Of a stretch of 64,000 nt of DNA, positions 1 through 64,000 are shown piece after piece (the first letter of the stretch is position 1; each line of letters starts with the position of its first letter). Source of the DNA: Geomonas silvestris (lineage in GTDB: Bacteria > Desulfobacterota > Desulfuromonadia > Geobacterales > Geobacteraceae); NCBI RefSeq assembly GCF_014193515.1, contig NZ_BLXX01000005.1:62001-126000 (forward strand), read 5' to 3'. The notes beneath the pieces are model-generated. The model searched no databases and was not told the origin of the DNA. It saw only the letters and a list, made by a program, of their open reading frames with translations. Made by a program: the position numbers and the translations under genes.

Positions 1-132
1 CAGTTCGGCATCTTCGATGAGTGAATGATTCTCGGGATTGGTGATGAAGATGTTGTTGAGGTCAACGGGGACCGCTCCCGCTGCAATCACGACTTCCAGC
101 GGGATGGTGGAGGTGAAACCTACTTTGCGCAA
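1..132 (-). CDS. 2-hydroxyacyl-CoA dehydratase subunit D (HgdB-like), N-terminal fragment
   Basis: The first 44 codons of a leftward gene that leaves the window at its left edge. The translation contains VGFTSTIPLEVVIAAG followed by VPVDLNNIFIT, typical of the N-terminus of the HgdB/FldC/BcrB family. These proteins bind an iron-sulfur cluster and take part in radical dehydration or reduction of acyl-CoA thioesters. The start is a TTG preceded by GGAG eight bases upstream. No ATG fits, because the frame is otherwise open into the previous gene. The gene lies five bases downstream of the small membrane protein gene and is probably cotranscribed with it. The catalytic cysteines lie outside the window, so a dehydratase cannot be told from a benzoyl-CoA reductase-like or activator-type relative. 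Confidence 0.72.
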   Translation of the reverse strand, partial: MRKVGFTSTIPLEVVIAAGAVPVDLNNIFITNPENHSLIEDAEL

Positions 133-137
133 AAGAT

Positions 138-476
138 TTACTCCGTCTTTATGAAGTACAGGTAGATGATGAAGGCGCCGATGGCGAGCCCGCCGAACGC
201 GAAGGGGAGGGTGCTGGAGAGGGCGAGCGAGTCCCCTTCGGCCGGCATGGTGTAGCGCACCAGCAACAAAAGGGAGATGGCGGTGAACAGGGCGCAGAGC
301 ACGAACTTGGAGCGCACCACCACGGCGTAAAAGAGCACGACCAGGAACACCCCGACGAACCAGGGATTGCCCAGGGCGCTTTTCACCGTGAGTCCCTTGA
401 GAAAATCTATGACGTGTGCCGTCTCAAACGGCGAGAGTTTCTCGGTCGCTTTCTCGGCGAGGCTGTTGGTATCCAT
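138..476 (-). CDS. small three-helix membrane protein of unknown function
   Basis: A 112-residue protein with a polar N-terminus of about 40 residues, then three hydrophobic segments (roughly residues 40-58, 60-75 and 88-108), which suggests an inner-membrane protein with a short charged tail. The ATG is preceded by GGAGGAAG. It is divergent from gcvT, with a 169-bp shared promoter region, and runs into the HgdB-like gene with a five-base gap, so the two probably form an operon. No motif reveals a function. Pairing with an acyl-CoA dehydratase subunit is the only contextual clue. Confidence 0.75.
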   Translation of the reverse strand: MDTNSLAEKATEKLSPFETAHVIDFLKGLTVKSALGNPWFVGVFLVVLFYAVVVRSKFVLCALFTAISLLLLVRYTMPAEGDSLALSSTLPFAFGGLAIGAFIIYLYFIKTE

Positions 477-583
477 GAGCTTCCTCCGGTCGAATTCCAG
501 ATTATAGACATGTGGCGGAATTTGGCAAGGTTAAAGGCGCAGCGCCGGGGTGGCCAATTCTTTTCACGTGGGAAGAATATTTG

Positions 584-612
584 TTTACAAAGAGGGATAT
601 TTTTCTTAAATT
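584..612 (+). promoter_or_regulatory. sigma-70-like promoter for the glycine cleavage operon
   Basis: TTTACA at 584-589 and TAAATT at 607-612 are separated by exactly 17 bases, and the -10 box ends 33 bases before the gcvT ATG. Surrounding DNA is locally AT-rich compared with the flanking genes. No glycine riboswitch fold is evident in the short leader. Confidence 0.5.
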
Positions 613-645
613 GCGGCCAACCCTGCCAACGAGGAGAAACCGTCC

Positions 646-1737
646 ATGGAAGATCTCAAAGCAACTCCGCTGCGCGAACACCACGAGGGATTGAAGGCAC
701 TTATGGCACCCTTCGGAGGGTGGCTCATGCCGATCCAGTACGCCGGCATCCTCGCCGAACACAAGTGGTGCCGGGAAAAGGCGGCACTCTTCGATATCTG
801 CCACATGGGCGAGTTCCTGTTCCAGGGCGATATCGTCGCCGACGGCCTCGACAGCGTCTTCACCTTCTCGGTGCAGACCATCCCGGTGGGGCGTTCGCGC
901 TACGGATTCCTGCTCAACGAGCGCGGCGGGGTGATCGACGACCTCATCGTGTTCCGGCTGGCCGAGGACCAGGTGATGATCGTGGTGAACGCCGCCACCA
1001 TCGACAACGACTTCGCCGTGATCCGCTCGCGCCTCAAAGAGGGCGCGAACCTCACCGACATCTCCGAACGCACCGGGAAACTCGACCTGCAGGGGCCGCT
1101 CGCCCGCGAGGTGCTGGTCGAGCACTTCGGCCCCGAGATCGGCACCATCCCCTTCTTCAAGTTCATCAAGACCAGCATCCTCGGAGTCGAGGCCCTGGTG
1201 AGCCGGACCGGCTACACCGGCGAGCTCGGCTACGAGATCTTCATCCCCGCACACAAAGTCGTGGAGCTCTGGGAGCACCTGCTTAAGGACCCGCGCGTGG
1301 CACCGGCCGGACTGGGGGCCCGCGACCTCCTGCGCCTGGAGGTCGGCTACTCGCTGTACGGCAGCGACCTGGACGAGAACACCACGCCGCTCGCCGCCGG
1401 CCTTGCCAGCTTCGTCAACCTCGACAAGGAGTTCGTGGGGAAAAAGGCTCTCCTCGAGGAGCAGCAGCGGGGCGCCGAGCGGGTCAAGGTTGCCTTCAAG
1501 GTCAATTCGCGCCGCTCGCCCCGGCACCACTACGAGATCTGGCAGGAAGACGCGGCGGTCGGCACCGTCACCAGCGGCGCCTTCTCTCCCATGCTCGGCT
1601 GCGGCATCGGCCTCGGTTTCGTGAAGCCCGGCGCCTCCGCTCTCGGGACCAAGATCTCCATCCGCCACGAGCGCGTGGAGATGGAGGCCGAGGTGGTCGA
1701 GCTCCCCTTCTTCACCGGCGGCTCGCTGCGGGCCTAG
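646..1737 (+). CDS. gcvT: glycine cleavage system aminomethyltransferase (T protein)
   Basis: A 363-residue T protein, the usual length. It takes the aminomethyl group from lipoylated H protein and releases ammonia while forming 5,10-methylene-tetrahydrofolate. Diagnostic stretches are the N-terminal PLREHHEGLKA, FDICHMGEF near residue 50, the folate-domain GYTGELGYEIF near 190 and LGARDLLRLEVGYSLYG near 225. The ATG is preceded by GAGGAG. It is the first gene of gcvT-gcvH-gcvPA-gcvPB, transcribed from the promoter at 584-612. Nothing looks truncated or odd. Confidence 0.95.
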   Translation: MEDLKATPLREHHEGLKALMAPFGGWLMPIQYAGILAEHKWCREKAALFDICHMGEFLFQGDIVADGLDSVFTFSVQTIPVGRSRYGFLLNERGGVIDDLIVFRLAEDQVMIVVNAATIDNDFAVIRSRLKEGANLTDISERTGKLDLQGPLAREVLVEHFGPEIGTIPFFKFIKTSILGVEALVSRTGYTGELGYEIFIPAHKVVELWEHLLKDPRVAPAGLGARDLLRLEVGYSLYGSDLDENTTPLAAGLASFVNLDKEFVGKKALLEEQQRGAERVKVAFKVNSRRSPRHHYEIWQEDAAVGTVTSGAFSPMLGCGIGLGFVKPGASALGTKISIRHERVEMEAEVVELPFFTGGSLRA

Positions 1738-1792
1738 CGTTCATTCTGAAAACGTCATCTGCACTGCACCATATTCAACCGGAGGTTCACCA

Positions 1793-2167
1793 ATGTCCAT
1801 GTATTTCACCAAAGAGCACGAGTGGGTCAAAATCGACGGCAACCAGGCAACGGTCGGCATCAGCGCGCATGCAGCGCACGAACTGGGCGACATCACCTTC
1901 GTCGAGCTGCCGCAGGTCGGCAAGACCGTGAAGCAGTTCGACACCCTGGCGGGAATCGAGTCGGTGAAGGCAGCCAGCGACATCTACGCACCGGTATCGG
2001 GCAAGGTGGTGGCGGTGAACAACAAGCTGGAGGACGCTCCGGAACTGGTCAACGAGAGCGCCGAAGAGGACGGCTGGATCTGCCGGCTCGAGGTCGCCAA
2101 CGCGGGCGACGTCAGCGCGCTCATGGACGCCGCCGCTTACGCCGAGTACCTCAAAGGGCTCGAGTGA
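1793..2167 (+). CDS. gcvH: glycine cleavage system H protein
   Basis: A 124-residue lipoyl carrier that shuttles the aminomethyl intermediate between the P, T and L proteins. The lipoylation site is Lys59 in [17 protein letters not shown], and [10 protein letters not shown] upstream is the normal H-protein hairpin. The ATG is preceded by CGGAGG. The stop codon overlaps the gcvPA start (TGATG), indicating translational coupling. The lipoyl-assembly genes lie about 3 kb downstream, which fits the need to lipoylate this protein. Confidence 0.96.
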
Positions 2168-3504
2168 TGGGATACTGTCCGAACACCCCGGAGGAGATCC
2201 GGGACATGCTCGCCGTCATCGGCGCCTCGAGCGTCGACGACCTCTTCGCGCCGATCCCCAAGGAGCTGAGGGCCAAGTCCTTCAACCTCCCCGCGGGGGT
2301 CTCCGAGTTTGAGCTCATGGCGCTGATGCGCGAGAAGGCGCGCCAGGGCGGGACCGAGATCGTCCCGTTCATCGGCGGCGGCATCTACGATCACATCATA
2401 CCGGCGGCGGTCGATCACCTCTCCGGCCGTGCCGAGTTCTACACCGCCTACACCCCCTACCAGCCGGAGTGTGCCCAGGGGACCCTGCAGGCGCTCTACG
2501 AGTACCAGAGCGCGATCTGCCGGCTCACCGGGATGGAGGCTTCCAACGCCTCGCTCTACGACGGCGGCACCGCGCTCGCCGAGGCGGCGCTCATGGCGCT
2601 GCGCATCACCGGGCGCCACGCCGTGGTCTTGGACGGCTCGGTCAACCCGCTGCACCGCGAGGTGGTCTGCGGCTACCTGGCGAGCCTCGAGGCCGGCGTC
2701 TGCCAGCTCCCCCCCGCGGGGTGCGAGGTCGATCTCGACGGGCTCATGAACTCCATTACCGAAGAGACCGCCGCGGTCATCGTGCAGCACCCGAACTTCT
2801 TCGGCAGCGTCGCGGACCTGACGGCCCTCGCCAAGAAGGCCCACGACCAGGGCGCGCTGCTCATCGTCTCCTGCTACCCGATCGCCATGGGGCTTTTGAA
2901 GAGCCCGGGCGAGATGGGGGCGGACATCGCGGTGGGCGAGGGGCAGAGCTTGGGGAACCCGCTCTCCTTCGGCGGCCCCTACTTCGGTTTCATCGCGACC
3001 CGCAAGCGCTTCATCCGCAATCTCCCCGGCCGCATCGTGGGCGAGACGGTGGACACCCAGGGGCGGCGCGGCTACGTGCTCACCCTGCAGGCGCGCGAGC
3101 AGCACATAAAGCGCCACAAGGCGACCTCGAACATCTGCTCCAACCAGAGCCTGTGCGCCCTGCGCGGCCTCATCTTCGTGGCGTCGCTCGGCAAAAAAGG
3201 TTTCGCGGATCTGGCCGCCCTCAACTACGACAAGGCGGAGTACGCGAAGTCGGTGCTCGGTGCGGTGAAGGGGGTGAGCCTGGTGAATGCGGCACCCACC
3301 TTCAACGAGTTCACCCTGAGGCTCCCCAAGCCGGCCGCCGAGGTGGTGGCCCGCCTGCTCGATGCCGGCGTTGCCGCGGGCGTTCCGGTTTCCGGTTACT
3401 ACCCCGGGCGCGACAACGAACTGGTGGTGACGGTTACCGAGAAGCGGACCAAGGCCGAAATCGACGCCCTGGCGGCACGACTTGAGGAGGCGTTATGGAA
3501 TTGA
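2167..3504 (+). CDS. gcvPA: glycine dehydrogenase (decarboxylating) subunit 1
   Basis: A 445-residue alpha subunit of the two-gene P protein, which decarboxylates glycine and loads the aminomethyl group on GcvH. The frame is open further upstream into gcvH, but homology begins at the ATG giving [15 protein letters not shown], and this ATG overlaps the gcvH stop. Typical stretches are [33 protein letters not shown] and the C-terminal [12 protein letters not shown]. The PLP-binding lysine is in the partner subunit. The last ten bases overlap gcvPB, so the subunits are made in a coupled way. Confidence 0.95.
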
Positions 3505-4934
3505 TCTACGAAAAGTCGGTGGCCGGCCGCAGCGGGGTGAGGATCCCGGTATCCGACGTCCCCAAGGCGGCACCGCTTCCCGAGGCGCTGCGCCGTACCG
3601 AAGCAGCAGGCTTTCCCGAGGTGAGCGAGCTCGACCTGGTGCGTCACTACACCAACCTCTCCCGGCGCAACTTCTCGGTCGATACCAACTTCTACCCGCT
3701 GGGTTCCTGCACCATGAAGTACAACGCCAAGGTGATGGAGCAGGCCGGTGCCCTCTTCGCCGACTGCCATCCGATGCTGGCGCTGTTGCCCGGCGGCGAG
3801 AAGCACGTGCAGGGGCCCTTGTCGCTGGTCCACGGTCTCGAGCAGCAGCTGGCCGAGATCACCGGCATGGACGAGGTGACCACCCAGCCCCTGGCCGGCG
3901 CCCACGGCGAGATGACCGGCATCATGGTGATCGCCGCCTACCATAAGGCGCGCGGCGAGAAGCGCAAGTACGTCATCGTCCCCGACTCCTCGCACGGCAC
4001 CAACCCGGCGAGTGCGGCCATGGCGGGGTACGAGATCATCACCATCCCGACCGCCCCCTACGGCGACATGGACCTCGATGCCTACCGCGCCGCGATGAAC
4101 AACGAGGTGGCGGCGGTGATGATGACCTGCCCCAACACCCTGGGGATCTTCAACCCGCACATCGCGGAGATCTGCGAGATCGCCCACCAGGCCGGCGCGC
4201 TTGCCTACTACGACGGCGCGAACCTGAACGCCATCCTGGGGAAGGTGCGGCCGGGCGACGTCGGCTTCGACGTCATCCACGTGAACCTGCACAAGACCTT
4301 CGGCACCCCGCACGGTGGCGGCGGCCCGGGGAGCGGTCCGGTCGGCGTGAAGAAGGCGCTGATCCCCTACCTCCCGACGCCGCGGGTGGTGAAGAACACC
4401 GACGGCAGCTTCGGCGTCGAGTCGCACCCCGAAGGGATCGGCCGCGTCTCCGACTTCTTCGGCAACTTCGGCATCATGGTGCGCGCCTTCGGCTACATCA
4501 TCCTGTTGGGTGGCGAGGGGCTCATCGAGGTGAGCGAGCAGGCGGTGTTGAACGCGAACTACATGATGGCAAAGCTCAAGGGTGAGTACGAGCTTCCCTT
4601 CGACATGACCTGCATGCACGAGTGCGTTTTCTCGGCGAGCCGCCAGCTGAAGGACGGGGTGCACGCCCTCGACATCGCCAAGTACCTCATCGACCGGGGC
4701 TTCCACCCGCCCACCGTCTACTTCCCGCTCAACGTCAAGGAGGCGATCATGATCGAGCCGACCGAGACCGAGAGCAAGGCCACCATGGACGCCTTCATCG
4801 AGGTGATGCTCGAGGCGGCGCAGCTGACCCGGGAGAACCCGGACGCCCTGCACCAGGCGCCCGAGACCATGCCGGTGGGCCGCCTGGACGAGACCCGCGC
4901 GGCACGCGCCCAGCAGGTCTGCTGCGAAGGGTAA
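3495..4934 (+). CDS. gcvPB: glycine dehydrogenase (decarboxylating) subunit 2
   Basis: A 479-residue beta subunit carrying the PLP site: Lys267 in [18 protein letters not shown], where the lysine forms the internal aldimine. [14 protein letters not shown] near residue 70 and [13 protein letters not shown] near 165 are conserved P-protein signatures. Its start lies inside the end of gcvPA. It is the last gene of the operon and a strong hairpin with a T-run follows 24 bases later. The dihydrolipoyl dehydrogenase (L protein) is not encoded nearby. Confidence 0.95.
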
Positions 4935-4958
4935 CAGACGGGTTTTCAGCAAAACAGG

Positions 4959-4990
4959 GCTCCGGAAGGTAAACTCCTTCCGGAGCTTTT
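4959..4990 (+). terminator. rho-independent terminator after gcvPB
   Basis: An 11-bp perfect stem (GCTCCGGAAGG / CCTTCCGGAGC) with a six-base loop is followed by TTTT. It closes the glycine cleavage operon. Confidence 0.85.
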
Positions 4991-5096
4991 GCGTTAGGGG
5001 AGTAGGTGCAACCCAGCCAAAAACCCCTTTAACTGATCGGGTCCCCTATGGTATCAAGAATCGGAGCGGCATTTGGCCGGACAGCCCGCCCCCGAC

Positions 5097-5155
5097 TTTT
5101 TCTGCTCTTTTTGTGTCCTTGGTGTCTTTGATGTCTTTTGTGTCTTTTGTGTCTA
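5097..5155. repeat. degenerate GTGTCTTT-type intergenic repeat
   Basis: The stretch just before the lipM ribosome-binding site consists of imperfect units of the form TTTGTGTCCTTGG / TGTCTTTGA / TGTCTTTTG. The same word family recurs at 11826-11868, 12886-13012, 15824-15897 and 17996-18087. It may be one arm of a dispersed intergenic element. It does not code. Confidence 0.45.
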
Positions 5156-5168
5156 AGGAGAGCCGCAC

Positions 5169-5978
5169 ATGTCGCGCCCCGCGCCGCTTTGGCGACTGAT
5201 AGATGAAGGACCCCTGGATGGTCCGGCCAACATGGCCCTGGACGAGGCGCTCTTGGGGTGCTTTGACCCGAAGAGTTCGCTGCCGGTCCTCAGGCTCTAC
5301 GGCTGGGAGCCGCCGGCGTTGTCGGTAGGGCGCTACCAGGACGCCGCGGCGGCGCTCGATCTGGCGCTGTGTGCGGCGGACGGGGTCCCGGTGGTGCGCC
5401 GGATGACGGGGGGCGGGATCATCTTCCATGCGGATGAGCTCACCTACAGCCTGGTCTGCGCACCCGAGCAGGTGGGGGACGCCGCGGGGGTGAAGGAAGG
5501 TTTCCGCAGGTTGTGCGCCTTTCTGCTCGGGACCTATCAAAAGCTCGGACTCGATGCCGCGTTCGCCACCGACGTGAACCCGGCCGGGGCCGTTTTGGGG
5601 CAGCGCACCGCCTTCTGCTTTGCCGGGAAAGAGGACTTCGACGTTTTGGTGCGTGGGCGCAAGATAGGGGGCAACGCCCAGCGCCGGTTGCGGGGGGCCA
5701 TCCTGCAGCACGGCTCGATCCCGCTCAAGAACCGGGTGCGGGACGGGCAGCGCTACCTTGCCGATCCTGTTGCCGGCCAAACCGATGCGGTAAGCCTTGC
5801 GGAACTCGGGCTTATGCCCGAAACCGGGGCACTGAAGGTGCTGCTTATTGAGGCGTTCCAGGAGCGCCTGGGGGTGGTCTTGCAACCGTCGGCGCTGACC
5901 GACGCAGAGCGCGCCCTCATGGCAGAGCTCGAACAAACGAAGTACCGCAACTCCGACTGGAACCTGGGCAAGCCCTAA
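5169..5978 (+). CDS. lipM: octanoyltransferase / lipoate-protein ligase family protein (LipM-like)
   Basis: A 269-residue member of the BPL/LplA/LipB fold. GPLDGPANMALDEALL at the N-terminus, RRMTGGGIIFH near residue 80 (substrate pocket) and RKIGGNAQRR then ILQHGSI near 165-185 are family motifs. A cysteine in FCFAGKEDF sits where Bacillus LipM has its catalytic cysteine, so transfer of octanoate from acyl carrier protein to GcvH is more likely than ATP-dependent lipoate ligation. It stands directly upstream of lipA and no lipB is visible, which supports its being the biosynthetic octanoyltransferase. The ATG is preceded by AAGGAG. Family membership is certain; the choice of LipM over LplA is inference. 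Confidence 0.8.
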   Translation: MSRPAPLWRLIDEGPLDGPANMALDEALLGCFDPKSSLPVLRLYGWEPPALSVGRYQDAAAALDLALCAADGVPVVRRMTGGGIIFHADELTYSLVCAPEQVGDAAGVKEGFRRLCAFLLGTYQKLGLDAAFATDVNPAGAVLGQRTAFCFAGKEDFDVLVRGRKIGGNAQRRLRGAILQHGSIPLKNRVRDGQRYLADPVAGQTDAVSLAELGLMPETGALKVLLIEAFQERLGVVLQPSALTDAERALMAELEQTKYRNSDWNLGKP

Positions 5979-6078
5979 GGCCGCAGGGCTGGTGGCTTCT
6001 CTTCTGCTACCTTAACCTCCGATCGGTTCCGTCCGATCTGAACTGATCGGTCCGATCAGCACTGTCAGGTGAACCTTA

Positions 6079-6993
6079 ATGCAAATGACCCGCAAACCCG
6101 AATGGCTGCAGAAAAAGATCACCCCCTCGGCGCACGGCGCCATGGAGGGGCTGCTCAAGGAACTCAGCCTGAACACCGTCTGCCAGCAGGCGCGCTGCCC
6201 GAACATCACCGAGTGCTTCAGCAAGCACCAGGCGACCTTCCTCATCCTGGGCCGCATCTGCACCCGCCTTTGCGCCTTCTGCTCGGTCACCAAGGAGACC
6301 CCGCAGCCGCTCGATCCCGGTGAGCCGGCGAGCGTGGCGGAGGCGGTGCGGCGGCTCGGGCTCACCCACGTGGTTATCACCAGCCCGACCCGCGACGACC
6401 TTGCCGACGGCGGCGCCGCGGCCTACGCCGAGACGGTCGCCTGCATCCGGGGAGCCTCGCCCAAAACCAAGGTCGAGCTGCTCATCCCCGATTTGCGCGG
6501 CGACTTCGGTGCGCTGGCGACGGTCGTGGCCAGCGCTCCCGATATCCTGGGGCACAACCTGGAAACCGTCCCCAGGCTCTACGCGATCCGCTCCGGCGCC
6601 GACTACCAGCGTTCGCTGGAGCTCCTCGCCGAGGCGCACCGGCTCAACCCGGAGCTGAAGACCAAGTCGGGGCTCATGCTGGGGTTGGGGGAGGAGGAGG
6701 ACGAGATCTTCGAGGTGCTGGAAGACCTGCTGGCCACCGGATGTTCCTACCTGAGCCTCGGCCAGTACCTCGCGCCCAGCAAGCTGCACCAGAAAGTAGA
6801 GCGCTTCGTGGAGCCTGAGCTCTTCGAGGCCTACCGGCTGCGGGCCCTGGCCATGGGGTTCTCCCACGTGGAAAGCGGGCCCTACGTGCGCAGCTCCTAC
6901 CACGCCGACCAGTACGGCGCGAAGGAAGGGGCGGTCCCGGCGTCGGCCGCGCCGGCGGGATGCGGCGGAACCGGCCAGGAGGGGAAAAAGTGA
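6079..6993 (+). CDS. lipA: lipoyl synthase
   Basis: A 304-residue radical-SAM enzyme that inserts two sulfurs into octanoylated carrier proteins. The auxiliary-cluster cysteines are Cys35, Cys40 and Cys46 (CQQARCPNITEC). The radical-SAM triad is Cys61, Cys65 and Cys68 (CTRLCAFC). The C-terminal RSSYHA, whose serine ligates the auxiliary cluster, is also present. It follows lipM and its TGA stop overlaps the GTG start of the next gene (GTGA). Together with lipM it can supply lipoate to the nearby GcvH. Confidence 0.96.
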   Translation: MQMTRKPEWLQKKITPSAHGAMEGLLKELSLNTVCQQARCPNITECFSKHQATFLILGRICTRLCAFCSVTKETPQPLDPGEPASVAEAVRRLGLTHVVITSPTRDDLADGGAAAYAETVACIRGASPKTKVELLIPDLRGDFGALATVVASAPDILGHNLETVPRLYAIRSGADYQRSLELLAEAHRLNPELKTKSGLMLGLGEEEDEIFEVLEDLLATGCSYLSLGQYLAPSKLHQKVERFVEPELFEAYRLRALAMGFSHVESGPYVRSSYHADQYGAKEGAVPASAAPAGCGGTGQEGKK

Positions 6994-7586
6994 CCTGCGG
7001 AAGTGCCAGGGGAGGGGGGCGACGCCGGTTTTCGGTAGGGCTTGCCCTGTGCGGGGTGGCGGTGCTGCTGGCCCTGCCGCAGGCGGCGCAGGCCAGCCGC
7101 AAATCCCCGGTCGAGGGAGGCGTGGTTACCTCCGGCATCGGCTGGCGTCCCGACCCCTTCGGCACGGGGCGCATGGTCTACCACAACGGCTACGATATCG
7201 CGGTTCCGCTCGGCACCAAGGTCTATGCCGTCGAGGCCGGCACCGTGTACTACGCCGGCACCTATCGCGGTTACGGCGAGATGGTGGCGGTGGACCACGG
7301 CAACGGTTACGTCACCATCTACGGCCACAACTCGAAGGTGCTGGTGAAGGTGGGGGACAAGGTCGACAGCGACACGGTGCTGGCCCTGTCGGGGAGTACC
7401 GGCCGCTCTACCGGACCGCACGTGCACTACGAGTTGCGCCACATAGCGGGCTACCAGAAGCCGCCGCGCCCCTCGTGGGAGGATAACCTGGAAAAGGTGG
7501 TGGGAGAGGCCGTGGAAAACGCGGTGAAGAAGCAGCAGGCCCAAGGTGGCGGCGAGCCCTACCTCCCCGAGCCGGAAGGGGACTAA
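6990..7586 (+). CDS. exported M23-family peptidoglycan endopeptidase-like protein
   Basis: A 198-residue protein. The chosen start is GTG at 6990, preceded by AGGAGGGG and overlapping the lipA stop. An in-frame ATG at 6960 would lie inside lipA. After GTG comes an Arg-rich n-region and a hydrophobic segment ending in AQA, a good type I signal peptide. The mature protein is a LytM/M23 domain with zinc-binding motifs HNGYD (HxxxD), YGHNSKV and HVHYE (HxH), so it is probably an active cell-wall zinc peptidase. The last 30 residues are charged. Its place after lipA is operonic but suggests no functional link. Confidence 0.85.
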   Translation: MTCGSARGGGRRRFSVGLALCGVAVLLALPQAAQASRKSPVEGGVVTSGIGWRPDPFGTGRMVYHNGYDIAVPLGTKVYAVEAGTVYYAGTYRGYGEMVAVDHGNGYVTIYGHNSKVLVKVGDKVDSDTVLALSGSTGRSTGPHVHYELRHIAGYQKPPRPSWEDNLEKVVGEAVENAVKKQQAQGGGEPYLPEPEGD

Positions 7587-7644
7587 CCCAGCTCGCTTCC
7601 CGTTCCTTGCCGTAAGTACCTGTCGGTAGAGAGCTCTTTAAAAC

Positions 7645-7800
7645 TCCCCCCTTTGGAAAAGGGGGGCAGGGGGGGATTCGGTTTTCGCGAGAACTGCGGA
7701 AGCAGATGACTGACGCCGAACGTCAGTTCTGGTTCAAGTGTCCCAGCATTGCAGGACAGACGAATCCCCCCTGACCCCCCTTTTTCAAAGGGGGGGACGT
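7645..7800. repeat. inverted CCCCCTTT...AAAGGGGG repeats flanking a gene fragment
   Basis: The left copy (about 7645-7680) contains CCCCCCTTTGGAAAAGGGGG and then GGGGGGATTCG. The right copy (about 7761-7798) reads CGAATCCCCCCTGACCCCCC and then TTTTTCAAAGGGGGGG, an inverted match to the left copy. Between them is a short coding remnant resembling the start of a DUF559 gene. The arrangement looks like a small mobile or decayed intergenic element. Confidence 0.6.
7676..7774 (+). pseudogene. N-terminal remnant of a DUF559 (Vsr-like endonuclease) gene
   Basis: In one frame this stretch reads RFSRELRKQMTDAERQFWFK, close to the N-terminus of DUF559/COG2852 proteins, which usually begin with an RELRK-x-MTDAE-x-xLW pattern. 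The match stops abruptly and the frame closes at TGA inside the right-hand G/C-rich repeat. The catalytic core of the endonuclease-like fold is absent. Identification is from remembered family pattern only. Confidence 0.5.
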
Positions 7801-7864
7801 GAGGTTGCCCCAAGTGTAAGGATTACCACAGACTGCCCCCGGAACTCCTGTCTGAACCCACAAA

Positions 7865-7894
7865 AAAAGGAGCGGCCCAAAGCCGCTCCTTTTT
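7865..7894. terminator. bidirectional rho-independent terminator
   Basis: GGAGCGGC / GCCGCTCC stem with a short loop, A-tract on the left and T-tract on the right. It lies between the rightward M23 gene region and the leftward TlpA gene, so it can serve both directions. Confidence 0.8.
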
Positions 7895-7929
7895 AAGTAC
7901 GTCCTTTTAGTTGTCTTGGCCCGAAGCCC

Positions 7930-8454
7930 TTACTCAGCCAGGAGCCTCTTGATCGCCTCTTCCATGGCGTGGCCGGTCTGGTCCGAGTACCCCTGGAACT
8001 TCTCCGCCACCATCCCTTTCTTGTTGATGACGTACACCGTCGGGATGGAGCGCAGGCCGTAGTCCGTCTGCAGGTCTTCCCCGGCAATGGCTACCGGGTA
8101 GTTGATCTTGCGGTCGGCGATGAAGGTCTTCACGTCGCGCTCCGCACCCTCGTCCACGCTGACTCCCAGGACCTGCAGGCCCTGCTTGCTGTACTTCTTG
8201 TTCAGCGCGTTCAGGTGCGGGATCGACTCCTTGCACGGGATGCACCACGTGGCGAAGAAGTCCATCACCAGGACGTAGCCTTTGTAGTTGTTGAGTGTTA
8301 CCGGCTGACCGGACGTCGTGGTCAACTTGATGGCGGGGGCTTTGTCGCCCTTTTGCAGGATGGCGGCTGCCGGCCGCGTGGAAAGGAGCAGGCCGGCAAC
8401 CGCAAGCGGGAGTACTCTGAGCACAAACCTGTGCAACGGGATCAACCTCTTCAT
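7930..8454 (-). CDS. TlpA/ResA-like periplasmic thiol-disulfide oxidoreductase
   Basis: A 174-residue protein with an N-terminal signal sequence (positively charged start, hydrophobic core to about residue 25, AAA near 30) and an AhpC/TSA-Redoxin fold. The active-site CxxC is Cys71-Cys74 in FFATWCIPCKE, and SIPTVYVI carries the cis-proline about 75 residues later. Such proteins reduce apocytochrome c or other periplasmic disulfides, which suits a cytochrome-rich organism, but the substrate here is unknown. It lies one base downstream of trxA and is cotranscribed with it. Confidence 0.88.
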   Translation of the reverse strand: MKRLIPLHRFVLRVLPLAVAGLLLSTRPAAAILQKGDKAPAIKLTTTSGQPVTLNNYKGYVLVMDFFATWCIPCKESIPHLNALNKKYSKQGLQVLGVSVDEGAERDVKTFIADRKINYPVAIAGEDLQTDYGLRSIPTVYVINKKGMVAEKFQGYSDQTGHAMEEAIKRLLAE

Positions 8455-8455
8455 G

Positions 8456-8785
8456 TTAAAGCGCCTTCTTGATCAACGCCTCCAGCTGAGTCTTGGGAAT
8501 GGCACCGACCACCTGGTCCAGCACCTTGCCGTCTTTCAGCAGAATCACGGTCGGGATGCCGCGCACGCCGTACTTGCCCGGGGTGGCGGGGTTGTCGTCG
8601 ACGTTCACCTTGCCGACTTTTACACGGCCTTCGTACTCGGAGGCGATGCTATCGATGAGCGGAGCGATGGCTTTGCAGGGAGCGCACCAGGTAGCCCAGA
8701 AATCGACCAGGACCGGGATGTCCGACTGGAGCACTTCTTTTTCAAAGTTGTCGTCTGTGAATGTGCATACGTTTTCACTGGCCAT
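8456..8785 (-). CDS. trxA: thioredoxin
   Basis: A 109-residue cytoplasmic thioredoxin of standard length. The active site is Cys34-Cys37 in [11 protein letters not shown], and GIPTVILL holds the conserved cis-proline. There is no signal peptide. GGAGAGGG precedes the ATG. It is the first gene of a two-gene leftward operon with the TlpA-like gene; a promoter-like sequence lies at 8819-8846. Recycling of its disulfide would need a thioredoxin reductase, which is not in the window. Confidence 0.94.
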
Positions 8786-8818
8786 TGAACCCTCTCCTTA
8801 ATAAAAAAAGTGAGTACA

Positions 8819-8846
8819 ACTATAAATGAGCGAGTAAAAAAAGCAA
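8819..8846 (-). promoter_or_regulatory. candidate sigma-70 promoter for trxA
   Basis: Read on the minus strand, TTGCTT and TATAGT are separated by 16 bases, about 34 bases upstream of the trxA start, in a locally AT-rich stretch. Confidence 0.4.
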
Positions 8847-8955
8847 GGGGTAATTGGCTGCCCCGTGGCGCCGCTTCCCTGTTGACTTGAGCGCCTCACT
8901 GCGCGATAGTGGCGCCTTAGCGGAGTACCTCTTTAATTCATTAACGGACTTCTCC

Positions 8956-9630
8956 TTGCGCTATTATCCCATAAATCTCGACGTGAAAGATAGGGTCGTG
9001 GTGATCGTCGGCGGCGGTGCCGTGGCGGCCCGCAAGGCGGCGCGTCTGCTTGCCGCCGGCGCGCGGGTTACCGTGGTGGCGCCCACGTTGGTCCCGCGCC
9101 TGGCCGAGCTTGCCGCGCAGGGGAAACTCGTGCATCTGCCGCGCCCCTACCTGCCGGGCGACCTGGCCGGGGCGCTCCTTGCCTTTGCCGCAACCGACGC
9201 TCCCGAGGTGAACCGGGAGGTCGCCGAGGAGGCGCGCAGCCTGGGAGTCCTCGTCGACCTGGTGGCGGATCCCCGGTCCGGGGACTTCACCACGCCTGCC
9301 GTACTCAGTCGCGGTGAGCTCCTGATCACCGCATCGACCTCAGGAGCGAGTCCCGGACTGTCACGGCGGATCATCGAGGAACTTGAACCACTCTTTGATG
9401 ATGAATACGCTAAGTCTGTGATGCTTTTAGGTCGGGCCCGTGAAAAGCTGTTGACTGAAAAGGGGCGTACCGCATACAATGAGCGGGTTTTTGCCGTGCT
9501 GGAAGCGCTTGATCTTCATCGGCTCGTCAAAAATGGCCAGCTGGAAGCCCTGGACCAGATACTCCTGAAACTCTCCGAATCCGGCGCCGCACCGGGTCCG
9601 GAAGGGGCGAATAAAAAGGATCCGTCATGA
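8956..9630 (+). CDS. precorrin-2 dehydrogenase / sirohydrochlorin ferrochelatase (siroheme synthase N-domain)
   Basis: This Met8/CysG-N type enzyme oxidises precorrin-2 to sirohydrochlorin and can insert iron. The Rossmann NAD site is VVVIVGGGAVAARKAARLLAAG, DPRSGDFTTPAVLSRGELLI follows near residue 100, and STSGASPGLSRRI near 120 is the family signature. The start is uncertain: homology begins at a TTG giving LRYYPINLDV (8956, about 224 residues), while the frame is open back to another TTG at 8854 without conserved sequence. It overlaps ccsB by four bases (ATGA). It heads the tetrapyrrole cluster, and its precorrin-2 substrate would come from the CobA half of the fusion at 13083-14615. Confidence 0.85.
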   Translation: MRYYPINLDVKDRVVVIVGGGAVAARKAARLLAAGARVTVVAPTLVPRLAELAAQGKLVHLPRPYLPGDLAGALLAFAATDAPEVNREVAEEARSLGVLVDLVADPRSGDFTTPAVLSRGELLITASTSGASPGLSRRIIEELEPLFDDEYAKSVMLLGRAREKLLTEKGRTAYNERVFAVLEALDLHRLVKNGQLEALDQILLKLSESGAAPGPEGANKKDPS

Positions 9631-10442
9631 ATGCCTTGCTCTTCAACAGTACCCTGGTCATCTATGCAATAGCGACGGTCCTCTACCTGAGCTGCCTCGT
9701 GAAGACGGAACCGAAAGTGGGACGCACAGCCCAGTTGGTCCTCGGTGTCGGCTTCCTGGTGCATATCGCCTACACGGTGGACCGCTATTTCGAGGCGGGG
9801 CACACCCCGATCACCAACCTGCACGAATCCCTCTCGTTCTTCAGCCTGGCGACCGTCGGCATCTACCTTTTCTGCGAGTACCGCTACAAGGCCTACATCC
9901 TCGGTTCCTTCGTGACGCCGCTGGCCCTTTTGATCCTCGCCGTCGCGGCGACCTTCTCCGGGATCATCGCTCCCTTGAACCCGGCGCTCAAGAGCAAGTG
10001 GCTCACCGTGCACACCGTGGTCGCCTTCCTGGGCTACGCCGCCTTCGCCATCTCCTTCGGCGTCAGCATCATGTACCTGATCCAGAGCCACTTCCTGAAG
10101 AAGCGCCGCCTGGGCCCCCTGTTCCAGAAGCTCCCTCCCCTGGATCTTCTGGACGCCATCAGCTACCGCTGCCTCACCTTCGGCTTCCCGCTCTTGACCT
10201 TTGCCATCATCTCCGGCGCCATCTGGGCGGAAACCGCCTGGGGCACCTACTGGAGCTGGGACCCCAAGGAGACCTGGTCGCTCATCACCTGGTTCATCTA
10301 CGCGGCTCTTCTGCACGGCAGGCTGACCACCGGCTGGCGCGGCAGGAAGGCCGCCATGCTCTCCATCGTCGGTTTCCTCATCGTGATTTTCACCTTCCTC
10401 GGCGTCAACCTCTTCCTTGGGGGGCTGCACAGTTACAAATAG
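9627..10442 (+). CDS. ccsB: CcsB/HemX-like cytochrome c biogenesis membrane protein
   Basis: A 271-residue polytopic protein with about eight transmembrane helices. The tryptophan-rich WGTYWSWDPKETWSLITW near residue 205 is the heme-handling WWD motif of the CcsA/CcmC family. Conserved histidines occur near residues 49, 60, 131 and 236. Members next to hemA are often called HemX. It could take part in heme delivery for cytochrome c maturation or modulate HemA levels. The start overlaps the previous stop, and hemA follows 63 bases later, so it belongs to the heme operon. Confidence 0.85.
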   Translation: MNALLFNSTLVIYAIATVLYLSCLVKTEPKVGRTAQLVLGVGFLVHIAYTVDRYFEAGHTPITNLHESLSFFSLATVGIYLFCEYRYKAYILGSFVTPLALLILAVAATFSGIIAPLNPALKSKWLTVHTVVAFLGYAAFAISFGVSIMYLIQSHFLKKRRLGPLFQKLPPLDLLDAISYRCLTFGFPLLTFAIISGAIWAETAWGTYWSWDPKETWSLITWFIYAALLHGRLTTGWRGRKAAMLSIVGFLIVIFTFLGVNLFLGGLHSYK

Positions 10443-10505
10443 AGTTGCGACAGAAGACGCGGCAGCCGCGCTCGGTTGCAATTCTCTAGAAGGGGCAGGA
10501 CGTTT

Positions 10506-11810
10506 ATGAACATTATCGTGGTAGGGCTCTCGCATAAAACCGCCGCCGTAGAAGTCCGGGAAAAGGTCGCTTTCTCGCCTACCCAGATGGAGAAGCCGCT
10601 CCAGGCGGTGGTGGCGCTTCCGGACATCACCGAGGCGGTGATCGTCTCCACCTGCAACCGGGTGGAGATCTACGCCACCACGCGTGACGTCGCGGGCGGC
10701 ATGGCGAGGCTCAAGCGCTTTCTGGCCGAGTATCACAACGTACCTCTCGAGACGCTGGAGAGCCACCTCTACAGCTACCACGGCGAGGACGCCACCCGTC
10801 ACGTCTTCCGCGTCGCCTCGAGCCTCGACTCGATGGTGGTGGGCGAGCCGCAGATCTTGGGTCAGATCAAGACCTCCTACGGTTACGCCGCCGAGTACAA
10901 GAGTTCGGGGATCATCCTGAACCGCTTCCTGCACAAGGCCTTCTCGGTCGCCAAGCGCGTGCGCACCGAGACGAAGATCGCCTCCTCGGCGGTTTCGGTC
11001 GCCTTCGCCGCGGTGGAGCTCGCCAAGAAGATCTTCGGGGAGCTCTCCGACAAGACGGTCCTCTTGATCGGTGCCGGCGAGATGTGCGAACTGGCCGCCA
11101 AGCACTTCATCAACACCGGCGTGCGCGGCGTGATGGTCACCAACCGCACCTTCGAGCGCGCCGAGAAGCTGGCCGACGAATTTTCCGCCAAGGCCGTGCG
11201 TTTCGACGACCTCTTCGACCACCTCCCCAAGGCCGATATCATCCTCTCTTCGACCGGTGCGCCGCACTTCATCATCCACGAGAAGGACGTCGATGAGGTG
11301 CTGCGGCGCCGCAAGATGAAGCCGATGTTCTTCATCGACATCGCCGTGCCGCGCGACATCGATCCCAAGGTGAACAACGTAGAGAACGCCTACCTGTACA
11401 CCGTCGACGACCTGAACGGCGTGGTGGCCACCAACCTCGAGCAGCGCAAGATCGAGGCTGCCAAGGCCGAGGCGATCGTCGAGCAGGAGATCGGGCAGTT
11501 CTTCAAATGGCTCTCCTCGCTGGAAGTCACCCCGACCATCGTGGCGCTCAGGAGCCGGTTCGACGAGCTGAGAAAGGCAGAGCTGGCGAAGACCCTCTCC
11601 AACTGGAAGGACCTGCCGCCGGGCGCCGAGAAGAAGCTGGACGCGCTGATGAACGCGTACATGAACAAACTGCTGCACCAGCCGACCAGCGTCCTGAAGC
11701 GGACCGATCCCGGCAACCGCAACGACCTCTACGTCGACGCCCTGCGCAACCTCTTCGACCTGGGCGACGCGGCCACCCCCCAGGAGACCATGGTCGACCT
11801 CGAGGATTAG
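10506..11810 (+). CDS. hemA: glutamyl-tRNA reductase
   Basis: A 434-residue enzyme reducing Glu-tRNA(Glu) to glutamate-1-semialdehyde, the first committed step of the C5 tetrapyrrole pathway. The catalytic Cys50 is in [20 protein letters not shown] near 115, the NADPH-binding [16 protein letters not shown] near 185 and the C-terminal dimerisation domain are normal. The open frame extends ten codons upstream, but the ATG at 10506 matches the family start [13 protein letters not shown] and has AGGGGCAGG in front. The hemL partner is not in the window. Confidence 0.95.
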
Positions 11811-11825
11811 GTATCCGCTGTTTTC

Positions 11826-11868
11826 CCTTAGGTCCTTGAGGTCCCTCGTGTCCCTTAGGTCCTTTACC
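11826..11868. repeat. degenerate GTCCCTTAG-type intergenic repeat
   Basis: Between hemA and hemC the sequence repeats words such as TTAGGTCCTTGAGGTCCC and CGTGTCCCTTAGGTCC. It belongs to the same low-complexity family seen at 5097-5155 and 12886-13012. It does not code. Confidence 0.4.
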
Positions 11869-11914
11869 CGAGCAAAACGACAACCGCATTATCAAAGATA
11901 AAGGAGAACCACCG

Positions 11915-12871
11915 ATGGCGCTTAAAGAGCTGAGAATTGGAACCCGCGCGAGCCAGCTCGCGCTTTGGCAGGCAAACTGGGTGAAGTCCGAGCTTGAGAA
12001 GCGTTACCCGGATATGACCGTAACCCTCACCAAGATCAAGACCATCGGCGACAAGATCCTCGATGTGCCGCTGGCACAGGTGGGTGGCAAGGGTCTCTTC
12101 GTGAAGGAGATCGAAGAGGCGATGCTGCGCGGCGAGATCGACATCGCGGTGCACAGCATGAAGGACGTGCCGACCGAGTTCCCGGAAGGGCTCGGCCTTT
12201 ACTGCATCACCGAGCGCGAAGATCCGCGCGACGCAGTGATCTCCAACGGCGTGAAGTTCGCCGACCTGCCGCAGGGTGCGAAGATCGGCACCTCGGCACT
12301 GCGCCGCCAGGCCCAGCTCCTGAAGGTGCGCCCGGACCTCGAGATGGTGATCATCCGCGGCAACGTGGAAACCAGGATGAAGAAGCTTGAGACCGAAGGG
12401 CTGGATGCCGTCATCCTCGCCGCTGCGGGCCTCAAGCGCCTGGGCTTTGCCGACCAGGTGACCGAGTACCTCGACACCGACCTGTCGCTGCCGGCCATCG
12501 GCCAGGGCGCGCTGGGGATCGAGTGCAACCTCTCCAACGAAGCGGTGAAAGAGGTGATCGCCTTCTTCAACCACCCGGACACCGCCCACGCCGTACGCGC
12601 CGAGCGCGCGCTGCTCTGGCGCTGCGAGGGCGGCTGCCAGGTACCGATCGCGGCCTTCGGCCAAGTGAGCGGCGACGAGCTGGCGCTCACCGGTTTCATC
12701 GCCTCGGTGGACGGCAAGGTCTCCGTGAAAGGGACCGTCACCGGTCCGGCCGTTGATTGCGAGAAGCTGGGCGTGAAGCTCGCCGAGCAGCTCCTTGCGG
12801 AAGGTGGCCACGCCATCCTGGCCGAGGTCTACCAGCGCGAAGTATCCCGCGAGAAGGAAATCCCGGTTTAA
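11915..12871 (+). CDS. hemC: hydroxymethylbilane synthase (porphobilinogen deaminase)
   Basis: A 318-residue enzyme that polymerises four porphobilinogens. The dipyrromethane cofactor is held by Cys241 in RCEGGCQVPIAAFG. RIGTRASQLALWQANWV at the N-terminus, VHSMKDVPTEFPEGL near 80 and GTSALRRQAQLL near 130 are the conserved substrate-binding regions. AAAGGAG precedes the ATG. It follows hemA and precedes the cobA-hemD fusion, so hydroxymethylbilane can be channelled to heme, siroheme or cobalamin. Confidence 0.96.
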   Translation: MALKELRIGTRASQLALWQANWVKSELEKRYPDMTVTLTKIKTIGDKILDVPLAQVGGKGLFVKEIEEAMLRGEIDIAVHSMKDVPTEFPEGLGLYCITEREDPRDAVISNGVKFADLPQGAKIGTSALRRQAQLLKVRPDLEMVIIRGNVETRMKKLETEGLDAVILAAAGLKRLGFADQVTEYLDTDLSLPAIGQGALGIECNLSNEAVKEVIAFFNHPDTAHAVRAERALLWRCEGGCQVPIAAFGQVSGDELALTGFIASVDGKVSVKGTVTGPAVDCEKLGVKLAEQLLAEGGHAILAEVYQREVSREKEIPV

Positions 12872-12885
12872 CAACAAAAGGCATT

Positions 12886-13012
12886 ACCACAGAGGATCAC
12901 AGAGGGAAAAGCGAGGACACAGGGGGAGGCAAAGGCGGGGTAAAACCCTCAAGCTTGACTTTCCTCTGTGTACCTCTTGTTGTTCCCCGGTGTCCTCTGT
13001 GTCCAGCTTTTT
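12886..13012. repeat. inverted ACCACAGAGG / CCTCTGTG intergenic element
   Basis: The left arm carries ACCACAGAGGATCACAGAGG and GAGGACACAGGGGG. The right arm carries CCTCTGTGTACCTC and GTGTCCTCTGTGTCC, the inverted counterpart, followed by a T-run. The whole could fold into a long imperfect hairpin between hemC and cobA-hemD. The same word family recurs at 17996-18087. Confidence 0.6.
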
Positions 13013-13082
13013 TCTTTTGGTTCTTACTGCAAGAGGCTAATGGCTAACCCCTTAGCCTTTTGCTGTTTTGCTCTGAAACAGG

Positions 13083-14615
13083 ATGGCAATGGCAGGCTCT
13101 AAAAAAGGATACGTCTACCTGATCGGCGCCGGCCCGGGCGATCCCGGCCTCATCACGGTGAAGGGGCGCGAGTGCCTCGGCAAGGCGGAAGTCGTTCTCT
13201 ACGACTACCTGGCCAACGGCGAGCTGCTGCGCCTGGCTCCCAAGGGCGCCGAACTGATCTACGCCGGCAAGGTGGGGGGCGAGCACAACCGGGCCCAGAG
13301 CCAGATCAACGACCTCCTGGTCGAGAAGGCGCTGCAGGGTAAGATCGTGGCGCGCCTCAAGGGGGGCGACTCCTTCATCTTCGGCCGCGGCGGCGAGGAG
13401 TGCGAGGCGCTGGTGGCTGCCGGCATAGGCTACGAGGTCGTGCCGGGGATTACCGCTGGCGTGGGTGCTACCTGCTACGCCGGCATCCCGCTCACCCACC
13501 GCGCGGTGACCACCTCGGTTGCCTTCGTGACCGGTCACGAATCTCCGGGCAAGGCGAGCTCGGAGGTGGACTGGGAGGGGCTCTCGCTGGGGAGCGGCAC
13601 CGTGGTCTTCTACATGGGGATCCGCAACCTTCCGACCATCTGCCAGAACCTGATGGCCAACGGCCGGGCTCCCGAGACTCCGGTGGCGCTGATCCGCTGG
13701 GGAACCAGGCCCGAGCAGGAGGTCCTCACCGGGACGCTGGCCGACATCGCCCAGAAGGCAGAGGCTAAAGGGTTCAAGGCCCCGGCCATCACCGTGGTCG
13801 GCGAGGTGGTGAACCTGCGCGAGCAGCTGCGCTGGTTCGACAATCGCCCGCTCTTTGGTCGCTCGGTCATGGTCACCCGCGGGGCCGACCAGGCCGGCGA
13901 GTTCACCGGAAAGCTGGAGCGCCTGGGTGCCCGGGTCTATACCTGCCCCACCATCGAAATCGACGAGGCGCCGAGCTACACCGAGCTGGACGAGGCGCTC
14001 GCCGGGCTGAACAGCTTCGAGTGGATCGTCTTCACCTCCTATAACGCGGTGAAGTACTTCTTCGGGAGGCTGCACCAGCTGGGGCTCGACACCCGCGCCC
14101 TGGGGCGCAGCAGGGTCTGCGCCGTCGGCCCCAAAACCGCCGCAGCGCTCGAGCCGTACGGGATCAAGCCCGATCTGGTCCCCGCCGACTACAAGGCCGA
14201 AGGGGTGGTGGCGGAGTTCGCCAAGCTGGACATCGCCGGTCAGTGGGTGCTCTTTCCCAAGGGGGATCGCGCCCGCGAGGTGATCCCGGAGGAGCTGGCC
14301 AAGATGGGCGCGCAGGTGATGGCGCCGGTCGCCTACCTGAACCGCACCCCCGACCGGGTCCCCGAGGAGTCGCTTGCCGCGCTCGAGGAAGGGAGGGTCG
14401 ATTGCGTCACCTTCACCTCGTCCTCGACGGTGCAGAACCTCGCGCGCATCCTGGGCGAGAACCGCTTCCTGCACTTGATGCAGGGGGTCAAGGTCGCCTC
14501 CATCGGGCCGGTTACCTCGAAGACCTGCCGCGAGTTGGGCCTCGAGGTGCACATGGAACCGGCGGCGTACACCCTGGACGCTTTGGCGGCGGAGTTGGTG
14601 AAATTCGGCTGGTAG
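13083..14615 (+). CDS. fused uroporphyrinogen-III C-methyltransferase / uroporphyrinogen-III synthase
   Basis: A 510-residue bifunctional protein. Residues 1-250 are a CobA/SumT methyltransferase: VYLIGAGPGDPGLITVKG, YDYLANGELL, ARLKGGDSFIFGRGGEE and VVPGITAGVGATCYAGIPLTHR. Residues 260-505 are a HemD synthase with VMVTRGADQAGEFTGKLE and FTSYNAVKYFF. HemD cyclises hydroxymethylbilane to uroporphyrinogen III; CobA diverts it to precorrin-2 for siroheme and cobalamin. An in-frame second ATG six bases downstream (13089) has better spacing from ACAGG and could be the true start. The order hemC, cobA-hemD, hemB forms a contiguous pathway unit. Confidence 0.94.
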   Translation: MAMAGSKKGYVYLIGAGPGDPGLITVKGRECLGKAEVVLYDYLANGELLRLAPKGAELIYAGKVGGEHNRAQSQINDLLVEKALQGKIVARLKGGDSFIFGRGGEECEALVAAGIGYEVVPGITAGVGATCYAGIPLTHRAVTTSVAFVTGHESPGKASSEVDWEGLSLGSGTVVFYMGIRNLPTICQNLMANGRAPETPVALIRWGTRPEQEVLTGTLADIAQKAEAKGFKAPAITVVGEVVNLREQLRWFDNRPLFGRSVMVTRGADQAGEFTGKLERLGARVYTCPTIEIDEAPSYTELDEALAGLNSFEWIVFTSYNAVKYFFGRLHQLGLDTRALGRSRVCAVGPKTAAALEPYGIKPDLVPADYKAEGVVAEFAKLDIAGQWVLFPKGDRAREVIPEELAKMGAQVMAPVAYLNRTPDRVPEESLAALEEGRVDCVTFTSSSTVQNLARILGENRFLHLMQGVKVASIGPVTSKTCRELGLEVHMEPAAYTLDALAAELVKFGW

Positions 14616-14788
14616 AGCGGCAAAAGGTAACAGGCGCCTAAAGGAACCAGTCCCCTCACTCTCACAGCAAGCTGGCACAGACGCGGCGCAATGGAGTACA
14701 ATCAGTCATTTCAATGAAACAGTAGCATTGAACCAGCAGTATTCGGTCCAGGCGGGTCTTACAGATAACCCACTGAAAGGAGAAAGCA

Positions 14789-15808
14789 ATGTTCTACCCT
14801 GTGTACAGAGCGAGACGGCTTCGTGGCAAAGAGATCTTCAGGAACATGGTTCGGGAGACCTCGCTCTCCACGCACGACCTGATCTACCCGATGTTCTCCG
14901 CTTTCGGTAAAGGGATCAAAAAAGAGATCTCTTCCATGCCGGGCATCTATCAGCAGTCCATCGAGTACATCGTCGAAGAAGCGCAGCAGGCCTATGAGCT
15001 GGGCGTCCCGGCGGTGATCCTGTTCGGCATCCCCGAGCAGAAGGACGCCATGGGGAGCGACGCCTACTCCGATACCGGCATCATCCAGGAGACCATCCGC
15101 GAGCTGAAGAAAAACGTCCCGGGGCTCGCGGTCATCACCGACGTCTGCATGTGCGAGTACACCGACCACGGCCACTGCGGCGTGATCAAAAACGGCGACG
15201 TCGATAACGACGAAACCCTGGAGCTCCTGGCCAAGGAAGCGCTCTCCCACGCCCGCGCCGGTGCCGACATGGTCGCTCCTTCGGACATGATGGACGGCCG
15301 CGTCGCAGCCATCCGCGAGACGCTCGACAACAACGGCTACAAGGATGTGCCGCTCATGAGCTATGCCGTCAAGTACGCTTCCGGCTACTATGGCCCGTTC
15401 CGTGAGGCTGCCGAGTCCACCCCGCAGTTCGGTGACCGTCGCTCCTACCAGATGGATCCGGCCAACCGCCTTGAGGCGATCCGCGAGGCCAACATGGACG
15501 TCGAAGAAGGCGCCGACATCCTGATGGTGAAGCCGGGCCTGCCGTACCTGGACATCGTGCGCGAAGTGCGCAACGCCTTCAACCTCCCGGTGGCCGTGTA
15601 CAACGTTTCCGGCGAGTACAGCATGATCAAGGCTGCTTCCAAGATGGGGTGGATCGACGAAGACCGCGTCGTCATGGAGACCATGCTCTCCTTCAAGCGT
15701 GCCGGTGCCGACCTAATCCTCACCTACCACGCCAAAGAGGTGGCTGCCCTCCTCAAGAAGGGATACGAGGCTGCCGCCAAGGAACGCTGCGGATGCGGCT
15801 GCAAGTAG
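14789..15808 (+). CDS. hemB: delta-aminolevulinic acid dehydratase (porphobilinogen synthase)
   Basis: A 339-residue enzyme condensing two ALA molecules to porphobilinogen. Schiff-base lysines are Lys195 ([16 protein letters not shown]) and Lys248 ([14 protein letters not shown]). The metal-site region [14 protein letters not shown] has three cysteines, indicating a zinc-type enzyme. The C-terminus ends in CGCGCK, an unusual cysteine cluster that could bind extra metal, though this is speculative. AAAGGAG precedes the ATG. A long hairpin follows the gene. It closes the tetrapyrrole cluster. Confidence 0.95.
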
Positions 15809-15823
15809 ATCTCTAGAGGCTTA

Positions 15824-15897
15824 AAAACAAAAGACGCGGGGATCGCAGAGCAAAACCCTTTCATGGTTTCTCTGCGACTCCGCGTCTTTGTTTTTTT
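15824..15897 (+). terminator. long hairpin terminator after hemB
   Basis: AACAAAAGACGCGG and TCGCAGAG on the left pair with CTCTGCGA and CCGCGTCTTTGTTT on the right, followed by a T-run. The stem exceeds 20 bp with a short central loop. Its words (CGCAGAG, CTCTGCG) resemble the dispersed intergenic element family, suggesting such an element has become the terminator. Confidence 0.75.
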
Positions 15898-15924
15898 GTC
15901 CGTTCGTAGCGAGGTGTACCGCGC

Positions 15925-16410
15925 GGTTTAAAACTTCTCAACCGCTCTTGAGAAGCTACAAATCGCGGTTTAGAAGCTCTCAACCGCTCTTGAGAAGCAG
16001 TAAATCGCAATTGAGAGGCTCTCAATCGCTCTTGAGAAGCAGCACATCGCAATTGAGAGGCTCTCAATCGCTCTTGAGAAGCAGCACATCGCGGTTGAGA
16101 GGCTCTCAATCGCTCTTGAGAAGCAGCACATCGCGGTTGAGAGGCTCTCAATCGCTCTTGAGAAGCAGCACATCGCGGTTGAGAAGCTCTCTATCGCTCT
16201 TGAGAAGCAGCAAATCGCAGTTGAGAGGCTCTCAATCGCTCTTGAGAAGCAGCACATCGCGATTGAGAAGCTCTCAATCGCTCTTGAGAAGCAGCAAATC
16301 GCGGTTGAGAAGCTCTCTATCGCTCTTGAGAAGCTACACATCGCGATTGAGAAGTTCTCAACCGCTCTTGCGAAGCTACAAATCGCGGTTTAGAAGTTCT
16401 CGACTGCCCC
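15925..16410. repeat. 42-bp tandem repeat array, about 11.5 units
   Basis: Units start with CGCTCTTGAGAAGC at 15943, 15985, 16027, 16069, 16111, 16153, 16195, 16237, 16279, 16321 and 16363, a strict 42-bp period. Half a unit precedes the first. The second half of each unit carries TTGAGAGGCTCTCAA, a near-perfect palindrome, varied as TTGAGAAGCTCTCAA. Outer units are more diverged (GGTTTAGAAG) than inner ones. Because 42 is a multiple of three, the array is open in several frames on both strands, giving 14-residue protein repeats, but no ribosome-binding site or homology supports a protein. There are no unique spacers, so it is not CRISPR. Confidence 0.9.
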
Positions 16411-16458
16411 AGACACGTTGCAGAGCCCGGGTTTGCAAGTCCTCTCGCGAACTTTCAG

Positions 16459-16791
16459 CTATGCCCTGATCATCACCAACAGCATCTTGAAGCGATTAAC
16501 GGCGCGCAGCGAGTGCGGTTTGTTGGCCGGCATGACGATGATCTCGCCGGCACCCACCTTGTGCACGGTCCCTTCTATGTTGATGTCGGCTTCGCCATCG
16601 AGGACCTGTACGAAGGCATCATACGGCGCAGTGTGCTCGCTCAACCCTTCCCCTGCGTCAAATGCAAAGGCGGTGATGGTTCCTACCGGCTTGTCGACCA
16701 CCGTCCTGCTGACAACGGCACCGTCCTGGTAGCCGGCCAGATTTACCAGATTCATCTTCTCTCCAGTTGCCACACCTTTTTTTTCTGCCAT
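16459..16791 (-). CDS. small cupin-domain protein
   Basis: A 110-residue single-domain cupin. SEHTAPYDAFVQVLDGEADI is motif 1, with a histidine and an acidic side chain, and IIVMPANKPHSLRA is motif 2, with the conserved PxxxPH histidine. A metal-binding beta-barrel is therefore likely. The frame is open a further 27 codons upstream, but the ATG at 16791 has AAGGAG correctly spaced. Such cupins bind small molecules or act as isomerases; the substrate is unknown. The gene lies alone between the tandem array and the divergent hydrolase gene. Confidence 0.85.
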   Translation of the reverse strand: MAEKKGVATGEKMNLVNLAGYQDGAVVSRTVVDKPVGTITAFAFDAGEGLSEHTAPYDAFVQVLDGEADINIEGTVHKVGAGEIIVMPANKPHSLRAVNRFKMLLVMIRA

Positions 16792-16892
16792 TGTCTTTCT
16801 CCTTGAGCTGTGTTCGTTGTCTATGATGGAACTGTAGCGCGCATTGACAGTGACGCAATTGATACAGATCAAGCAAATGGTAAAATCAGCGC

Positions 16893-17984
16893 ATGCCGAG
16901 ACCCTTTCGCTACCTGGAGCCGACCTTTTTCGCCGGGCTCTTCGACGACCCTCTGCTGCTGGTCCGTATCAGGCCCACCGGCCGCGCACTCCTCTTTGAC
17001 TGCGGAAAGGTCCACCATCTCGCCAAGCGCGTCTTCACCTCCATCGATGCCGTCTTCATAAGCCACGCCCACATGGACCATTTCATGGGGATGGACAGTG
17101 TAATCCGGCACAGCCACGCCTCGCCGCGCACCGTGCAGGTCTTCGGGCCTCCCGGCATCTCCGCACGCATGGCCAACAAGTTCGCCTGCTACGACTGGAA
17201 CCTGGCCGACTCCTACTGGGGAAACTTCAGGGTGACCGAGGTGGGCGATGCGGCGCAGGAGAGTACCCTCTACCTGGGGCCGAAGGCGTTCGGAGCGCAG
17301 CCCGACGGATTTCGCACAGGGGCAGAACTCTACACCAACCGTTTTCTGACGGTGGCGGCGGCGCGCTGCGAGCACCGGATCCCCGTACTGGCCTACAAGG
17401 TGACGGAAGGGGAGGCGTTCGTCCTGGATGAACGGCTGATGGCGCTGGAGGGGGTGGTAAAAGGGGACTGGCTGCGGGATCTGGAGCGCCTCTTCCGTGA
17501 CGGAGCCATGGAGGGAGCTCCCATCGCGTATCCAAGGCAGGTGGGTGACTGTGTCGAGGAGTACCGCGAACCGGATGCCGCCGCACTCTACCGGCGCATC
17601 AAGAGGGACGAGGCGCCGGCGAGCATCGGGTACGTAACCGACGTGGGGTTTTCCCAGGAAAACATGGAGAGCCTGGTGGGGCTGCTTCGTGGAGTGGACC
17701 TGTTGGTCTGTGAGTGTGCCTTTCTGGCGGCGGACCGGGAGAAGGCGGCAATTTCGCGGCACCTCTGTACGACGGAGCTCAACATGGTGCTCGACCGTCT
17801 GCGGCCGCACTTCGTGCTCCCCATGCACCTGTCCAAAAGTTATCAGGCGCTGGGGGGCGAGGCGCTGTACCGCGAGCTCGAATTGCCGGAGGGGGCGACT
17901 TTGCTGCGCATTCCTGATCGCCTCACGCCGCGACCCATCCTGGAGAGCGAGGTACCCAATCCGCTTAAGAAGGTCACGGCGTAA
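16893..17984 (+). CDS. metallo-beta-lactamase-fold hydrolase (RNase Z-like)
   Basis: A 363-residue cytoplasmic hydrolase. SHAHMDHFMGMD near residue 52 is the HxHxDH zinc motif. GYVTDVGFS near 250 supplies the bridging aspartate and HFVLPMHLSKSY near 310 the last histidine. This layout resembles RNase Z and related phosphodiesterases, but the tRNA-binding exosite loop of RNase Z is not recognisable, so a general function is given. There is no clear ribosome-binding site before the ATG. It is divergent from the cupin gene with a 101-bp gap. Confidence 0.82.
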   Translation: MPRPFRYLEPTFFAGLFDDPLLLVRIRPTGRALLFDCGKVHHLAKRVFTSIDAVFISHAHMDHFMGMDSVIRHSHASPRTVQVFGPPGISARMANKFACYDWNLADSYWGNFRVTEVGDAAQESTLYLGPKAFGAQPDGFRTGAELYTNRFLTVAAARCEHRIPVLAYKVTEGEAFVLDERLMALEGVVKGDWLRDLERLFRDGAMEGAPIAYPRQVGDCVEEYREPDAAALYRRIKRDEAPASIGYVTDVGFSQENMESLVGLLRGVDLLVCECAFLAADREKAAISRHLCTTELNMVLDRLRPHFVLPMHLSKSYQALGGEALYRELELPEGATLLRIPDRLTPRPILESEVPNPLKKVTA

Positions 17985-17995
17985 AAAGAGGCCGA

Positions 17996-18087
17996 TTTGC
18001 CACGGAGGCACGGAGCACAGAGAAAGAACAAACTGGTGCCACCACCACGTGCTGTTCTCCGCCCCCTCCGTGTCTCAGTGGCGAAAC
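17996..18087. repeat. inverted CACGGAGGCACGGAG / CTCCGTG intergenic element
   Basis: The left arm TTTGCCACGGAGGCACGGAG and CACAGAG is matched in inverted orientation by CTCCGTGTCTCAGTGGCGAAA on the right, separated by about 40 bases. It is the most complete copy of the element family also seen at 12886-13012 and in part at 15824-15897. It lies in the leader of the SUI1-family gene. Confidence 0.6.
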
Positions 18088-18131
18088 GGTTTGTCTTGAA
18101 ACAGGATCTTCTTTTCTGCTATGAAGAGAGC

Positions 18132-18497
18132 ATGAAAAAAACAGCTTCCAGTGACGCTCCCCTCGTATATTCCTCCGAATTCGGCCGGATGTGCCCCGGC
18201 TGCGGAAAACCCCTCAAGAGTTGCACCTGTCGTAAGAATGCGACCGCTCCGGCTGGCGACGGCGTCGTGCGGGTTCGGCGCGAAAGCAAAGGGCGCGGCG
18301 GCAAGACCGTGATGGTGATTACCGGACTGCCGCTCGATGCCGCGGCCCTCACCGCCCTTGCCGGAGAGCTCAAGCGGACCTGCGGCTGCGGCGGCACGGC
18401 GAAAGACGGCACCATCGAGATCCAGGGCGACCACGCCGACAAGATCATGGCGGAACTCACCAAGCGCGGCTACAAACCGAAGCGCTCAGGAGGGTGA
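18132..18497 (+). CDS. SUI1/YciH-family translation factor-like protein
   Basis: A 121-residue protein with an N-terminal segment MCPGCGKPLKSCTCRK, a four-cysteine zinc-ribbon-like motif (residues 20-35), then an eIF1/SUI1 fold with GKTVMVITGLPLD and LKRTCGCGGTAKDGTIEIQGDH. Bacterial YciH proteins bind the 30S subunit and affect initiation fidelity under stress. The frame continues upstream, but homology starts at this ATG, which has AAGAGAG in front. The dispersed repeat lies immediately upstream in the leader. Confidence 0.88.
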   Translation: MKKTASSDAPLVYSSEFGRMCPGCGKPLKSCTCRKNATAPAGDGVVRVRRESKGRGGKTVMVITGLPLDAAALTALAGELKRTCGCGGTAKDGTIEIQGDHADKIMAELTKRGYKPKRSGG

Positions 18498-18521
18498 AGC
18501 GGCGTTGTTACGTGGCAACCT

Positions 18522-18562
18522 CCCCGTCACCCTAACCCTCCCCCGCCAGGGGGGGAAGAGGA
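18522..18562. repeat. CCCTAACCCTCCCCC hairpin repeat
   Basis: GTCACCCTAACCCTCCCCC followed by GCC and AGGGGGGAAGAGG forms a C/G-rich imperfect hairpin. It resembles a widespread class of intergenic repeats of the CCCTCACCCTAACCC type in many proteobacteria. It may act as the end of the SUI1-family transcript. Confidence 0.5.
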
Positions 18563-18592
18563 ACCAAGTCCACAGTTAGCCTCTGCCTTTCC

Positions 18593-18790
18593 TTACTCCA
18601 CCGAGAAGCTCTTCCCGCCCACAGCCACCCGGTCACCCGGACGCAGCTTCCTGCCGCGGCGCAGTTCCACCTCGCCGTTTACCTGCACCATCCCTTCAGA
18701 GATGATGATCTTTGCCTCTCCTCCCGAAGAGACCGCGTCGACTGCCTTCAAAAAACTGTCCAGCTTGATGAACTCGGTATCTATCTTCAT
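18593..18790 (-). CDS. S4-domain RNA-binding protein
   Basis: A 65-residue protein consisting of one S4 domain: FIKLDSFLKAVDAVSSGGEAK, then GMVQVNGEVELRRGRKLRPGD and a final short strand. It is of the YaaA/RlbA class of ribosome-associated S4 proteins. The frame is open to 18844, but the ATG at 18790 (MKIDTEF) has GGAGG six bases upstream and matches the family start. It lies between two translation-related genes (SUI1-like and efp) but on the opposite strand. Confidence 0.88.
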   Translation of the reverse strand: MKIDTEFIKLDSFLKAVDAVSSGGEAKIIISEGMVQVNGEVELRRGRKLRPGDRVAVGGKSFSVE

Positions 18791-18886
18791 GCTGCCTCCG
18801 TATCGTTTTTCGGGCCCGGAACCCTGGGCAGTTGAACTTATCACAGATTTCTGCTAAAAAAAGACAATTTCGCAAAGGAGCTACCA

Positions 18887-19450
18887 ATGTACACTACCAA
18901 CGATTTCAAAAGAGGGCTCGTCATCCAGCTCGACAACGCCCCCTGCTTGATTGTCGATGTATCCTTCCAGTCCCCCAGCGCCCGTGGTGCCAACACCATG
19001 GTGAAGACCAAGTACCGCAACCTGATCACCGGCCAGGTGCTCGAGAAGACCTTCCGCTCGGGCGACAAGGTGGACGAGGCGGACTTCGAGCGCCACAAGG
19101 GGCAGTTCCTCTACTCAGATGGCGATCGCGGCGTCTTCATGGACCTGGAGACCTACGAGCAGTTCGAGATGGAGGCCGATGCCTTCAGCGCGGTCCAGCC
19201 CTTCCTGTTGGACGGTGCCGAAGTTCAGTTGGGCATCTTCCAGGAGCGCATGGTGAACGTCGACCTCCCCTTGTCGGTGGAACTGGTGGTGACCGAAACC
19301 GCACCTGCCCTGAAAAACGCCACCGCACAGGCTCAGACCAAGGAGGCGGTGGCCGAGACCGGCCTGAAACTGCAGGTGCCGCCGTACCTGGAAGCAGGCG
19401 AGAAGATCAAGGTAGACACCAGGGATGGACGTTTCATCTCCCGGGCCTAG
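18887..19450 (+). CDS. efp: elongation factor P, YeiP-like subtype
   Basis: A 187-residue three-domain EF-P. Domain I carries FQSPSARGANTMVKTKYRN, so the tip residue that is a modified lysine in canonical EF-P is Arg33 here, within SARGAN as in YeiP-type proteins. FMDLETYEQFEM and the C-terminal GLKLQVPPYLEAGEKIKVDT are standard. EF-P relieves ribosome stalling at proline runs; in YeiP the tip is not known to carry lysyl or rhamnosyl groups. CAAAGGAG precedes the ATG. A canonical EF-P may exist elsewhere in the genome. Confidence 0.9.
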   Translation: MYTTNDFKRGLVIQLDNAPCLIVDVSFQSPSARGANTMVKTKYRNLITGQVLEKTFRSGDKVDEADFERHKGQFLYSDGDRGVFMDLETYEQFEMEADAFSAVQPFLLDGAEVQLGIFQERMVNVDLPLSVELVVTETAPALKNATAQAQTKEAVAETGLKLQVPPYLEAGEKIKVDTRDGRFISRA

Positions 19451-19542
19451 TCTGTCAGAACCATTTCGGGGCTGGAGCAGCGGACGCAAAGAAGTAAGCT
19501 TTCCCGCCCCTGAACAAAAAAAACACAGCTAGTAGAAAAGGG

Positions 19543-19571
19543 TTGACACCCGAAGTGATTCACAGTATAAA
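19543..19571 (+). promoter_or_regulatory. sigma-70 promoter of the tRNA-Phe gene
   Basis: A consensus TTGACA (19543-19548) and TATAAA (19566-19571) are separated by exactly 17 bases, with the tRNA beginning 12 bases after the -10 box. Confidence 0.85.
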
Positions 19572-19582
19572 GTTGGTCTCTT

Positions 19583-19658
19583 GCCCAGATAGCTCAGTCG
19601 GTAGAGCAGAGGATTGAAAATCCTCGTGTCGGCGGTTCGATTCCGTCTCTGGGCACCA
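19583..19658 (+). tRNA. tRNA-Phe (GAA)
   Basis: A 76-base gene with encoded CCA. The acceptor stem GCCCAGA pairs with TCTGGGC, the D-arm is GCTCAGTCGGTAGAGC, the anticodon loop TTGAAAA holds GAA at 19616-19618, and the T-arm contains GGTTCGATTCC. A consensus promoter precedes it and a terminator follows. Its 3' 46 bases, starting at the anticodon loop, are repeated at 60341-60386, marking it as an integration site. Confidence 0.97.
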
Positions 19659-19659
19659 C
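19614..19659 (+). other. attachment-site repeat, left copy (attL-like) within tRNA-Phe
   Basis: The 46 bases from the anticodon loop through CCA plus one base match 60341-60386 with a single mismatch (C at 19638 versus A at 60365). Site-specific elements that use tRNA genes typically carry a 3' tRNA segment that restores the gene, which is what this copy appears to be. Confidence 0.8.
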
Positions 19660-19669
19660 AAAAAATCAA

Positions 19670-19700
19670 GGGGTTAGCCAATTCTGGCTGACCCCTTTTT
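19670..19700 (+). terminator. terminator after tRNA-Phe
   Basis: GGGGTTAGCCA and TGGCTGACCCC form an 11-bp stem with a four-base loop, followed by TTTTT. If the tRNA lies at an island border, this terminator came with the island, and the original one would be at 60401-60430. Confidence 0.85.
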
Positions 19701-20391
19701 GTCATTCGTGGTCTTTCCCGTGGTCTCTGCTGCCCTGCTATCAGGGGCAATGGTCATTTCTTCAACGTTTCGACGCCTTGCGAGTTCCTCTCCCCTAATT
19801 ATTTTACCTCCAACTGCCGGCTGCACCTCCGTGTCTAGTAGCACGGTTTCCCTATCGGACCATTAAACGCCCGCGCGAACTGCCGCATAAAAACGGCCGA
19901 ATCCCGCCCCATTCAAGTCTCGACCTCGGTATTCCAGTTGAGGGCTCTTTGGCCCTACCCGCCATATATGGCGGTTGTGCCAGCAGTGAGCGGCCTCCCC
20001 CGCACCGTCCTTTCGGCCGGATGCCTTTTTGCCGTTCGCTATCCCCTGTACTACCAGCTTCTTCACGTCGCAAGGCTGCCTGTTTCATGGCGGCCCGTTA
20101 ATTGCAATACTCACCCGTGGCTCGCCTGAGAGCTGCAGGACGGAGGGCGTCGGGTGATGCTATTGGTCGAGTATTGCAGGAATAGGTACAGTTTGAAAAT
20201 CGTTACAACAATAACGTTTTGCCATGTTGTCACAGCGAGCCTGACTCCAGCGATAACAAATATTGAATGAAACCTTAAGGTGATATTGTTAATTAGGCAA
20301 AGGAAATATTGTTTGGCATCATTGGTGAAGAGTATGGTATTTATAAATAATAATTCAAGTGTGATTGTTGCGTTGATGCTTACGATGTGAT
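19701..20391. other. gene-poor left end of the putative island
   Basis: No confident gene lies in this 691-bp stretch. On the minus strand two short consecutive open frames (about 20066-19863 and 19854-19672) could be pieces of a decayed gene, the position where a tRNA-site integrase would be expected, but neither shows an integrase motif. The stretch contains the perfect palindrome CCGCCATATATGGCGG (19960-19975) and the nested inverted repeats at 20104-20177. DNA from about 20200 onward turns AT-rich and probably holds the promoter of the sensor kinase gene. Confidence 0.5.
20104..20177. repeat. nested inverted repeats, possible structured element
   Basis: GCAATACTC (20104-20112) pairs with GAGTATTGC (20169-20177), and CACCCG (20112-20117) with CGGGTG (20151-20156), enclosing about 33 bases. 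The asymmetric 12-base bulge on the right side is unlike a simple terminator, and no T-run follows. It could be a protein-binding site, a structured RNA or an end of a decayed mobile element. Confidence 0.4.
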
Positions 20392-20499
20392 GTGCTATCG
20401 CTAATGTGGTTGCGCAATGTGACTATGCGTTACAGGCTACTCTGTCTTGCGCCGAGTTCACAGGCTTCTGGCACATTGCCAAATGTAGAGGGGGTCACC

Positions 20500-21858
20500 A
20501 TGGGGAACCTAGAGCAGAAGCCTCCGCCGGTCGAAGCAACCATACTGCGGCGCCGTGCCGAAGATCAACTGTCAGCCCGGGTTACTGAAGAGCTCCCCGC
20601 GGCAGCCGATGAAAAATCCCGCTGGCTCACCCACGAGTTGTCCGTGCACCAGCTTGAACTTGAGATGCAGAATGCGGAACTGCGCCGGACCAGGGACTCG
20701 CTGGAATCGGCGTTGGAACGGTACTCGGCCCTCTATGAGTTCGCGCCGGTAGGCTATCTGACCCTCGACCGCCATGGGGTAATCCTGGCCATCAACCTGC
20801 AGGGAGCCGCTCTGCTGCGCATCAAGCGCTCAGACTTGGTGGGGCAGATTTTCGTGCACTCTGTACCGCTCTCCGGACGAACCCTGTTTCATTCTTTTCT
20901 GGAGCGGGTCTTTGCCACAAGGAAGAAGGTTTCCTGCGAGGTGTCCTTGGCGCCGGAGCGCGATCTGCCGCGCTACCTGCAAGTTGAAGCAGCGGTTGAT
21001 CCTTCGGGGGAATGCTGCAACATGGCGATCCTCGATATCACTGACCGCAGACGGACCGAGGAGATGCTGGCGGGCACACTGTGCAGGAGTGAGGAGCTCA
21101 ACAAGTACCTGGACACCCGGGTGCAGAAGGCCATGGCGGATTTGCTCGAGAAGGAGAAGATGCTGATTGTGCAGGACCGACACGCAGTGATGGGCGAGAT
21201 GATCAACAACATCGCCCACCAGTGGCGCCAGCCCTTGGACACGCTCGGCCTGATCATCCAGAAGTTGCCGCTGTTTTACGGCTCCGAGGAGTTCACCAGG
21301 GATTTCCTGGAGAACAATACGGGGAGGGCCATGAAGCTTGTCTCCTACCTGTCGCGCACCATCGACGATTTCAGAAACTTTTTTCGCTCCGACAAGGAGA
21401 CGAGCGCCTTCGGACTAAATCAGATCGTGGAGTTTACCATCTCCCTCATCGAGCAGAGTTTCCTGGACCAGCAGATCCGGATTGTCTGTCGCCTGGAGGA
21501 TGGGTTGACCGTCAACGGCTACCCCGGCGAATTTTCCCAAGTGCTGATGAACATACTGATGAACGCACGCGACACCCTGGTGCAGCGCCAGGTACCCGAT
21601 GGCAGGATAACCCTGTGCGGTTTCAGCGAGGAGGGCATCACGGTCCTCAACGTCACCGATAATGCGGGCGGCATCCCGGAAGACATCATCGACAAGATAT
21701 TCGACCCCTACTTTAGCACCAAGGGTCCCGGCCAGGGGGGCGGGATCGGCCTCTTCATGTCCAAGACGATCATCGAAAAAAACATGGGAGGTCGGCTCAC
21801 CGCGACCAACGTCCAGGGTGGCGCCAGACTCAGCATAGAGGTCAAAAATGGCGAATGA
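20500..21858 (+). CDS. PAS-domain sensor histidine kinase
   Basis: A 452-residue soluble kinase. A coiled N-terminus (residues 15-85) leads to a PAS-like domain (YEFAPVGYLTLDRHGVILAIN, about 85-200), a second coiled stretch, then a kinase core. The phosphoacceptor is His240 in NIAHQWRQPLDTL, followed by the N box VLMNILMNARDTL, the G1 box DNAGGIPEDIIDKIFDPYFSTK and the G2 box GGGIGLFMSK. No membrane segment is visible, so the signal is probably cytoplasmic. The open frame extends to 20392, but the ATG at 20500 has AGAGGGGG in front. Its end overlaps the next kinase by 11 bases, indicating a coupled pair. Confidence 0.88.
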   Translation: MGNLEQKPPPVEATILRRRAEDQLSARVTEELPAAADEKSRWLTHELSVHQLELEMQNAELRRTRDSLESALERYSALYEFAPVGYLTLDRHGVILAINLQGAALLRIKRSDLVGQIFVHSVPLSGRTLFHSFLERVFATRKKVSCEVSLAPERDLPRYLQVEAAVDPSGECCNMAILDITDRRRTEEMLAGTLCRSEELNKYLDTRVQKAMADLLEKEKMLIVQDRHAVMGEMINNIAHQWRQPLDTLGLIIQKLPLFYGSEEFTRDFLENNTGRAMKLVSYLSRTIDDFRNFFRSDKETSAFGLNQIVEFTISLIEQSFLDQQIRIVCRLEDGLTVNGYPGEFSQVLMNILMNARDTLVQRQVPDGRITLCGFSEEGITVLNVTDNAGGIPEDIIDKIFDPYFSTKGPGQGGGIGLFMSKTIIEKNMGGRLTATNVQGGARLSIEVKNGE

Positions 21859-22987
21859 CCTGAAGTTCCATTTCTCTATCCTGTATGTGGAAGACGAGAG
21901 CGAAACGCGGGAGAACCTTGCGGAGATTATCGGCCGACAGTTTCCCGATGTGCAGCTGTACCTTGCCCAAAACGGTGCCGAAGGGATGCAGTTGTTCATA
22001 GAGCACAGGCCCGATTTGGTACTCACCGACATCAACATGCCGGTTGCCAGCGGCCTCAAGATGGCGACTGAAATAAAAGCCGTCAGTCCGGCGACCGAGG
22101 TCATTGCCCTGACGGCCTACAGCAATACGGAATATCTGCTCTCGGCCATCGAAACCGGCGTAAGTCACTATTTGCTCAAGCCGGTCGATGTGCGGCAGAT
22201 TTCCGCGGTCATCGGCAAGGCTCTGGCGTCGGTGCGTTCCGGACGACTGATCGCCCAGCAAAACGAGGTGATACGAAACCTCAATGCCCAACTGTCCCAA
22301 AAGGCAGCGGATCTGGAATTTGCCAACGAGGAGCTTGAGACCTTCAATTACACGGTTGCCCATGACCTGCGCTCCCCATTGGCCAATATCAGCGGCTATG
22401 CCCAATTGTTGCTGGTAACGCATGCAGGCCAGCTTGACCCGGATGGCAAGGACCATCTTCAGGTGATAAACCGGGAAGTGGACCGCATGAAAATGCTGAT
22501 CGGCGCGCTGCTGCGCTTCTCCCAGCAGACGCAGAAATTCGCACAGAAAAAGCCGACGGATCTCTCCGCCATGGTTCGTGAAATCCGGGACATCCTCCTC
22601 CAGCAGGAGCCGCAGCGGAAAGTGGCCTTCTCCATAGAGGGCGGGGTACGGGGGTTTTGCGATGCGGACCTTGTGCGCATCGCCTTGGAGAACCTGATCG
22701 GTAACGCCTGGAAGTTCTCTGCACCCAAGGGTCAGGCCCGCATCGAATTCGGTACCATCAGCAATGAAGACGACCTGGTCTATTACGTCCGCGATAACGG
22801 CGTCGGTTTCGATCTGCAACAAGCGGAGCGGCTGTTTGTCCCCTTTCATCGGCTGCACGCGGACCAGGAATTCGAAGGATGCGGCATCGGCCTGGCGACA
22901 GCAGCCAAGATCATCCAGCGCCACGGCGGCAGGATCTGGGCCGAAGCCAAGGAGGGGGAGGGGGCAACCTTCTTCTTCACCCTCTGA
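21848..22987 (+). CDS. receiver-domain-first hybrid histidine kinase
   Basis: A 379-residue protein with an N-terminal receiver domain (phosphoacceptor Asp61 in LVLTDINMPVASG, Lys in LLKPVD near 113), a coiled linker and a C-terminal kinase with His172 in VAHDLRSPLANI, the N box NLIGNAWKFS, VRDNGVGFDLQQAERLFVPF and GCGIGLATAAKII. A receiver placed before the kinase suggests that it accepts a phosphoryl group from the upstream kinase and then tunes its own output. No DNA-binding output gene follows. The orphan NarL-type regulator at 49770 is a possible but unproven partner. Confidence 0.9.
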   Translation: MANDLKFHFSILYVEDESETRENLAEIIGRQFPDVQLYLAQNGAEGMQLFIEHRPDLVLTDINMPVASGLKMATEIKAVSPATEVIALTAYSNTEYLLSAIETGVSHYLLKPVDVRQISAVIGKALASVRSGRLIAQQNEVIRNLNAQLSQKAADLEFANEELETFNYTVAHDLRSPLANISGYAQLLLVTHAGQLDPDGKDHLQVINREVDRMKMLIGALLRFSQQTQKFAQKKPTDLSAMVREIRDILLQQEPQRKVAFSIEGGVRGFCDADLVRIALENLIGNAWKFSAPKGQARIEFGTISNEDDLVYYVRDNGVGFDLQQAERLFVPFHRLHADQEFEGCGIGLATAAKIIQRHGGRIWAEAKEGEGATFFFTL

Positions 22988-23239
22988 TCCATTATCCCGA
23001 CGTCAGACCAACTTTTTTGCCCGTCGGGTCGCGGGTGCCGTACCGGTTGCGGCACGCCCGGCACCCTAGGACAAGCTCCGACTGCACCCTCCCCAAACGC
23101 CTACCGTAATACCGCTCAACGCCCCCCCTGCGAAACAGACATCCACCCATCTTCAGGCGCTGCCCGGGGTGCTATCATAGCCCAAACCTGAGGCAGGATA
23201 GGTTCGTCCGCAGGCCCCGGGCAGGGGCGGGAGGTGGAG

Positions 23240-23356
23240 ATGCAAGCACCATGGCAGATCAGATTCAGGTTGCTGTCCGAACCGAGGATACCGGTGCCGG
23301 ACCGGCCGGGATGCTGCTCTGGAGGGCGCGGTGCAGTTCCGGCGCGGTTGACATGA
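23240..23356 (+). CDS. possible 38-residue leader ORF coupled to the glycosyltransferase
   Basis: An ATG at 23240 with GGGAGG five bases upstream opens a short frame whose TGA (23354-23356) overlaps the likely start of the glycosyltransferase (ATGA). That glycosyltransferase start has no ribosome-binding site of its own, so the leader may feed ribosomes to it. The peptide is basic with several cysteines near residue 25 and resembles nothing known. Coding status is uncertain. Confidence 0.25.
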   Translation: MQAPWQIRFRLLSEPRIPVPDRPGCCSGGRGAVPARLT

Positions 23357-24621
23357 GGCTGGCCATCCTGGGAACTCGCGGTATTCCTGCGGGGTATGGC
23401 GGCTTCGAGACCTTTGCCGAGCAGCTGTCGGTCAGGCTGGTGCAGCGGGGGGTGGAGGTAACGGTCTACTGCGAGGCCGGCAGCGGGGAGGGGGCTGCGA
23501 GCTATCGCGGTGTCAGCCTGGTGTATGTTCCGGTCTGGAGGCTCGGGCCGCTGACCACGATACTGTTTGACATCCTCTGCCTGTGGCACGCCCGGAAGAG
23601 TTTCGATGTGGTCTACATGCTGGGCTACGGCACCAGTATCTTCTGCTTCCTGCCCAGGATCTGGGGTAGCGAGGTCTGGATCAATATGGACGGGATCGAG
23701 TGGGCCAGGTCCAAGTGGAACCGGCTGGCCAAGGTCTGGTTCAAGGCAATGGAGGCAGCGGCCATGTGGACTCCCAACCGGCTGATCGCCGACGCGGAGG
23801 GGATCGAGATGCACCTGCGCTCGCGGCACCGCCGGCTGCCGCCGATAAGCGTGATCTCTTATGGCGCGCCCGTCGTAGTAGAGGAGCCCGACCCGGCACT
23901 CATCGCCCAGTGGCACCTGGTGCCACGCGAGTACCTGCTGGTGGTCTGTCGGCTGGAGCCGGAAAACTCGGTACGGGAAGTCGTCGAGGGTTACCTGGCG
24001 TCGGGGAGCGCGCTCCCGCTGGTCGTGGTCGGTAGCACCAGTCCGGCTACCGGGTACGTGCGGGAACTGCTGCAGGCGGGAGAGGGGCGGGTCCGCTTCA
24101 TCGGGGCGGTGTACCACCAGGAAAGGCTGCAGGCCCTGCGCCATCACGCGCTGGCCTATTTCCACGGGCATACCGTTGGAGGGACCAACCCGTCGCTCCT
24201 TGAGGCTCTGGGATGCGGCAGCCTGATCATCGCACACGACAACATCTTCAACCGGGAAGTCGCGGGAGAACTGGGGAGTTATTTCAGGGGAGCGGGGGAC
24301 GTGGTGGGGCAAATCCGCAGTCTGGAGGGGTACCCGCCGCAAACCGCACACCTCTTAAGAGCACAGGCGCGACAGCGGATCGCCGCGGCCTACAGCTGGG
24401 ACGCGATCACCGATTCCTACTGTGCAACCTTCCCGGGCCGGGCGCCTGGTGAAAGAACCCCACGCGGCCTTGATCGGGCGCCGGCGGCACTCGTTTCGGG
24501 GCGTGCACTTGTCCAGGGTGGCGCCGCCGGGAAGGTGACTGCAACCTTGGAGTCGCGGGGCTATCTGCCGCAGAGCGGTGGCATTCAGGGTGCCGGCAAG
24601 CGCGTCCAGCGTGGTGTGTGA
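23353..24621 (+). CDS. DUF1972-like glycosyltransferase
   Basis: A 422-residue GT-B type glycosyltransferase. MRLAILGTRGIPAGYGGFET is the DUF1972 N-terminal signature. The C-terminal half carries VVCRLEPENSVREVVEGY, FIGAVYHQERLQALRHHALAYFHG and GGTNPSLLEALGCGSLIIAH, the usual donor-binding region of GT4 enzymes. Related proteins transfer rhamnose or galactose in polysaccharide assembly. The frame opens upstream at 23251, but conservation starts here. The last 60 residues have no clear homology and are rich in Arg and Gly. It lies convergent to the leftward polysaccharide operon and may belong to the same pathway. Confidence 0.85.
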   Translation: MRLAILGTRGIPAGYGGFETFAEQLSVRLVQRGVEVTVYCEAGSGEGAASYRGVSLVYVPVWRLGPLTTILFDILCLWHARKSFDVVYMLGYGTSIFCFLPRIWGSEVWINMDGIEWARSKWNRLAKVWFKAMEAAAMWTPNRLIADAEGIEMHLRSRHRRLPPISVISYGAPVVVEEPDPALIAQWHLVPREYLLVVCRLEPENSVREVVEGYLASGSALPLVVVGSTSPATGYVRELLQAGEGRVRFIGAVYHQERLQALRHHALAYFHGHTVGGTNPSLLEALGCGSLIIAHDNIFNREVAGELGSYFRGAGDVVGQIRSLEGYPPQTAHLLRAQARQRIAAAYSWDAITDSYCATFPGRAPGERTPRGLDRAPAALVSGRALVQGGAAGKVTATLESRGYLPQSGGIQGAGKRVQRGV

Positions 24622-24689
24622 GACAGGGTGGTGGGGTGCCCCCGTCTCGATTCATCGGGAAGGGGGCAGGGGACGGCCAGGGGCACAGG

Positions 24690-25664
24690 TTACTGCTCCC
24701 GGGTAAGGGTGTAGATTTTATCTCCGCTGGCGGCAGCGACCAGCAGCGAGCCGTCAGCCGAAGAGGCCACCGAGGTCCAGCCTAATCCCGAAGCCTGGGT
24801 ACCCCAGGTCGCACCGGAATCGGTGGAGCTGTAGAGGGAACCGCTCTCCGCGAGGGCAACCAGGCGGCTGCCGTCAGCAGTCATGGCCACCGAAGTCCAC
24901 CCCTCGCCGGAAAGTGTCGCGCGCCAGGTAACGCCGTAATCGCCCGACAGATGCAGCGTGCCGGCGCTGTCCACAGCCGCGAGCTGCTTGCCGTCGGAGG
25001 CGCTTGCCACGGAGTACCATCCCGTGGCGGATTCCCGCGGCACCCAGGTAAGGCCCGCATCGTCGGAGGTGTACAGCTGCCCCAGGGAGGTAACTGCGGC
25101 GACCAGCCGGGTGCCGTCCGCGCTCGACGCCACACTCATCCAGTCCCGTGCCTCGTCCCGGGCGCTCCAGCTAATTCCCCCATCGTTTGAAGTGTAGAGA
25201 AATCCCCCCAGATCTGCCGCAACCAGTTTGAGGCCGTCGGATGAAGAGGCGAGCGAGGTCCAGTTACCCTCGACCGCGCGCGCGCTCCAGGTCGCCCCGG
25301 CGTCGATTGAGGTGTAAATCAGCCCGGCAAGTTCCGCGGCCACCAGCCTGGTGCCGTCCGCGGAAGAGGCCACCGCGCTCCAGACCCCGCTTAGCTCGCG
25401 CTTAGTCCAGGTTTGCCCGTAATCGGTCGAGGTGAAGATGCTGCCACCCTGTTCGGCGGCTACCTGCCTGGCACCGTCGGCGGAAACTGCCACGCTGCGC
25501 CAATTCCGCGCGGCATCGTGAGGGGCCAGCACCAGGGCTCGGGCCACTGACGGAGGCGGGGCAGTTGCTGCAGGTTGGCCGGAGCCCCCGGCAGAGCCGC
25601 AGGCCTGCAGGAACTGCATCACAAGTACTGCTGCAAGGGTCGCGATGAGGTGGCGGTTTTTCAT
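24690..25664 (-). CDS. lipoprotein with seven BNR-like repeats (predicted beta-propeller)
   Basis: A 324-residue exported lipoprotein. The ATG at 25664 is preceded by AGGAG, the signal peptide ends in the lipobox LQAC, and a Ser/Gly/Pro-rich linker follows. The rest is seven consecutive units of about 40 residues of the pattern GWxSVASSADGxxLVAA then GxLYTSxDxGxTW, an Asp-box-like motif. Seven such units suggest a seven-bladed propeller of the sialidase/YCF48 type. No catalytic residues of sialidases are recognisable, so a binding or scaffold role is more likely. It lies after the polysaccharide operon, 557 bases beyond the GH99-like gene, and may have its own promoter. Confidence 0.82.
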   Translation of the reverse strand: MKNRHLIATLAAVLVMQFLQACGSAGGSGQPAATAPPPSVARALVLAPHDAARNWRSVAVSADGARQVAAEQGGSIFTSTDYGQTWTKRELSGVWSAVASSADGTRLVAAELAGLIYTSIDAGATWSARAVEGNWTSLASSSDGLKLVAADLGGFLYTSNDGGISWSARDEARDWMSVASSADGTRLVAAVTSLGQLYTSDDAGLTWVPRESATGWYSVASASDGKQLAAVDSAGTLHLSGDYGVTWRATLSGEGWTSVAMTADGSRLVALAESGSLYSSTDSGATWGTQASGLGWTSVASSADGSLLVAAASGDKIYTLTREQ

Positions 25665-26221
25665 AGGTAATACTCCTGACGCACTGGCCGTTGTCGGCAA
25701 ATTCGGTTGATCGGTCAAAACAGCTGACCAACCACACTTTGCAAACCTGGCACCAGTGGACGTCAAGGCGCGAATAGAGTTTAACTGTCTGAAAATATGT
25801 AATTTTTACGCCTGTGGGGCTTCGGCGATTGCTGAAGGGCTGTGTGCAGTCAGCGAACAGAAATGTCCGCCGCAACGGAAAAATATCAAGGATTACGGCA
25901 GGTAAGATAGGGGGTGGCTTGCCTGAGCACCTGCGGGAAACTGAACAGGTGCCGGCCTGCGGGGGAGAGTGGGTAATCCGGGCGGAAGAGTCAACCAGGG
26001 TTCGGGCTGTTGGCGGGAGAAACAGGTCCGGCAAGGGCGCGGGTGAGCGTCCGGGCCGTTGGTCGGTGTCAGAGGGCTTGGCAGGGGAGAGTGGGGCGCG
26101 GTATAGCTGGGAGTCAGGTTTGCCGAGAAGAAACGGCAGCCTGCGGCTCCGGACGGATGGCTTTCCGGGGCGCGCAGCGCTGCCGTTGCAGCTGCCGGTT
26201 AGGGAAGGAGTTGGAGGTGCA
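25665..26221. other. intergenic region upstream of the propeller lipoprotein
   Basis: No supported gene in 557 bp. Just upstream of the lipoprotein the minus strand can form a hairpin (GGTTGGTCA ... TTGACCGATCAACC near 25706-25736). The part from 25740 to 25830 is AT-rich relative to its surroundings and may hold a promoter. The rest is open in some frames without homology or ribosome-binding sites. Confidence 0.5.
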
Positions 26222-27304
26222 TCATTTGGCCTTTTTGGCAGTCGTTGAGCCGAATACCTTCTTGATGGCATCCAGGTAGGCCATGCCCCATTTTTTTGTC
26301 GGCTCGATGTAGCTGCCTTCCCCGAACTCGTTCCACGATTCGATCATGACGACCTTGGGGGAGCGAGCATCGGCGTCCAGCAGCTGCTTGGCGCCGCGCA
26401 GCATGGTGACGAACTTGTCCGGCGTCGGGTTACTCCGGACCACTGCGGCGCTTCCGGACCACGGGCGGGAATCCCAGCCGGGACTTGCGGGCACGAGGTA
26501 GGTGAGGCGTTTGGCTGTCTGCCCTGCGGCGCGATATGCCTCCAGGTAGCCGCTCACCATGACGTCGTAATCTTCGGTTTTGGCCCCCTTCGACTCCACG
26601 TAATTCCATCCGGTGTAGGCATCGAACCCAACGTCAAGAAGCGTGCGCTCGAGCGCGTCGCTGGGGGGAGCGTTGGTGGTGGTCACGAAATATATGCCGG
26701 GGTAACCTCGCTCCTTTGCCTTGGCGCTTGCCCTGGCCAGGAGGGATTTGGCAGACGACCCGAAGAGCCGGGCATTGGTCTCCAACTGGTCGTAGCTGTA
26801 CACGAAGATGACCGGCTTGCTCTCCAGCCGGTAATAACTCGCCTGGTTGAAATAGTTGTCCAGCCAGTAGACGACCATGTCGTCGTATTCCTTCATGACC
26901 TTTGGGACCGCGAAGTGGTTCGCCCAGAGCAGGCAGAATTTCAACGGGACTTTGCTGCTGACCCTCAGGTAGTTTTTCAGGGCGTGGTCGTACTCGGGCT
27001 TGCCGCCGTCCCAGTACCAGTCGTAGGCGAAGAAGGTGATCCCGTACTGGGAGGCCCAGGAGGCGTGCTTGGCCGCGACCCAGGGCTCCTCCTCGGGATA
27101 ATAGCCCAACAAGGGCTGCCGTTCCGGCCAGGGTTTGCCGGCCGACCTTGAACCGGGGAGCCCCTTGACGTCCTTCCAGTTGATGTAGTCGCTGCGCCAG
27201 CCGGGATAGTAGTACACGCCGACATCGATGGCGTTGCCAAAGGAGGCGCTCGCCGCCAGGAGCAGCAGGCACAAAAGGGTGATGCGGGTGACGCGTGTTG
27301 CCAT
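26222..27304 (-). CDS. exported GH99/WbsX-like glycoside-active protein
   Basis: A 360-residue protein with a type I signal peptide (core LLCLLLLAASASFGNA). The mature domain matches the GH99/WbsX family: IDVGVYYYPGWRSD at the start, YGITFFAYDWYWDGG near residue 90, FVYSYDQLE in the middle and VVMIESWNEFGEGSYIEP near the C-terminus, the last containing the acidic residues typical of this TIM-barrel family. Close relatives include endo-mannosidases and proteins encoded in O-antigen clusters. Export implies action on polysaccharide outside the cytoplasm, for example trimming or release. It is the last gene of the polysaccharide operon, 12 bases after the FkbM gene. Confidence 0.82.
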   Translation of the reverse strand: MATRVTRITLLCLLLLAASASFGNAIDVGVYYYPGWRSDYINWKDVKGLPGSRSAGKPWPERQPLLGYYPEEEPWVAAKHASWASQYGITFFAYDWYWDGGKPEYDHALKNYLRVSSKVPLKFCLLWANHFAVPKVMKEYDDMVVYWLDNYFNQASYYRLESKPVIFVYSYDQLETNARLFGSSAKSLLARASAKAKERGYPGIYFVTTTNAPPSDALERTLLDVGFDAYTGWNYVESKGAKTEDYDVMVSGYLEAYRAAGQTAKRLTYLVPASPGWDSRPWSGSAAVVRSNPTPDKFVTMLRGAKQLLDADARSPKVVMIESWNEFGEGSYIEPTKKWGMAYLDAIKKVFGSTTAKKAK

Positions 27305-27316
27305 GATCGACCTCCG

Positions 27317-28195
27317 TTAGTAACAGTGCACCATTACCGGTCGCGGCGTCCGGTTGCAATTGAGGATCCCCTTGACCCGGAACCGGTACCCCAGCCCCAG
27401 CCCGTCGAGGTACTCAACCATGTGCCGGGCGTCGTCGGGATTGTGATAGGCGGCCAGGGCCAGTTTGGGCCGGAATCTGCGCAGCGTCTGTTCCGCCCCG
27501 TGCAAAAGGCCCACCTCGCCCCCTTCGATATCCGCCTTGATGAAATCGAGCTGCTGCAGATTTTCCCTGCGGCAGAAGTCGTCCAGGGTGGTCATCTCCA
27601 GAAGCCGCACCCCGGCCCGCCCGGGCTCCGCTGGCCGCTCCTCCCAAATCCTGCAGACCGTGGGGTCGGCGGGATCCTCATAGAAAAGGACCTCAGCGTT
27701 CTGCTCGCCCAGAAGGCACTGATGCAGGGATACCCGGCCCTGCTGCCGGGCGTCGGCAAATGTGCGGGCCAGGCAGCGCGAGATCGCCGCGCCGGGCTCC
27801 ATGCTGTACACCTTTCCCGCCCCCTGCTCCAGGGCCTGCAGCGTGAAGTATCCCTCGCAGGCGCCGCAATCGAGCACCACGTCGCCCCGGTTCACGCTCG
27901 TTTGGTCGATGTTGAAGTAGTGGTTGTTGCCGGGTTCGAAGACCTCGAAATACATGTCCACGAGCCTCCACGGGGCTGCCCGCAGCGGCCAGTAAATGAC
28001 CCGTCCGTCCAGCTCGACCCGCAGCAGTTCTCCTTCCGGGACGCACTTCATGCGCCTGTCGATCTTCCTCTTGCGCCGTCCGTACCACTTGAAGGTCTCG
28101 TGGAACACGTCGCTCCAGGTCGTCTGGGGCATCAGCTCGCTGTGCCCAAGCCGCGCCCCGATGATGCGCAGCCTGTTTCCTACCGCTTCTAACAT
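27317..28195 (-). CDS. FkbM-family SAM methyltransferase
   Basis: A 292-residue methyltransferase with the SAM motif GDVVLDCGACEGYFTLQAL near residue 110, VYSMEPG as the acidic motif 2 and FIKADIEGGEVGLLHGAE as the FkbM signature. FkbM proteins methylate sugar hydroxyls in polysaccharides and glycolipids. The start overlaps the end of the preceding glycosyltransferase by seven bases, so both belong to the operon. It probably adds an O-methyl group to one sugar of the repeat unit; the sugar is unknown. Confidence 0.88.
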   Translation of the reverse strand: MLEAVGNRLRIIGARLGHSELMPQTTWSDVFHETFKWYGRRKRKIDRRMKCVPEGELLRVELDGRVIYWPLRAAPWRLVDMYFEVFEPGNNHYFNIDQTSVNRGDVVLDCGACEGYFTLQALEQGAGKVYSMEPGAAISRCLARTFADARQQGRVSLHQCLLGEQNAEVLFYEDPADPTVCRIWEERPAEPGRAGVRLLEMTTLDDFCRRENLQQLDFIKADIEGGEVGLLHGAEQTLRRFRPKLALAAYHNPDDARHMVEYLDGLGLGYRFRVKGILNCNRTPRPVMVHCY

Positions 28196-29310
28196 GACAA
28201 CCCTCCCTGATCCAGCGCCAACCGATACCCCTCGAGGGTCCTCTGCGCGGCCCGGTCCCAGGTGTAGTGCTCCAGGATGCGCTCACTCAGGAGCGGGTCG
28301 CTAGGGGCCTCGTAGGCCTTGATGATCGCCTCACGCAGCGATGCGACCGATCCGGGCTCGCAGTAATAGGCCTGATCGCCGAAATATTCCCGGGTGTCGC
28401 CCCGGTCGGTTATCACCAGGTTGCACCCCTGTGCCCCGGCCTCCAGCGAGGAGAGCCCGGTGGTCTCCATCCAGCTTGCCAGGACGTGCACCTTGGCCGC
28501 GCGGTAGTAGGGCGGCAGTCCGGCGTGGTTCAGCTCGCCGATGATCCGCACGTTGGGCCCGGCCTCCCGTTTTACTTGCTCGAAGTAGGCCAGGTGGTTG
28601 GGGGCGGGTTTCCCGATCAGAACCAGCGGCCAGGGCAGGCCCTTCATGGCGCGCACCAGGGTGAGCTGCCCCTTCAGCCCGTCGATACGGGCGACGCTCA
28701 GGACGCAGCGGCGGTCCTCGCCGTTTGGCGCTGCACCCACCGGGGGCGGACCGAACAGCTCGTGGTCCACCGCGTTGGGCACCACCACGTAGGGCTTCAG
28801 GCGCAGATACGGCAAGTCAAGCCGTGCTCTGGCCATTTCCGACTCGGAGTTGGGCAACAGGACGCCCGCCAGCTCGACGACCCGCCGTTGCAGGGTGCCG
28901 TATCCCTTCAGGAGCAGGTGGGCGGTACCCCGGTTCAGCTCGCTGTTGCGGAGCGCGCGGGCCAGGATTTTCAGGTACTCGACCTTTCCCGGCCCCAGGC
29001 GGCGTGCCAGCCAGCCTGCCACTCCCCCCCGGGCGCAGCGCTCGTAGTCCCGGTAACTGACGTAGATGGGCGACAGCACCAGGGCGCGGCCCCGGCGACG
29101 GGCGTTGCGCGCCTGCAGGTAGAGCTCCTGGGGGCGCGTCAGGTTGAAGAGGTGCACCAGGTCGTATCCGGTGAGATCCGGCTCCAGTTCGGTGCTGATG
29201 GTGGCGTGGCAGCCCGCTCTTTCCAGCGCTGCTGCGGTTTGGCGCATCTGGACCGTGTCCCCGCCGGGCACGCTAAAGAGCGTCGTCCTCGACTGCAGCA
29301 GCACTCTCAT
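28189..29310 (-). CDS. glycosyltransferase, GT4-type
   Basis: A 373-residue GT-B enzyme. MRVLLQSRTTLFSVPGGDTVQM at the start matches the N-terminal acceptor domain of family 4 transferases, VLSVARIDGLKGQLTLVRAM near residue 210 begins the donor domain, and ASWMETTGLSSLEAGAQGCNLVITDRG near 300 is the EX7E-like region. The open frame extends far upstream, but the ATG at 29310 overlaps the stop of the previous gene (ATGA) and fits homology. It is one of two transferases in the operon, implying a short repeat unit or the use of further unlinked transferases. Confidence 0.9.
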   Translation of the reverse strand: MRVLLQSRTTLFSVPGGDTVQMRQTAAALERAGCHATISTELEPDLTGYDLVHLFNLTRPQELYLQARNARRRGRALVLSPIYVSYRDYERCARGGVAGWLARRLGPGKVEYLKILARALRNSELNRGTAHLLLKGYGTLQRRVVELAGVLLPNSESEMARARLDLPYLRLKPYVVVPNAVDHELFGPPPVGAAPNGEDRRCVLSVARIDGLKGQLTLVRAMKGLPWPLVLIGKPAPNHLAYFEQVKREAGPNVRIIGELNHAGLPPYYRAAKVHVLASWMETTGLSSLEAGAQGCNLVITDRGDTREYFGDQAYYCEPGSVASLREAIIKAYEAPSDPLLSERILEHYTWDRAAQRTLEGYRLALDQGGLSC

Positions 29311-30482
29311 GACGGCTCCCTTCCGGGCAGCAGCGCCTCGCTGCCGCCGGTCCCCGCGCCGGAGGGTGCCAAAAGGGCTCCTGCGGCCAGCTCCAGGCAG
29401 GCGCGCCAGTAGCGGGCCCGCGCTCGCATGAGTCCGCGCTCGGAACTGGAGACCAGGCGGGCCCGCAGGGACCAGTGCGCGATGCCGTACAGGGAGCGCA
29501 CCAGGTATCCGGCGGCCACCAGGCGGAACGCCCCGGGGGAGAAATGCTTCGCGTAGTACTTGAACAGGCTCTCGGTGAAGCGACGGTTCAGCGGTTCGCC
29601 GCTTGTGCCGGAACTGCCGCCTCCCTTGTGGACCACCTCGGATTGCGGCACATAGTAACTGTCCCACCCCTGCCGCCTCAGGCGCAGGCACCAGTCGGTC
29701 TCCTCCGCATACATGAAGAAGCGCTCGTCCAACAGCCCCACCTGGGCGATGGCCCGGCTCCTGACCAGCAGGCAGGCGCCTGAAGGGTAGTCAACTGCCA
29801 GTGGCTCTGTGCAGCTCGCGTCGGGAACCACGTTGGAGCGCCTGGCCGTGCGGAACAATACCCCGGGGAGCAGCTTGTAGACCGGGAACAGGTAGGCCAG
29901 GGCGCGGCCCGGCGCAGGAAAATTGCCGTAGCAGATCTGCGGCGCGCCGTCGGGGTAGAAGAGCCGGGCCCCGCAGGCGCCGGCCCGGGGGGTTAGCTCC
30001 AGGAACCGGACCAGGTGCCCCAGTGCCTCAGCAGAGCGCATGCTGGCGTCGTTGTTGAGCAAAAGGACGTACTCGGCGCCGCGCCTTCCTGCATAGCGCA
30101 GCCCCACGTTGTTGCCCCCCGCAAATCCGAGGTTCCCGCCGCTTTGGATGATGACGAGGGGATGGGAGACACCCGTCGGCAGCTCCCCGGCCAACCGGGC
30201 CTCGCGCTCCGGGATGCCACCGGCTTCGGCGGTGGTTCTGTCGTATTCCAGGTAGGGGAGGGGCGCCGAGGCTGCGGCATGACCCGGGGGGGGCGCGGGG
30301 GCGGCGCCGCGCTCGGCCCACTCGCGTATGCGCTGCAGCGAGGCGTCCTCGGATGCGTTGTCGATGAGCACCACCTGGAAATCCCGGTAACTGCCAGCGT
30401 ACAGGGACGCCAGGCAGTCCAGCGTGTCGTGCCAGCCATTCCAGTTTAGTACCAGTATGATGACTCTCGGAGTTGTTTGCAT
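29307..30482 (-). CDS. glycosyltransferase, GT2-type (rhamnosyltransferase-like)
   Basis: A 391-residue GT-A enzyme. VIILVLNWNGWHDTLDCLASL begins the nucleotide-binding fold, QVVLIDNASEDASL follows, VLLLNNDASM is the DxD-like motif and FMYAEETDWCLRLRRQGW the catalytic ED-x-D region typical of WbbL-like rhamnosyltransferases. An insert of about 45 Ala/Pro-rich residues (about 58-103) interrupts the N-terminal domain and is unusual. It lies directly downstream of the polymerase gene and overlaps the next gene by four bases. Confidence 0.9.
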   Translation of the reverse strand: MQTTPRVIILVLNWNGWHDTLDCLASLYAGSYRDFQVVLIDNASEDASLQRIREWAERGAAPAPPPGHAAASAPLPYLEYDRTTAEAGGIPEREARLAGELPTGVSHPLVIIQSGGNLGFAGGNNVGLRYAGRRGAEYVLLLNNDASMRSAEALGHLVRFLELTPRAGACGARLFYPDGAPQICYGNFPAPGRALAYLFPVYKLLPGVLFRTARRSNVVPDASCTEPLAVDYPSGACLLVRSRAIAQVGLLDERFFMYAEETDWCLRLRRQGWDSYYVPQSEVVHKGGGSSGTSGEPLNRRFTESLFKYYAKHFSPGAFRLVAAGYLVRSLYGIAHWSLRARLVSSSERGLMRARARYWRACLELAAGALLAPSGAGTGGSEALLPGREPS

Positions 30483-30492
30483 AATAGGCCCG

Positions 30493-31833
30493 CTAGTGGA
30501 GTCTGGGAATCGATTGGTCCGCTCCTGCGTGCAGTAAGCCCCGGCGCCGCCACAGCGAGGTACCCTCCATCCTGCAGGAGCAGAGAAAGATGATCGGATA
30601 GGACGACAGCAAAAACCAGGTAAAGCTCACCTGGGTGTACATGAAGGCATAGGGGATGAAGGTCGCCATGGAAACCAGGTATCCGTAGAAAAAGACGCTC
30701 CAGGGTGTGCCTCGTTCCCTGATGCGCAACCATGCCGTCCGGTACAATAACCCGGCCAGGAAACTGACGATCAGCACGCCGGGGAGGCCGAAGTCCAGGT
30801 AGGGTACCCCGAAAAAGGTGGAGGTCAGGGTGTAGTCCGGTTCGTTTTTCTTAAGGACCGCATTCTGGAACTGCAGTTCGGAATACGGGGTACCCGTTCC
30901 CGGGAGGTAGGCCAGCAGGTTGCCGGCCATGATGCGCCCCCCGGAATACGGCGCGAGCAGCGGCACCGTGGCGAGGTACCGGTTCAGGATCTCGTAATTG
31001 AGGGCGATGGTGAGGTAGAGCACCGACGCGTTGGCCAAAAGGCCGCGCTCCAGGCCGCTTGTCGAACTCTGTTGCCCGGTCCCGTTGTAATCGAAGCCAA
31101 AGCGCGTGACGTCGCGCAGGTACTTGACCCCCGACACGATAAAAAGGAACAAAAGTGCGACGGTAACCAGTTTCTTGAGGGTGAAGGATGCGCTGTCCAA
31201 AAGGTAATTCATGGCGATCACCGTCACGATGGGGTAGATCAGCATGCCGCGGGCCACCCAGAGCAAGAGCACCAGGAAATTCACCGCGATGACCGCCTTG
31301 AGGGTCCTGCGGGTGCCCCTGCCCAGCGACTTGCCGGTAAAGAGGATCAGGGCGCCGATGGGGATCAGGTGACCCGACAGGACGCTGAAGATGTGCAGGT
31401 AGCCGTTTTGGGAGGCCACCATCCGGGCGCGGTCGGGGTCGGCGGAGAGCATGGGAACCTGCCCGGCGATGAGAAACTGCGCCGCGTTGGTAACGAGCGC
31501 TAAGCCGGTAAGCCCCACCAGCACCTTGAGGAGCGTGGCCTCGTGCCAGCGCACCTCGAGCTCTACCGGATCAAGCGAGCTGCGGACGCCGCGCAGCGTG
31601 AAACTGCCGGCCAGGAGTGCTGCGCTGCCGGAGAGTACCAGGATGTGGGTCGAGTCGGACCAGGGGGTGATGAGGGCGGGGACCAGGCCCAGATTTGCCA
31701 GCCCCGCGCCGCACAGCATGGGTGCGGTCAGGACGACCCAGGGGAGCAGGACGGTTTTCCGCCAGGAGCCCGAGAGCATCCTGGTGCCCAGCAGTAGCAG
31801 CGCCAATAGGTAAAAGTACGAGCCGTTCAGCAT
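30493..31833 (-). CDS. wzy: Wzy-like oligosaccharide repeat-unit polymerase
   Basis: A 446-residue integral membrane protein with about eleven hydrophobic segments and a large loop in the C-terminal half (about residues 300-360, with YSGGRIMAGNLLAYLPGTGTP). This topology and its place between flippase and transferase genes fit an O-antigen/EPS polymerase that joins repeat units in the periplasm. Sequence conservation in the family is low, so topology and context carry the call. The ATG at 31833 has GGGAG five bases upstream; a TTG four codons earlier is less likely. Confidence 0.78.
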   Translation of the reverse strand: MLNGSYFYLLALLLLGTRMLSGSWRKTVLLPWVVLTAPMLCGAGLANLGLVPALITPWSDSTHILVLSGSAALLAGSFTLRGVRSSLDPVELEVRWHEATLLKVLVGLTGLALVTNAAQFLIAGQVPMLSADPDRARMVASQNGYLHIFSVLSGHLIPIGALILFTGKSLGRGTRRTLKAVIAVNFLVLLLWVARGMLIYPIVTVIAMNYLLDSASFTLKKLVTVALLFLFIVSGVKYLRDVTRFGFDYNGTGQQSSTSGLERGLLANASVLYLTIALNYEILNRYLATVPLLAPYSGGRIMAGNLLAYLPGTGTPYSELQFQNAVLKKNEPDYTLTSTFFGVPYLDFGLPGVLIVSFLAGLLYRTAWLRIRERGTPWSVFFYGYLVSMATFIPYAFMYTQVSFTWFLLSSYPIIFLCSCRMEGTSLWRRRGLLHAGADQSIPRLH

Positions 31834-31852
31834 GGGCACTCCCAAAGGTAGG

Positions 31853-32527
31853 TTAGCCCGGTGCGCCGCCCGTTCCTTTGGCGGCGACCACCAGGTACTG
31901 CACCGTCAAAAGATCGGAGAAGTATCCCAGTGTCAGGGCGTTCACTCCCCAGGCCGCCAGTCCCCATTTGCGCTGCGGCCCGGTTTGCCCCAAATGCCTG
32001 ATCTGGAAGCCTGCACCCTGGAACAGATCCTCGACGGTACTGCGGACAAAGTAGCGCAGGTGGGAAGCGTCGAGGATGCCACCGTCACCATACTGCCAGC
32101 GGCCGCCAAAGAGCAGGCCCATGCTCACCTTCCAGTAGCGGACATTGGGGATGCTCGCGATCACCAGGCCGCCTTCCCGCAGCAGCAGCTTAAGTTTTGC
32201 CAGGCAGTGCCAGGGGTCCACCAGGTGCTCCAGCACGTCCCCGCACAGGATGATGTCGTAGAAGTTTTCTTCCAGCGCCCCGTCTAGGGTCTCGATGTCG
32301 CCGATCAGAAACCGGTCGATGGCGGGGTGCGACTGGCTGCCGTTCTCCGTTTTTACCAGGTCGACGCCGACCACGTAGCATCCCAGGCCGGTTTCCTTGG
32401 CCTTCACCAGGGTTTCGCCACTGCCCGCACCAATCTCCAGAATCCGATAATTGCCCAGGGCAGGAATCAACACGAGCATCTCGTCCCGGCAGTTCGAAAA
32501 GTAGCTCTCTTGTTTGTCTTGGTACAT
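31853..32527 (-). CDS. class I SAM-dependent methyltransferase
   Basis: A 224-residue methyltransferase. YRILEIGAGSGETLVKAKETG is SAM motif I, YDIILCGDVLEHLVDPWHCL is the post-I region common in UbiE/COQ5-like proteins, and GGLVIASIPNVRYW follows. A final hydrophobic stretch near residue 200 may touch the membrane. It sits between the flippase and polymerase genes and is likely to modify a sugar of the repeat unit or the non-reducing end of the chain, an event that can stop chain growth. Confidence 0.88.
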   Translation of the reverse strand: MYQDKQESYFSNCRDEMLVLIPALGNYRILEIGAGSGETLVKAKETGLGCYVVGVDLVKTENGSQSHPAIDRFLIGDIETLDGALEENFYDIILCGDVLEHLVDPWHCLAKLKLLLREGGLVIASIPNVRYWKVSMGLLFGGRWQYGDGGILDASHLRYFVRSTVEDLFQGAGFQIRHLGQTGPQRKWGLAAWGVNALTLGYFSDLLTVQYLVVAAKGTGGAPG

Positions 32528-32545
32528 AGCGTGGCTTCCTTTGGG

Positions 32546-33925
32546 TTACTTGAAGATGCCGACCGCTGCAGCCGCGAGGGCACTCCTGGTAGCCGCTTCA
32601 CCCGACACCCGGTTTCTCGGGATCATCCACTGCGCCAGGCGGTGCAAGACGCAGGTGTCGATCACCACCCGGGCCAGGTAGGCCAGGGCGACCCCGCCGA
32701 TCCCCAGGTTCCGGGCCAGAGTCCAGAGCAGCATCAGGTAGAGCGGTAACTCCAGCAGGTGCAGCTTGGCGGTGAGGTCTGGGCGGCCCATGGCCTGGAG
32801 GGCGCTGTAGGGGACCTGACCGATCGCGTTCACCAGCGTGGCGACGGCCAGTATCCTGAAGACCGGCGTGCTCTGGGCCGCGAACTTCGGTCCGATCCAG
32901 GCGTTCAGGAAGGGGTGGGCGACCGCGGCCAGAGCGAGGCAGACGGGGGTCATCACCAAAACGACGCAGCCCAAGGTCTTCCGGTACAGCGCGACGAACC
33001 TGGGGCCGTCGGTGCTGAAGGAGGCGCTCAGGGCGGGGAACATGACACACAGCAGGCTGCCGGGAATGACCGCCAGGCGTGCCACGAAGTCGTAGGGGGT
33101 CGCGTAGTACGCCACGGCGGACATGCTGAGCAACCCGCCGATCAGAAAGCGATCCAGGTAGGTCATCAGGGGGCCCACGATGTTGGTGACCGTGAGCCAG
33201 CCTCCAAACCCGAGCAGCTGCCTGACATAGGCCCGGCCGGGCCACCGGGGCTGTCGCAAGCCGGGGACCGATCCGAGGCAAAGGCAGGCATAGGAGCCGA
33301 ATTCCAGCAGTCGCATCCCCAAAAGGGCCACGGTAATGGGGTAGAGGTCAGGGGCGGTCAGCGACACCAGAAGGGGGGCCGCATACAACAGCGAGCTTAC
33401 CGGGATGCGTACCAGGTTGATGGCGATGAAGCGCTGCTGGGCCTCCAGTACCCCGCGCAGCCCTGCGCTACCCAAGACCCAGGGGAGCGCCGCCGCAATG
33501 AGGTAAAAGGACCGGGTGGCCTCGGCGCGCAGGCCGGCAGGGATGTTGAACAGGTGAGACACCAAAAGCGGGTTGACGAGGGCGAGCAGCAGGGCGCCGG
33601 CCAAGCCTAGGGCGAAGAGCATGCCCAGTGAGGACCATACCAGTTTGGGCAGGGCGTCGGTTTCCCGCCGGGCCAGGTTTTCGGCGACGAACTTGGTGGT
33701 CGCGCGACCGACCCCCAGGTCGAAAAGACTGAAATAACCGACCGCGAGCCAGATCAGCGTCAAGACGCCGAAACGCTCGGTCCCTAGGTTCCCGATCAGG
33801 GCAGGAATGGCCAGGAAGGCCACCAGCAGTGGCACCAGCGATCCCGCCAGGTTGATGATCGTATTGCGTGCCAGCACCCGGCCGCCGGTCAGGGCAGGCT
33901 CTTTCAGCTCAACTGATTCGTTCAT
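32546..33925 (-). CDS. wzx: Wzx-like polysaccharide flippase
   Basis: A 459-residue membrane protein with about twelve to fourteen helices of the MOP superfamily. ARNTIINLAGSLVPLLVAFLAIP opens the first helix and FGVLTLIWLAVGYFSLFDLGVGRATTKFVAE is a strong Wzx signature. It would move lipid-linked repeat units across the inner membrane for Wzy-dependent polymerisation. It is encoded three bases after the Wzz-like gene. The mechanism is inferred from the family. Confidence 0.92.
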   Translation of the reverse strand: MNESVELKEPALTGGRVLARNTIINLAGSLVPLLVAFLAIPALIGNLGTERFGVLTLIWLAVGYFSLFDLGVGRATTKFVAENLARRETDALPKLVWSSLGMLFALGLAGALLLALVNPLLVSHLFNIPAGLRAEATRSFYLIAAALPWVLGSAGLRGVLEAQQRFIAINLVRIPVSSLLYAAPLLVSLTAPDLYPITVALLGMRLLEFGSYACLCLGSVPGLRQPRWPGRAYVRQLLGFGGWLTVTNIVGPLMTYLDRFLIGGLLSMSAVAYYATPYDFVARLAVIPGSLLCVMFPALSASFSTDGPRFVALYRKTLGCVVLVMTPVCLALAAVAHPFLNAWIGPKFAAQSTPVFRILAVATLVNAIGQVPYSALQAMGRPDLTAKLHLLELPLYLMLLWTLARNLGIGGVALAYLARVVIDTCVLHRLAQWMIPRNRVSGEAATRSALAAAAVGIFK

Positions 33926-33928
33926 GGC

Positions 33929-35125
33929 TTACCCGCCCAGTGACGCGTACTGCTTCAGTTTTTCCAGCCGCTGCCGGTTTCCCGGCTGACGGAACATGGT
34001 TTCCCGCTTTTCCAGGAAAAAAGCGAGCAGGATCGAGAACAGCAGGCTTGCGCACCCGAAAACCGCGAGCAGCGACGCCATCTTGGGCTTCACGCTCTTC
34101 TCGGGCACAACCGCCGGGTCGATGACCTGGATCACGGCGGCTTCCCGTGCCTCGTCGAGTCTCGCCACCTCGTACTGCTTGAGGAGCATCTCGAAGAGGG
34201 CCTCGTTGAACTTCAGGTCCCTGAGTTTGCGCAGGTACTCGGTGCCGACCGAGGGCATGCGCCCGGCCGGCATCAGGGGGTCGCTGCCGCTCCCGGTTTT
34301 GGATTCCAGCTTGGCCAGCTGGGCCTTCATGCCGTCCAGGGTCTCCTCGGCCTTCTGCAGGTCGGGATTGCTCGGCTTGGCGTAGGTCTTCACCACTCTC
34401 AGCTCCACTTCCTTGGAGGCGATTTCCGCCCGCAACTGGGCGATGTTCTTGATGACCGCCTTGACCTGCTCGTCGACCTGCAGGGTGCCGGTGCGTTCCT
34501 GGAACCCCCGGACCCCTTCCTCCGCCTTGGTAAGCGATTCCCGGGAGCCCTTTAACTGGTCTTCGAAAAAGAGCCTGCGCTGCGCCGCTTCGGTCACCGC
34601 GAGCCCCTTGGTCAACCATCTAAGCTCCGTCACGAAGGCGTTTGCCAGGTCGGCTGCCTGCTGCGCTTCCCGGTCCTCCACTGCGATGACGATGACGTTG
34701 CTCTTGGCGTCAGCCTGGACCCTGAGGTTCTTGGTGAGCTTTTTCCGGGCCGCTTCGAAGGTCTCTTCGTGGTAGCGCTTTTTGAGGTCGAAGCGCTTGA
34801 TGATGTTGTCCAATACGCTCCTGCTTTGCAGCATCCCCAGGTACAGGTCGGTCTGGCTGTTGCCGCTTAAAACGCCGCTCAAGCCCGTCAAGCTGCTTCC
34901 GACCTGGCTCAATAGCTGGGACGCCATCCCCGCGCTCCCCTGTTGAGGGGGCAGGATCCTGGTTTCGGCACGGTAGCTCTTGGGGAGCGTGAGTCCCAAA
35001 AGCGCCGCGAAGGCGAGACAGGAGAACGTCACCCCCAGGATGAGTCGTTTCCATTTCAGCAAAACGATCAGGTAGTCGAGCAGGTTGATTTCATCCTCTG
35101 CGTGTTCCAACCGTTCAGCCGGCAA
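33929..35125 (-). CDS. Wzz/GumC-like polysaccharide chain-length protein
   Basis: A 398-residue inner-membrane protein with a first transmembrane segment near residues 30-50, a periplasmic coiled domain (about 60-350) and a second segment near 360-380. INLLDYLIVLLKWKRLI at the start is typical of Wzz domains, and MPSVGTEYLRKLRDLKFNEALFEMLLKQYEVARLDEA is the GNVR region. There is no C-terminal tyrosine kinase domain, so it is of the Wzz/PCP-1 or kinase-split PCP-2 type. It would set chain length and couple to the outer-membrane exporter. A separate kinase gene is not seen in the operon. Confidence 0.88.
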   Translation of the reverse strand: MPAERLEHAEDEINLLDYLIVLLKWKRLILGVTFSCLAFAALLGLTLPKSYRAETRILPPQQGSAGMASQLLSQVGSSLTGLSGVLSGNSQTDLYLGMLQSRSVLDNIIKRFDLKKRYHEETFEAARKKLTKNLRVQADAKSNVIVIAVEDREAQQAADLANAFVTELRWLTKGLAVTEAAQRRLFFEDQLKGSRESLTKAEEGVRGFQERTGTLQVDEQVKAVIKNIAQLRAEIASKEVELRVVKTYAKPSNPDLQKAEETLDGMKAQLAKLESKTGSGSDPLMPAGRMPSVGTEYLRKLRDLKFNEALFEMLLKQYEVARLDEAREAAVIQVIDPAVVPEKSVKPKMASLLAVFGCASLLFSILLAFFLEKRETMFRQPGNRQRLEKLKQYASLGG

Positions 35126-35215
35126 GGTGTTCTCCTTGTAATACCTGAATGCTCGTCATCGACGCCCGGTGGTGTCAGCTGGACGCTGCCGCTCGTCCGG
35201 TGCCCGGTCGGTGGG

Positions 35216-36082
35216 TTACTGCTTCTCGATAACCTCGAGCCCGTTCCAGAGGTTCTTTCTGATCCCTTTCCCGGTGTCGATGGAGAACAGTGGAGCGGTG
35301 AGGATGCGCCCCTGTACCGCGCGTCCCGAGACGGTGGTGATGTCGTAGAGGCGCCAGTCCGATTGGTTCGCCGTCTGGCCGACCGGCAGGGGAGGGCGCG
35401 CACCCGGGTGTACGACGGCGGGCTGGATGCGTAGCAGGTCACGGATAGGCAGTTCCACCTCCTCGCCCCCCGCAGTCAGCACCATGATGGCGTCGTCGGG
35501 GCGGTACAGGTTGAGCCCTACCACGGTGCCGATGATGCTCTCACCCTCGACGCTGGAGCGGACACGGCTCCCTATGGTGAGGCCGGGAGCGGAGGAAACC
35601 TGGCCCGCCTCGATGGAAGCGATCACGCGCAAAAGGAAGCTCTGCCGTCTGCCGCCTGCCTCCACCTCGAAGCTCGGCCCGTTCAACAGGACCCCTTCGA
35701 TGCTCTGCCCCTGGAGCATCTCGAAGCGCAGGATGTTGCTGGTCAGGTGCCGGGGGATGTCCGCCTGCGCGGGGGTGACGAGCATGGTCTCCCCGGTGGG
35801 CAGAATGCGCCGCACGTCCCTGAGTCGCACCAGGCGGTTGCCCGATTTGGGCGTTATGACGGTCAGGGTGTCGGTGTCGGGTACGATCCGCGTCAGGGTC
35901 CCCTCCACGCGCTGGTTCTTCTTCTTGATGATGACCGGCTTGCCGATCTCGATGCCGTCGGCCCAGGACGGGACAGCCCACAGGCAGAGGGCGGTGCAGA
36001 GCAGTCGCGCGACGAGCCGGGCCGGGGCACGCCGGTTGCGGGGTGCGATTCCAACGGCGGGTAGGGCGGTATCGGCTGGCAT
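35216..36082 (-). CDS. exported protein of unknown function in the polysaccharide operon
   Basis: A 288-residue protein. After an Arg-rich n-region of about 25 residues a hydrophobic core ending in SWA suggests export. The mature part is nearly all beta strand, with repeated pairs such as GTLTRIVPDTDTLTVITPKSG, LVRLRDVRRILP, GVLLNGPSFEVEAGG and VELPIRDLLRIQPA, resembling small-barrel (SH3/Sm-like) repeats. No catalytic motif is visible. It stands between the Wza-like exporter gene and the Wzz-like gene and is probably cotranscribed, so it may be an accessory of the export complex. I do not recognise a family. Confidence 0.7.
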   Translation of the reverse strand: MPADTALPAVGIAPRNRRAPARLVARLLCTALCLWAVPSWADGIEIGKPVIIKKKNQRVEGTLTRIVPDTDTLTVITPKSGNRLVRLRDVRRILPTGETMLVTPAQADIPRHLTSNILRFEMLQGQSIEGVLLNGPSFEVEAGGRRQSFLLRVIASIEAGQVSSAPGLTIGSRVRSSVEGESIIGTVVGLNLYRPDDAIMVLTAGGEEVELPIRDLLRIQPAVVHPGARPPLPVGQTANQSDWRLYDITTVSGRAVQGRILTAPLFSIDTGKGIRKNLWNGLEVIEKQ

Positions 36083-36127
36083 GGCGGGTCCTCCTTCGGG
36101 TGCTCCGGTTGACTGAAGCGTGCTGTC

Positions 36128-38269
36128 CTAGAATATGGTCACCAGGACCCCCGCGGAGACGGCGATCTGGAACAGGATCTGGGTGATGTCCTTCAGGTTG
36201 CGCATCCAGGCCACGCGCTCGATCTTCTCGGGGACCACCACCGTATCCCCGGAGCCCAGGCGGGCCCCCGAGCTGAAGAAGCCGCCGCCTGCCTTGAGCG
36301 CGGTGCCGTTGGCCTGCAGGATGAACGTGTTGCCCGGGTCGGCGTTGGGCGTCGCGCCGCCGGCCAGTTCGACGTAATAGCCGCTGTCCCGGTCCTTTTC
36401 GTAGACGAAGGCGCTCTGGTTGTAGACCGAGCCGATCACCTGCACGGTTTTGGGGTCCGACGGGATGGTGATGGTGTCGCCCTGCTCCAGTTCGATGTCG
36501 TAGGCGGAGCCGCGCAAACTGGAAAGCTCCGTGATATTGAGGGCGATGCGTCCCTTGGCCCGGACGGTTTTCAGCTGCTCGATGAACTGCCGCTTCTGCT
36601 CCAGTTCCAGCTGCACCAGCTTGGCTTCCTCGGCGTTCGCCGAGGTGGCCACCTGTGCGGTCCCGGAACCGCTCAACTCCCGCTGCAGCCGTTCCACCAT
36701 CTCGTTGATCTGGCGCTGCTGCTGCTCCTGCACCCTTTCCCGGGAAAACTGGGCGCCGCGCAGGTAGGCCCGGCCGGTAAACCCGCCGGCCCGCTCGATC
36801 AGCGAGGAGAGCGTCTCCCCCTTTTTGAAGGTGTAGGTGCCGGGGAAGAGCACCTCGCCGTTGAGCGTTATGGTCCGGTACAGGCTCCATTCCGGGACGG
36901 TGCGCACCTGCAGGTAATCGTTCAGGCGCAGCGCCACGTTGTGCTTGGGGTCACCCGCCTGGGCCTTGACCAGGTCGACCTGGAAGCGCTCGGTCTGCGG
37001 GCCGGCCTGGGACGCCGTCACCCGGGTCACCTCGGCCTGGTCGAAGGTGTTGTAAAGCAGTCCCCCCGCCCGTGCGATGAGCTCCTTGACCGTGGTCACG
37101 CCGGAGTTAACCCCGTACTCGCCGGGGCGGGCCACCGCGCCGGCGATGGTGACGGTATTGGCCGTGTCGGTTACGGTGAAGATCTGGGCCAGGTCTCCGT
37201 CCTGCAGCAGGAAGTTCTTTGCCGGGTTCTGTTCGATGTCGCGCAGGTCGCCTTCGAACAGAACCCGGAAACTGTGCTCCTCGACCCGCTGCATCTGCAG
37301 CCGCCCGGTGAAGGCGATGCCCGTGATGCCGCCTGCCATCCTGATCAGGTCGAGCAGCCTGGTCTCCCCCTTCAGCTCGTAGATGGCGGGAGTCCTGACG
37401 GTCCCCGCGATGCCGACCAGGGGGCCCACCGGCGGGATGAAGATCACGTCCTCGGGCATGAGCCGGATATCCCGGGACTTGTCCCCCTTGAGCAGGAAGT
37501 CGTAGAGATCGAAGGTGGCCACGGTGCGGCCGTTTCTCTTGACCTGGATGTCGCGCATCGACCCGGTCTTGGAGGGTCCGCCCCCCTCGAACAGGGCGTT
37601 GATGATGCTGGAGAGCGAGGAGACGGTGTAGGCCCCCGGCCTGCGCGCGTTGCCCACCAGATAGACCTGGATGCTGCGCAAGGCACCCATGCTCACGTTC
37701 ATTTCGAAGCCGGAGTAGTATTTGGCGAAGCGGTTGTGCAACAGTTCCTTCAGTTCCCGAAAGCTCAATCCGGTCACCCCGAAGACTCCGGTCTTGGGGA
37801 GGCTTATGGTGCCGTCGTTACTGACGACCACGCTCCAATTCCCTTCGACACGGCCCCAGACCTCGATCCTGATCTCGTCTCCGGGGCCGACCACGTAATC
37901 CGGGCCCACCGGCACCTGGGTGACCGGGGCGAAGGTGGAGGGGGGCCTCTGGAAGAGGTCGTAGCCGAACTGGCCGATTTCGAGGGCTGCGGGTCCCTTG
38001 CCGGTGGCGTATTTTTCGAACGCGGAGCGCTCCGCGGGCTCGCGAGACGCTTCGGTTGGGGGCAGCGAGGCGATTGGTCCGGGGCTCGGGCTGGCAGCCT
38101 TCGATTCCGGCTTGCCGGACTGGGCGGGGGCGCTGCCCGCCGCTCCGGCTGAGGCGCCCGGCGCCTGCCCTGTGCTGGCGCAGGCAGTAAGCGGGATGAG
38201 GAGCATCGCCAGGAGCAGAGTGGCGACAGTCACCAGGGAAGGGTGTCTTTTCACGACGGGTTGCAGCAT
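36128..38269 (-). CDS. Wza-like polysaccharide export protein with SLBB domains
   Basis: A 713-residue outer-membrane lipoprotein. The signal peptide ends in the lipobox LTAC, followed by a Ser/Pro/Ala-rich linker. VGPDYVVGPGDEIRIEVWGR near residue 125 is the Poly_export domain, and then several SLBB repeats follow: VYLVGNARRPGAYTVSSLSS, VGIAGTVRTPAIYELKGETR, VTIAGAVARPGEYGVNSGVT, TLNGEVLFPGTYTFKKGET and VQVIGSVYNQSAFVY. A hydrophobic C-terminus could form the outer-membrane helix. It would form the export channel for the polysaccharide. It is the first gene of the operon; a perfect inverted repeat lies in its leader. Confidence 0.9.
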   Translation of the reverse strand: MLQPVVKRHPSLVTVATLLLAMLLIPLTACASTGQAPGASAGAAGSAPAQSGKPESKAASPSPGPIASLPPTEASREPAERSAFEKYATGKGPAALEIGQFGYDLFQRPPSTFAPVTQVPVGPDYVVGPGDEIRIEVWGRVEGNWSVVVSNDGTISLPKTGVFGVTGLSFRELKELLHNRFAKYYSGFEMNVSMGALRSIQVYLVGNARRPGAYTVSSLSSIINALFEGGGPSKTGSMRDIQVKRNGRTVATFDLYDFLLKGDKSRDIRLMPEDVIFIPPVGPLVGIAGTVRTPAIYELKGETRLLDLIRMAGGITGIAFTGRLQMQRVEEHSFRVLFEGDLRDIEQNPAKNFLLQDGDLAQIFTVTDTANTVTIAGAVARPGEYGVNSGVTTVKELIARAGGLLYNTFDQAEVTRVTASQAGPQTERFQVDLVKAQAGDPKHNVALRLNDYLQVRTVPEWSLYRTITLNGEVLFPGTYTFKKGETLSSLIERAGGFTGRAYLRGAQFSRERVQEQQQRQINEMVERLQRELSGSGTAQVATSANAEEAKLVQLELEQKRQFIEQLKTVRAKGRIALNITELSSLRGSAYDIELEQGDTITIPSDPKTVQVIGSVYNQSAFVYEKDRDSGYYVELAGGATPNADPGNTFILQANGTALKAGGGFFSSGARLGSGDTVVVPEKIERVAWMRNLKDITQILFQIAVSAGVLVTIF

Positions 38270-38639
38270 AGAGATCGTCCCGATGGAGGAATGGCTGAGT
38301 GCATTGGCCCTGCATCCCTATGTGCAGGTATGATTCACATAGGGATGCGGCGGATTGTAAGAGAGAATTCCGTTAACGATTTTGTGTCGTGGGGGGGCCC
38401 GTTATGCTGAAGAAGTATAGCTGGACCTAATCCTTTCTAGAATCGGCGCGTGTCCGATATTGGAATAAGCGGTTTTTATTCAGAGATGAGAGTTCGTCCT
38501 ATGGATTATCTGCGCGAGGTCGTTGCGGAGGGAATAGAATCCGGCGGGTTAACGGTGAGCCGGGAGGTAGGGAGCCTGCCTCCACGGTTGCCGTACTTGG
38601 CGCCCGGCCGCCATGTTCCAAGCAGAACTTGGAGGGATC
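38270..38639. other. regulatory gap upstream of the polysaccharide operon
   Basis: About 370 bases without a supported gene. It carries the inverted repeat at 38312-38348. The stretch around 38355-38480 is more AT-rich and probably holds the operon promoter reading leftward, but I cannot assign convincing -35/-10 boxes. A short rightward frame from 38450 has no ribosome-binding site or homology. Confidence 0.5.
38312..38348 (-). promoter_or_regulatory. perfect 13-bp inverted repeat in the wza-like leader
   Basis: GCATCCCTATGTG (38312-38324) and CACATAGGGATGC (38336-38348) are exact inverted copies separated by 11 bases, 43 bases upstream of the start of the first polysaccharide gene. No T-run follows on the minus strand. 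It could be an operator or a leader RNA hairpin. Confidence 0.65.
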
Positions 38640-38666
38640 GGCACCGGGTACAGGGTACCCGGTGCC
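38640..38666 (-). terminator. perfect 12-bp hairpin after the FKBP gene
   Basis: GGCACCGGGTAC and GTACCCGGTGCC form a 12-bp stem with a three-base loop, 17 bases beyond the FKBP stop codon on the minus strand. There is no U-tract, so termination would be weak or the hairpin may protect the 3' end. Confidence 0.55.
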
Positions 38667-38683
38667 CCGATTTCTTGAGCCGA

Positions 38684-39364
38684 TTAGTCTAGAGGTTTGT
38701 TTTTCTTGACCTCAAGCAGCTCCACCTCGAAGGCCAGCGGGGTACCCGGCAGGATCACATTGGTCACCCCGGCCTCCCCGTAGGCGAGCGTCGCCGGGCA
38801 GACCAGCCTGGCCTTGCCGCCCGCCTTCATCTTCTGCAGCCCCTCTTTCCAGCAGGGGATCATGCCGTCCAGGCGGAACTCCGCCGGGGTGCCGCGCTGG
38901 TATGAGCTGTCGAACTCCTCCCCGGTCGGGAAGGTACCGCGGTACTGCACCTTTACCATATCGGCGGGGCCCGGCGTGGCACCGCTCCCCTCGGCCCGTG
39001 CCAGGTAGATCAGCCCAGAGTCGGTTTTCAGGGCGCCCTTTTCCCGGGCGGCCTTTTCGAGGAACTCCCGGTTCAGCGGTTCCTGCCGTTCGACCTGGGC
39101 CTTGACCCGGGCCCGGGCCAATTGCTGCATCCTTTCGCCGTAGGCGGACATTTCCACCCGGGGCTTGCTCCCCGTGACCCCGTCGCTCATCCCCTGTTTG
39201 ACGATCTCGAGTTCGGCCGGGGTGAGGTTGAATGCGGTGAGCTGACGGGATACCACGAGGCCCACGGCATAGAGGGTGTTTTCGTCATCGTTTTTTGGGC
39301 CCTCCTGGGCCAAGGCGGGAGTGGCGAAAAGGACAATCAGTGCGGCAAGCGCAAATCTGTTCAT
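38684..39364 (-). CDS. exported FKBP-type peptidyl-prolyl isomerase
   Basis: A 226-residue periplasmic folding factor. A signal peptide (ALAALIVLFATPALA) precedes an FkpA/Mip-type N-terminal helical dimerisation domain (about 25-120). The FKBP domain follows, with VKVQYRGTFPTGEEFDSSY, AEFRLDGMIPCWKEGLQKMKAGGKARLVCP and YGEAG then LPGTPLAFEVELLEV. The active-site Tyr, Phe and Asp positions are present. It lies immediately after the multicopper oxidase gene and may assist folding of these large secreted proteins, which is inference. Confidence 0.92.
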   Translation of the reverse strand: MNRFALAALIVLFATPALAQEGPKNDDENTLYAVGLVVSRQLTAFNLTPAELEIVKQGMSDGVTGSKPRVEMSAYGERMQQLARARVKAQVERQEPLNREFLEKAAREKGALKTDSGLIYLARAEGSGATPGPADMVKVQYRGTFPTGEEFDSSYQRGTPAEFRLDGMIPCWKEGLQKMKAGGKARLVCPATLAYGEAGVTNVILPGTPLAFEVELLEVKKNKPLD

Positions 39365-39458
39365 GGATTAGGTTCCTTTTGGGCTAAGGGGGGGGGGAAG
39401 AGAAGGTGCGTCCCCTACGAGCGGCGTACCTTCTTGAATTACCGCAGTTCTTCAAGGA

Positions 39459-42400
39459 TTACCATTTGCCGACGACTGGCTTGTCCCCGGGGATGCCGAA
39501 GGCGAAGATCGCGTCGGTGAGGGGAGTCCAGGCCCCGTTGCCGGTCAGATTCAGATACCACTGGCCGTTTCTGAAGACGCCGAGCTTGGTTTTGCCGCTG
39601 GCGTTCCAGTCTCCGGTAACCGGAATGTCGCCCGGAATGCCGAAGTTGTAGATGACATCCGTGGCGGGCGTCCAGCTGCCGTTGCCGGTCAGGTTCAGGT
39701 ACCATTGCCCGTTTCTGAAGACACCGATCTTGGTTTTCCCGGTTCCGTTCCAGTCGCCGGTCACCGGGATGTCCCCGGCAATGCCGAAGTCGTAGATGAC
39801 GTCCGTTGCCGCATTCCAGATGCCGTTACCGTCCAGGTCCAGATACCATTGATGGTTTCTGAAGACGCCGATCTTGGTGGCCCCGTTGCCGGTCCAGTCC
39901 CCGACCACCGGGACGTCTCCCGCGATGCCAAAGAAGAAGGTTTCGCCCGGATCGAGCGTGTTGTTGCCGTTTAAGTCCAGCCACCAGGTTCCGTTGCCTT
40001 TGTAGGCGCCTGCTTTGGAGGTGCCGTCCCCGGTCCAGTCGCCGCTGATCGGGGTGTCCCCGGCGGCGCCGAAGGTTAGGATCTGGTCGTTGGGAAGATT
40101 AAAGGCATGGTTGCCGTCGCTATCGAGATACCACTGCCCGGCGCCGCGGAACACGCCGAGACGGTCGTTGGGCTTAAGGATAAGCGGCCGCATCAGGTCG
40201 AATTCCTCGTGCCCCAGGATATGGCAGTGCCAGACGTACTCCCAGCCGAAGTTGGTCTGCGGGTTCATGGCCGACACCGGTATGGTGACGTCCAGGGGGC
40301 GCATGCTGTCGGGAATGGTGAAGGGGAGGATGGGTGCGGTCGGCCGCATGGCGACGACGATGTCCTCCATCGGGTTCATGCGTACCGTCTCCTTCCATCC
40401 CATCTCGCTCGGGTCGGGCGCGCTGATGGAGCCGTCCCAGGCGACGCGGTTCACCACCTGGACGTCGGTCAGGTGGAAGTGGATGGGATGGGAATCGATT
40501 CCGTTGTGGGTGACCTTCCAGAGCTGGACCTGACCGTTGCCGATGGTCTCGGTTGCGGGGGCGATGTAGGGAAGCGGCACCGCGGGGGTGAGCCCGTTGG
40601 GCGCCTCGGTGCCCAGCATGGCGCTGATCCGGCCGTAGGTGGGGTCAAAGCCCTCGTTGATCGATTTCCCCTTGAAGGGGACCGACGCGCCGGCAACGGT
40701 CAGTGCGGTGTCGGTCAGCTTCGCGTAGGTGGCCGCCGGCACGATGTGGGCCGGTTGGCCTGCCGTGTAGGCGGTTGCCAGCTTGGCCGGCAGGGTAGTG
40801 AGGTTCACCGTGGTGACCGGCGCCGTGGCGGGGGTCGCAGTTACCCGGAACTGCATGATGGTCCGGGTGTTGGGGCCGAAACCGGCCAGGGTGGTCGGCG
40901 ACCCGCCGCTTAGGGTCTGGTCCGGGTTGCCCGTGTAGTAGTCGTAGCGCGGGTCGCCGCCGGGCAGTGCCGCCGGGGCGTCGTTGTAGAGGATGACGGT
41001 GGAACCCGGGGCCAGGGTCGAGAAGTCGATGAGCACGTCGGCCCGCTCGGCCGGCATCATGAGCAGCGTCTTGTTGGCGACACGCCCCGCCGGGTCGAAG
41101 GTGATCGGCTGGTTGGCAAGCACGACCGGCGCGGGCAATAGACCGCTCTCGGTTCCGATCTGGACCATCTGCGGCCCGGCGTAGAGCGGATCCGGTACTC
41201 CGCCATCCCGGCCGTCGGTGGGCCAGGTTGCCGGGAAGCAGCCAACCGGTGTGGCCGGAGGCACTGCGGCCGGATCACAGGTGCAGTTGGTGGTGACCAG
41301 CGCGCTGCAGAGCTGGCGCGGGATGGCCGGGACCATCTTCACCTCGGTGCAGCTCCCCGCGGCAGTGGCGGCGCCGGCGCAGACGGTGCCGGCTGCCGTT
41401 GACCCATAGTAGAGCTGCAGGTTGAAGGAGCGGTCGTTGGCCGCGTTCAGCAAACGGAACCGGTAGGCCTTGGGCTCGACGGTGACGAAGGGGTAGGCGG
41501 TGCCGTTTACCACCGGCGTGTCCATGAATGCCTCGGGGACCGTGGAGAGCGCAGGAAGAGTGGGGCTGGTGGCGGGTGAGGGGGGCCAGACCAACGGGCC
41601 GTAATCCCAGCGCCCGGTCGGCACCAGGCCGCCTGCAGCCGACTGGTTGGGTTCATAGACGTGCGGGAACCAGAGGTCTCCCGGCGCTCCCCAGGAGGCG
41701 GTGTTCCACAGGGCGTCCTGGACCGCTACGTCGGAGGGGACGAAGGTTTTGTCCTGGATCACCAGCGGGATCCCGTACTTGTATTCGCAGAGTACCGAAG
41801 GGGTGGTCTGGCTGCCGGCGCAGATGTTGGGGATGTCCCGTGCGGCGATCAGGGCCTCCTCCTGCGGGTCGGTGATCAGGTAGCCCGCCGCCTCGCCGGC
41901 ATAGACGTTGAGACGGGTGATGCCGTAACTGTGGTCGTGATAGAACATCATCCTGCCGCTTTGCTGGTTGGTGTAGAAGTAGGTTCCCAGGCCGTCGCCG
42001 GGAGCGGGAGCGGGGATCGACTTGCCCGCGCCGATCATGTCGGGCACGTTCTGGAAGGCGAGCCCCTTCTTGTAGCTGGTCGGGTCGGCCGCCGGGGTGA
42101 TCCACTGGTGTGGCGTGCCGTCGCTGATCCAGGGGGTGTGGCCGCCGTGCAGATGGAGGTCGGCACGGTTTTGCGGATAGAGCTCCGTGGTTCCCAGGCC
42201 GCCGGTGCCGGCTCCCATGACCGTGGTATCCACCGGGAGGAACAGGTTGCCCAGGGCACCCGTACCCAGGAGGTTTTCAAACAGGATGCGCACCGGCTTG
42301 TCTTTGGTGGCGAGGATCAGGGGCCCGAGGTAATGCGGGCTCTGCAGCTTGAGGTCCGTGGCGTTGACCTGGTTGTAACCCCTGAGCCTGGTCGCCTTTG

Positions 42401-42758
42401 CTAGGTCCGTGTGCATCTTCTGGGTGTAGTCCTTGACGCCGATCACGTAGTAGTCCGACCCGGGATAGGTCAGGGTGTCCGGCTGGGCGATCGGTATGTA
42501 GGCGCCCAGGGCATTTTCGTTACAGGTACCGGTTCCTGCCGGGGCGCTTACCGTGCACCCCGGGAGTCCCGCTCCGGGGAGCTTGTCGACGAACTTCCTG
42601 AGGGCCGTGCCGGTGTTGTGGACCACCGCGCCGACCGTATAGCTCCCCTGTGGGCTGTTGGCGTAGTAGGTGCCGCCGCCCGGCCCCGCGTGGGCTGAGT
42701 TGCCGACGGCCAGTGCCAATAAAAGCTGTGACGTGGTAATGAGTCGTGCCTTGTGCAT
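39459..42758 (-). CDS. exported multicopper oxidase with five C-terminal repeats (copy 1)
   Basis: A 1099-residue protein. The ATG at 42758 gives a signal peptide ending in AHA. All four copper motifs are present: HLHGGHTPWISDG (near residue 200), MFYHDHSYGITRLNVYAGE, SHPIHFHLTDVQVV and the type 1/3 motif WHCHILGHEEFDLM with the axial methionine. The oxidase part ends near residue 860. Five units of about 47 residues then follow, of the form TKIGVFRNGQWYLxLxGNGxW...FGIPGDxPVTGDW, resembling FG-GAP/VCBS-like repeats. Overall it resembles MofA/OmpB-type extracellular oxidases linked to Mn or Fe chemistry; the substrate is unproven. A paralogue lies just upstream. Confidence 0.9.
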   Translation of the reverse strand: MHKARLITTSQLLLALAVGNSAHAGPGGGTYYANSPQGSYTVGAVVHNTGTALRKFVDKLPGAGLPGCTVSAPAGTGTCNENALGAYIPIAQPDTLTYPGSDYYVIGVKDYTQKMHTDLAKATRLRGYNQVNATDLKLQSPHYLGPLILATKDKPVRILFENLLGTGALGNLFLPVDTTVMGAGTGGLGTTELYPQNRADLHLHGGHTPWISDGTPHQWITPAADPTSYKKGLAFQNVPDMIGAGKSIPAPAPGDGLGTYFYTNQQSGRMMFYHDHSYGITRLNVYAGEAAGYLITDPQEEALIAARDIPNICAGSQTTPSVLCEYKYGIPLVIQDKTFVPSDVAVQDALWNTASWGAPGDLWFPHVYEPNQSAAGGLVPTGRWDYGPLVWPPSPATSPTLPALSTVPEAFMDTPVVNGTAYPFVTVEPKAYRFRLLNAANDRSFNLQLYYGSTAAGTVCAGAATAAGSCTEVKMVPAIPRQLCSALVTTNCTCDPAAVPPATPVGCFPATWPTDGRDGGVPDPLYAGPQMVQIGTESGLLPAPVVLANQPITFDPAGRVANKTLLMMPAERADVLIDFSTLAPGSTVILYNDAPAALPGGDPRYDYYTGNPDQTLSGGSPTTLAGFGPNTRTIMQFRVTATPATAPVTTVNLTTLPAKLATAYTAGQPAHIVPAATYAKLTDTALTVAGASVPFKGKSINEGFDPTYGRISAMLGTEAPNGLTPAVPLPYIAPATETIGNGQVQLWKVTHNGIDSHPIHFHLTDVQVVNRVAWDGSISAPDPSEMGWKETVRMNPMEDIVVAMRPTAPILPFTIPDSMRPLDVTIPVSAMNPQTNFGWEYVWHCHILGHEEFDLMRPLILKPNDRLGVFRGAGQWYLDSDGNHAFNLPNDQILTFGAAGDTPISGDWTGDGTSKAGAYKGNGTWWLDLNGNNTLDPGETFFFGIAGDVPVVGDWTGNGATKIGVFRNHQWYLDLDGNGIWNAATDVIYDFGIAGDIPVTGDWNGTGKTKIGVFRNGQWYLNLTGNGSWTPATDVIYNFGIPGDIPVTGDWNASGKTKLGVFRNGQWYLNLTGNGAWTPLTDAIFAFGIPGDKPVVGKW

Positions 42759-42831
42759 GGTTTCCTCCTGAGGGGGGTAATGTGCAGTTCTTTTCCCTAG
42801 TGATAGGGGCCGGTGCCGTCGCACACCGGCT

Positions 42832-43224
42832 TCACTGCTGGCTGTCAATGATCGTCTGACGCTTGATTTCCTTCATCCGCTCCACCCTTTGCTTGTCGCG
42901 GGTACGCTGGGATATCGCCGGTTTCGCTGCAGCCGGATCCAACGGTGCAGGTACCTCCGCCTGCTCGGTCCCGGGCGAACCGGTAGCCTGGGGGCCGGTG
43001 GCGGGTGGGACTGCGGGAGCCGGTGCTGGCGCCCCGGCCGGCTGTGGCTCGGGGGCCGGGTTCGAGGAACGCTGCTGCTCGGGGAGCGGTTGGACCGCTG
43101 CACCCTTGCTGTCGCCGTCACAGGTCGCCAGGTAATGGTCCGGAAACTCCTTGACCCGGCAATCGGTGCCGGCAAACAGCAGTTGGGGCAGCAGGACCAT
43201 TCCGGCCGTAAGAAAAGTTTTCAT
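42832..43224 (-). CDS. small exported Pro/Ala-rich protein preceding oxidase copy 1
   Basis: A 130-residue protein with a signal peptide (TAGMVLLPQLLFAG). Two cysteines lie in TDCRVKEFPDHYLATCDGDS just after cleavage and could form a disulfide. A Pro/Ala/Gln-rich linker (about residues 48-100) and a basic, helical tail (RTRDKQRVERMKEIKRQT) follow. No family is recognised. It lies between the two oxidase genes and is probably cotranscribed. A smaller exported protein of similar layout precedes copy 2, suggesting a conserved helper or accessory role. Confidence 0.65.
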   Translation of the reverse strand: MKTFLTAGMVLLPQLLFAGTDCRVKEFPDHYLATCDGDSKGAAVQPLPEQQRSSNPAPEPQPAGAPAPAPAVPPATGPQATGSPGTEQAEVPAPLDPAAAKPAISQRTRDKQRVERMKEIKRQTIIDSQQ

Positions 43225-43289
43225 CGGCTACTCCGGATAAGCACTGGGCGCTGTCTTGCAACAACGCCCAGTTGTTCAAGCTGCAATTG

Positions 43290-46200
43290 CTACCACTTGC
43301 CTACCACCGGTTTGTCGCCGGGAATGCCGAACGTTTTGATGGTATCGATGCCGGCGTCCCAGGCCGCATTGCCGTTCAGGTCCAGGAACCATTGCCCGTT
43401 TCGGTACACCCCGATCTTGGTCTTGCCGTCGCCGTTCCAGTCTCCGGTGATCGGGACGTCGCCCGGGATGCCGAAGAAACTGAACTGGTCGGTTCCTGCA
43501 TCCCAGGCACTGTTGCCGTTCATATCCAGGTAGACCTGGCCGTTTCTGAACACGCCGACCTTGGTCTTGCCGCTGGCGTTCCAGTCGCCGGTAATCGGGA
43601 CGTCCCCGGCGATGCCGAACTGGGAAATCTGGTCGATGCCGGCATCCCAGGTGCTGTTGCCGTTCATGTCCAGGTACCAGGTGCCGTTTCTGAACACGCC
43701 GATCTTGGTGGCACCGTTGCCGGTCCAGTCGCCCACCACCGGCACGTCGCCGGCGATGCCGAAGCTGAAGGTTTCCCCGGCATCGAGCTTGCCGTTGCCA
43801 TTTTTGTCCAGCCACCAGACGCCGTTGCCCTTGTAGGCGCCTGCCTTGGCGTAGCCGGTGCCGTTCCAGTCGCCGGTTATCGGGATGTCGCCGGCGGCTC
43901 CGAAGACGGAGACCTTGTCCTGGGCATCCCAGGCGCCGGAGCCGTTGGCGTCGAGGTACCACTCGCCGGCGCCCCGGAACACGCCGATGCGGTCGTTAAG
44001 TTTCAGGACGAAGGGGCGCATCATGTCGTCTTCCTCGTGGCCCAAGATGTGGCAGTGCCAGGTGTACTCCTGGCCGAAGTTGGCCACGGTGTTGACCACG
44101 GTGGTGGGCACACCGGTCAGCGGGTCGAGGCTGGCGAAGCTCGTACCCACCAGGGTGGACGGGCTCAGCGGGCGGATGCTGTCCGGTACCTGGAAGGGGA
44201 AGGTGGGTACCTTGGCCCGCATGGCGACGATGATGTCCTCCAGCGGGTTCATGCGGACCGTGTCCTTCCACCCCAGCTCGTTGGGGTCGGTGGGCCGGAT
44301 GGCGCCGTCCCAGCCCACGCGGTTCACCACCTGCACGTTCACCAGGTGGAAGTGGATGCCGTGGGTGTCCACGCCGTTGTGGGTGATCTTCCAGAGCTGG
44401 GGCTGGCCGCGCGAGATGGTCTCGGTGGTCGGGTCGATGAAGCCCAAGGGTACCGTGGTCTGGATCAGGGCGCCGGTGAAGGGGAGCTCGATCCCCAGGG
44501 TGGAGTTCATGCGCCCCTGCGGGTCGAAGAGCTCCTGGATCGCCTTGTTCCCCATCGCCATGGTGATGGGTGCGGTGGAACCGTAGGGGGTGAAGGTGAG
44601 CGAGAGGTCCTGGATGCGCGCCAGGGTGTCCGTGGTCGCGCCGCCGGTATAGCCGATCGTGTTGTAGGCCGATTCCGGAACTACCGGCGCGTCCTGCGAA
44701 GCCTTGAAGATGGTCGGCAGGGCAGTCGTGAGCGAGGTCAAGAGGGTCGGGTTGTAGTCGTCGGTCGGGGCGGTCGAGCTGGGGCCGGCCGCCACGCGGA
44801 ACTGCATGATGGTACGGGTGTTGGGGCCGTAGCCCGGTGGGGTCGGGGAGGCACCACCCTGATTGTTGGCGCCTGCGGTGGCCGAGTAGTCGGGGTTGCC
44901 GGTGTAGAAGTCGTAGCGCGGGTCGCCGGCCGGGACCGGCGCGGGTGAATCGTTGTAGAGGATGATGGTCTTGCCGGCAAAGTTGGAGAAGTCGATGACG
45001 ACGTCAGCCCGCTCGGCCGGAGCCATGAAGAGGGTCTTCTCCAGCACGTTCAGGACTACGATGTTCCTCTTGTTCTGTTCGAAGCCGACCGGCGTGTTGA
45101 GGTGGACCACCGGTCCCGGCAGGATACCGCCCTCGGTGCCGATCTGGATCATGGCGGGCCCGCGCAGCGTGGGATCGGGCACCCCGGAAAGCCTGCCGTC
45201 CAATACGTCGGGAATCATCCCCGGTGTCTGGGACAGCCATAAGGGAGGGAAGGGGATCGCCGCGTTCTGCAGTGCAGGGACCATCCTCACCTCGGTGCTC
45301 CCCCCGATGCTGACGCTTGGGGGGGTGACATAGCCGGAACCTCCGCTGGTCACGGTAACGCTGGCCACGTTGCCAAGGCCGTTCACCGTCGCGGTCGCCC
45401 AGGCGCCGGTGCCGCCGCCCCCCACCAGGTGGACCATGGGAGAGGAGTTGGGCGGGTAGCCGGTCCCCTGGTTGCCCAGTGCGATGGCGGTGACCATGCC
45501 CCCAACCACCGTCGCCGTTGCCGTTGCGGGGGTCGTGTAGCCCGCGTCGGCCACGTAGAGCTGCAGGTTGAGCATCCGGTCGTTGGTGGCGTTCAAGATC
45601 TTCATCCGGTAGGGCGCCGGTGCCACCTCAAGGTAGGGGTAGGGCTGGCCGTTCACCACCGGGGTGTCCATGAAGGCCTCAGGCACGTGCGAGACCGCCG
45701 GCGGGTAAGGGGTGGCCGTCGGGAATACCGGCCAGAACCACGCTCCGTAGTCCCATCTGCCCAAGGGGTTCGCGCCGGTGAGGCTCGACGGGTCCTGGTT
45801 CGGCATGTATACGTGGGGGAACCAGAGGTTGCCTCCCCCGCCCCAGTTGGCGGTATTCCAGAGCGGGTCGGTCACCTGGGTGAAACGGGTGGGGTCCTTG
45901 GCAACGCCCACGGGGGTCACGGAGTTGTCGTAGACGAAAGTCTTGTCCTGGATGACGAGCGGAATGAGGTGCGGCAGGTCGGTCGGGACGCCGGCCGTGG
46001 TGAGGGCTGCCTCCTCGGCCGGGTCGGCCAGCAGGTAACCCGCCGCCTCGCCGCCGTAGACGTTGAGGCCGGTCAGCCCCAAGGCATGGTCGTGGTAGAA
46101 CATGAGCCGGCCGCTTTGCTGGTTGGGCCAGTAGAAGGTCGCGGAACCCGCGGCCGGCAGCGGCATGTCGGGTACGTTCTGCTGGCTGACCCCCTTGACA

Positions 46201-46928
46201 AACGGGGTGGTCTCCCCGGCGGGGGTGATCCACTGGTGCGCCGTGCCGTCGCTGATCCAGGGGGGCAGGCCGCCGTGCAGGTGGATGGTGGCGCGGTTCT
46301 CGGTGTAACTGGCGCAGGTGGCGCCGACCGCTTCAGGGTTGCAGGGTGCACCGCCTGCGGTCAGGGGCCCCATCCCGGCGCCCATGATGCTGGTGTCGAC
46401 CGGCAGGAAGAGGTTCCCCGCCGCCCCGACAGGAAGCCGGTTGGTGAACTTGATCCGCACCGGCTTGTTCTTGGTGGCGATGATGAGCGGCCCCAGGTAG
46501 TGCGGGGTGCCGACGGCAACGCCGTTTACCTCCTGGATATAGCCTCTGAGCTTGGTGCCGCCAGTCTGGTTGGGCCAGGTTCCGACCACGGGCGGCAGGT
46601 CCCGGTGCAGCTGCTCGCGGTATTCCACCAGCGCGATCTCGTAGTAATCGTCGCCCGGGAAGCCGGGCAGGGTGCCGGGCGTCGCGATCGGGATGTACTG
46701 CCCGAGGGTGTTGGGACCCAGGGCCGTGCCGGCCGTGCGCGCCGCGGCGCCCAGGCCGGGTAGTGAATCGATAAACTTCCTCAGGGGCGGGCTGTAGGCG
46801 AAGTTGGGCTTGGTGTAGTCGACCCCCGGGGTCAGTGTCGGGGCCGCGCGTCCCACCTCGACCCCCCAGGGTGAGACAGCCATTGCCAAAGCCAGGCCGG
46901 CGATCAGGTTCCACCTAGTTCTGTTCAT
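43290..46928 (-). CDS. exported multicopper oxidase with five C-terminal repeats (copy 2)
   Basis: A 1212-residue paralogue of the next oxidase. The signal peptide runs to about residue 28. Copper motifs are HLHGGLPPWISDG, MFYHDHALGLTGLNVYGGE, THGIHFHLVNVQVV and WHCHILGHEEDDMM. It differs from copy 1 by an insert (about residues 455-545) made of two Gly-rich units (GNQGTGYPPNSSPMVHLVGG and TSGGSGYVTPPSVSIGG). The C-terminal 235 residues are five repeats like those of copy 1, and both proteins end in FGIPGDKPVVGKW. It is likely a secreted or surface-bound metal or phenol oxidase of the MofA/OmpB type. AAGGAGGAAAC precedes the ATG. Confidence 0.9.
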   Translation of the reverse strand: MNRTRWNLIAGLALAMAVSPWGVEVGRAAPTLTPGVDYTKPNFAYSPPLRKFIDSLPGLGAAARTAGTALGPNTLGQYIPIATPGTLPGFPGDDYYEIALVEYREQLHRDLPPVVGTWPNQTGGTKLRGYIQEVNGVAVGTPHYLGPLIIATKNKPVRIKFTNRLPVGAAGNLFLPVDTSIMGAGMGPLTAGGAPCNPEAVGATCASYTENRATIHLHGGLPPWISDGTAHQWITPAGETTPFVKGVSQQNVPDMPLPAAGSATFYWPNQQSGRLMFYHDHALGLTGLNVYGGEAAGYLLADPAEEAALTTAGVPTDLPHLIPLVIQDKTFVYDNSVTPVGVAKDPTRFTQVTDPLWNTANWGGGGNLWFPHVYMPNQDPSSLTGANPLGRWDYGAWFWPVFPTATPYPPAVSHVPEAFMDTPVVNGQPYPYLEVAPAPYRMKILNATNDRMLNLQLYVADAGYTTPATATATVVGGMVTAIALGNQGTGYPPNSSPMVHLVGGGGTGAWATATVNGLGNVASVTVTSGGSGYVTPPSVSIGGSTEVRMVPALQNAAIPFPPLWLSQTPGMIPDVLDGRLSGVPDPTLRGPAMIQIGTEGGILPGPVVHLNTPVGFEQNKRNIVVLNVLEKTLFMAPAERADVVIDFSNFAGKTIILYNDSPAPVPAGDPRYDFYTGNPDYSATAGANNQGGASPTPPGYGPNTRTIMQFRVAAGPSSTAPTDDYNPTLLTSLTTALPTIFKASQDAPVVPESAYNTIGYTGGATTDTLARIQDLSLTFTPYGSTAPITMAMGNKAIQELFDPQGRMNSTLGIELPFTGALIQTTVPLGFIDPTTETISRGQPQLWKITHNGVDTHGIHFHLVNVQVVNRVGWDGAIRPTDPNELGWKDTVRMNPLEDIIVAMRAKVPTFPFQVPDSIRPLSPSTLVGTSFASLDPLTGVPTTVVNTVANFGQEYTWHCHILGHEEDDMMRPFVLKLNDRIGVFRGAGEWYLDANGSGAWDAQDKVSVFGAAGDIPITGDWNGTGYAKAGAYKGNGVWWLDKNGNGKLDAGETFSFGIAGDVPVVGDWTGNGATKIGVFRNGTWYLDMNGNSTWDAGIDQISQFGIAGDVPITGDWNASGKTKVGVFRNGQVYLDMNGNSAWDAGTDQFSFFGIPGDVPITGDWNGDGKTKIGVYRNGQWFLDLNGNAAWDAGIDTIKTFGIPGDKPVVGKW

Positions 46929-47015
46929 GTTTCCTCCTTAGTTGCAGAGCTACTGCTCGGCATAAGGCCTTTAAAAATCCCCGGGTGGGTTATCCGTCCG
47001 TGGGGGCCGTTGCCG

Positions 47016-47285
47016 CTACTTCTTGATGCTGCCGTCCGGATTGGCCTTCTCGATGAGGTCGCGCCGGGTCTTGCCGGCCTCGTCCACCTTGACCCTGACC
47101 TGGTTGCGCCTGGAGAGCTGCCTTGCGCCTCCGGACGCGGCCTGGCCGCTGTTCCTCACCTCGGGCGTTTCTTTCGTGCCGGCAGTTCCCGGTGCCGCGG
47201 GGGGAGCAGTCTCTTGTGTGCCGGCCACAGCGGCCAGCAAAAGCGTGAGCGAAATCCAGATTGCAAAACCGACCCAACGTGCCAT
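47016..47285 (-). CDS. small exported protein preceding oxidase copy 2
   Basis: An 89-residue protein with an N-terminal signal sequence (GFAIWISLTLLLAAVAG), a Pro/Ala/Thr-rich stretch and a basic C-terminal half (SRRNQVRVKVDEAGKTRRDLIEKANPDG). AAGGAGGC lies before the ATG. No family is recognised. It reads into the oxidase gene after 87 bases. Its layout (signal, Pro/Ala linker, basic tail) resembles the 130-residue protein before copy 1, though direct sequence similarity is weak. Confidence 0.6.
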   Translation of the reverse strand: MARWVGFAIWISLTLLLAAVAGTQETAPPAAPGTAGTKETPEVRNSGQAASGGARQLSRRNQVRVKVDEAGKTRRDLIEKANPDGSIKK

Positions 47286-47320
47286 GTTAAGCCTCCTTTA
47301 TCCGTTGCTGCTGAACCTGC

Positions 47321-47395
47321 CCTTGCCGGCGCTGCCTGCCGGTAGGTAATGGGGGGAGCCCGCCCCGTTTCCTGCCGGCAGGCAGCGCCGGAAGG
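47321..47395 (-). terminator. long hairpin between the WecA-like gene and the oxidase block
   Basis: CCTTGCCGGCGCTGCCTGCC plus GGTAGG (47321-47346) pairs with CCTGCCGGCAGGCAGCGCCG plus GAAGG (47371-47395), a stem of more than 20 bp with two mismatches. Read leftward it separates the WecA-like gene from the small exported protein gene. It may terminate, attenuate or stabilise the transcript. There is no clear U-tract. Confidence 0.55.
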
Positions 47396-47453
47396 AAACG
47401 TAACCATGCTCCCGGGCAGCCTGCCAAAAATACTATGCCGTCCGGTACCGGGG

Positions 47454-48575
47454 TTACATCCGTTCCTCGGCCCCGAGTGGCGACCCGGCGAGCTTCATAT
47501 CGGAGAGCGCTGCCGCATCCGCTTCCAGCAGGCCGGCGGCGGGTGTCCTGGGGTGGCTTGCCGCGGGCTCCCCTGCCCCCTGGGACAGGCTCCAGGCGAA
47601 AAGGCCCAGCACCGACGAGGCGTACAGCACGACCATGAGGTACGCTGTGGAGCTCTTGCTGGTGAGGTAGAGTGCCACTGCGCCGAGTAGGGTTGTGACC
47701 ATCCAGAAAAGCAGGGTCGCTCTGACCGGTGAGATCCGATTGAGCACCATGAGGTAGTGCAGGTGGAGGTTGTCCGCCTTGAAGGGGTTTTTACCCTGCG
47801 ACAGCCGCACCGACAGCACCCGGACGGTGTCAAAGATGGGGGTGAGTAGCAACAGTACCGGGAACAGCGGGTCTACCCGGGCTCTGGGGCCCTGGGTCAG
47901 CATGATCGCGGTGACCGCAAGCGAGAAACCGAGGAAGAGGCTTCCGGTGTCCCCCATGAAAATCTTGGCATGGGGAAAGTTGTAGAGCAAAAACGCACCC
48001 AGGGCTCCGACGAAGGAGAAGCAGACTGCCGCCAGGGGGAGGTTGCCGGAAGCCAGGGCGGCAAGGCCCATGAACAGGAACGCCAGGAGCGACACGCCGC
48101 CGGCCAGGCCGTTGAGCCCGTCCAGAAGGTTGATGGCGTTGACGATGCCGATAATGCTCAGGTAGGTGAAGGGGATGGCGAACCAGCCAAGCTCCACCTG
48201 CCCCAGGGCACCGTACAGTCCGAGCCGCAGCACGCAGACCTGGCCGCCGAAGATGACCACCGTTGCCGCCAAAAACATCACTGAGAACTTGGACTTCCAG
48301 CCCAGCGGCCGCAGGTCGTCCACCATTCCCAGCCCGACCAGCAGGGCCGAGCCGACCAGGTACCAGGCCAGCGTCCTGCCCCCGTTTTGCTGCAGCACCA
48401 TCGGGAGCACGCCGGCAAAGAACGCCAGGCCGCCCCCGCGTGGCGTAACCTTGCTGTGCAGGCGACGCTCGCCGGGGCTGTCAACGCAGCCGAAGAGCGT
48501 CGCCAGATAGATGACGATCGGCGTGAGGACTGCGGTGAGCATGAAGGAGGCGAGGCATGGGGCAAACAAAGTCAT
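47454..48575 (-). CDS. WecA/MraY-family undecaprenyl-phosphate sugar-1-phosphate transferase
   Basis: A 373-residue protein with about ten membrane segments. MVDDLRPLGWKSKF is the DDxxD-like motif, INLLDGLNGLAGG the asparagine/aspartate motif, MGDTGSLFLGF the conserved metal-binding motif, and DNLHLHYLMV the histidine box. Such enzymes start lipid-linked saccharides by placing HexNAc-1-phosphate on undecaprenyl phosphate. It is the only initiating transferase in the island and may therefore prime the Wzx/Wzy polysaccharide, although it lies 9 kb from that operon. The frame opens upstream at 48647, but the ATG at 48575 fits the family start. Confidence 0.88.
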   Translation of the reverse strand: MTLFAPCLASFMLTAVLTPIVIYLATLFGCVDSPGERRLHSKVTPRGGGLAFFAGVLPMVLQQNGGRTLAWYLVGSALLVGLGMVDDLRPLGWKSKFSVMFLAATVVIFGGQVCVLRLGLYGALGQVELGWFAIPFTYLSIIGIVNAINLLDGLNGLAGGVSLLAFLFMGLAALASGNLPLAAVCFSFVGALGAFLLYNFPHAKIFMGDTGSLFLGFSLAVTAIMLTQGPRARVDPLFPVLLLLTPIFDTVRVLSVRLSQGKNPFKADNLHLHYLMVLNRISPVRATLLFWMVTTLLGAVALYLTSKSSTAYLMVVLYASSVLGLFAWSLSQGAGEPAASHPRTPAAGLLEADAAALSDMKLAGSPLGAEERM

Positions 48576-48943
48576 AAAAATATCCTCATAAAAGCCTGGC
48601 AATTTATCAATGTAGACCAAAGCCTGGGCTGGGGGAGGTGCACTCAATAGGCTAACGGCATGCCGTGTAAAGACTATACGCTACGTGGCCTTGACAGATA
48701 TTGGGAGGCTATCCGAATTGCACATAGGCGTTTGAGCCATAACTGGATAGGTGTTTGAGTATTAGAAGCGCAGTTTCGGAGTAGGCGGGTTGGAAGGGGG
48801 GATGTTTTCGGTGACGCGCGCAGGTGCCCCGGCTCTGGGAGTCGGGCGCGGCAGCCTGGCCGTCGTCCGGCTGTCTCGGGAGGGCTGCGGTTCCTTGGGG
48901 TACCGTGTCACAACCGCCAGACAAGCGGGATCAGTGAAAAGGA
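48576..48943. other. gap between the WecA-like gene and the transposase remnant
   Basis: About 370 bases with no supported gene. The part near 48700-48770 is AT-richer and probably contains the promoter of the WecA-like gene. The remainder (48780-48940) is GC-rich and may be residual insertion-sequence DNA. Confidence 0.4.
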
Positions 48944-49267
48944 TCAGTGCAAAAGGGTGAACCGGGAGCCCGCCCTGCACCAGGGGAGTTCCACGCGTGT
49001 GGTTCCACAGCGGCAGGCCAGGTGCGGCACCCGGGCGTGCAGGTAGGTGGTGTAGCGGAAGAAATCTGCTTTATACCAGGTTTCGCAACCGTTGTCGGGG
49101 TAACAGATGGTCCCCCGCGAGCCGCAGTTCGGGCAGATAAGGGAGAGTCCTTCGACAATTTCCACGTTGAGGTCCAGGCGGCAGGAATCCTTGGTAAACC
49201 CCACTTTGGTAATCCGCCAGGGGCCGGAAATACCGAGGGCTCCGGACAATACCTCAGTCGCATTCAT
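48944..49267 (-). pseudogene. N-terminal fragment of an ISL3-family transposase
   Basis: A 107-residue frame that matches only the N-terminal zinc-finger region of ISL3 transposases: MNATEVLSGALGISGPWRI, the cysteine pairs in LICPNCGSRG and LACRCGTTRVE, and KADFFRYTTYLHARVPH. Full proteins are around 400 residues and carry a DDE domain, absent here. The frame ends with a stop directly after the finger region. The ATG has GGAGG in front. I see no intact terminal inverted repeats. Confidence 0.65.
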
Positions 49268-49769
49268 CGTACCTCCTCCGTAGCATAAGGCCGCAGGCTT
49301 GCTGCCGTGACGTTGTAGTAGCACCGACAGATAAGATACTGGACTGCCTACCGTGCGAATTTTACTTTTGCCTTATCCAGTATTGAGCGTATCGTGAGTA
49401 TAACTATGTGGGGATGGTATCGGACATGGGAGGATGTCTGTTATTGGCATCAGTTGTTTGGCACTTGGCAGGTTGCATTCACGGTGACTCCTGGTGCAGG
49501 GGCGGGAAGCGTTTTTCAGAATATAGGATCAAAACGCAATGCCGTGCGGGTTCAACTCTTACCCGAATCAGGGGCCGGTCCTAGGTGAAAACAAGACAAC
49601 CACTCATGCCTGCTCGCAAAGCAACCTGTTACTATGTAGCGTCGAGAGAGTGGGCTCATTCCCTCCTCTGGCAATGAGGGACGGTTGACGGCGTCCAGGC
49701 GGGGCCGTCGAATCCTAAAAACGACGGCGGTACAGTTGGGACAGCGCTAGTAGCACAGGGAGGCTCGGC
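49268..49769. other. gap before the NarL-type regulator
   Basis: About 500 bases without a supported gene. ATACTGGA (49338-49345) recurs inverted as TCCAGTAT (49376-49383), possibly an insertion-sequence end. A short rightward frame at 49394-49588 has no ribosome-binding site or recognisable domain. The last 100 bases before 49770 should contain the regulator promoter. Confidence 0.4.
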
Positions 49770-50402
49770 ATGACCACCAGGATTCTTGTAGCCGACGACC
49801 ATGAAATTTTCCGGGAAGGGCTCAAGCGGATTGTAGAGACGTCGGTGGACATGACCGTTGTCGATGAGGCGTGTAACAGTCAGGAATTGCTCGGCAAGGT
49901 GCAGCAAAACGACTATGATATCGTGATTCTTGACATCACCATGCCCGGAAGAAACGGGCTCGATGCTCTGGTCGAGATCAAACTCATCAAGCCGAAGTTG
50001 CCGGTACTGGTACTGAGTGCCCATCCCGAGGAGCAGTACGCGCTTCGCTCCTACAAATCTGGTGCATCCGGCTACATGACCAAGGGGACCCCTTCCGCGG
50101 AGTTGCTCGACGCCCTGCACAAGATTTCGCTGGGGAAAAAGTACGTCAGCAGTGCGCTGGCCGAATCTCTGGTAAACGGGCTCAGCGAACCGAGCGCGCA
50201 GGGGCTGTTAAACAGCCTTTCAAACCGTGAGTACCAGGTGATGAGCCTGATCGCCTCCGGTAAGACGGTGGGCAAAATCGCCGTTGAGCTCTGTTTGAGC
50301 GTCAAGACCGTGAGCACCTATCGGGCCCACATACTCAAGAAGCTCAATCTAAAGAATAACGCGGAGCTGACGCGGTTTGTCATAGAAAAGGACTTTTTAT
50401 AA
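49770..50402 (+). CDS. NarL/FixJ-family response regulator
   Basis: A 210-residue two-domain regulator. The receiver domain carries VADDHEIFREGLKRI, phosphoacceptor Asp55 in DIVILDITMPGRNG and the switch lysine in MTKGTPSAEL. The C-terminal LuxR-type helix-turn-helix is LSNREYQVMSLIASGKTVGK then VELCLSVKTVSTYRAHILKKL. GGGAGG precedes the ATG. No histidine kinase gene is adjacent. The unlinked kinases at 20500-22987 in the same island lack an output regulator, so a link is possible but unproven. Confidence 0.93.
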   Translation: MTTRILVADDHEIFREGLKRIVETSVDMTVVDEACNSQELLGKVQQNDYDIVILDITMPGRNGLDALVEIKLIKPKLPVLVLSAHPEEQYALRSYKSGASGYMTKGTPSAELLDALHKISLGKKYVSSALAESLVNGLSEPSAQGLLNSLSNREYQVMSLIASGKTVGKIAVELCLSVKTVSTYRAHILKKLNLKNNAELTRFVIEKDFL

Positions 50403-50744
50403 GGCTTGCTGCAGAAATGGGAGTGCTTCAAGTCTTGGTCCAGTTTGTCACTACCTCCTGGCTATCAAAGAAGCAGGCGGCGGCGATTGCTTCAGGCGTT
50501 TGCATCGGGGAACTACCGCAACGCCCCCTGCTCGACGTCGAGAAGGGGGCCTAGCTGCCTTTTTTTGCCCCGCACGTCCTCACGTTATGCTTACCACTCG
50601 CGATCCTGAGTGGCGATAGTTCGTCTTGCACAATTTCGTACGTTATTCGCGTTGCGTGTCTTTTGTGCCACCTTCAATGGTTCAGACCGTTCAATACTGC
50701 GAGCGATTTGCTGGGGGCGAGAGTGGCGAAACGGTGGGCAACGG
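50403..50744. other. gap after the NarL-type regulator
   Basis: About 340 bases. CGCCCCCTGCTCGACGTCGA then GAAGGGGGC near 50520-50548 could form a hairpin. No gene is supported, and the rightward short frames here lack ribosome-binding sites and homology. Confidence 0.35.
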
Positions 50745-50825
50745 TCACTTTTCCCTTTTATAGAGCAAGGCTATCAAAACGACACAGAGCCAGCAGATCA
50801 ACGTTAAACCTACGACTATCTTCAT
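50745..50825 (-). CDS. possible 26-residue single-helix membrane peptide
   Basis: ATG at 50825, preceded by GGTGAG six bases upstream, opens a 26-codon frame that translates to a Lys start, an uninterrupted hydrophobic stretch of about 18 residues (VGLTLICWLCVVLIALLY) and a KREK end. That is a classic small membrane peptide. It lies 28 bases downstream of the azoreductase stop on the same strand and could be the last gene of the efflux operon. Expression is unproven. Confidence 0.4.
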   Translation of the reverse strand: MKIVVGLTLICWLCVVLIALLYKREK

Positions 50826-50853
50826 AGGGAACTCACCGTAAATCCCAAATTCT

Positions 50854-51486
50854 TCAGAAAATGCCGGCGATAGCTCGGGCCTTGATAACTGCCGCGGACC
50901 TGAAGGCTTCGGCATGGTCGGGCATGGCGTCGACGCCTTCCACTACGATCGATTCGAACTTTTCAACCCCCATAAATCCCATGATCGCTTTCAGATAGGG
51001 CACCGAATGGTCCTCCTCCTTGCCAAAGTGGAATCCGCCATTTGAGTGAATGTGGAGGCACTTCCTGTCCTGATCTTTCAACAGGCCGACAGCGCCTGTA
51101 GGGGTGTACGTGAACGTCTTGCCGACCACGCAGACGGCGTCGATGTACATTTTTAATTCCGCTGGAAACCCGAGGTTGTACATCGGTGTTACGAACACGT
51201 ACTTGTCTGCCGCAATGAATTGGTCGGCGTGTTTCCAGATCCGGTTCACTTTGCGATGCTCGTCATCGGAAAGTGACTCGAAACTCGCGCCATTGCGAAG
51301 TTTGCCCCAGCCGGACAGCACATCGGCATCTATGCGTTGGATGTTGTCCCGATAAAGGTCGAGGGTGTGAACTTCGTCATTCGGGTTCTCCCTAAGGTAC
51401 TCTTCCAGGAATTCCTTACCTACTAATAGGCTGGTTGAGTACTCAACGGGTTTGAGGTTGCAGGTAACATAGAGTAATTTTGCCAT
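50854..51486 (-). CDS. FMN-dependent NADH-azoreductase / quinone reductase (AzoR-like)
   Basis: A 210-residue flavodoxin-fold enzyme. [20 protein letters not shown] is the FMN phosphate loop region, [22 protein letters not shown] the conserved FMN-contact motif, and [11 protein letters not shown] replaces the usual SRGG-type loop. Such enzymes reduce quinones and azo dyes with NAD(P)H by two-electron steps. AAGGAG precedes the ATG. It lies downstream of the efflux genes and, with them, suggests a response to quinones or aromatic toxicants. Confidence 0.9.
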
Positions 51487-51617
51487 GATCATCTCCTTCT
51501 TCGTTTTTCTGCTGTTTCAGCGTTCGTCTTGCGCCTTCCTGCCTGTTGGACGTCTGAGGCATACGTGTTCCTATAGGTGCACTATCCACTGCATGCTCGA
51601 TGCATATCTGTTCTGTG

Positions 51618-52697
51618 TTATCCCTCCTCGGCGTGTTTCTGCCGCGTATGGGCGCTGCGCAGGTCTGTCATTATCTCGATGGTTGGCTGTACCGACATGC
51701 CGATGCGCAGCTGCGCGCTGGCGGCCTGGCCGGGGTTTATGGCGATCCGCACCGGGAGTCGCTGAATCACCTTGGTGAAATTGCCCGTGGCATTCTGGGG
51801 CGCGACGGGGGCAAAGGACGCACCGCTTGCCGGGGCTAAACTGGCGACGCTGCCTTGAAGAACCACGCCGGGCAGCGTGTCGACCCGGATCGAAACTGCC
51901 TGCCCCGGCCGGATACGGGCGAGCTGGGTCTCACGGAAGTTCGCCTCGATATACACTTTGTCCAGAGGCACCAAGGCGAGTAGCGGCGTGCCGGTGGTAA
52001 CAAAAGCGCCTTCACGCACGGAACGGCGCGCCACCGTTCCGTCTATCGGGGCGATGATTTTGGTGTAGGAAAGGTTGAGCTCGGCAACGGCCTGCGCGGC
52101 CCGCGCCCGAGCCAGGGAGCTTTCCGCTTTTTTAAGATCAGCTTCCAGTATCGAGGTCTGCTGCCGAGCTGCTTCAACACCGGCCCTGTCGCGGTCGAGC
52201 GCAGCAAGGTGCACCTGCAATTGGGCCTCGGCATGCTGAGCTTCCTGGTGGGTGCCTGCGCCATCGGTGGACAAATTGCGGTAGCGCTGGGCATTTGCCC
52301 TGGCCAAGGTTATCGAGGCCTCATCGGACCTGACGGCGGCCTGGGCCTGCTGAATCGTCGAGGCATTACGTGTAATGGTTCCCTTCAGGCTTTCTATGGC
52401 GGCCTGTGCCGCTCCTGTCTCTGCCTGGGCGCTCTGCAGCGCGACTTTCAGATCTCGGTCGTCTATCTCCGCCAGTACCCGGCCCGCCTTGACGGTCTCG
52501 TCGTCATCCACCAGAACACGAGCTATCTGCCCGCTGACCCGGGGAGCAACCAGGGTAAAGTCGGCCCGCACATATGCATCGTCGGTTGATTGCTGGTCCG
52601 CGTCCGACGGTTGACGATTGAGAAGATAGGCTCCCGCTCCGATGACGGAGACTAGAACGAGGCCGGTGATGATCTTTGCTGTTTTGGGAAGTGCCAT
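51618..52697 (-). CDS. EmrA/HlyD-family membrane fusion protein
   Basis: A 359-residue periplasmic adaptor with one N-terminal membrane anchor (ITGLVLVSVIGAGAYLL). VAPRVSGQIARVLVDDDETVKAG begins the lipoyl-like half motif, a long alpha-helical hairpin follows (about 90-215), and YTKIIAPIDGTVARRSVREGAFVTTG completes the lipoyl domain. It would bridge the EmrB-like transporter and the outer-membrane factor. AAGGAT precedes the ATG, four bases after the transporter gene. Confidence 0.92.
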   Translation of the reverse strand: MALPKTAKIITGLVLVSVIGAGAYLLNRQPSDADQQSTDDAYVRADFTLVAPRVSGQIARVLVDDDETVKAGRVLAEIDDRDLKVALQSAQAETGAAQAAIESLKGTITRNASTIQQAQAAVRSDEASITLARANAQRYRNLSTDGAGTHQEAQHAEAQLQVHLAALDRDRAGVEAARQQTSILEADLKKAESSLARARAAQAVAELNLSYTKIIAPIDGTVARRSVREGAFVTTGTPLLALVPLDKVYIEANFRETQLARIRPGQAVSIRVDTLPGVVLQGSVASLAPASGASFAPVAPQNATGNFTKVIQRLPVRIAINPGQAASAQLRIGMSVQPTIEIMTDLRSAHTRQKHAEEG

Positions 52698-52701
52698 TGT
52701 C

Positions 52702-54285
52702 TTATCCTTTGTTATTTGTTGACGATGCGACTGGCCTGGCGGGGGCCGGTATGTAATCCATGCGTAATACGAAGGGAATCAGCACGAGCGCCAGGGCGGC
52801 CAGCATCAGGTAGCTATCCGCATTGGCCAGCACAAAAGCCTGCTGGCGGGTACTGTCGTTTAGCGCGGCAAGATTGCCAGGAAATAGCTGCATGCTGGCG
52901 AACCTGCGGCCCATGTGGTCCACGATCACCTCGGAATGGAAATGCTGTCGCAGGCGGAAAAAGTGACCGATGACCGCGCCGCCGAAGATTACGCCGAAGG
53001 CGCGCAGGGTATTGATGGTTCCTGCTACAAAAGGGCCTTCCATCGGTTGCACGACGCTCGTTGTAAGGAACAAGAGGCCGACAACCGCCATCGCCTGCCC
53101 GGTAGCCTGCAGCAACTGGGTCATGACGAGCTGTTCGACAATCCAGCTGGAGGTGATCTGCGTGCAGAGCAGGCAAGCCACCGCGATGAGCGCAATTCCG
53201 GATGCCATGACCAGGCGGGCATCCACCCACTTCCGGTAAAATAGCCACGCCACCGCCAGGGAAAGGACCGGCTGCGGTAATGCGATGAGCAGCCCAACGG
53301 GCCCACTTTGCAAGCTGCGGTAACCCCAAAGAGCTTCAAGATGCATGGCCGGCAGTTTTGAGCTCGACATCATGACCATGAGCAGGAGCACGAAGACCGA
53401 AAAACCCACCCCCAGATTGCGCTTTTGTAATAGCAGTTGCGGCCTGATAAAGGGGACCGGGTAAAACCACTGGCTCACCAGGAATACCAGAGTCATGGAC
53501 AGGCCGCCGCCTATCAGCCAGCAGATAAGGTAGGAATTCCACCAATCGAGCCGCTCTCCCTGATCGAGGCCGACAGCAATCATGCCCAGGCCGGCCACGC
53601 CGCAGGCCATGCCGAACCAGTCGGTCTGCCTGAGCCGTTCGGGGCGTGTCGGGTCCTGGGGCACTCCCCAGTACACCATCGCTATCGAGAGCAGGCCTAT
53701 CGGCAGGTTTTGCCAGAACACCAGCCGCCAATCGTGCACTACATCGAGCCAGTTGCCTGCCAGCCAGAACCCCAGGTTGGGTGAGAACGTCGCGGTCAGG
53801 GCGTACAGCGACATGCCGTACAGACGAATCGGCAAGGGGAAAAAACGCAGCGCGGACAGCATCAGGATCGGTATCAGCATTCCCCCTGCGAGCCCTTGCA
53901 GGCTGCGCAGCACTAGGAGGGTCGACCAGTCGTGCACCAGGGGGATGAGGTACGACAGCAAAACGAAGATCCCGGTCATCGCCATATGGAAGCGACGCAG
54001 AGAAATGATTGCGGCCAACCAGATCGAGAAAGGCATGGCGATCAATTCTGCGGCCACATACACGGTGTTGAGCCAGCTCCCCTCGTCGGCCCCAAGGCCA
54101 AGTACGCCGCGGATGTCGGCCAAGGCCAGCGAACCGATGCGGTTACTGAGACCGGCGATCATTGCGGAAATCAGGATGCCGAGAAAACCGGTGAAGATGC
54201 GCCCTGTGAACGGGGCCGCAACTGCCGCCGGCGCGGGAACGGGCGGGGTGCTGGCAGAATTTGCTGTTGCCGGAAGCGCGCTCAT
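52702..54285 (-). CDS. EmrB-like DHA2 multidrug transporter (MFS)
   Basis: A 527-residue transporter with about fourteen helices. GADEGSWLNTVYVAAELIAMP near residue 65 and LVLRSLQGLAGGMLIPILM near 120 are DHA2 signatures, and NLPIGLLSIAMVYWG follows the sixth helix. The ATG at 54285 overlaps the stop of the outer-membrane factor gene (ATGA); the frame also opens 13 codons upstream without support. It exports hydrophobic drugs or aromatic compounds by proton antiport together with the adaptor and outer-membrane factor encoded beside it. Confidence 0.93.
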   Translation of the reverse strand: MSALPATANSASTPPVPAPAAVAAPFTGRIFTGFLGILISAMIAGLSNRIGSLALADIRGVLGLGADEGSWLNTVYVAAELIAMPFSIWLAAIISLRRFHMAMTGIFVLLSYLIPLVHDWSTLLVLRSLQGLAGGMLIPILMLSALRFFPLPIRLYGMSLYALTATFSPNLGFWLAGNWLDVVHDWRLVFWQNLPIGLLSIAMVYWGVPQDPTRPERLRQTDWFGMACGVAGLGMIAVGLDQGERLDWWNSYLICWLIGGGLSMTLVFLVSQWFYPVPFIRPQLLLQKRNLGVGFSVFVLLLMVMMSSSKLPAMHLEALWGYRSLQSGPVGLLIALPQPVLSLAVAWLFYRKWVDARLVMASGIALIAVACLLCTQITSSWIVEQLVMTQLLQATGQAMAVVGLLFLTTSVVQPMEGPFVAGTINTLRAFGVIFGGAVIGHFFRLRQHFHSEVIVDHMGRRFASMQLFPGNLAALNDSTRQQAFVLANADSYLMLAALALVLIPFVLRMDYIPAPARPVASSTNNKG

Positions 54286-55823
54286 CGCTGCATGCCCCCC
54301 ATCTCTTCGGTCTGGGCCGCCCACCCGCCCCCGAGCGCCTTGTACAGATTGACCATGGCCAGAGCGACACGGCTCGTAGTGTCAGCAAACTCCATCTGGC
54401 TTGCCAGTAGCGAGCGTTGCGCCGTTAGTACCGTCAGATAATCGGCCGCACCCTCCTCGTAGCGGCGCATGGCTACCTGGTAAGCCGTTCGGTGTTCGTC
54501 GACCGCCCGGGCCAGATGTTTGCCGCTTCTCTGTACTTCGGAATAGGCATTCAACGCGTCGTCGACTTCGTGCCAGGCATGCAACACCGTCTTCTGGTAG
54601 AAAATCGCGGCTTCCTGTGCCCGAGCCTCGGTTAAGGCAAGTGTCCCTTGCAATCTCCCCCCCTCGAAAAGCGGCAGATACAGGGTCGGCCCGACCGAGA
54701 AGTTGCGCGATCCCCAGTTCCCGAACGTGCTGCCGTCAAGGGATTGCAATCCAAAGCTGCCCACAAGATTGATGCGCGGATAAAAGTCTGCCTTGGCCGC
54801 ACCGATGGCGGCAGTCGCCGCGTGCAGGCGAGCTTCGGCCTCCAGGATATCGGGACGGCGGCGTGCAAGCTCAGACGACAGCCCGATAGGCACCAGCGTT
54901 GGCACCGGAGGAATCTGGTGCTGCGGCATCAACAGAGCAGACAAGGCCCGCGGCTGCTCGCCAAGCAGCAGGGCCAGGGCATTCATCAGAGCGTCGCGCT
55001 GCTCCTCGAGACGCGGGATGAGTGCCCTGGTTGACTCGAGCTGCGCGCCGGATGCGGCCGTTTCGAAGCGGGTGGCTACGCCATTTTTCACACGACTGTC
55101 CGCAAGCTTTAACGCATGCTCGGCACTGGAGAGGTTTTGCCGGGCTATGGAGAGTTGGGTCTGGACGCGGCGCAGCTGAATATAGATACGCGCCACCTCG
55201 GCCGTGACTGATACCCGCACCCCTTCCCTTTGAAATGCGCTTGCCTCAAGCGATGCCGCAGCGGACTCGCCAACCCTGCGGGCGCGGCCCCAGAGGTCGA
55301 TTTCCCACGAGGCATTAAATCCAGCCTGCATGATGTCGTAGGGAGTGTGGGGAGCGCCCAGGAGGGCAAACGTCCCGTTGGCACTCAGCGCTTCCCGTGC
55401 GTATGCCGCACTGAATCCTGCATGCGGGAGCCCTGCGGCGTTGGCGACAGTCAGTTGCGCACCGCTTTGAGCCAGCCGTGCCGCGGCCAACTGCAAGTCC
55501 ATGTTGCCCCGCTGGGCCCGTTCCTGTAATTCGCTCAAGATTTCGTCATTGAACAACGTCCACCAGGAACTCTCAACTTCTGAGGTGATAACCTGGCTTG
55601 GCTGGCTGCTGTTGCCGGCAGCGGTTTCCATGAGACCGGCGGGAGCCAAGGGCACTGGGCGCTTGAAGTCCGGACCTACCGTGCAGGCGTTCAATAGGAC
55701 ACAACTCAAAAGTACGGGGAGTATGCGGATCAGGATGCTTTGCGATGCCGCTTCCCCCGTTACTGGCATATTTCCGGACCCGGTCCGGAGCGTTGCGAAA
55801 TTGCGGGTGCTTCTTGAATGCAT
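54282..55823 (-). CDS. NodT/OprM-family outer-membrane efflux lipoprotein
   Basis: A 513-residue outer-membrane factor. The start is followed by a long n-region and a signal peptide with lipobox LLNACTVGPDF, typical of NodT-type lipoproteins. An alternative ATG at 55769 would shorten the n-region. WWTLFNDEILSELQERA, FNASWEIDLWGR and RRPDILEAEARLHAATAAIG are family signatures, present in both repeats of the trimeric barrel-tunnel fold. It completes an EmrA-EmrB-OprM-like tripartite pump. Confidence 0.92.
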   Translation of the reverse strand: MHSRSTRNFATLRTGSGNMPVTGEAASQSILIRILPVLLSCVLLNACTVGPDFKRPVPLAPAGLMETAAGNSSQPSQVITSEVESSWWTLFNDEILSELQERAQRGNMDLQLAAARLAQSGAQLTVANAAGLPHAGFSAAYAREALSANGTFALLGAPHTPYDIMQAGFNASWEIDLWGRARRVGESAAASLEASAFQREGVRVSVTAEVARIYIQLRRVQTQLSIARQNLSSAEHALKLADSRVKNGVATRFETAASGAQLESTRALIPRLEEQRDALMNALALLLGEQPRALSALLMPQHQIPPVPTLVPIGLSSELARRRPDILEAEARLHAATAAIGAAKADFYPRINLVGSFGLQSLDGSTFGNWGSRNFSVGPTLYLPLFEGGRLQGTLALTEARAQEAAIFYQKTVLHAWHEVDDALNAYSEVQRSGKHLARAVDEHRTAYQVAMRRYEEGAADYLTVLTAQRSLLASQMEFADTTSRVALAMVNLYKALGGGWAAQTEEMGGMQR

Positions 55824-55906
55824 GATCTACCTCTGAATCAGTATTAAAGGTGTCACCCGTTTTAGTGACTGAAAAGCCATTAGGTCCACCACTTCGGCGA
55901 TCCGAC

Positions 55907-56224
55907 TCAACAGTCGCGGGTTGTGCCGAACTCGATGCGCGATTTGATGTAAAAAACATCAATTCCTTCCTGCTTCAAGTGGTGGAGAAAGAGTACTGCC
56001 GTGTCCTCGCTGACGGCCATGGAGATTTCTACCGGCTGATCTGACATGTCGAAAAAACCGGCGAAATGTAGCTTGTGCTCCCGGCCGAAACCTTCGGCAG
56101 CCGTAAGCAGCGTCGCCCCTTTGATGCCCATGCTCAGTGCTTCCTCGATGAGCCAGTCGCACAGGCACCGGTTCTTGTGCGTGCGGTCCTGCTGGGTAAA
56201 AAAGGTCAACTGATACCCATACAT
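55907..56224 (-). CDS. DUF190-family PII-like protein
   Basis: A 105-residue protein. MYGYQLTFFTQQDRTHKNRC, LIEEALSMGIKGATLLTAAEGFG and PVEISMAVSEDTAVLFLHHL are typical of DUF190, a small ferredoxin-like fold related to PII signalling proteins. Family members often accompany CrcB fluoride channels or transporter operons and may regulate transport by binding nucleotides. It is the first gene of the leftward efflux operon, 83 bases before the outer-membrane factor gene, and its start is preceded by AGGGAGGAT. Confidence 0.85.
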   Translation of the reverse strand: MYGYQLTFFTQQDRTHKNRCLCDWLIEEALSMGIKGATLLTAAEGFGREHKLHFAGFFDMSDQPVEISMAVSEDTAVLFLHHLKQEGIDVFYIKSRIEFGTTRDC

Positions 56225-56344
56225 GGTCTTATCCTCCCTGAGGTGCTCGCTTTAACACAATTCTCGAGCGCGTTATGGTCACTATCCCGGCCCCAGAACC
56301 GATTGTGGTTAAGGCGGCATTCTGAGTTCACCTGCTGATGGCTA

Positions 56345-56362
56345 TAGCCACATCCATGCCAA
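56345..56362 (-). promoter_or_regulatory. candidate sigma-54 promoter for the efflux operon
   Basis: On the minus strand TTGGCATGGATGTGGCTA carries GG and GC separated by ten bases, matching the -24/-12 core of sigma-54 promoters, with TGGCA upstream. It lies about 120 bases before the DUF190 start and beside the divergent sigma-54 activator gene. The -12 box is TGGC rather than TTGC, so it is a weak match. Confidence 0.4.
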
Positions 56363-56413
56363 GGCAAAGAGGCCTAAAAACAGATAGATAACCTTCCGTG
56401 TCAAAGAGAGTTA

Positions 56414-56472
56414 CCAAATGCGGGAAAACCTCTTGCCTCGCTTGGCTGAATCCCGTAATTTGCCAAATGCGG
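56414..56472. repeat. direct repeats CCAAATGCGG, possible activator sites
   Basis: CCAAATGCGG occurs at 56414-56423 and 56463-56472, 49 bases apart, about 60 to 110 bases upstream of the candidate sigma-54 promoter as read leftward. Such spacing suits upstream activating sequences for an enhancer-binding protein. Confidence 0.4.
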
Positions 56473-56633
56473 CAAGTGCGGGTTCCCGGCCGTTGTGGAC
56501 GCGGGGGGCGCGCCGTAGGAGGCGCGGGCCTTGTGCGCTCGATCGGCTCGAACGGCAGGGGGACGGAAGCACGAATCGGCTGCTGCCCGGGGCCAAAGCC
56601 CGGCAGCTTGCGTTTTTTCGGAGGGTGATAACC

Positions 56634-58172
56634 ATGGCTATTCAGAGGGATGAATTATTCAGAGAGGTGACGCTCAGGGCGTGCAGTAGCCTGGACATAG
56701 CAGTAGCCGTGAAGCGCATTTTTGAATATCTACGGGAGCACATACCCCTGGACGCGATACATCTGGACATCTTCGATACCCAGCTCAGCGCGCTCAGGCG
56801 CATAGCCTATGTAGCTCATGGTGAGGACACCACCACGGAACAGATCATTCCGTTAACAGAAACGGTGTGGGAGTGGGGTCGAGCTCTAACCAAACCGATG
56901 ATCGTGGATGCTCGGAAGGCAAGTGGCCCGGGCAAGACCATTGCCGATCTTGTTAAGCTGGCAGGTAATTCAGACCTGGTCATTCCATTGCGGGTAGAGA
57001 ACGAACTTATCGGTGTGGTGGCTTTGCGCGCCTACGGTGAAGAAAAATACGGGCCGGAGCATGTAGAACTGCTGTCGGGTGTGGCGGACCCGTTTGCTCT
57101 GGCACTGGCGAACGCCCTTTCCTACAGGGAAGTGCTGCGCTACCGGGACATCCTCCTCGATGACAACCGCTTTCTTAATAGGGAGCTTCTTTCCAGGGCG
57201 GGAGATGACATCATCGGTGGGAACACCGGCTTGCGAAACGTCATGGAGATGGTGCGTCAGGTGGCGCCGCTGAACAACACGGTGCTCCTGATCGGGGAAA
57301 CGGGAACAGGGAAGGAAGTAATCGCCAGTGCCATTCATTTCGCCTCGCATCGCAAGGATGCTCCCTTTATCAAGGTGAATTGCGGTGCCATCCCAGAGTC
57401 CCTTATCGACAGCGAACTGTTCGGCCACGAAAAGGGTGCCTTCACCGGTGCGTTGACGGCAAAGCGCGGGCGCTTCGAGCGGGCGGCAGGTGGTACCATC
57501 TTCCTTGACGAGATCGGAGAATTGCCGCTGCAGGCCCAGGTGCGACTGCTCAGGGTGCTGCAGAACCGTGAAATTGAGCGAGTAGGAGGGGAGCGGACGC
57601 TTCCTCTGGACATCAGGGTGATCGCGGCCACGCACCGTAACTTGGAGAGTATGATCGCCGAAAACAGGTTCCGGGAGGACCTCTGGTTTCGGCTCAACGT
57701 CTTTCCCATTGTCGTTCCGCCCCTAAGGCAGCGAAAGGAAGACGTCCCGGCTCTCACGCGCCACTTCGTGGCACAAAAGAGCCTGGAGTTGGGGATCGCC
57801 ACTCCGCCTGCCATCGCGCCTGGAGCGTTGGAGCGCTTGTCGAACTACCATTGGCCGGGAAACGTGCGCGAATTGGAGAACCTGGTTGAGAGAGAGCTGA
57901 TCCGGCATGGGGGCGGGCCGTTAAAGTTCGAAGCCACCCTGCCGCACAAGGAGAACACACAGTCCTTTCCTCCTGTGGAAGAGGTCAGAGCAGGATCGCT
58001 TAATCTCGACGAGGTGGTGTACCGGCACATCGTGAGGGTGTTAAAGATTGCCAAAGGTAAAATTCACGGCCCGGGAGGTGCCGGGGAGCTGCTGGGGGTC
58101 AACCCAAATACTTTGAGGGGGAGAATGGACAAACTTGGTGTGAAATATGGACGAGTCAAAAGGGAGTTTTAA
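56634..58172 (+). CDS. sigma-54-dependent transcriptional activator with GAF-like sensor domain
   Basis: A 512-residue enhancer-binding protein. Residues 10-165 form a GAF-like sensory domain (IRELISP-type end not seen). The AAA+ domain carries Walker A GETGTGKE (221-228), the sigma-54-contact GAFTGA (268-273) and Walker B GGTIFLDEIGELPL. The C-terminus is a Fis-type helix-turn-helix with GAGELLGVNPNTLRGRMDKLG. The ATG has GGAGGG upstream; the frame also runs back to 56418 without conserved sequence. It is divergent from the efflux operon and is the likely regulator of it, perhaps sensing an aromatic or redox signal. Confidence 0.92.
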   Translation: MAIQRDELFREVTLRACSSLDIAVAVKRIFEYLREHIPLDAIHLDIFDTQLSALRRIAYVAHGEDTTTEQIIPLTETVWEWGRALTKPMIVDARKASGPGKTIADLVKLAGNSDLVIPLRVENELIGVVALRAYGEEKYGPEHVELLSGVADPFALALANALSYREVLRYRDILLDDNRFLNRELLSRAGDDIIGGNTGLRNVMEMVRQVAPLNNTVLLIGETGTGKEVIASAIHFASHRKDAPFIKVNCGAIPESLIDSELFGHEKGAFTGALTAKRGRFERAAGGTIFLDEIGELPLQAQVRLLRVLQNREIERVGGERTLPLDIRVIAATHRNLESMIAENRFREDLWFRLNVFPIVVPPLRQRKEDVPALTRHFVAQKSLELGIATPPAIAPGALERLSNYHWPGNVRELENLVERELIRHGGGPLKFEATLPHKENTQSFPPVEEVRAGSLNLDEVVYRHIVRVLKIAKGKIHGPGGAGELLGVNPNTLRGRMDKLGVKYGRVKREF

Positions 58173-58224
58173 GTCACTGAGGGGTGTGGCAACGACGGGT
58201 ATCCTAGCTGATACCGCGGTGTTG

Positions 58225-58248
58225 CCCCGCAGGACGGTGCCTGCGGGG
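58225..58248. terminator. hairpin between convergent genes
   Basis: CCCCGCAG and CTGCGGGG form an eight-base stem with an eight-base loop between the stop of the sigma-54 activator gene and the stop of the convergent isochorismatase gene. No U-tract is present in either direction, so efficiency is uncertain. Confidence 0.5.
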
Positions 58249-58278
58249 TGAAAAACGCGCGTACCCGTGAATACCCGG

Positions 58279-58884
58279 TCAAGCGGGCGATTTGCCAAGG
58301 TGCACCAGCACCTCCTCGAACAAAATCTGGATCAGTTTGGCACCTCCCTCGGTAGTCCACGATCCCGCCAGCTCGGCAATAAGCTGATTGGTCGAGGTGA
58401 GAGTCACTCCAGCCCGTTCCATGCGCCTCAAGGCGGTTTCGTCGGCAATCTGGGTGGGGGAACCACCGGCGTCGACGACCACCTGCACGTTGAAGCCCTC
58501 TTCTACAGCGCTCATAGCCGGGTAAACGATGCACACATCGTTGGTAAGCCCCGCAATAATGAGGTTCCGTCTTCCGGTAGCCAGTACGGCTGCCTTGTAG
58601 TTGGGGTCATCCCAGGCGTTAACCACGCCGAAACGCTTCACCCGGCGGGCATGATCCTCCGGCGCGATTTCTTCCAGGTCCTGGAGCAGCGGCCCCTGCG
58701 TGTACTCCTCCATGCTGCTGGTGAGGATCAAGGGCATATCCAGCGCCTTAGCCGCACGTGCCAACGCCCTGGTGTTGTTCTTGATCACTTCCTTAGGGAT
58801 GTTGCAGCACCAGCTCAGGGTTCCCACCTGATGATCGATAAGCAGCATGGCCGCGTTTGTCGCAGTGAACCTTTCCGTTTTCAT
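58279..58884 (-). CDS. isochorismatase-like cysteine hydrolase (YcaC-type)
   Basis: A 201-residue hydrolase of the isochorismatase fold. AAMLLIDHQVGTLSW carries the catalytic aspartate, KRFGVVNAWDDP the mid-region lysine and NLIIAGLTNDVCIVYPA the nucleophilic cysteine of the Asp-Lys-Cys triad. The length and motifs resemble YcaC-type proteins of unknown substrate. GGAGGCAAC precedes the ATG. It is downstream of the DsbA-like gene on the same strand with an 87-base gap, so the two are probably cotranscribed. Confidence 0.9.
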   Translation of the reverse strand: MKTERFTATNAAMLLIDHQVGTLSWCCNIPKEVIKNNTRALARAAKALDMPLILTSSMEEYTQGPLLQDLEEIAPEDHARRVKRFGVVNAWDDPNYKAAVLATGRRNLIIAGLTNDVCIVYPAMSAVEEGFNVQVVVDAGGSPTQIADETALRRMERAGVTLTSTNQLIAELAGSWTTEGGAKLIQILFEEVLVHLGKSPA

Positions 58885-58971
58885 TGTTGCCTCCTTTTGT
58901 GTCTGGTTTTAGTTCGTCAGATGTTGCAGCGCCTCCCCTTTCCGAGGGGCCTTCATGCGTTGAGTCTTTAT

Positions 58972-59886
58972 CTAATCAGTTGTGCACATGCCGGTTGCTG
59001 AATCGCATGCGGCCGAGTCGACTTTTGGTGAGACAAAGAAGCCATTTCCCGCCTCACGACGCACAATCAAACGCTTGGCCAGGAGGGCGTCCAGCGTCGA
59101 CTCCAATTCACGTTCAGTCAGATCAAAGGTCGTCTTTATTTCAATCGGTGCCACAGAAAGGTACCTTTTAATAAAGCTCATGATTGCTTCTTCTGTGGCC
59201 GGAAGCGGTCGTTCGACAATTTTGCCTCCCGACAGAAGAATGATCACCGCCTTGAACTCCTCATAGCTCTTGTACCCTCGCAGCAGCGTCTCCTTGCCGG
59301 CACATCGAACCAGAAATGTAGGAAATCCCCGGGCGTTATAGCGCGCCGTGATAGCCTGATCTTGCTCAAAAGCCAATTGAGCGGCTCCGTAAGATAAGTC
59401 CTCCACAAAACGGGCCAGGTCCAGGCCGACTTCGGCTGCCAACTCTACCAGTACCTCCGTCGTGTTGGTCAGTCTCGCCTCGGCAGCCGAGGCTTCGCGC
59501 AGGCGCCTGAGAAATCGGGTCGCGAGCGCTTCGTCCTGCATTTGTGCGGCTTTATACGCGACATTCAGTGGATACGAAGAAACGCGGACCTGAGAAAACA
59601 GGTTGAAACCGGTGATCTTGACCGGCATGCCGTGACGTTGTGAGGCTTCAAGCCAATGTTTGGCAATTTGGGCGTTGGAGCGTGCCGGATCGCCTCCGAT
59701 GTCGTTGTAGTTGTCGTAAAATGCCGTGATGTCCTTGACCAAGCCGGACATGATGAAACTCACGTCAACTTGCTCGCCAAATCTGGATTCCAGTTTTCGC
59801 AGCACGGGTTCGCTACCCCAACACCATGTACACACCGGATCGGTGAACTCTACTATTTCTACGACACTGTCCGTTGTTGCCGTCAT
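58972..59886 (-). CDS. DsbA-family (FrnE-like) thioredoxin-fold protein with extra C-terminal domain
   Basis: A 304-residue cytoplasmic protein (no signal peptide). The active-site pair is Cys19-Cys22 in FTDPVCTWCWGSEPV, and GFPTFLVRCAG carries the cis-proline near residue 190. The layout matches the FrnE-like group of disulfide oxidoreductases with a helical insert. The last 70 residues (ERELESTLDALLAKRLIVRREAG) look like a small winged-helix segment and end in CDSATGMC, a second cysteine pair, which is unusual. A role in thiol or oxidative stress is inferred. Confidence 0.85.
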   Translation of the reverse strand: MTATTDSVVEIVEFTDPVCTWCWGSEPVLRKLESRFGEQVDVSFIMSGLVKDITAFYDNYNDIGGDPARSNAQIAKHWLEASQRHGMPVKITGFNLFSQVRVSSYPLNVAYKAAQMQDEALATRFLRRLREASAAEARLTNTTEVLVELAAEVGLDLARFVEDLSYGAAQLAFEQDQAITARYNARGFPTFLVRCAGKETLLRGYKSYEEFKAVIILLSGGKIVERPLPATEEAIMSFIKRYLSVAPIEIKTTFDLTERELESTLDALLAKRLIVRREAGNGFFVSPKVDSAACDSATGMCTTD

Positions 59887-60340
59887 GAATCCTCTGCCTC
59901 CAGTTCATTCCTTAATAGCGTTGCCTTTGGTTGTCCAACCACGCGCTGCGGCCCTTCTCGTAGCATTGATCCTAAACCCAACCGGTCTACAGCAAAATCG
60001 AGTCCAATAAGCGATTCGGCAGAAAACTGTGGGTTACGCCGCTATTCGTTGACCACTTTCCTGAATACAGTAAAAGGCACAGTCGCGAGTTACCATATTT
60101 GGTTAATTGCTGAATATGGTTAGGGAACTCATAACCCAAGGGGGGCGTGCTTGAGTTTGCTCCGGGTGGCGAGAGGGTTCGCGAAGGGAGCCCGCCTCAG
60201 CCCATTCGGTCATCATCAAGGTCTTGACTGAAGTGGAGGCCTGCGTGTCGACCCGGCAGGCAGGCGAGTGGAAAGACTACGTCACGACGCTGACTGGAAA
60301 AAAGATTTGTTGGATGGACATCACGTATATGTTTTTAGGG
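59887..60340. other. right-end gap of the putative island
   Basis: About 450 bases without a supported gene. It holds the inverted repeat at 60092-60120. The stretch from 60180 to 60330 is open in one rightward frame without start or homology and may be a remnant of mobile-element DNA next to the right border. Confidence 0.45.
60092..60120. promoter_or_regulatory. inverted repeat ACCATATT...AATATGGT
   Basis: ACCATATT (60092-60099) and AATATGGT (60113-60120) are perfect inverted copies with 13 bases between, about 205 bases upstream of the DsbA-like gene. It may be a protein-binding site, either an operator or a recombinase arm site near the island border. Confidence 0.4.
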
Positions 60341-60386
60341 TTGAAAATCCTCGTGTCGGCGGTTAGATTCCGTCTCTGGGCACCAC
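60341..60386 (+). other. tRNA-Phe 3' fragment, right attachment-site copy (attR-like)
   Basis: These 46 bases repeat the 3' part of tRNA-Phe (19614-19659) from the anticodon loop through CCA with one mismatch at 60365, in the T-loop. Sequence to the left of 60341 does not continue the tRNA, so this is not a second tRNA gene. It marks the far end of a 40.7-kb insertion. Confidence 0.82.
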
Positions 60387-60400
60387 TAGAAAATAAAAAA

Positions 60401-60430
60401 GGACCAGTCAGCGATGACCGGTCCTTTTTT
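60401..60430 (+). terminator. terminator after the tRNA fragment, probably the original tRNA-Phe terminator
   Basis: GGACCAGTCA and TGACCGGTCC pair with one mismatch across a GCGA loop, with A-tract before and a six-base T-run after. Its place 15 bases beyond the CCA of the tRNA fragment is what is expected of a tRNA terminator displaced by insertion. Confidence 0.8.
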
Positions 60431-60660
60431 ATTTGTGTAAAATCCCCCTCTTTTTTTTGCTCGCCAGGCTGACCCCGTCAAAGTTTTCCGAGCCTTGAGC
60501 CGTTCAAGACAACTTTCTGAAAAACAATTACTTTTTGGTCAACTAGGGCGAGGCCTTATGCTTGGGTGAAAATTTTTCTAAAGTTATCCTCTTACGTGAC
60601 GACAAGGGAATTGCTGACGCGCTGGACAAACCAAATGCTTATTGATTGACGTATACTAAT

Positions 60661-60687
60661 TTGACAAAAGCTAACAATGCCTATAAT
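60661..60687 (+). promoter_or_regulatory. consensus-like sigma-70 promoter
   Basis: TTGACA (60661-60666) and TATAAT (60682-60687) are both perfect consensus boxes with a 15-base spacer, slightly short. The nearest downstream frame is the small exported protein at 60805. Confidence 0.5.
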
Positions 60688-60804
60688 AGTGTAAACGCTT
60701 GAATAGTGCAGGTGCCCTTTGAACGTATGACACAATTTTTCGAACCGTGATTTTTCCAGCCACGGCTCGGTGAGGTTCGTGTGTTTCATTGGTTGCAAAT
60801 TAAA

Positions 60805-61152
60805 ATGCGCACGTTCAGATTCCTGCTGCCCCTGCCTTTTCTGGTGCTGCTCGTGCTGTATGGTTACTCTTTCAACCATCAGCACAAAGCTGGCGCTGTC
60901 TATGACGAAAAGGACCCCCGCCACGTCTTCTCCAGCTGTGAACTCCTCAAGATCAAGAAATGTGACAGCGCGTCGTGCATCGTCTCTGCTGAGGCACCCG
61001 TGCCGGCTGTGCTCACTCCGCTTCTGGCTGTCCCGGAGCGCAATGACCTCGCAATCGTGTGGCATTGCGAGGGATGGGTTCCCCGTGTATCGCTTCCCTG
61101 CTTTGCCGCCCTCTCGTGCCCAAACCGGGCTTCACCTGCCTTTCCCGCTTAA
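60805..61152 (+). CDS. possible small exported protein of unknown function
   Basis: A 115-residue frame. From the ATG (MRTFRFLLPLPFLVLLVLYG) there is a plausible signal peptide or membrane anchor, and then SFNHQHKAGAVYDEKDPRH and a cysteine-rich middle (SSCELLKIKKCDSASC). The C-terminal 45 residues look less protein-like and may not be coding. There is no good ribosome-binding site. A consensus promoter lies 118 bases upstream. No family is recognised, and the frame may be a chance or decayed reading. Confidence 0.35.
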   Translation: MRTFRFLLPLPFLVLLVLYGYSFNHQHKAGAVYDEKDPRHVFSSCELLKIKKCDSASCIVSAEAPVPAVLTPLLAVPERNDLAIVWHCEGWVPRVSLPCFAALSCPNRASPAFPA

Positions 61153-61439
61153 TCACACCCATACCAAGATCAACTGACCCGTCTGCAGCACCCGCACGCA
61201 GGTGCGTTCCCGCGCCCAGCGCTCGTCACCTCGCGTGCGCTTAACGCCGGACCCGACACTGCGCGAGGCCGGGGTTCGCCTGTTCATTACCGGGTTGCTG
61301 CTCAAAATCGTGTGCGATAACGGCTTCATAGCCATTCCGGCTGATGTAGCACCCTGACAGAAAGGAGGGGAGGACCGCAAAAGCACTTCCGAAGGCCCGA
61401 CAAAGCTAGAGAACCAAACGCCATCTAAAGGAGAAAGAG

Positions 61440-64000
61440 ATGAGAAGTAATCAAACAGCAGGTCTGATTAAGTATCTAGCTCTTTGTTCCATCTTGCTGC
61501 TCGCAGCGCTCATGTTCGGCTGCTCCGGCGACAACGGCAAGGATGCCAGTGCCGCCGGCACGGTAAGCGGTAAGGTCGTCGACACCTACGGCAACAACGT
61601 CGCGGGTGCGACGGTTGCCACGTCGATAAACAGCGACCCCTTCAACGCGACCACCGACGCCAGCGGCTCCTACGCGCTGACCCTGGCCCCCGGCCCCCGC
61701 ACCTTCACGGTCTCCGCCCCCGGCTACATAAGCTACAGCCAGAGCCTCGAGGCGGTAGCCGGCAAGACCACCACGCTCAACGTCACCCTCAATCCAAGCG
61801 GCCCGGCCGCGGTCACCGCCGCGCGCGCCGATGCGGTGAACCCGGTCCTCCCGGGGAGCCAGCTCGCCCTGACCGCCAAGCTGTTCAAGTTCGACCCGGC
61901 GCTGGCCAACCAGACCCCGACCTATGCCTGGAGCGTGGTCTCCGGGCCGGCGGTCACCTTCAGCGACCCGAACGCGGCCAACCCCACGGTTACCCTCGCC
62001 TCGGCAGCCGCCTTCAAGAAGTACCTGGTCGAGATGGCCGCACCGCTTTACAAGGTGAGCCCGGACGAGCCGCCGGTCCCCATCAACCGTTACCAGGTGG
62101 TCCCCTTCTCCTACGAGCAGGCGATGTCCCAGGGTAACACCACCAAGCTGAAGGTGACGGCGACCATCGGTGGGAAGTCGTACACCTCCACTATTTCGGT
62201 GGCTGCCCGGATTCCGGCAGTCCCCTCGACCGGCCTGCAGAACGTGCCGGTCAAGCAGCCGGTGGTGCTCGAGGGGCAGGTCCCCTTCAAGGATGCCAAC
62301 GGCAACCTGGTCTTCACCCCCAGGACCACCTGGAACTGGTCCGTCGTGGGACCGGGCGGTCCCGTGACCGTGAACGACCCGACGACCGCCTATCCGGACT
62401 TCACCCCGGCCACCGCGGGGACCTATGTGGTCTCCGAAGGGGGGGCCGTGGTGCTGCAGGTCTTCGCCGGCACCTACGCCGGCATGATGGCTGCCGCAGC
62501 GACCCCCGACGCGGGGTGCAACGGCTGCCACAACGACAAGGTGACCAGCTGGCTGCAGACCGGCCACAAGGACGTCCTCTACGCCGGGATCCGCGAGCCG
62601 CTTCCGGACGGCCACTACGCCATGACCTGCACCCCGTGCCACACGGTCGGCAACGGCGCCACCGGTTCCAACGGCTTCGCCGACGCGGCGGCAGCCGAAG
62701 GGCTCACCAACTTCACCAAGCTGCAGGGGGACCTCAACGCCGAGGCGGATTTCTGGAAGAGCAACCCGAACTCCGCGAAGCTCGCCGGTATCCAGTGCGA
62801 AAACTGCCACGGCCCGCAGGCCAACTCGGGTCAGCACCAGGTAAGCCCCAACGACGGCAGCCCCATCGCGGTCAACTCCCGGGTGAGCTACTCGGCGAAC
62901 GTCTGCGCCACCTGCCACGCCCGCGCCCCCAAGCACGGACGCTTCTCGCAGTGGAAGAACAGCGGTCACGCCTCGTACGCCACGGTCACCTTCAACTCGA
63001 ACCCCGACGGGACCCTGAGCGCCTCCTGCGCCTGCTGCCACACCGCGCAGGGCTTCAAGGCCTACACGAAGATCCTGCCGACCGCAAACGGCAACCGTGC
63101 CCTCACCGCGCTGCCGGCGAGCCTCACCGTCAACAACGCCGAACCGATCACCTGCTCGGCCTGCCACCTCGTGCACAGCGAAGGTAAATCGGTGGCCGCC
63201 GAGGTCGGGAACGCCTACCAGGACGTGAACGCAGCGAACCTCACCCCGGTCGGTTCCATCGCCGGCAGCACCTACATGCTCCCCAGCGGTTTCGCGGCTA
63301 ACGGCGTCGGCAAGGGTGCCCTGTGCATCGCCTGCCACAACAGCCGCCAGGGGATCAGCGGTGGCGCCCCGTTCCTGCACGAGGACGGCGACACCAAGTT
63401 CGGGACGCTCGCCAGCTACGGTGCTCCCCACGAAGCCTGCCAGGGCGACGTGCTCATGGGGCGCAACGCCTACTGGATGGGGACCAGCCGCTACAACAGC
63501 CCGCAGACCCGCTCCAAGCACTCCTACATCGCGGATACCTGCGTCACCTGCCACATGGAGCTGACCACCCTGGATCTCACCCTCGCGGAGCCGGGCCAGA
63601 CCCGTCACGACTTCAAGGCAACCACCGACGTCTGCAACAAGTGCCACACCTCCTACTCGGCCGAGTCGGTGCAGAGCACCTTCGACGCCAAGCTCCAGGC
63701 GATCAAGGCTGCCGTGGGGTACGCCATCCTGCAGATCAAGTTCGACAACGTGATCCCGGCGAATACCAGCGCCGTTTTGGTCGCCAACCGCTCCGGCATG
63801 GTCGACGTGACCACGGCAAGCGGCACCAAAAGGTGGTTCATCAACGACAAGACCGGTCAGGACGCCTTCCTGGCCGACCCCAACAACGGTGGTGCCCTGG
63901 TGCAGGGTTGCACCGACAACGGCAACGGTACCGCTAACTGCACCGGCTACCTCGCCAACGCCACGGTGACCTTCAACGCGAACGCTACCGTTACCGCCGC
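61440..64000 (+). CDS. multiheme c-type cytochrome lipoprotein, 5' part
   Basis: The first 853 codons of a gene that leaves the window on the right. AAAGGAG precedes the ATG. A signal peptide ends in a lipobox-like ALMFGC. Residues 35-125 form a carboxypeptidase-regulatory/beta-sandwich domain (GTVSGKVVDTYGNNVAGATV, then SGSYALTLAPGPRTFTVSAPG). Residues 125-345 are further sandwich-like domains. From about residue 360 come nine heme-binding motifs: CNGCH, CTPCH, CENCH, CATCH, CACCH, CSACH, CIACH, CVTCH and CNKCH. After the ninth, about 115 residues of non-heme sequence run to the window edge. It is likely an outer-surface electron carrier. Confidence 0.9.
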   Translation, partial: MRSNQTAGLIKYLALCSILLLAALMFGCSGDNGKDASAAGTVSGKVVDTYGNNVAGATVATSINSDPFNATTDASGSYALTLAPGPRTFTVSAPGYISYSQSLEAVAGKTTTLNVTLNPSGPAAVTAARADAVNPVLPGSQLALTAKLFKFDPALANQTPTYAWSVVSGPAVTFSDPNAANPTVTLASAAAFKKYLVEMAAPLYKVSPDEPPVPINRYQVVPFSYEQAMSQGNTTKLKVTATIGGKSYTSTISVAARIPAVPSTGLQNVPVKQPVVLEGQVPFKDANGNLVFTPRTTWNWSVVGPGGPVTVNDPTTAYPDFTPATAGTYVVSEGGAVVLQVFAGTYAGMMAAAATPDAGCNGCHNDKVTSWLQTGHKDVLYAGIREPLPDGHYAMTCTPCHTVGNGATGSNGFADAAAAEGLTNFTKLQGDLNAEADFWKSNPNSAKLAGIQCENCHGPQANSGQHQVSPNDGSPIAVNSRVSYSANVCATCHARAPKHGRFSQWKNSGHASYATVTFNSNPDGTLSASCACCHTAQGFKAYTKILPTANGNRALTALPASLTVNNAEPITCSACHLVHSEGKSVAAEVGNAYQDVNAANLTPVGSIAGSTYMLPSGFAANGVGKGALCIACHNSRQGISGGAPFLHEDGDTKFGTLASYGAPHEACQGDVLMGRNAYWMGTSRYNSPQTRSKHSYIADTCVTCHMELTTLDLTLAEPGQTRHDFKATTDVCNKCHTSYSAESVQSTFDAKLQAIKAAVGYAILQIKFDNVIPANTSAVLVANRSGMVDVTTASGTKRWFINDKTGQDAFLADPNNGGALVQGCTDNGNGTANCTGYLANATVTFNANATVTA

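Follow-up and report, generated by a model that had tools for sequence, protein, structure and literature searches.

Exported small proteins as probable partners of two MofA/OmpB-type multicopper oxidases in a polysaccharide locus of Geomonas silvestris

MofA, OmpB and their relatives are multicopper oxidases (MCOs) which have been linked for decades to Mn oxidation and Fe(III)-oxide reduction. The biochemistry of the class is still poorly verified (PMC5566968). A locus of Geomonas silvestris, contained in the 64,000-nucleotide stretch of DNA analysed here ("the window"), holds two genes of this class side by side, each directly preceded by a gene for a small exported protein, and it raises the question of how this arrangement came about and what the small proteins do for the oxidases. 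A preliminary description had proposed that the arrangement is a duplicated module in which the small proteins act as helper, anchor or chaperone.

The locus and its two oxidases

The features of the locus are collected in Table 1. The four genes were confirmed on the minus strand in the order and with the lengths previously given: a small ORF of 89 aa, MCO1, a small ORF of 130 aa and MCO2, the length of the last being counted from an ATG (the mechanical ORF begins at a TTG, 42848). The ribosome-binding site is AAAGGAGG for the 89-aa ORF and CCGGAG for the 130-aa ORF, while AGGAGGAAAC precedes both oxidase genes. The FKBP gene sits 95 bp downstream of MCO2, and polysaccharide genes surround the locus. 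In several relatives the WecA-type transferase forms a fusion with an FKBP, and the relatives' loci appear to be flanked by LuxR/NarL-type regulators similar to that of the window. Searches of the region for RNA families, promoters and terminators yielded nothing useful.

Table 1. Features of the oxidase locus, in coordinates of the window
Feature	Positions	Strand	Basis or remark
Putative polysaccharide export protein, downstream of FKBP	36128..38269	-	Suggested by reading of the translation
Exported FKBP peptidyl-prolyl isomerase (MofB-like)	38684..39364	-	Pfam FKBP_C 1.1e-24, FKBP_N 1.1e-09
MCO2, 1099 aa, MofA/OmpB-type, other lineage than MCO1	39459..42758	-	Leu at axial type-1 copper position
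MCO2 five-bladed beta-propeller domain (predicted)	39459..40166	-	AlphaFold2 and tachylectin-2 match
Type B small exported protein, 130 aa	42832..43224	-	
Type B C-terminal helix ISQRTRDKQRVERMKEIKRQT (predicted)	42853..42915	-	Helix 106-129, pLDDT about 88 (AlphaFold2)
Type B beta-hairpin, residues 20-37, TDCRVKEFPDHYLATCDG (predicted)	43114..43167	-	AlphaFold2 strands 20-26 and 31-37
MCO1, 1212 aa, laccase-fold (CotA-like), MofA/OmpB type	43290..46928	-	Met at axial type-1 copper position
MCO1 five-unit repeat (propeller) domain	43290..43994	-	Fold by homology to MCO2 domain
Type A small exported protein, 89 aa	47016..47285	-	Counterpart at same place in L011
Type A C-terminal helix motif LSRRNQVRVKVDEAGKTRRDL	47055..47117	-	Left-out profile test p=0.0005
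WecA-type sugar-phosphate transferase, upstream of type A gene	47454..48647	-	Pfam Glycos_transf_4
Putative LuxR/NarL-type response regulator	49770..50402	+	Sequence

The HxHG, HDH, HxxHxH and HCHxxxH motifs are complete in MCO1 and in MCO2 (10 His and the Cys), so that both oxidases do retain all copper ligands, as had been stated. A window MCO matches the CotA laccase with E=1.2e-34, which places it in the laccase fold, and both match three-domain CotA-like laccases. They are homologous to OmpB-like Geobacterales sequences along the whole core and cluster with these in trees, the sets for which left out MofA of Leptothrix itself. The N-terminal part of MCO1 is 86% identical in one further genome (G098). 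The resemblance to MofA/OmpB noted earlier is thus borne out by sequence, and also by the adjacent FKBP gene, which is equivalent to mofB (PMC5566968).

Both oxidases end in FGIPGDKPVVGKW, the identical last 13 residues of the repeat domain reported before, which in each consists of five units of 43-48 aa and is 69% identical between the two. AlphaFold2 predicts a five-bladed propeller with 20 strands for the MCO2 domain (pLDDT 95.7), and this model resembles tachylectin-2 (PDB 1tl2) with a Z of 11.8 over 205 aligned residues. The predicted likeness extends to five four-stranded blades of about 47 aa each, but identity is 9%, and the likeness is one of fold, which says nothing of sugar binding. 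A PDB sequence search with the domain returned no match, and comparison with Pfam gave sub-threshold matches only, including dockerin, GEVED and FG-GAP-like entries.

Two features favour the first proposal, that a unit of one small protein and its oxidase was simply duplicated in tandem: the C-terminal propellers resemble each other more than either resembles those of the nearest other loci, and a tail is common to both small proteins. The catalytic cores, by comparison, are only 56% identical, and the core of MCO1 is nearer to those of L059 (64%) and L012 (71%) than to that of its neighbour. An AU test rejected a common clade of the two cores at p=1.6e-40, and at p=0.0025 when L012 was allowed into the clade. 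The cores are different old lineages, and the small proteins are of different types; duplication is rejected for the cores, and as an account of the whole module it is highly improbable. Because the propellers are 69% identical between neighbours while the cores are 56% identical, it appears that the C-terminal domains alone have been exchanged between MCO1 and MCO2.

Two types of small protein and their recurrence beside oxidase genes

The small partners fall into two types, one characterized by a basic helix (type A) and the other by a cysteine hairpin (type B). The 89-aa protein of the window has the layout of type A, an exported ORF of 70-110 aa directly upstream of an MCO gene, with a signal peptide, a Pro/Ala/Gly linker and a basic C-terminal helix, and its mature form contains no Cys, His or Met. 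Its counterpart in L011 lies at 5644-5973, and similar proteins occur in L059, L060 and L061. The motif [VIL]TxxxRKxAAxxxK, which is relevant to the gene fusions described below, is not present in the window protein (score -2.9, p=0.45) or in the type A proteins associated with OmpB (p about 0.3), so the link of these proteins to the rest of type A rests on position and layout. Profile comparisons among type A proteins matched the signal peptide or a short motif only and did not demonstrate a single homologous family.

The 130-aa protein comprises a signal peptide, a predicted Cys-Cys beta-hairpin, a disordered Pro/Ala linker and a C-terminal helix, and has two Cys and one His. C22, E26, P28, D29, C35 and G37 are invariant in 12 type B homologues, the pattern C-x3-E-x-P-D-x5-C-x-G follows the signal peptide in the window protein, and C22 and C35 face each other across the strands of the predicted hairpin. 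A PDB search found no sequence relative of type B, a family search of the 12 homologues gave one weak stray match, and a Pfam and NCBIfam search of both small proteins gave no match above chance. The two proteins had been described as sharing little sequence, which is wrong for the C-terminal helix of about 21 residues: a profile of type A tails picks out ISQRTRDKQRVERMKEIKRQT in the 130-aa protein with a shuffle p of 0.0005. The best type B matches nearly all adjoin an MCO or MofC gene. Weaker, Cys-free relatives are found away from MCOs (L167-L169, L173, L177), which rules out that type B is exclusive to MCO loci.

An exported type A, type B, FKBP or FKBP_N-only gene lies just upstream of 70 of 81 sampled MofA/OmpB-type MCO genes, the FKBP or the lone FKBP_N chaperone domain filling the small-gene slot in other lineages. 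In a strict test a small ORF was found at 51 of 85 MCO genes as against 3 of 333 other genes in the same loci (Fisher p=9e-39, relatedness ignored), in a set of loci which are not independent and were in part fetched through type B matches. The gene order of the window is also found in a Geobacteraceae MAG (L011), and together with the enrichment this indicates more than chance. All seven Methylococcales MCOs of one clade, which were fetched afterwards, have a type A gene, and in many cases the end of this gene and the start of the MCO gene share 4 bp, which implies coupled translation. The ORF beside OmpB-type genes has dN/dS of 0.05-0.27 in close pairs and is therefore under purifying selection. 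The operons of L160 and L161 read B-MofC-FKBP-SCO1-MofC-A-MCO (families assigned by Pfam on homologues). The survey of co-occurrence that had been suggested thus found no general absence in Geobacterales or Methylococcales. Some MCO lineages do lack a partner, both as a gene of its own and as a fusion, and among 36 genomes of the order of G365 such an MCO occurs in G365 only, there without a small partner. These observations speak for genuine small exported ORFs that recur beside this class of MCO.

In other phyla, the type A motif occurs in an N-terminal extension of MCOs for which there is no type A gene of its own. When scored by position matrix, 7 of 11 such MCOs had the motif at p<=0.001 (combined p=3e-15), while the best score in 47 MCOs having a separate gene was -2.4. 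Fusion of the motif to the oxidase N-terminus is a sign of physical association.

Function of the small partners

Co-occurrence, purifying selection beside OmpB-type genes and gene fusion in other phyla together favour the partner role that had been suggested, and the small protein is likely to be a helper or subunit dedicated to the oxidase, one that has been largely overlooked. Our main reading, to which we assign a probability of about 0.5, is that the locus is an export and maturation module for MofA/OmpB-type MCOs with dedicated partner proteins. Two secreted laccase-fold oxidases, each with a five-bladed propeller, would be synthesized immediately after their respective exported small proteins, with the MofB-like FKBP foldase following. 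The small protein would be exported together with its oxidase, and its basic C-terminal helix may, as fusion and position suggest, dock on the oxidase polypeptide and keep this very large beta-rich protein in solution and able to fold while it is in the periplasm, up to the point at which FKBP action and copper loading are complete and the oxidase exits the cell; the small protein may then stay attached to it as a subunit. The propeller could hold the oxidase in exopolysaccharide produced by the surrounding genes. The oxidases might act in Mn or Fe oxidation or in extracellular electron transfer, as first suggested from the resemblance to MofA/OmpB.

The small proteins might instead be stable subunits of the mature extracellular enzyme which aid catalysis or metal handling. 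The Mn oxidase MnxEFG of Bacillus sp. PL-12 offers the precedent, with a large MCO, MnxG, and two accessory proteins of about 12 kDa, of which MnxE has a disulfide, and MnxG expression fails without MnxE/F (PMC5622069). The position before an MCO of about 1200 aa, the size of about 10-13 kDa, the invariant Cys pair on the predicted type B hairpin and fusion to the MCO N-terminus, which fits a 1:1 subunit, all parallel this; the window MCOs differ in matching three-domain CotA-like laccases, type B lacks a PDB relative, and the mature type A protein of the window lacks the usual copper ligands, all of which makes this alternative rather unlikely. The same lack of ligands counts against delivery of copper to the oxidase, as by MelC1 for tyrosinase, which would account for the gene position before a copper enzyme, the type B Cys pair and the SCO1 genes of related operons; SCO1 already serves as copper chaperone in those operons, and cysteines paired across two strands point more to a disulfide than to a metal site, so we regard copper delivery as quite improbable. 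Slightly better placed, and still improbable, is independent action at the cell surface or matrix, for example of a basic helix on anionic polysaccharide or membrane, by proteins merely co-expressed with the oxidases. The strongly basic tails, the adjoining WecA-type and polysaccharide-export genes and the Cys-free type B-like proteins away from MCOs are compatible with it, while the oxidases fused to the type A motif, the frequent 4-bp overlap and the neighbourhood of the best type B matches argue against it.

Taken beyond this locus, the export and maturation reading leads to a more tentative proposal, which we hold to be somewhat less likely true than false: that extracellular oxidases of the MofA/OmpB type as a rule depend on a small exported partner of their own. 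This partner would be encoded directly upstream or fused N-terminally, with a lone FKBP_N chaperone domain or a Cys-hairpin protein taking its place in some lineages, and would amount to an obligatory small subunit or escort, so far undescribed, in a widespread class of metal-related enzymes.

Known systems and significance

Among the closest parallels are mofABC of Leptothrix discophora (with homologues in Rubrivivax A210 and Gallionellaceae), in which a secreted MCO of the MofA type likewise has an exported FKBP (MofB) next to it, and OmpB (GSU1394) of Geobacter sulfurreducens, a large secreted MofA-like MCO. MofA operons are also reported to encode an exported protein with no assigned function, which may be a candidate for type A or B. 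Relatives of the window locus also have MofC (cytochrome c plus periplasmic-binding domain) and SCO1; no MofC cytochrome c was seen among the ORFs of 34000-52000, part of which were family-searched, and the cluster of the window yielded no SCO1 gene. The window differs from mofABC in the juxtaposition of two MCO lineages which have a small protein each, and in MCOs which have a propeller C-terminus and sit among polysaccharide genes. OmpB-type genes of Geomonas and related genera have a type A ORF of 71-76 aa 12-50 bp upstream, but their products end in fibronectin-like sequence rather than a propeller and belong to a different MCO clade.

The propeller beside polysaccharide genes suggests how such enzymes stay outside the cell. 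If the oxidases need a small partner from their own transcript, then an oxidase gene expressed alone would be expected to fail, like MnxG without MnxE/F (PMC5622069), and co-expression of the small gene could open this enzyme class to study.

Gene content of the oxidase locus

The two small exported open reading frames (ORFs) and the two MofA/OmpB-type multicopper oxidases (MCOs) of the preliminary description are real, conserved and wider in occurrence than was seen there.

Features of the oxidase locus (window positions)
Feature	Position	Strand
WecA-type transferase, upstream of type A ORF	47454-48647	
Type A small exported ORF, 89 aa	47016-47285	leftward (-)
MCO1, 1212 aa	43290-46928	leftward (-)
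Type B small exported ORF, 130 aa	42832-43224	leftward (-)
MCO2, 1099 aa counted from ATG, AGGAGG preceding	39459-42758	leftward (-)
Exported FKBP isomerase	38684-39364	leftward (-)

The small ORFs are genes, because ribosome-binding sites precede both of them, because the gene order WecA, type A, MCO1, type B, MCO2, FKBP is identical in L011 (a Geobacteraceae MAG locus, the same record as genome G098), and because purifying selection acts on the 71-73-aa ORF that precedes OmpB-type genes in congeneric genomes. The values for this selection (dN/dS 0.05-0.27 in close pairs; 14, 8 and 39 variable sites at codon positions 1, 2 and 3) cover the OmpB-associated ORFs, dS between the window and L011 being saturated and the same test thus unusable for the window's own pair.

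Copper motifs are complete in both oxidases, with Met at the axial type-1 position of MCO1 and Leu at that of MCO2; MCO1, with which the search was run, matches CotA-like laccases and bilirubin oxidases, and MCO2 was assigned by homology. Residues 477-570 or thereabouts of MCO1 form an insertion rich in VTSGGSGY-like repeats; MCO2 lacks this insertion, and the repeats resemble those in the MCO N-termini of loci L239 and L241. Putative polysaccharide-export genes, as read from sequence, lie downstream of the FKBP gene. A LuxR/NarL-type response regulator lies nearby (49770-50402), and loci L011, L059 and L060 are likewise flanked by such regulators, with kinases.

Small exported proteins as neighbours and as fusions

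In a sample of MofA/OmpB-type MCO genes drawn from Geobacterales, type B matches, named loci of other phyla and further sampling, an exported helper lies immediately upstream in 70 of 81 (46 with type A, 24 with type B, others with an FKBP or a lone FKBP_N domain), and in two of the 11 without a helper (L061, L151) a small exported ORF misses by the charge threshold alone. A strict test requiring a signal peptide, size, ribosome-binding site and distance was positive for 51/85 MCO genes versus 3/333 other genes of the same loci, a comparison whose p-value ignores relatedness and whose loci were partly selected. In one Methylococcales clade, fetched after the main survey, a 92-111-aa ORF overlaps the MCO start by 4 bp in 7/7 MCOs; a second clade is mostly without it.

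Elsewhere in the phylum, outside the window's order, most MCOs have no separate small gene, and several of those without one carry an extra stretch of 60-129 residues that separates the signal peptide from the core. When ten stand-alone type A proteins were made into a position matrix, 7 of 11 such extensions scored p<=0.001 (combined p=3e-15), four having been spotted by eye before the matrix test and those of L013, L021, L024, L229 and L245 not previously seen that way; examples are VTPEQRKAAAERAAAAREE (L229) and VTPAEQKAAAQRAKDLGLQ (L241). Among 47 MCOs that do have a separate gene, the N-termini score no higher than -2.4. Stand-alone type A proteins of L209 (a Geotalea-like genome) and of Methylococcales carry the motif as well; by the same matrix it is absent from the type A protein of the window, from that protein's near relatives and from the proteins associated with OmpB, so that the argument from fusion extends to the window solely through shared position and layout.

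Other arrangements were also observed. Stand-alone FKBP_N domains of 102-144 aa, without a catalytic domain, occupy the slot before the MCO in L140, L144, L145, L147, L148, L074, L075 and L175, the type A position of other lineages. In L060 (13230-15038) the gene directly before the small gene and MCO encodes a WecA-type sugar-phosphate transferase joined to an FKBP isomerase, an unusual membrane-tethered foldase; similar fusions occur in L059, L061, L062, L066 and L174. Genome G000 carries six or more other MCO-type genes on contigs C1, C4, C8 and C12 (L025-L029), including two adjacent ones with Tat-like signal peptides (L026) and one with an FKBP upstream (L025).

Separate histories of the two oxidases

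Tandem duplication of a module of small protein plus oxidase, which had been proposed for this locus, is wrong: trees of the catalytic cores place MCO1 with L012 and L019 and MCO2 elsewhere, and trees in which both oxidases are forced into one clade with the corresponding L011 proteins are rejected (p=1.6e-40; p=0.0025 when L012 belongs to the clade). Since the C-terminal domains are 69% identical and the cores 56%, the neighbouring genes seem to have exchanged domains or undergone gene conversion. The locus (38684-48647) was probably acquired by horizontal transfer, because 18 congeneric genomes searched hold no close counterpart of its WecA and MCO genes (best WecA match 37%) and G098, from another family, has an MCO1 counterpart at 86%.

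The C-terminal domain comprises five units of about 47 residues, whose number and length had predicted a propeller ahead of the fold search. Its AlphaFold2 model (pLDDT 95.7) has 20 strands in five four-stranded blades, and by Z this predicted fold is nearest, among solved structures and over about 205 aligned residues, to a tachylectin-2-derived design (Z 12.0) and tachylectin-2 itself (Z 11.8), several of the other fold matches being propeller lectins. Because polysaccharide genes adjoin, matrix anchoring by the modelled propeller would be a natural inference; the fold alone is no proof of sugar binding. In L062 a subtilase (1771-3882), a neighbour of the MCO that ends in this domain, carries it at the C-terminus too, as does a second MCO-like protein.

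A shared helix and the probable role of the small proteins

The type A protein consists of a signal peptide, linker and basic helix, and type B has an extra conserved segment, C-x3-E-x-P-D-x5-C-x-G. The AlphaFold2 model of type B (12 homologues) shows a signal helix, a hairpin (20-26/31-37) in which Cys22 faces Cys35 and, beyond a disordered linker, a helix at the C-terminus (106-129), with low confidence overall (mean pLDDT 62.6) and 75-90 in the two helices and the hairpin. The type B hairpin also occurs fused to an extension of about 300 residues (L165, 6872-8005; L166, 6110-7252).

The two small proteins had been thought to have little sequence in common, but a type A tail profile of the window's lineage matches the C-terminal tail of the 130-aa type B protein in the window (p=0.0005). 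Because it also matches the L011 type B tail and finds no match in type B proteins from other lineages, the helix is, by these profile matches, locus-specific and shared by the type A and type B proteins of a locus, which would be expected of a helix that recognises some feature peculiar to these oxidases.

Among known systems, the mof operon comprises an MCO, an FKBP, a cytochrome c protein and in some cases SCO1 (PMC5566968), and GSU1395 of G. sulfurreducens, a hypothetical gene that its number beside ompB makes a candidate for type A, decreases in one mutant together with ompB (PMC10599522). MnxG, which requires two small accessory proteins (PMC5622069), offers the best analogy for the way the window's partners might work. 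The small partner proteins are probably an escort or a subunit of the oxidase.
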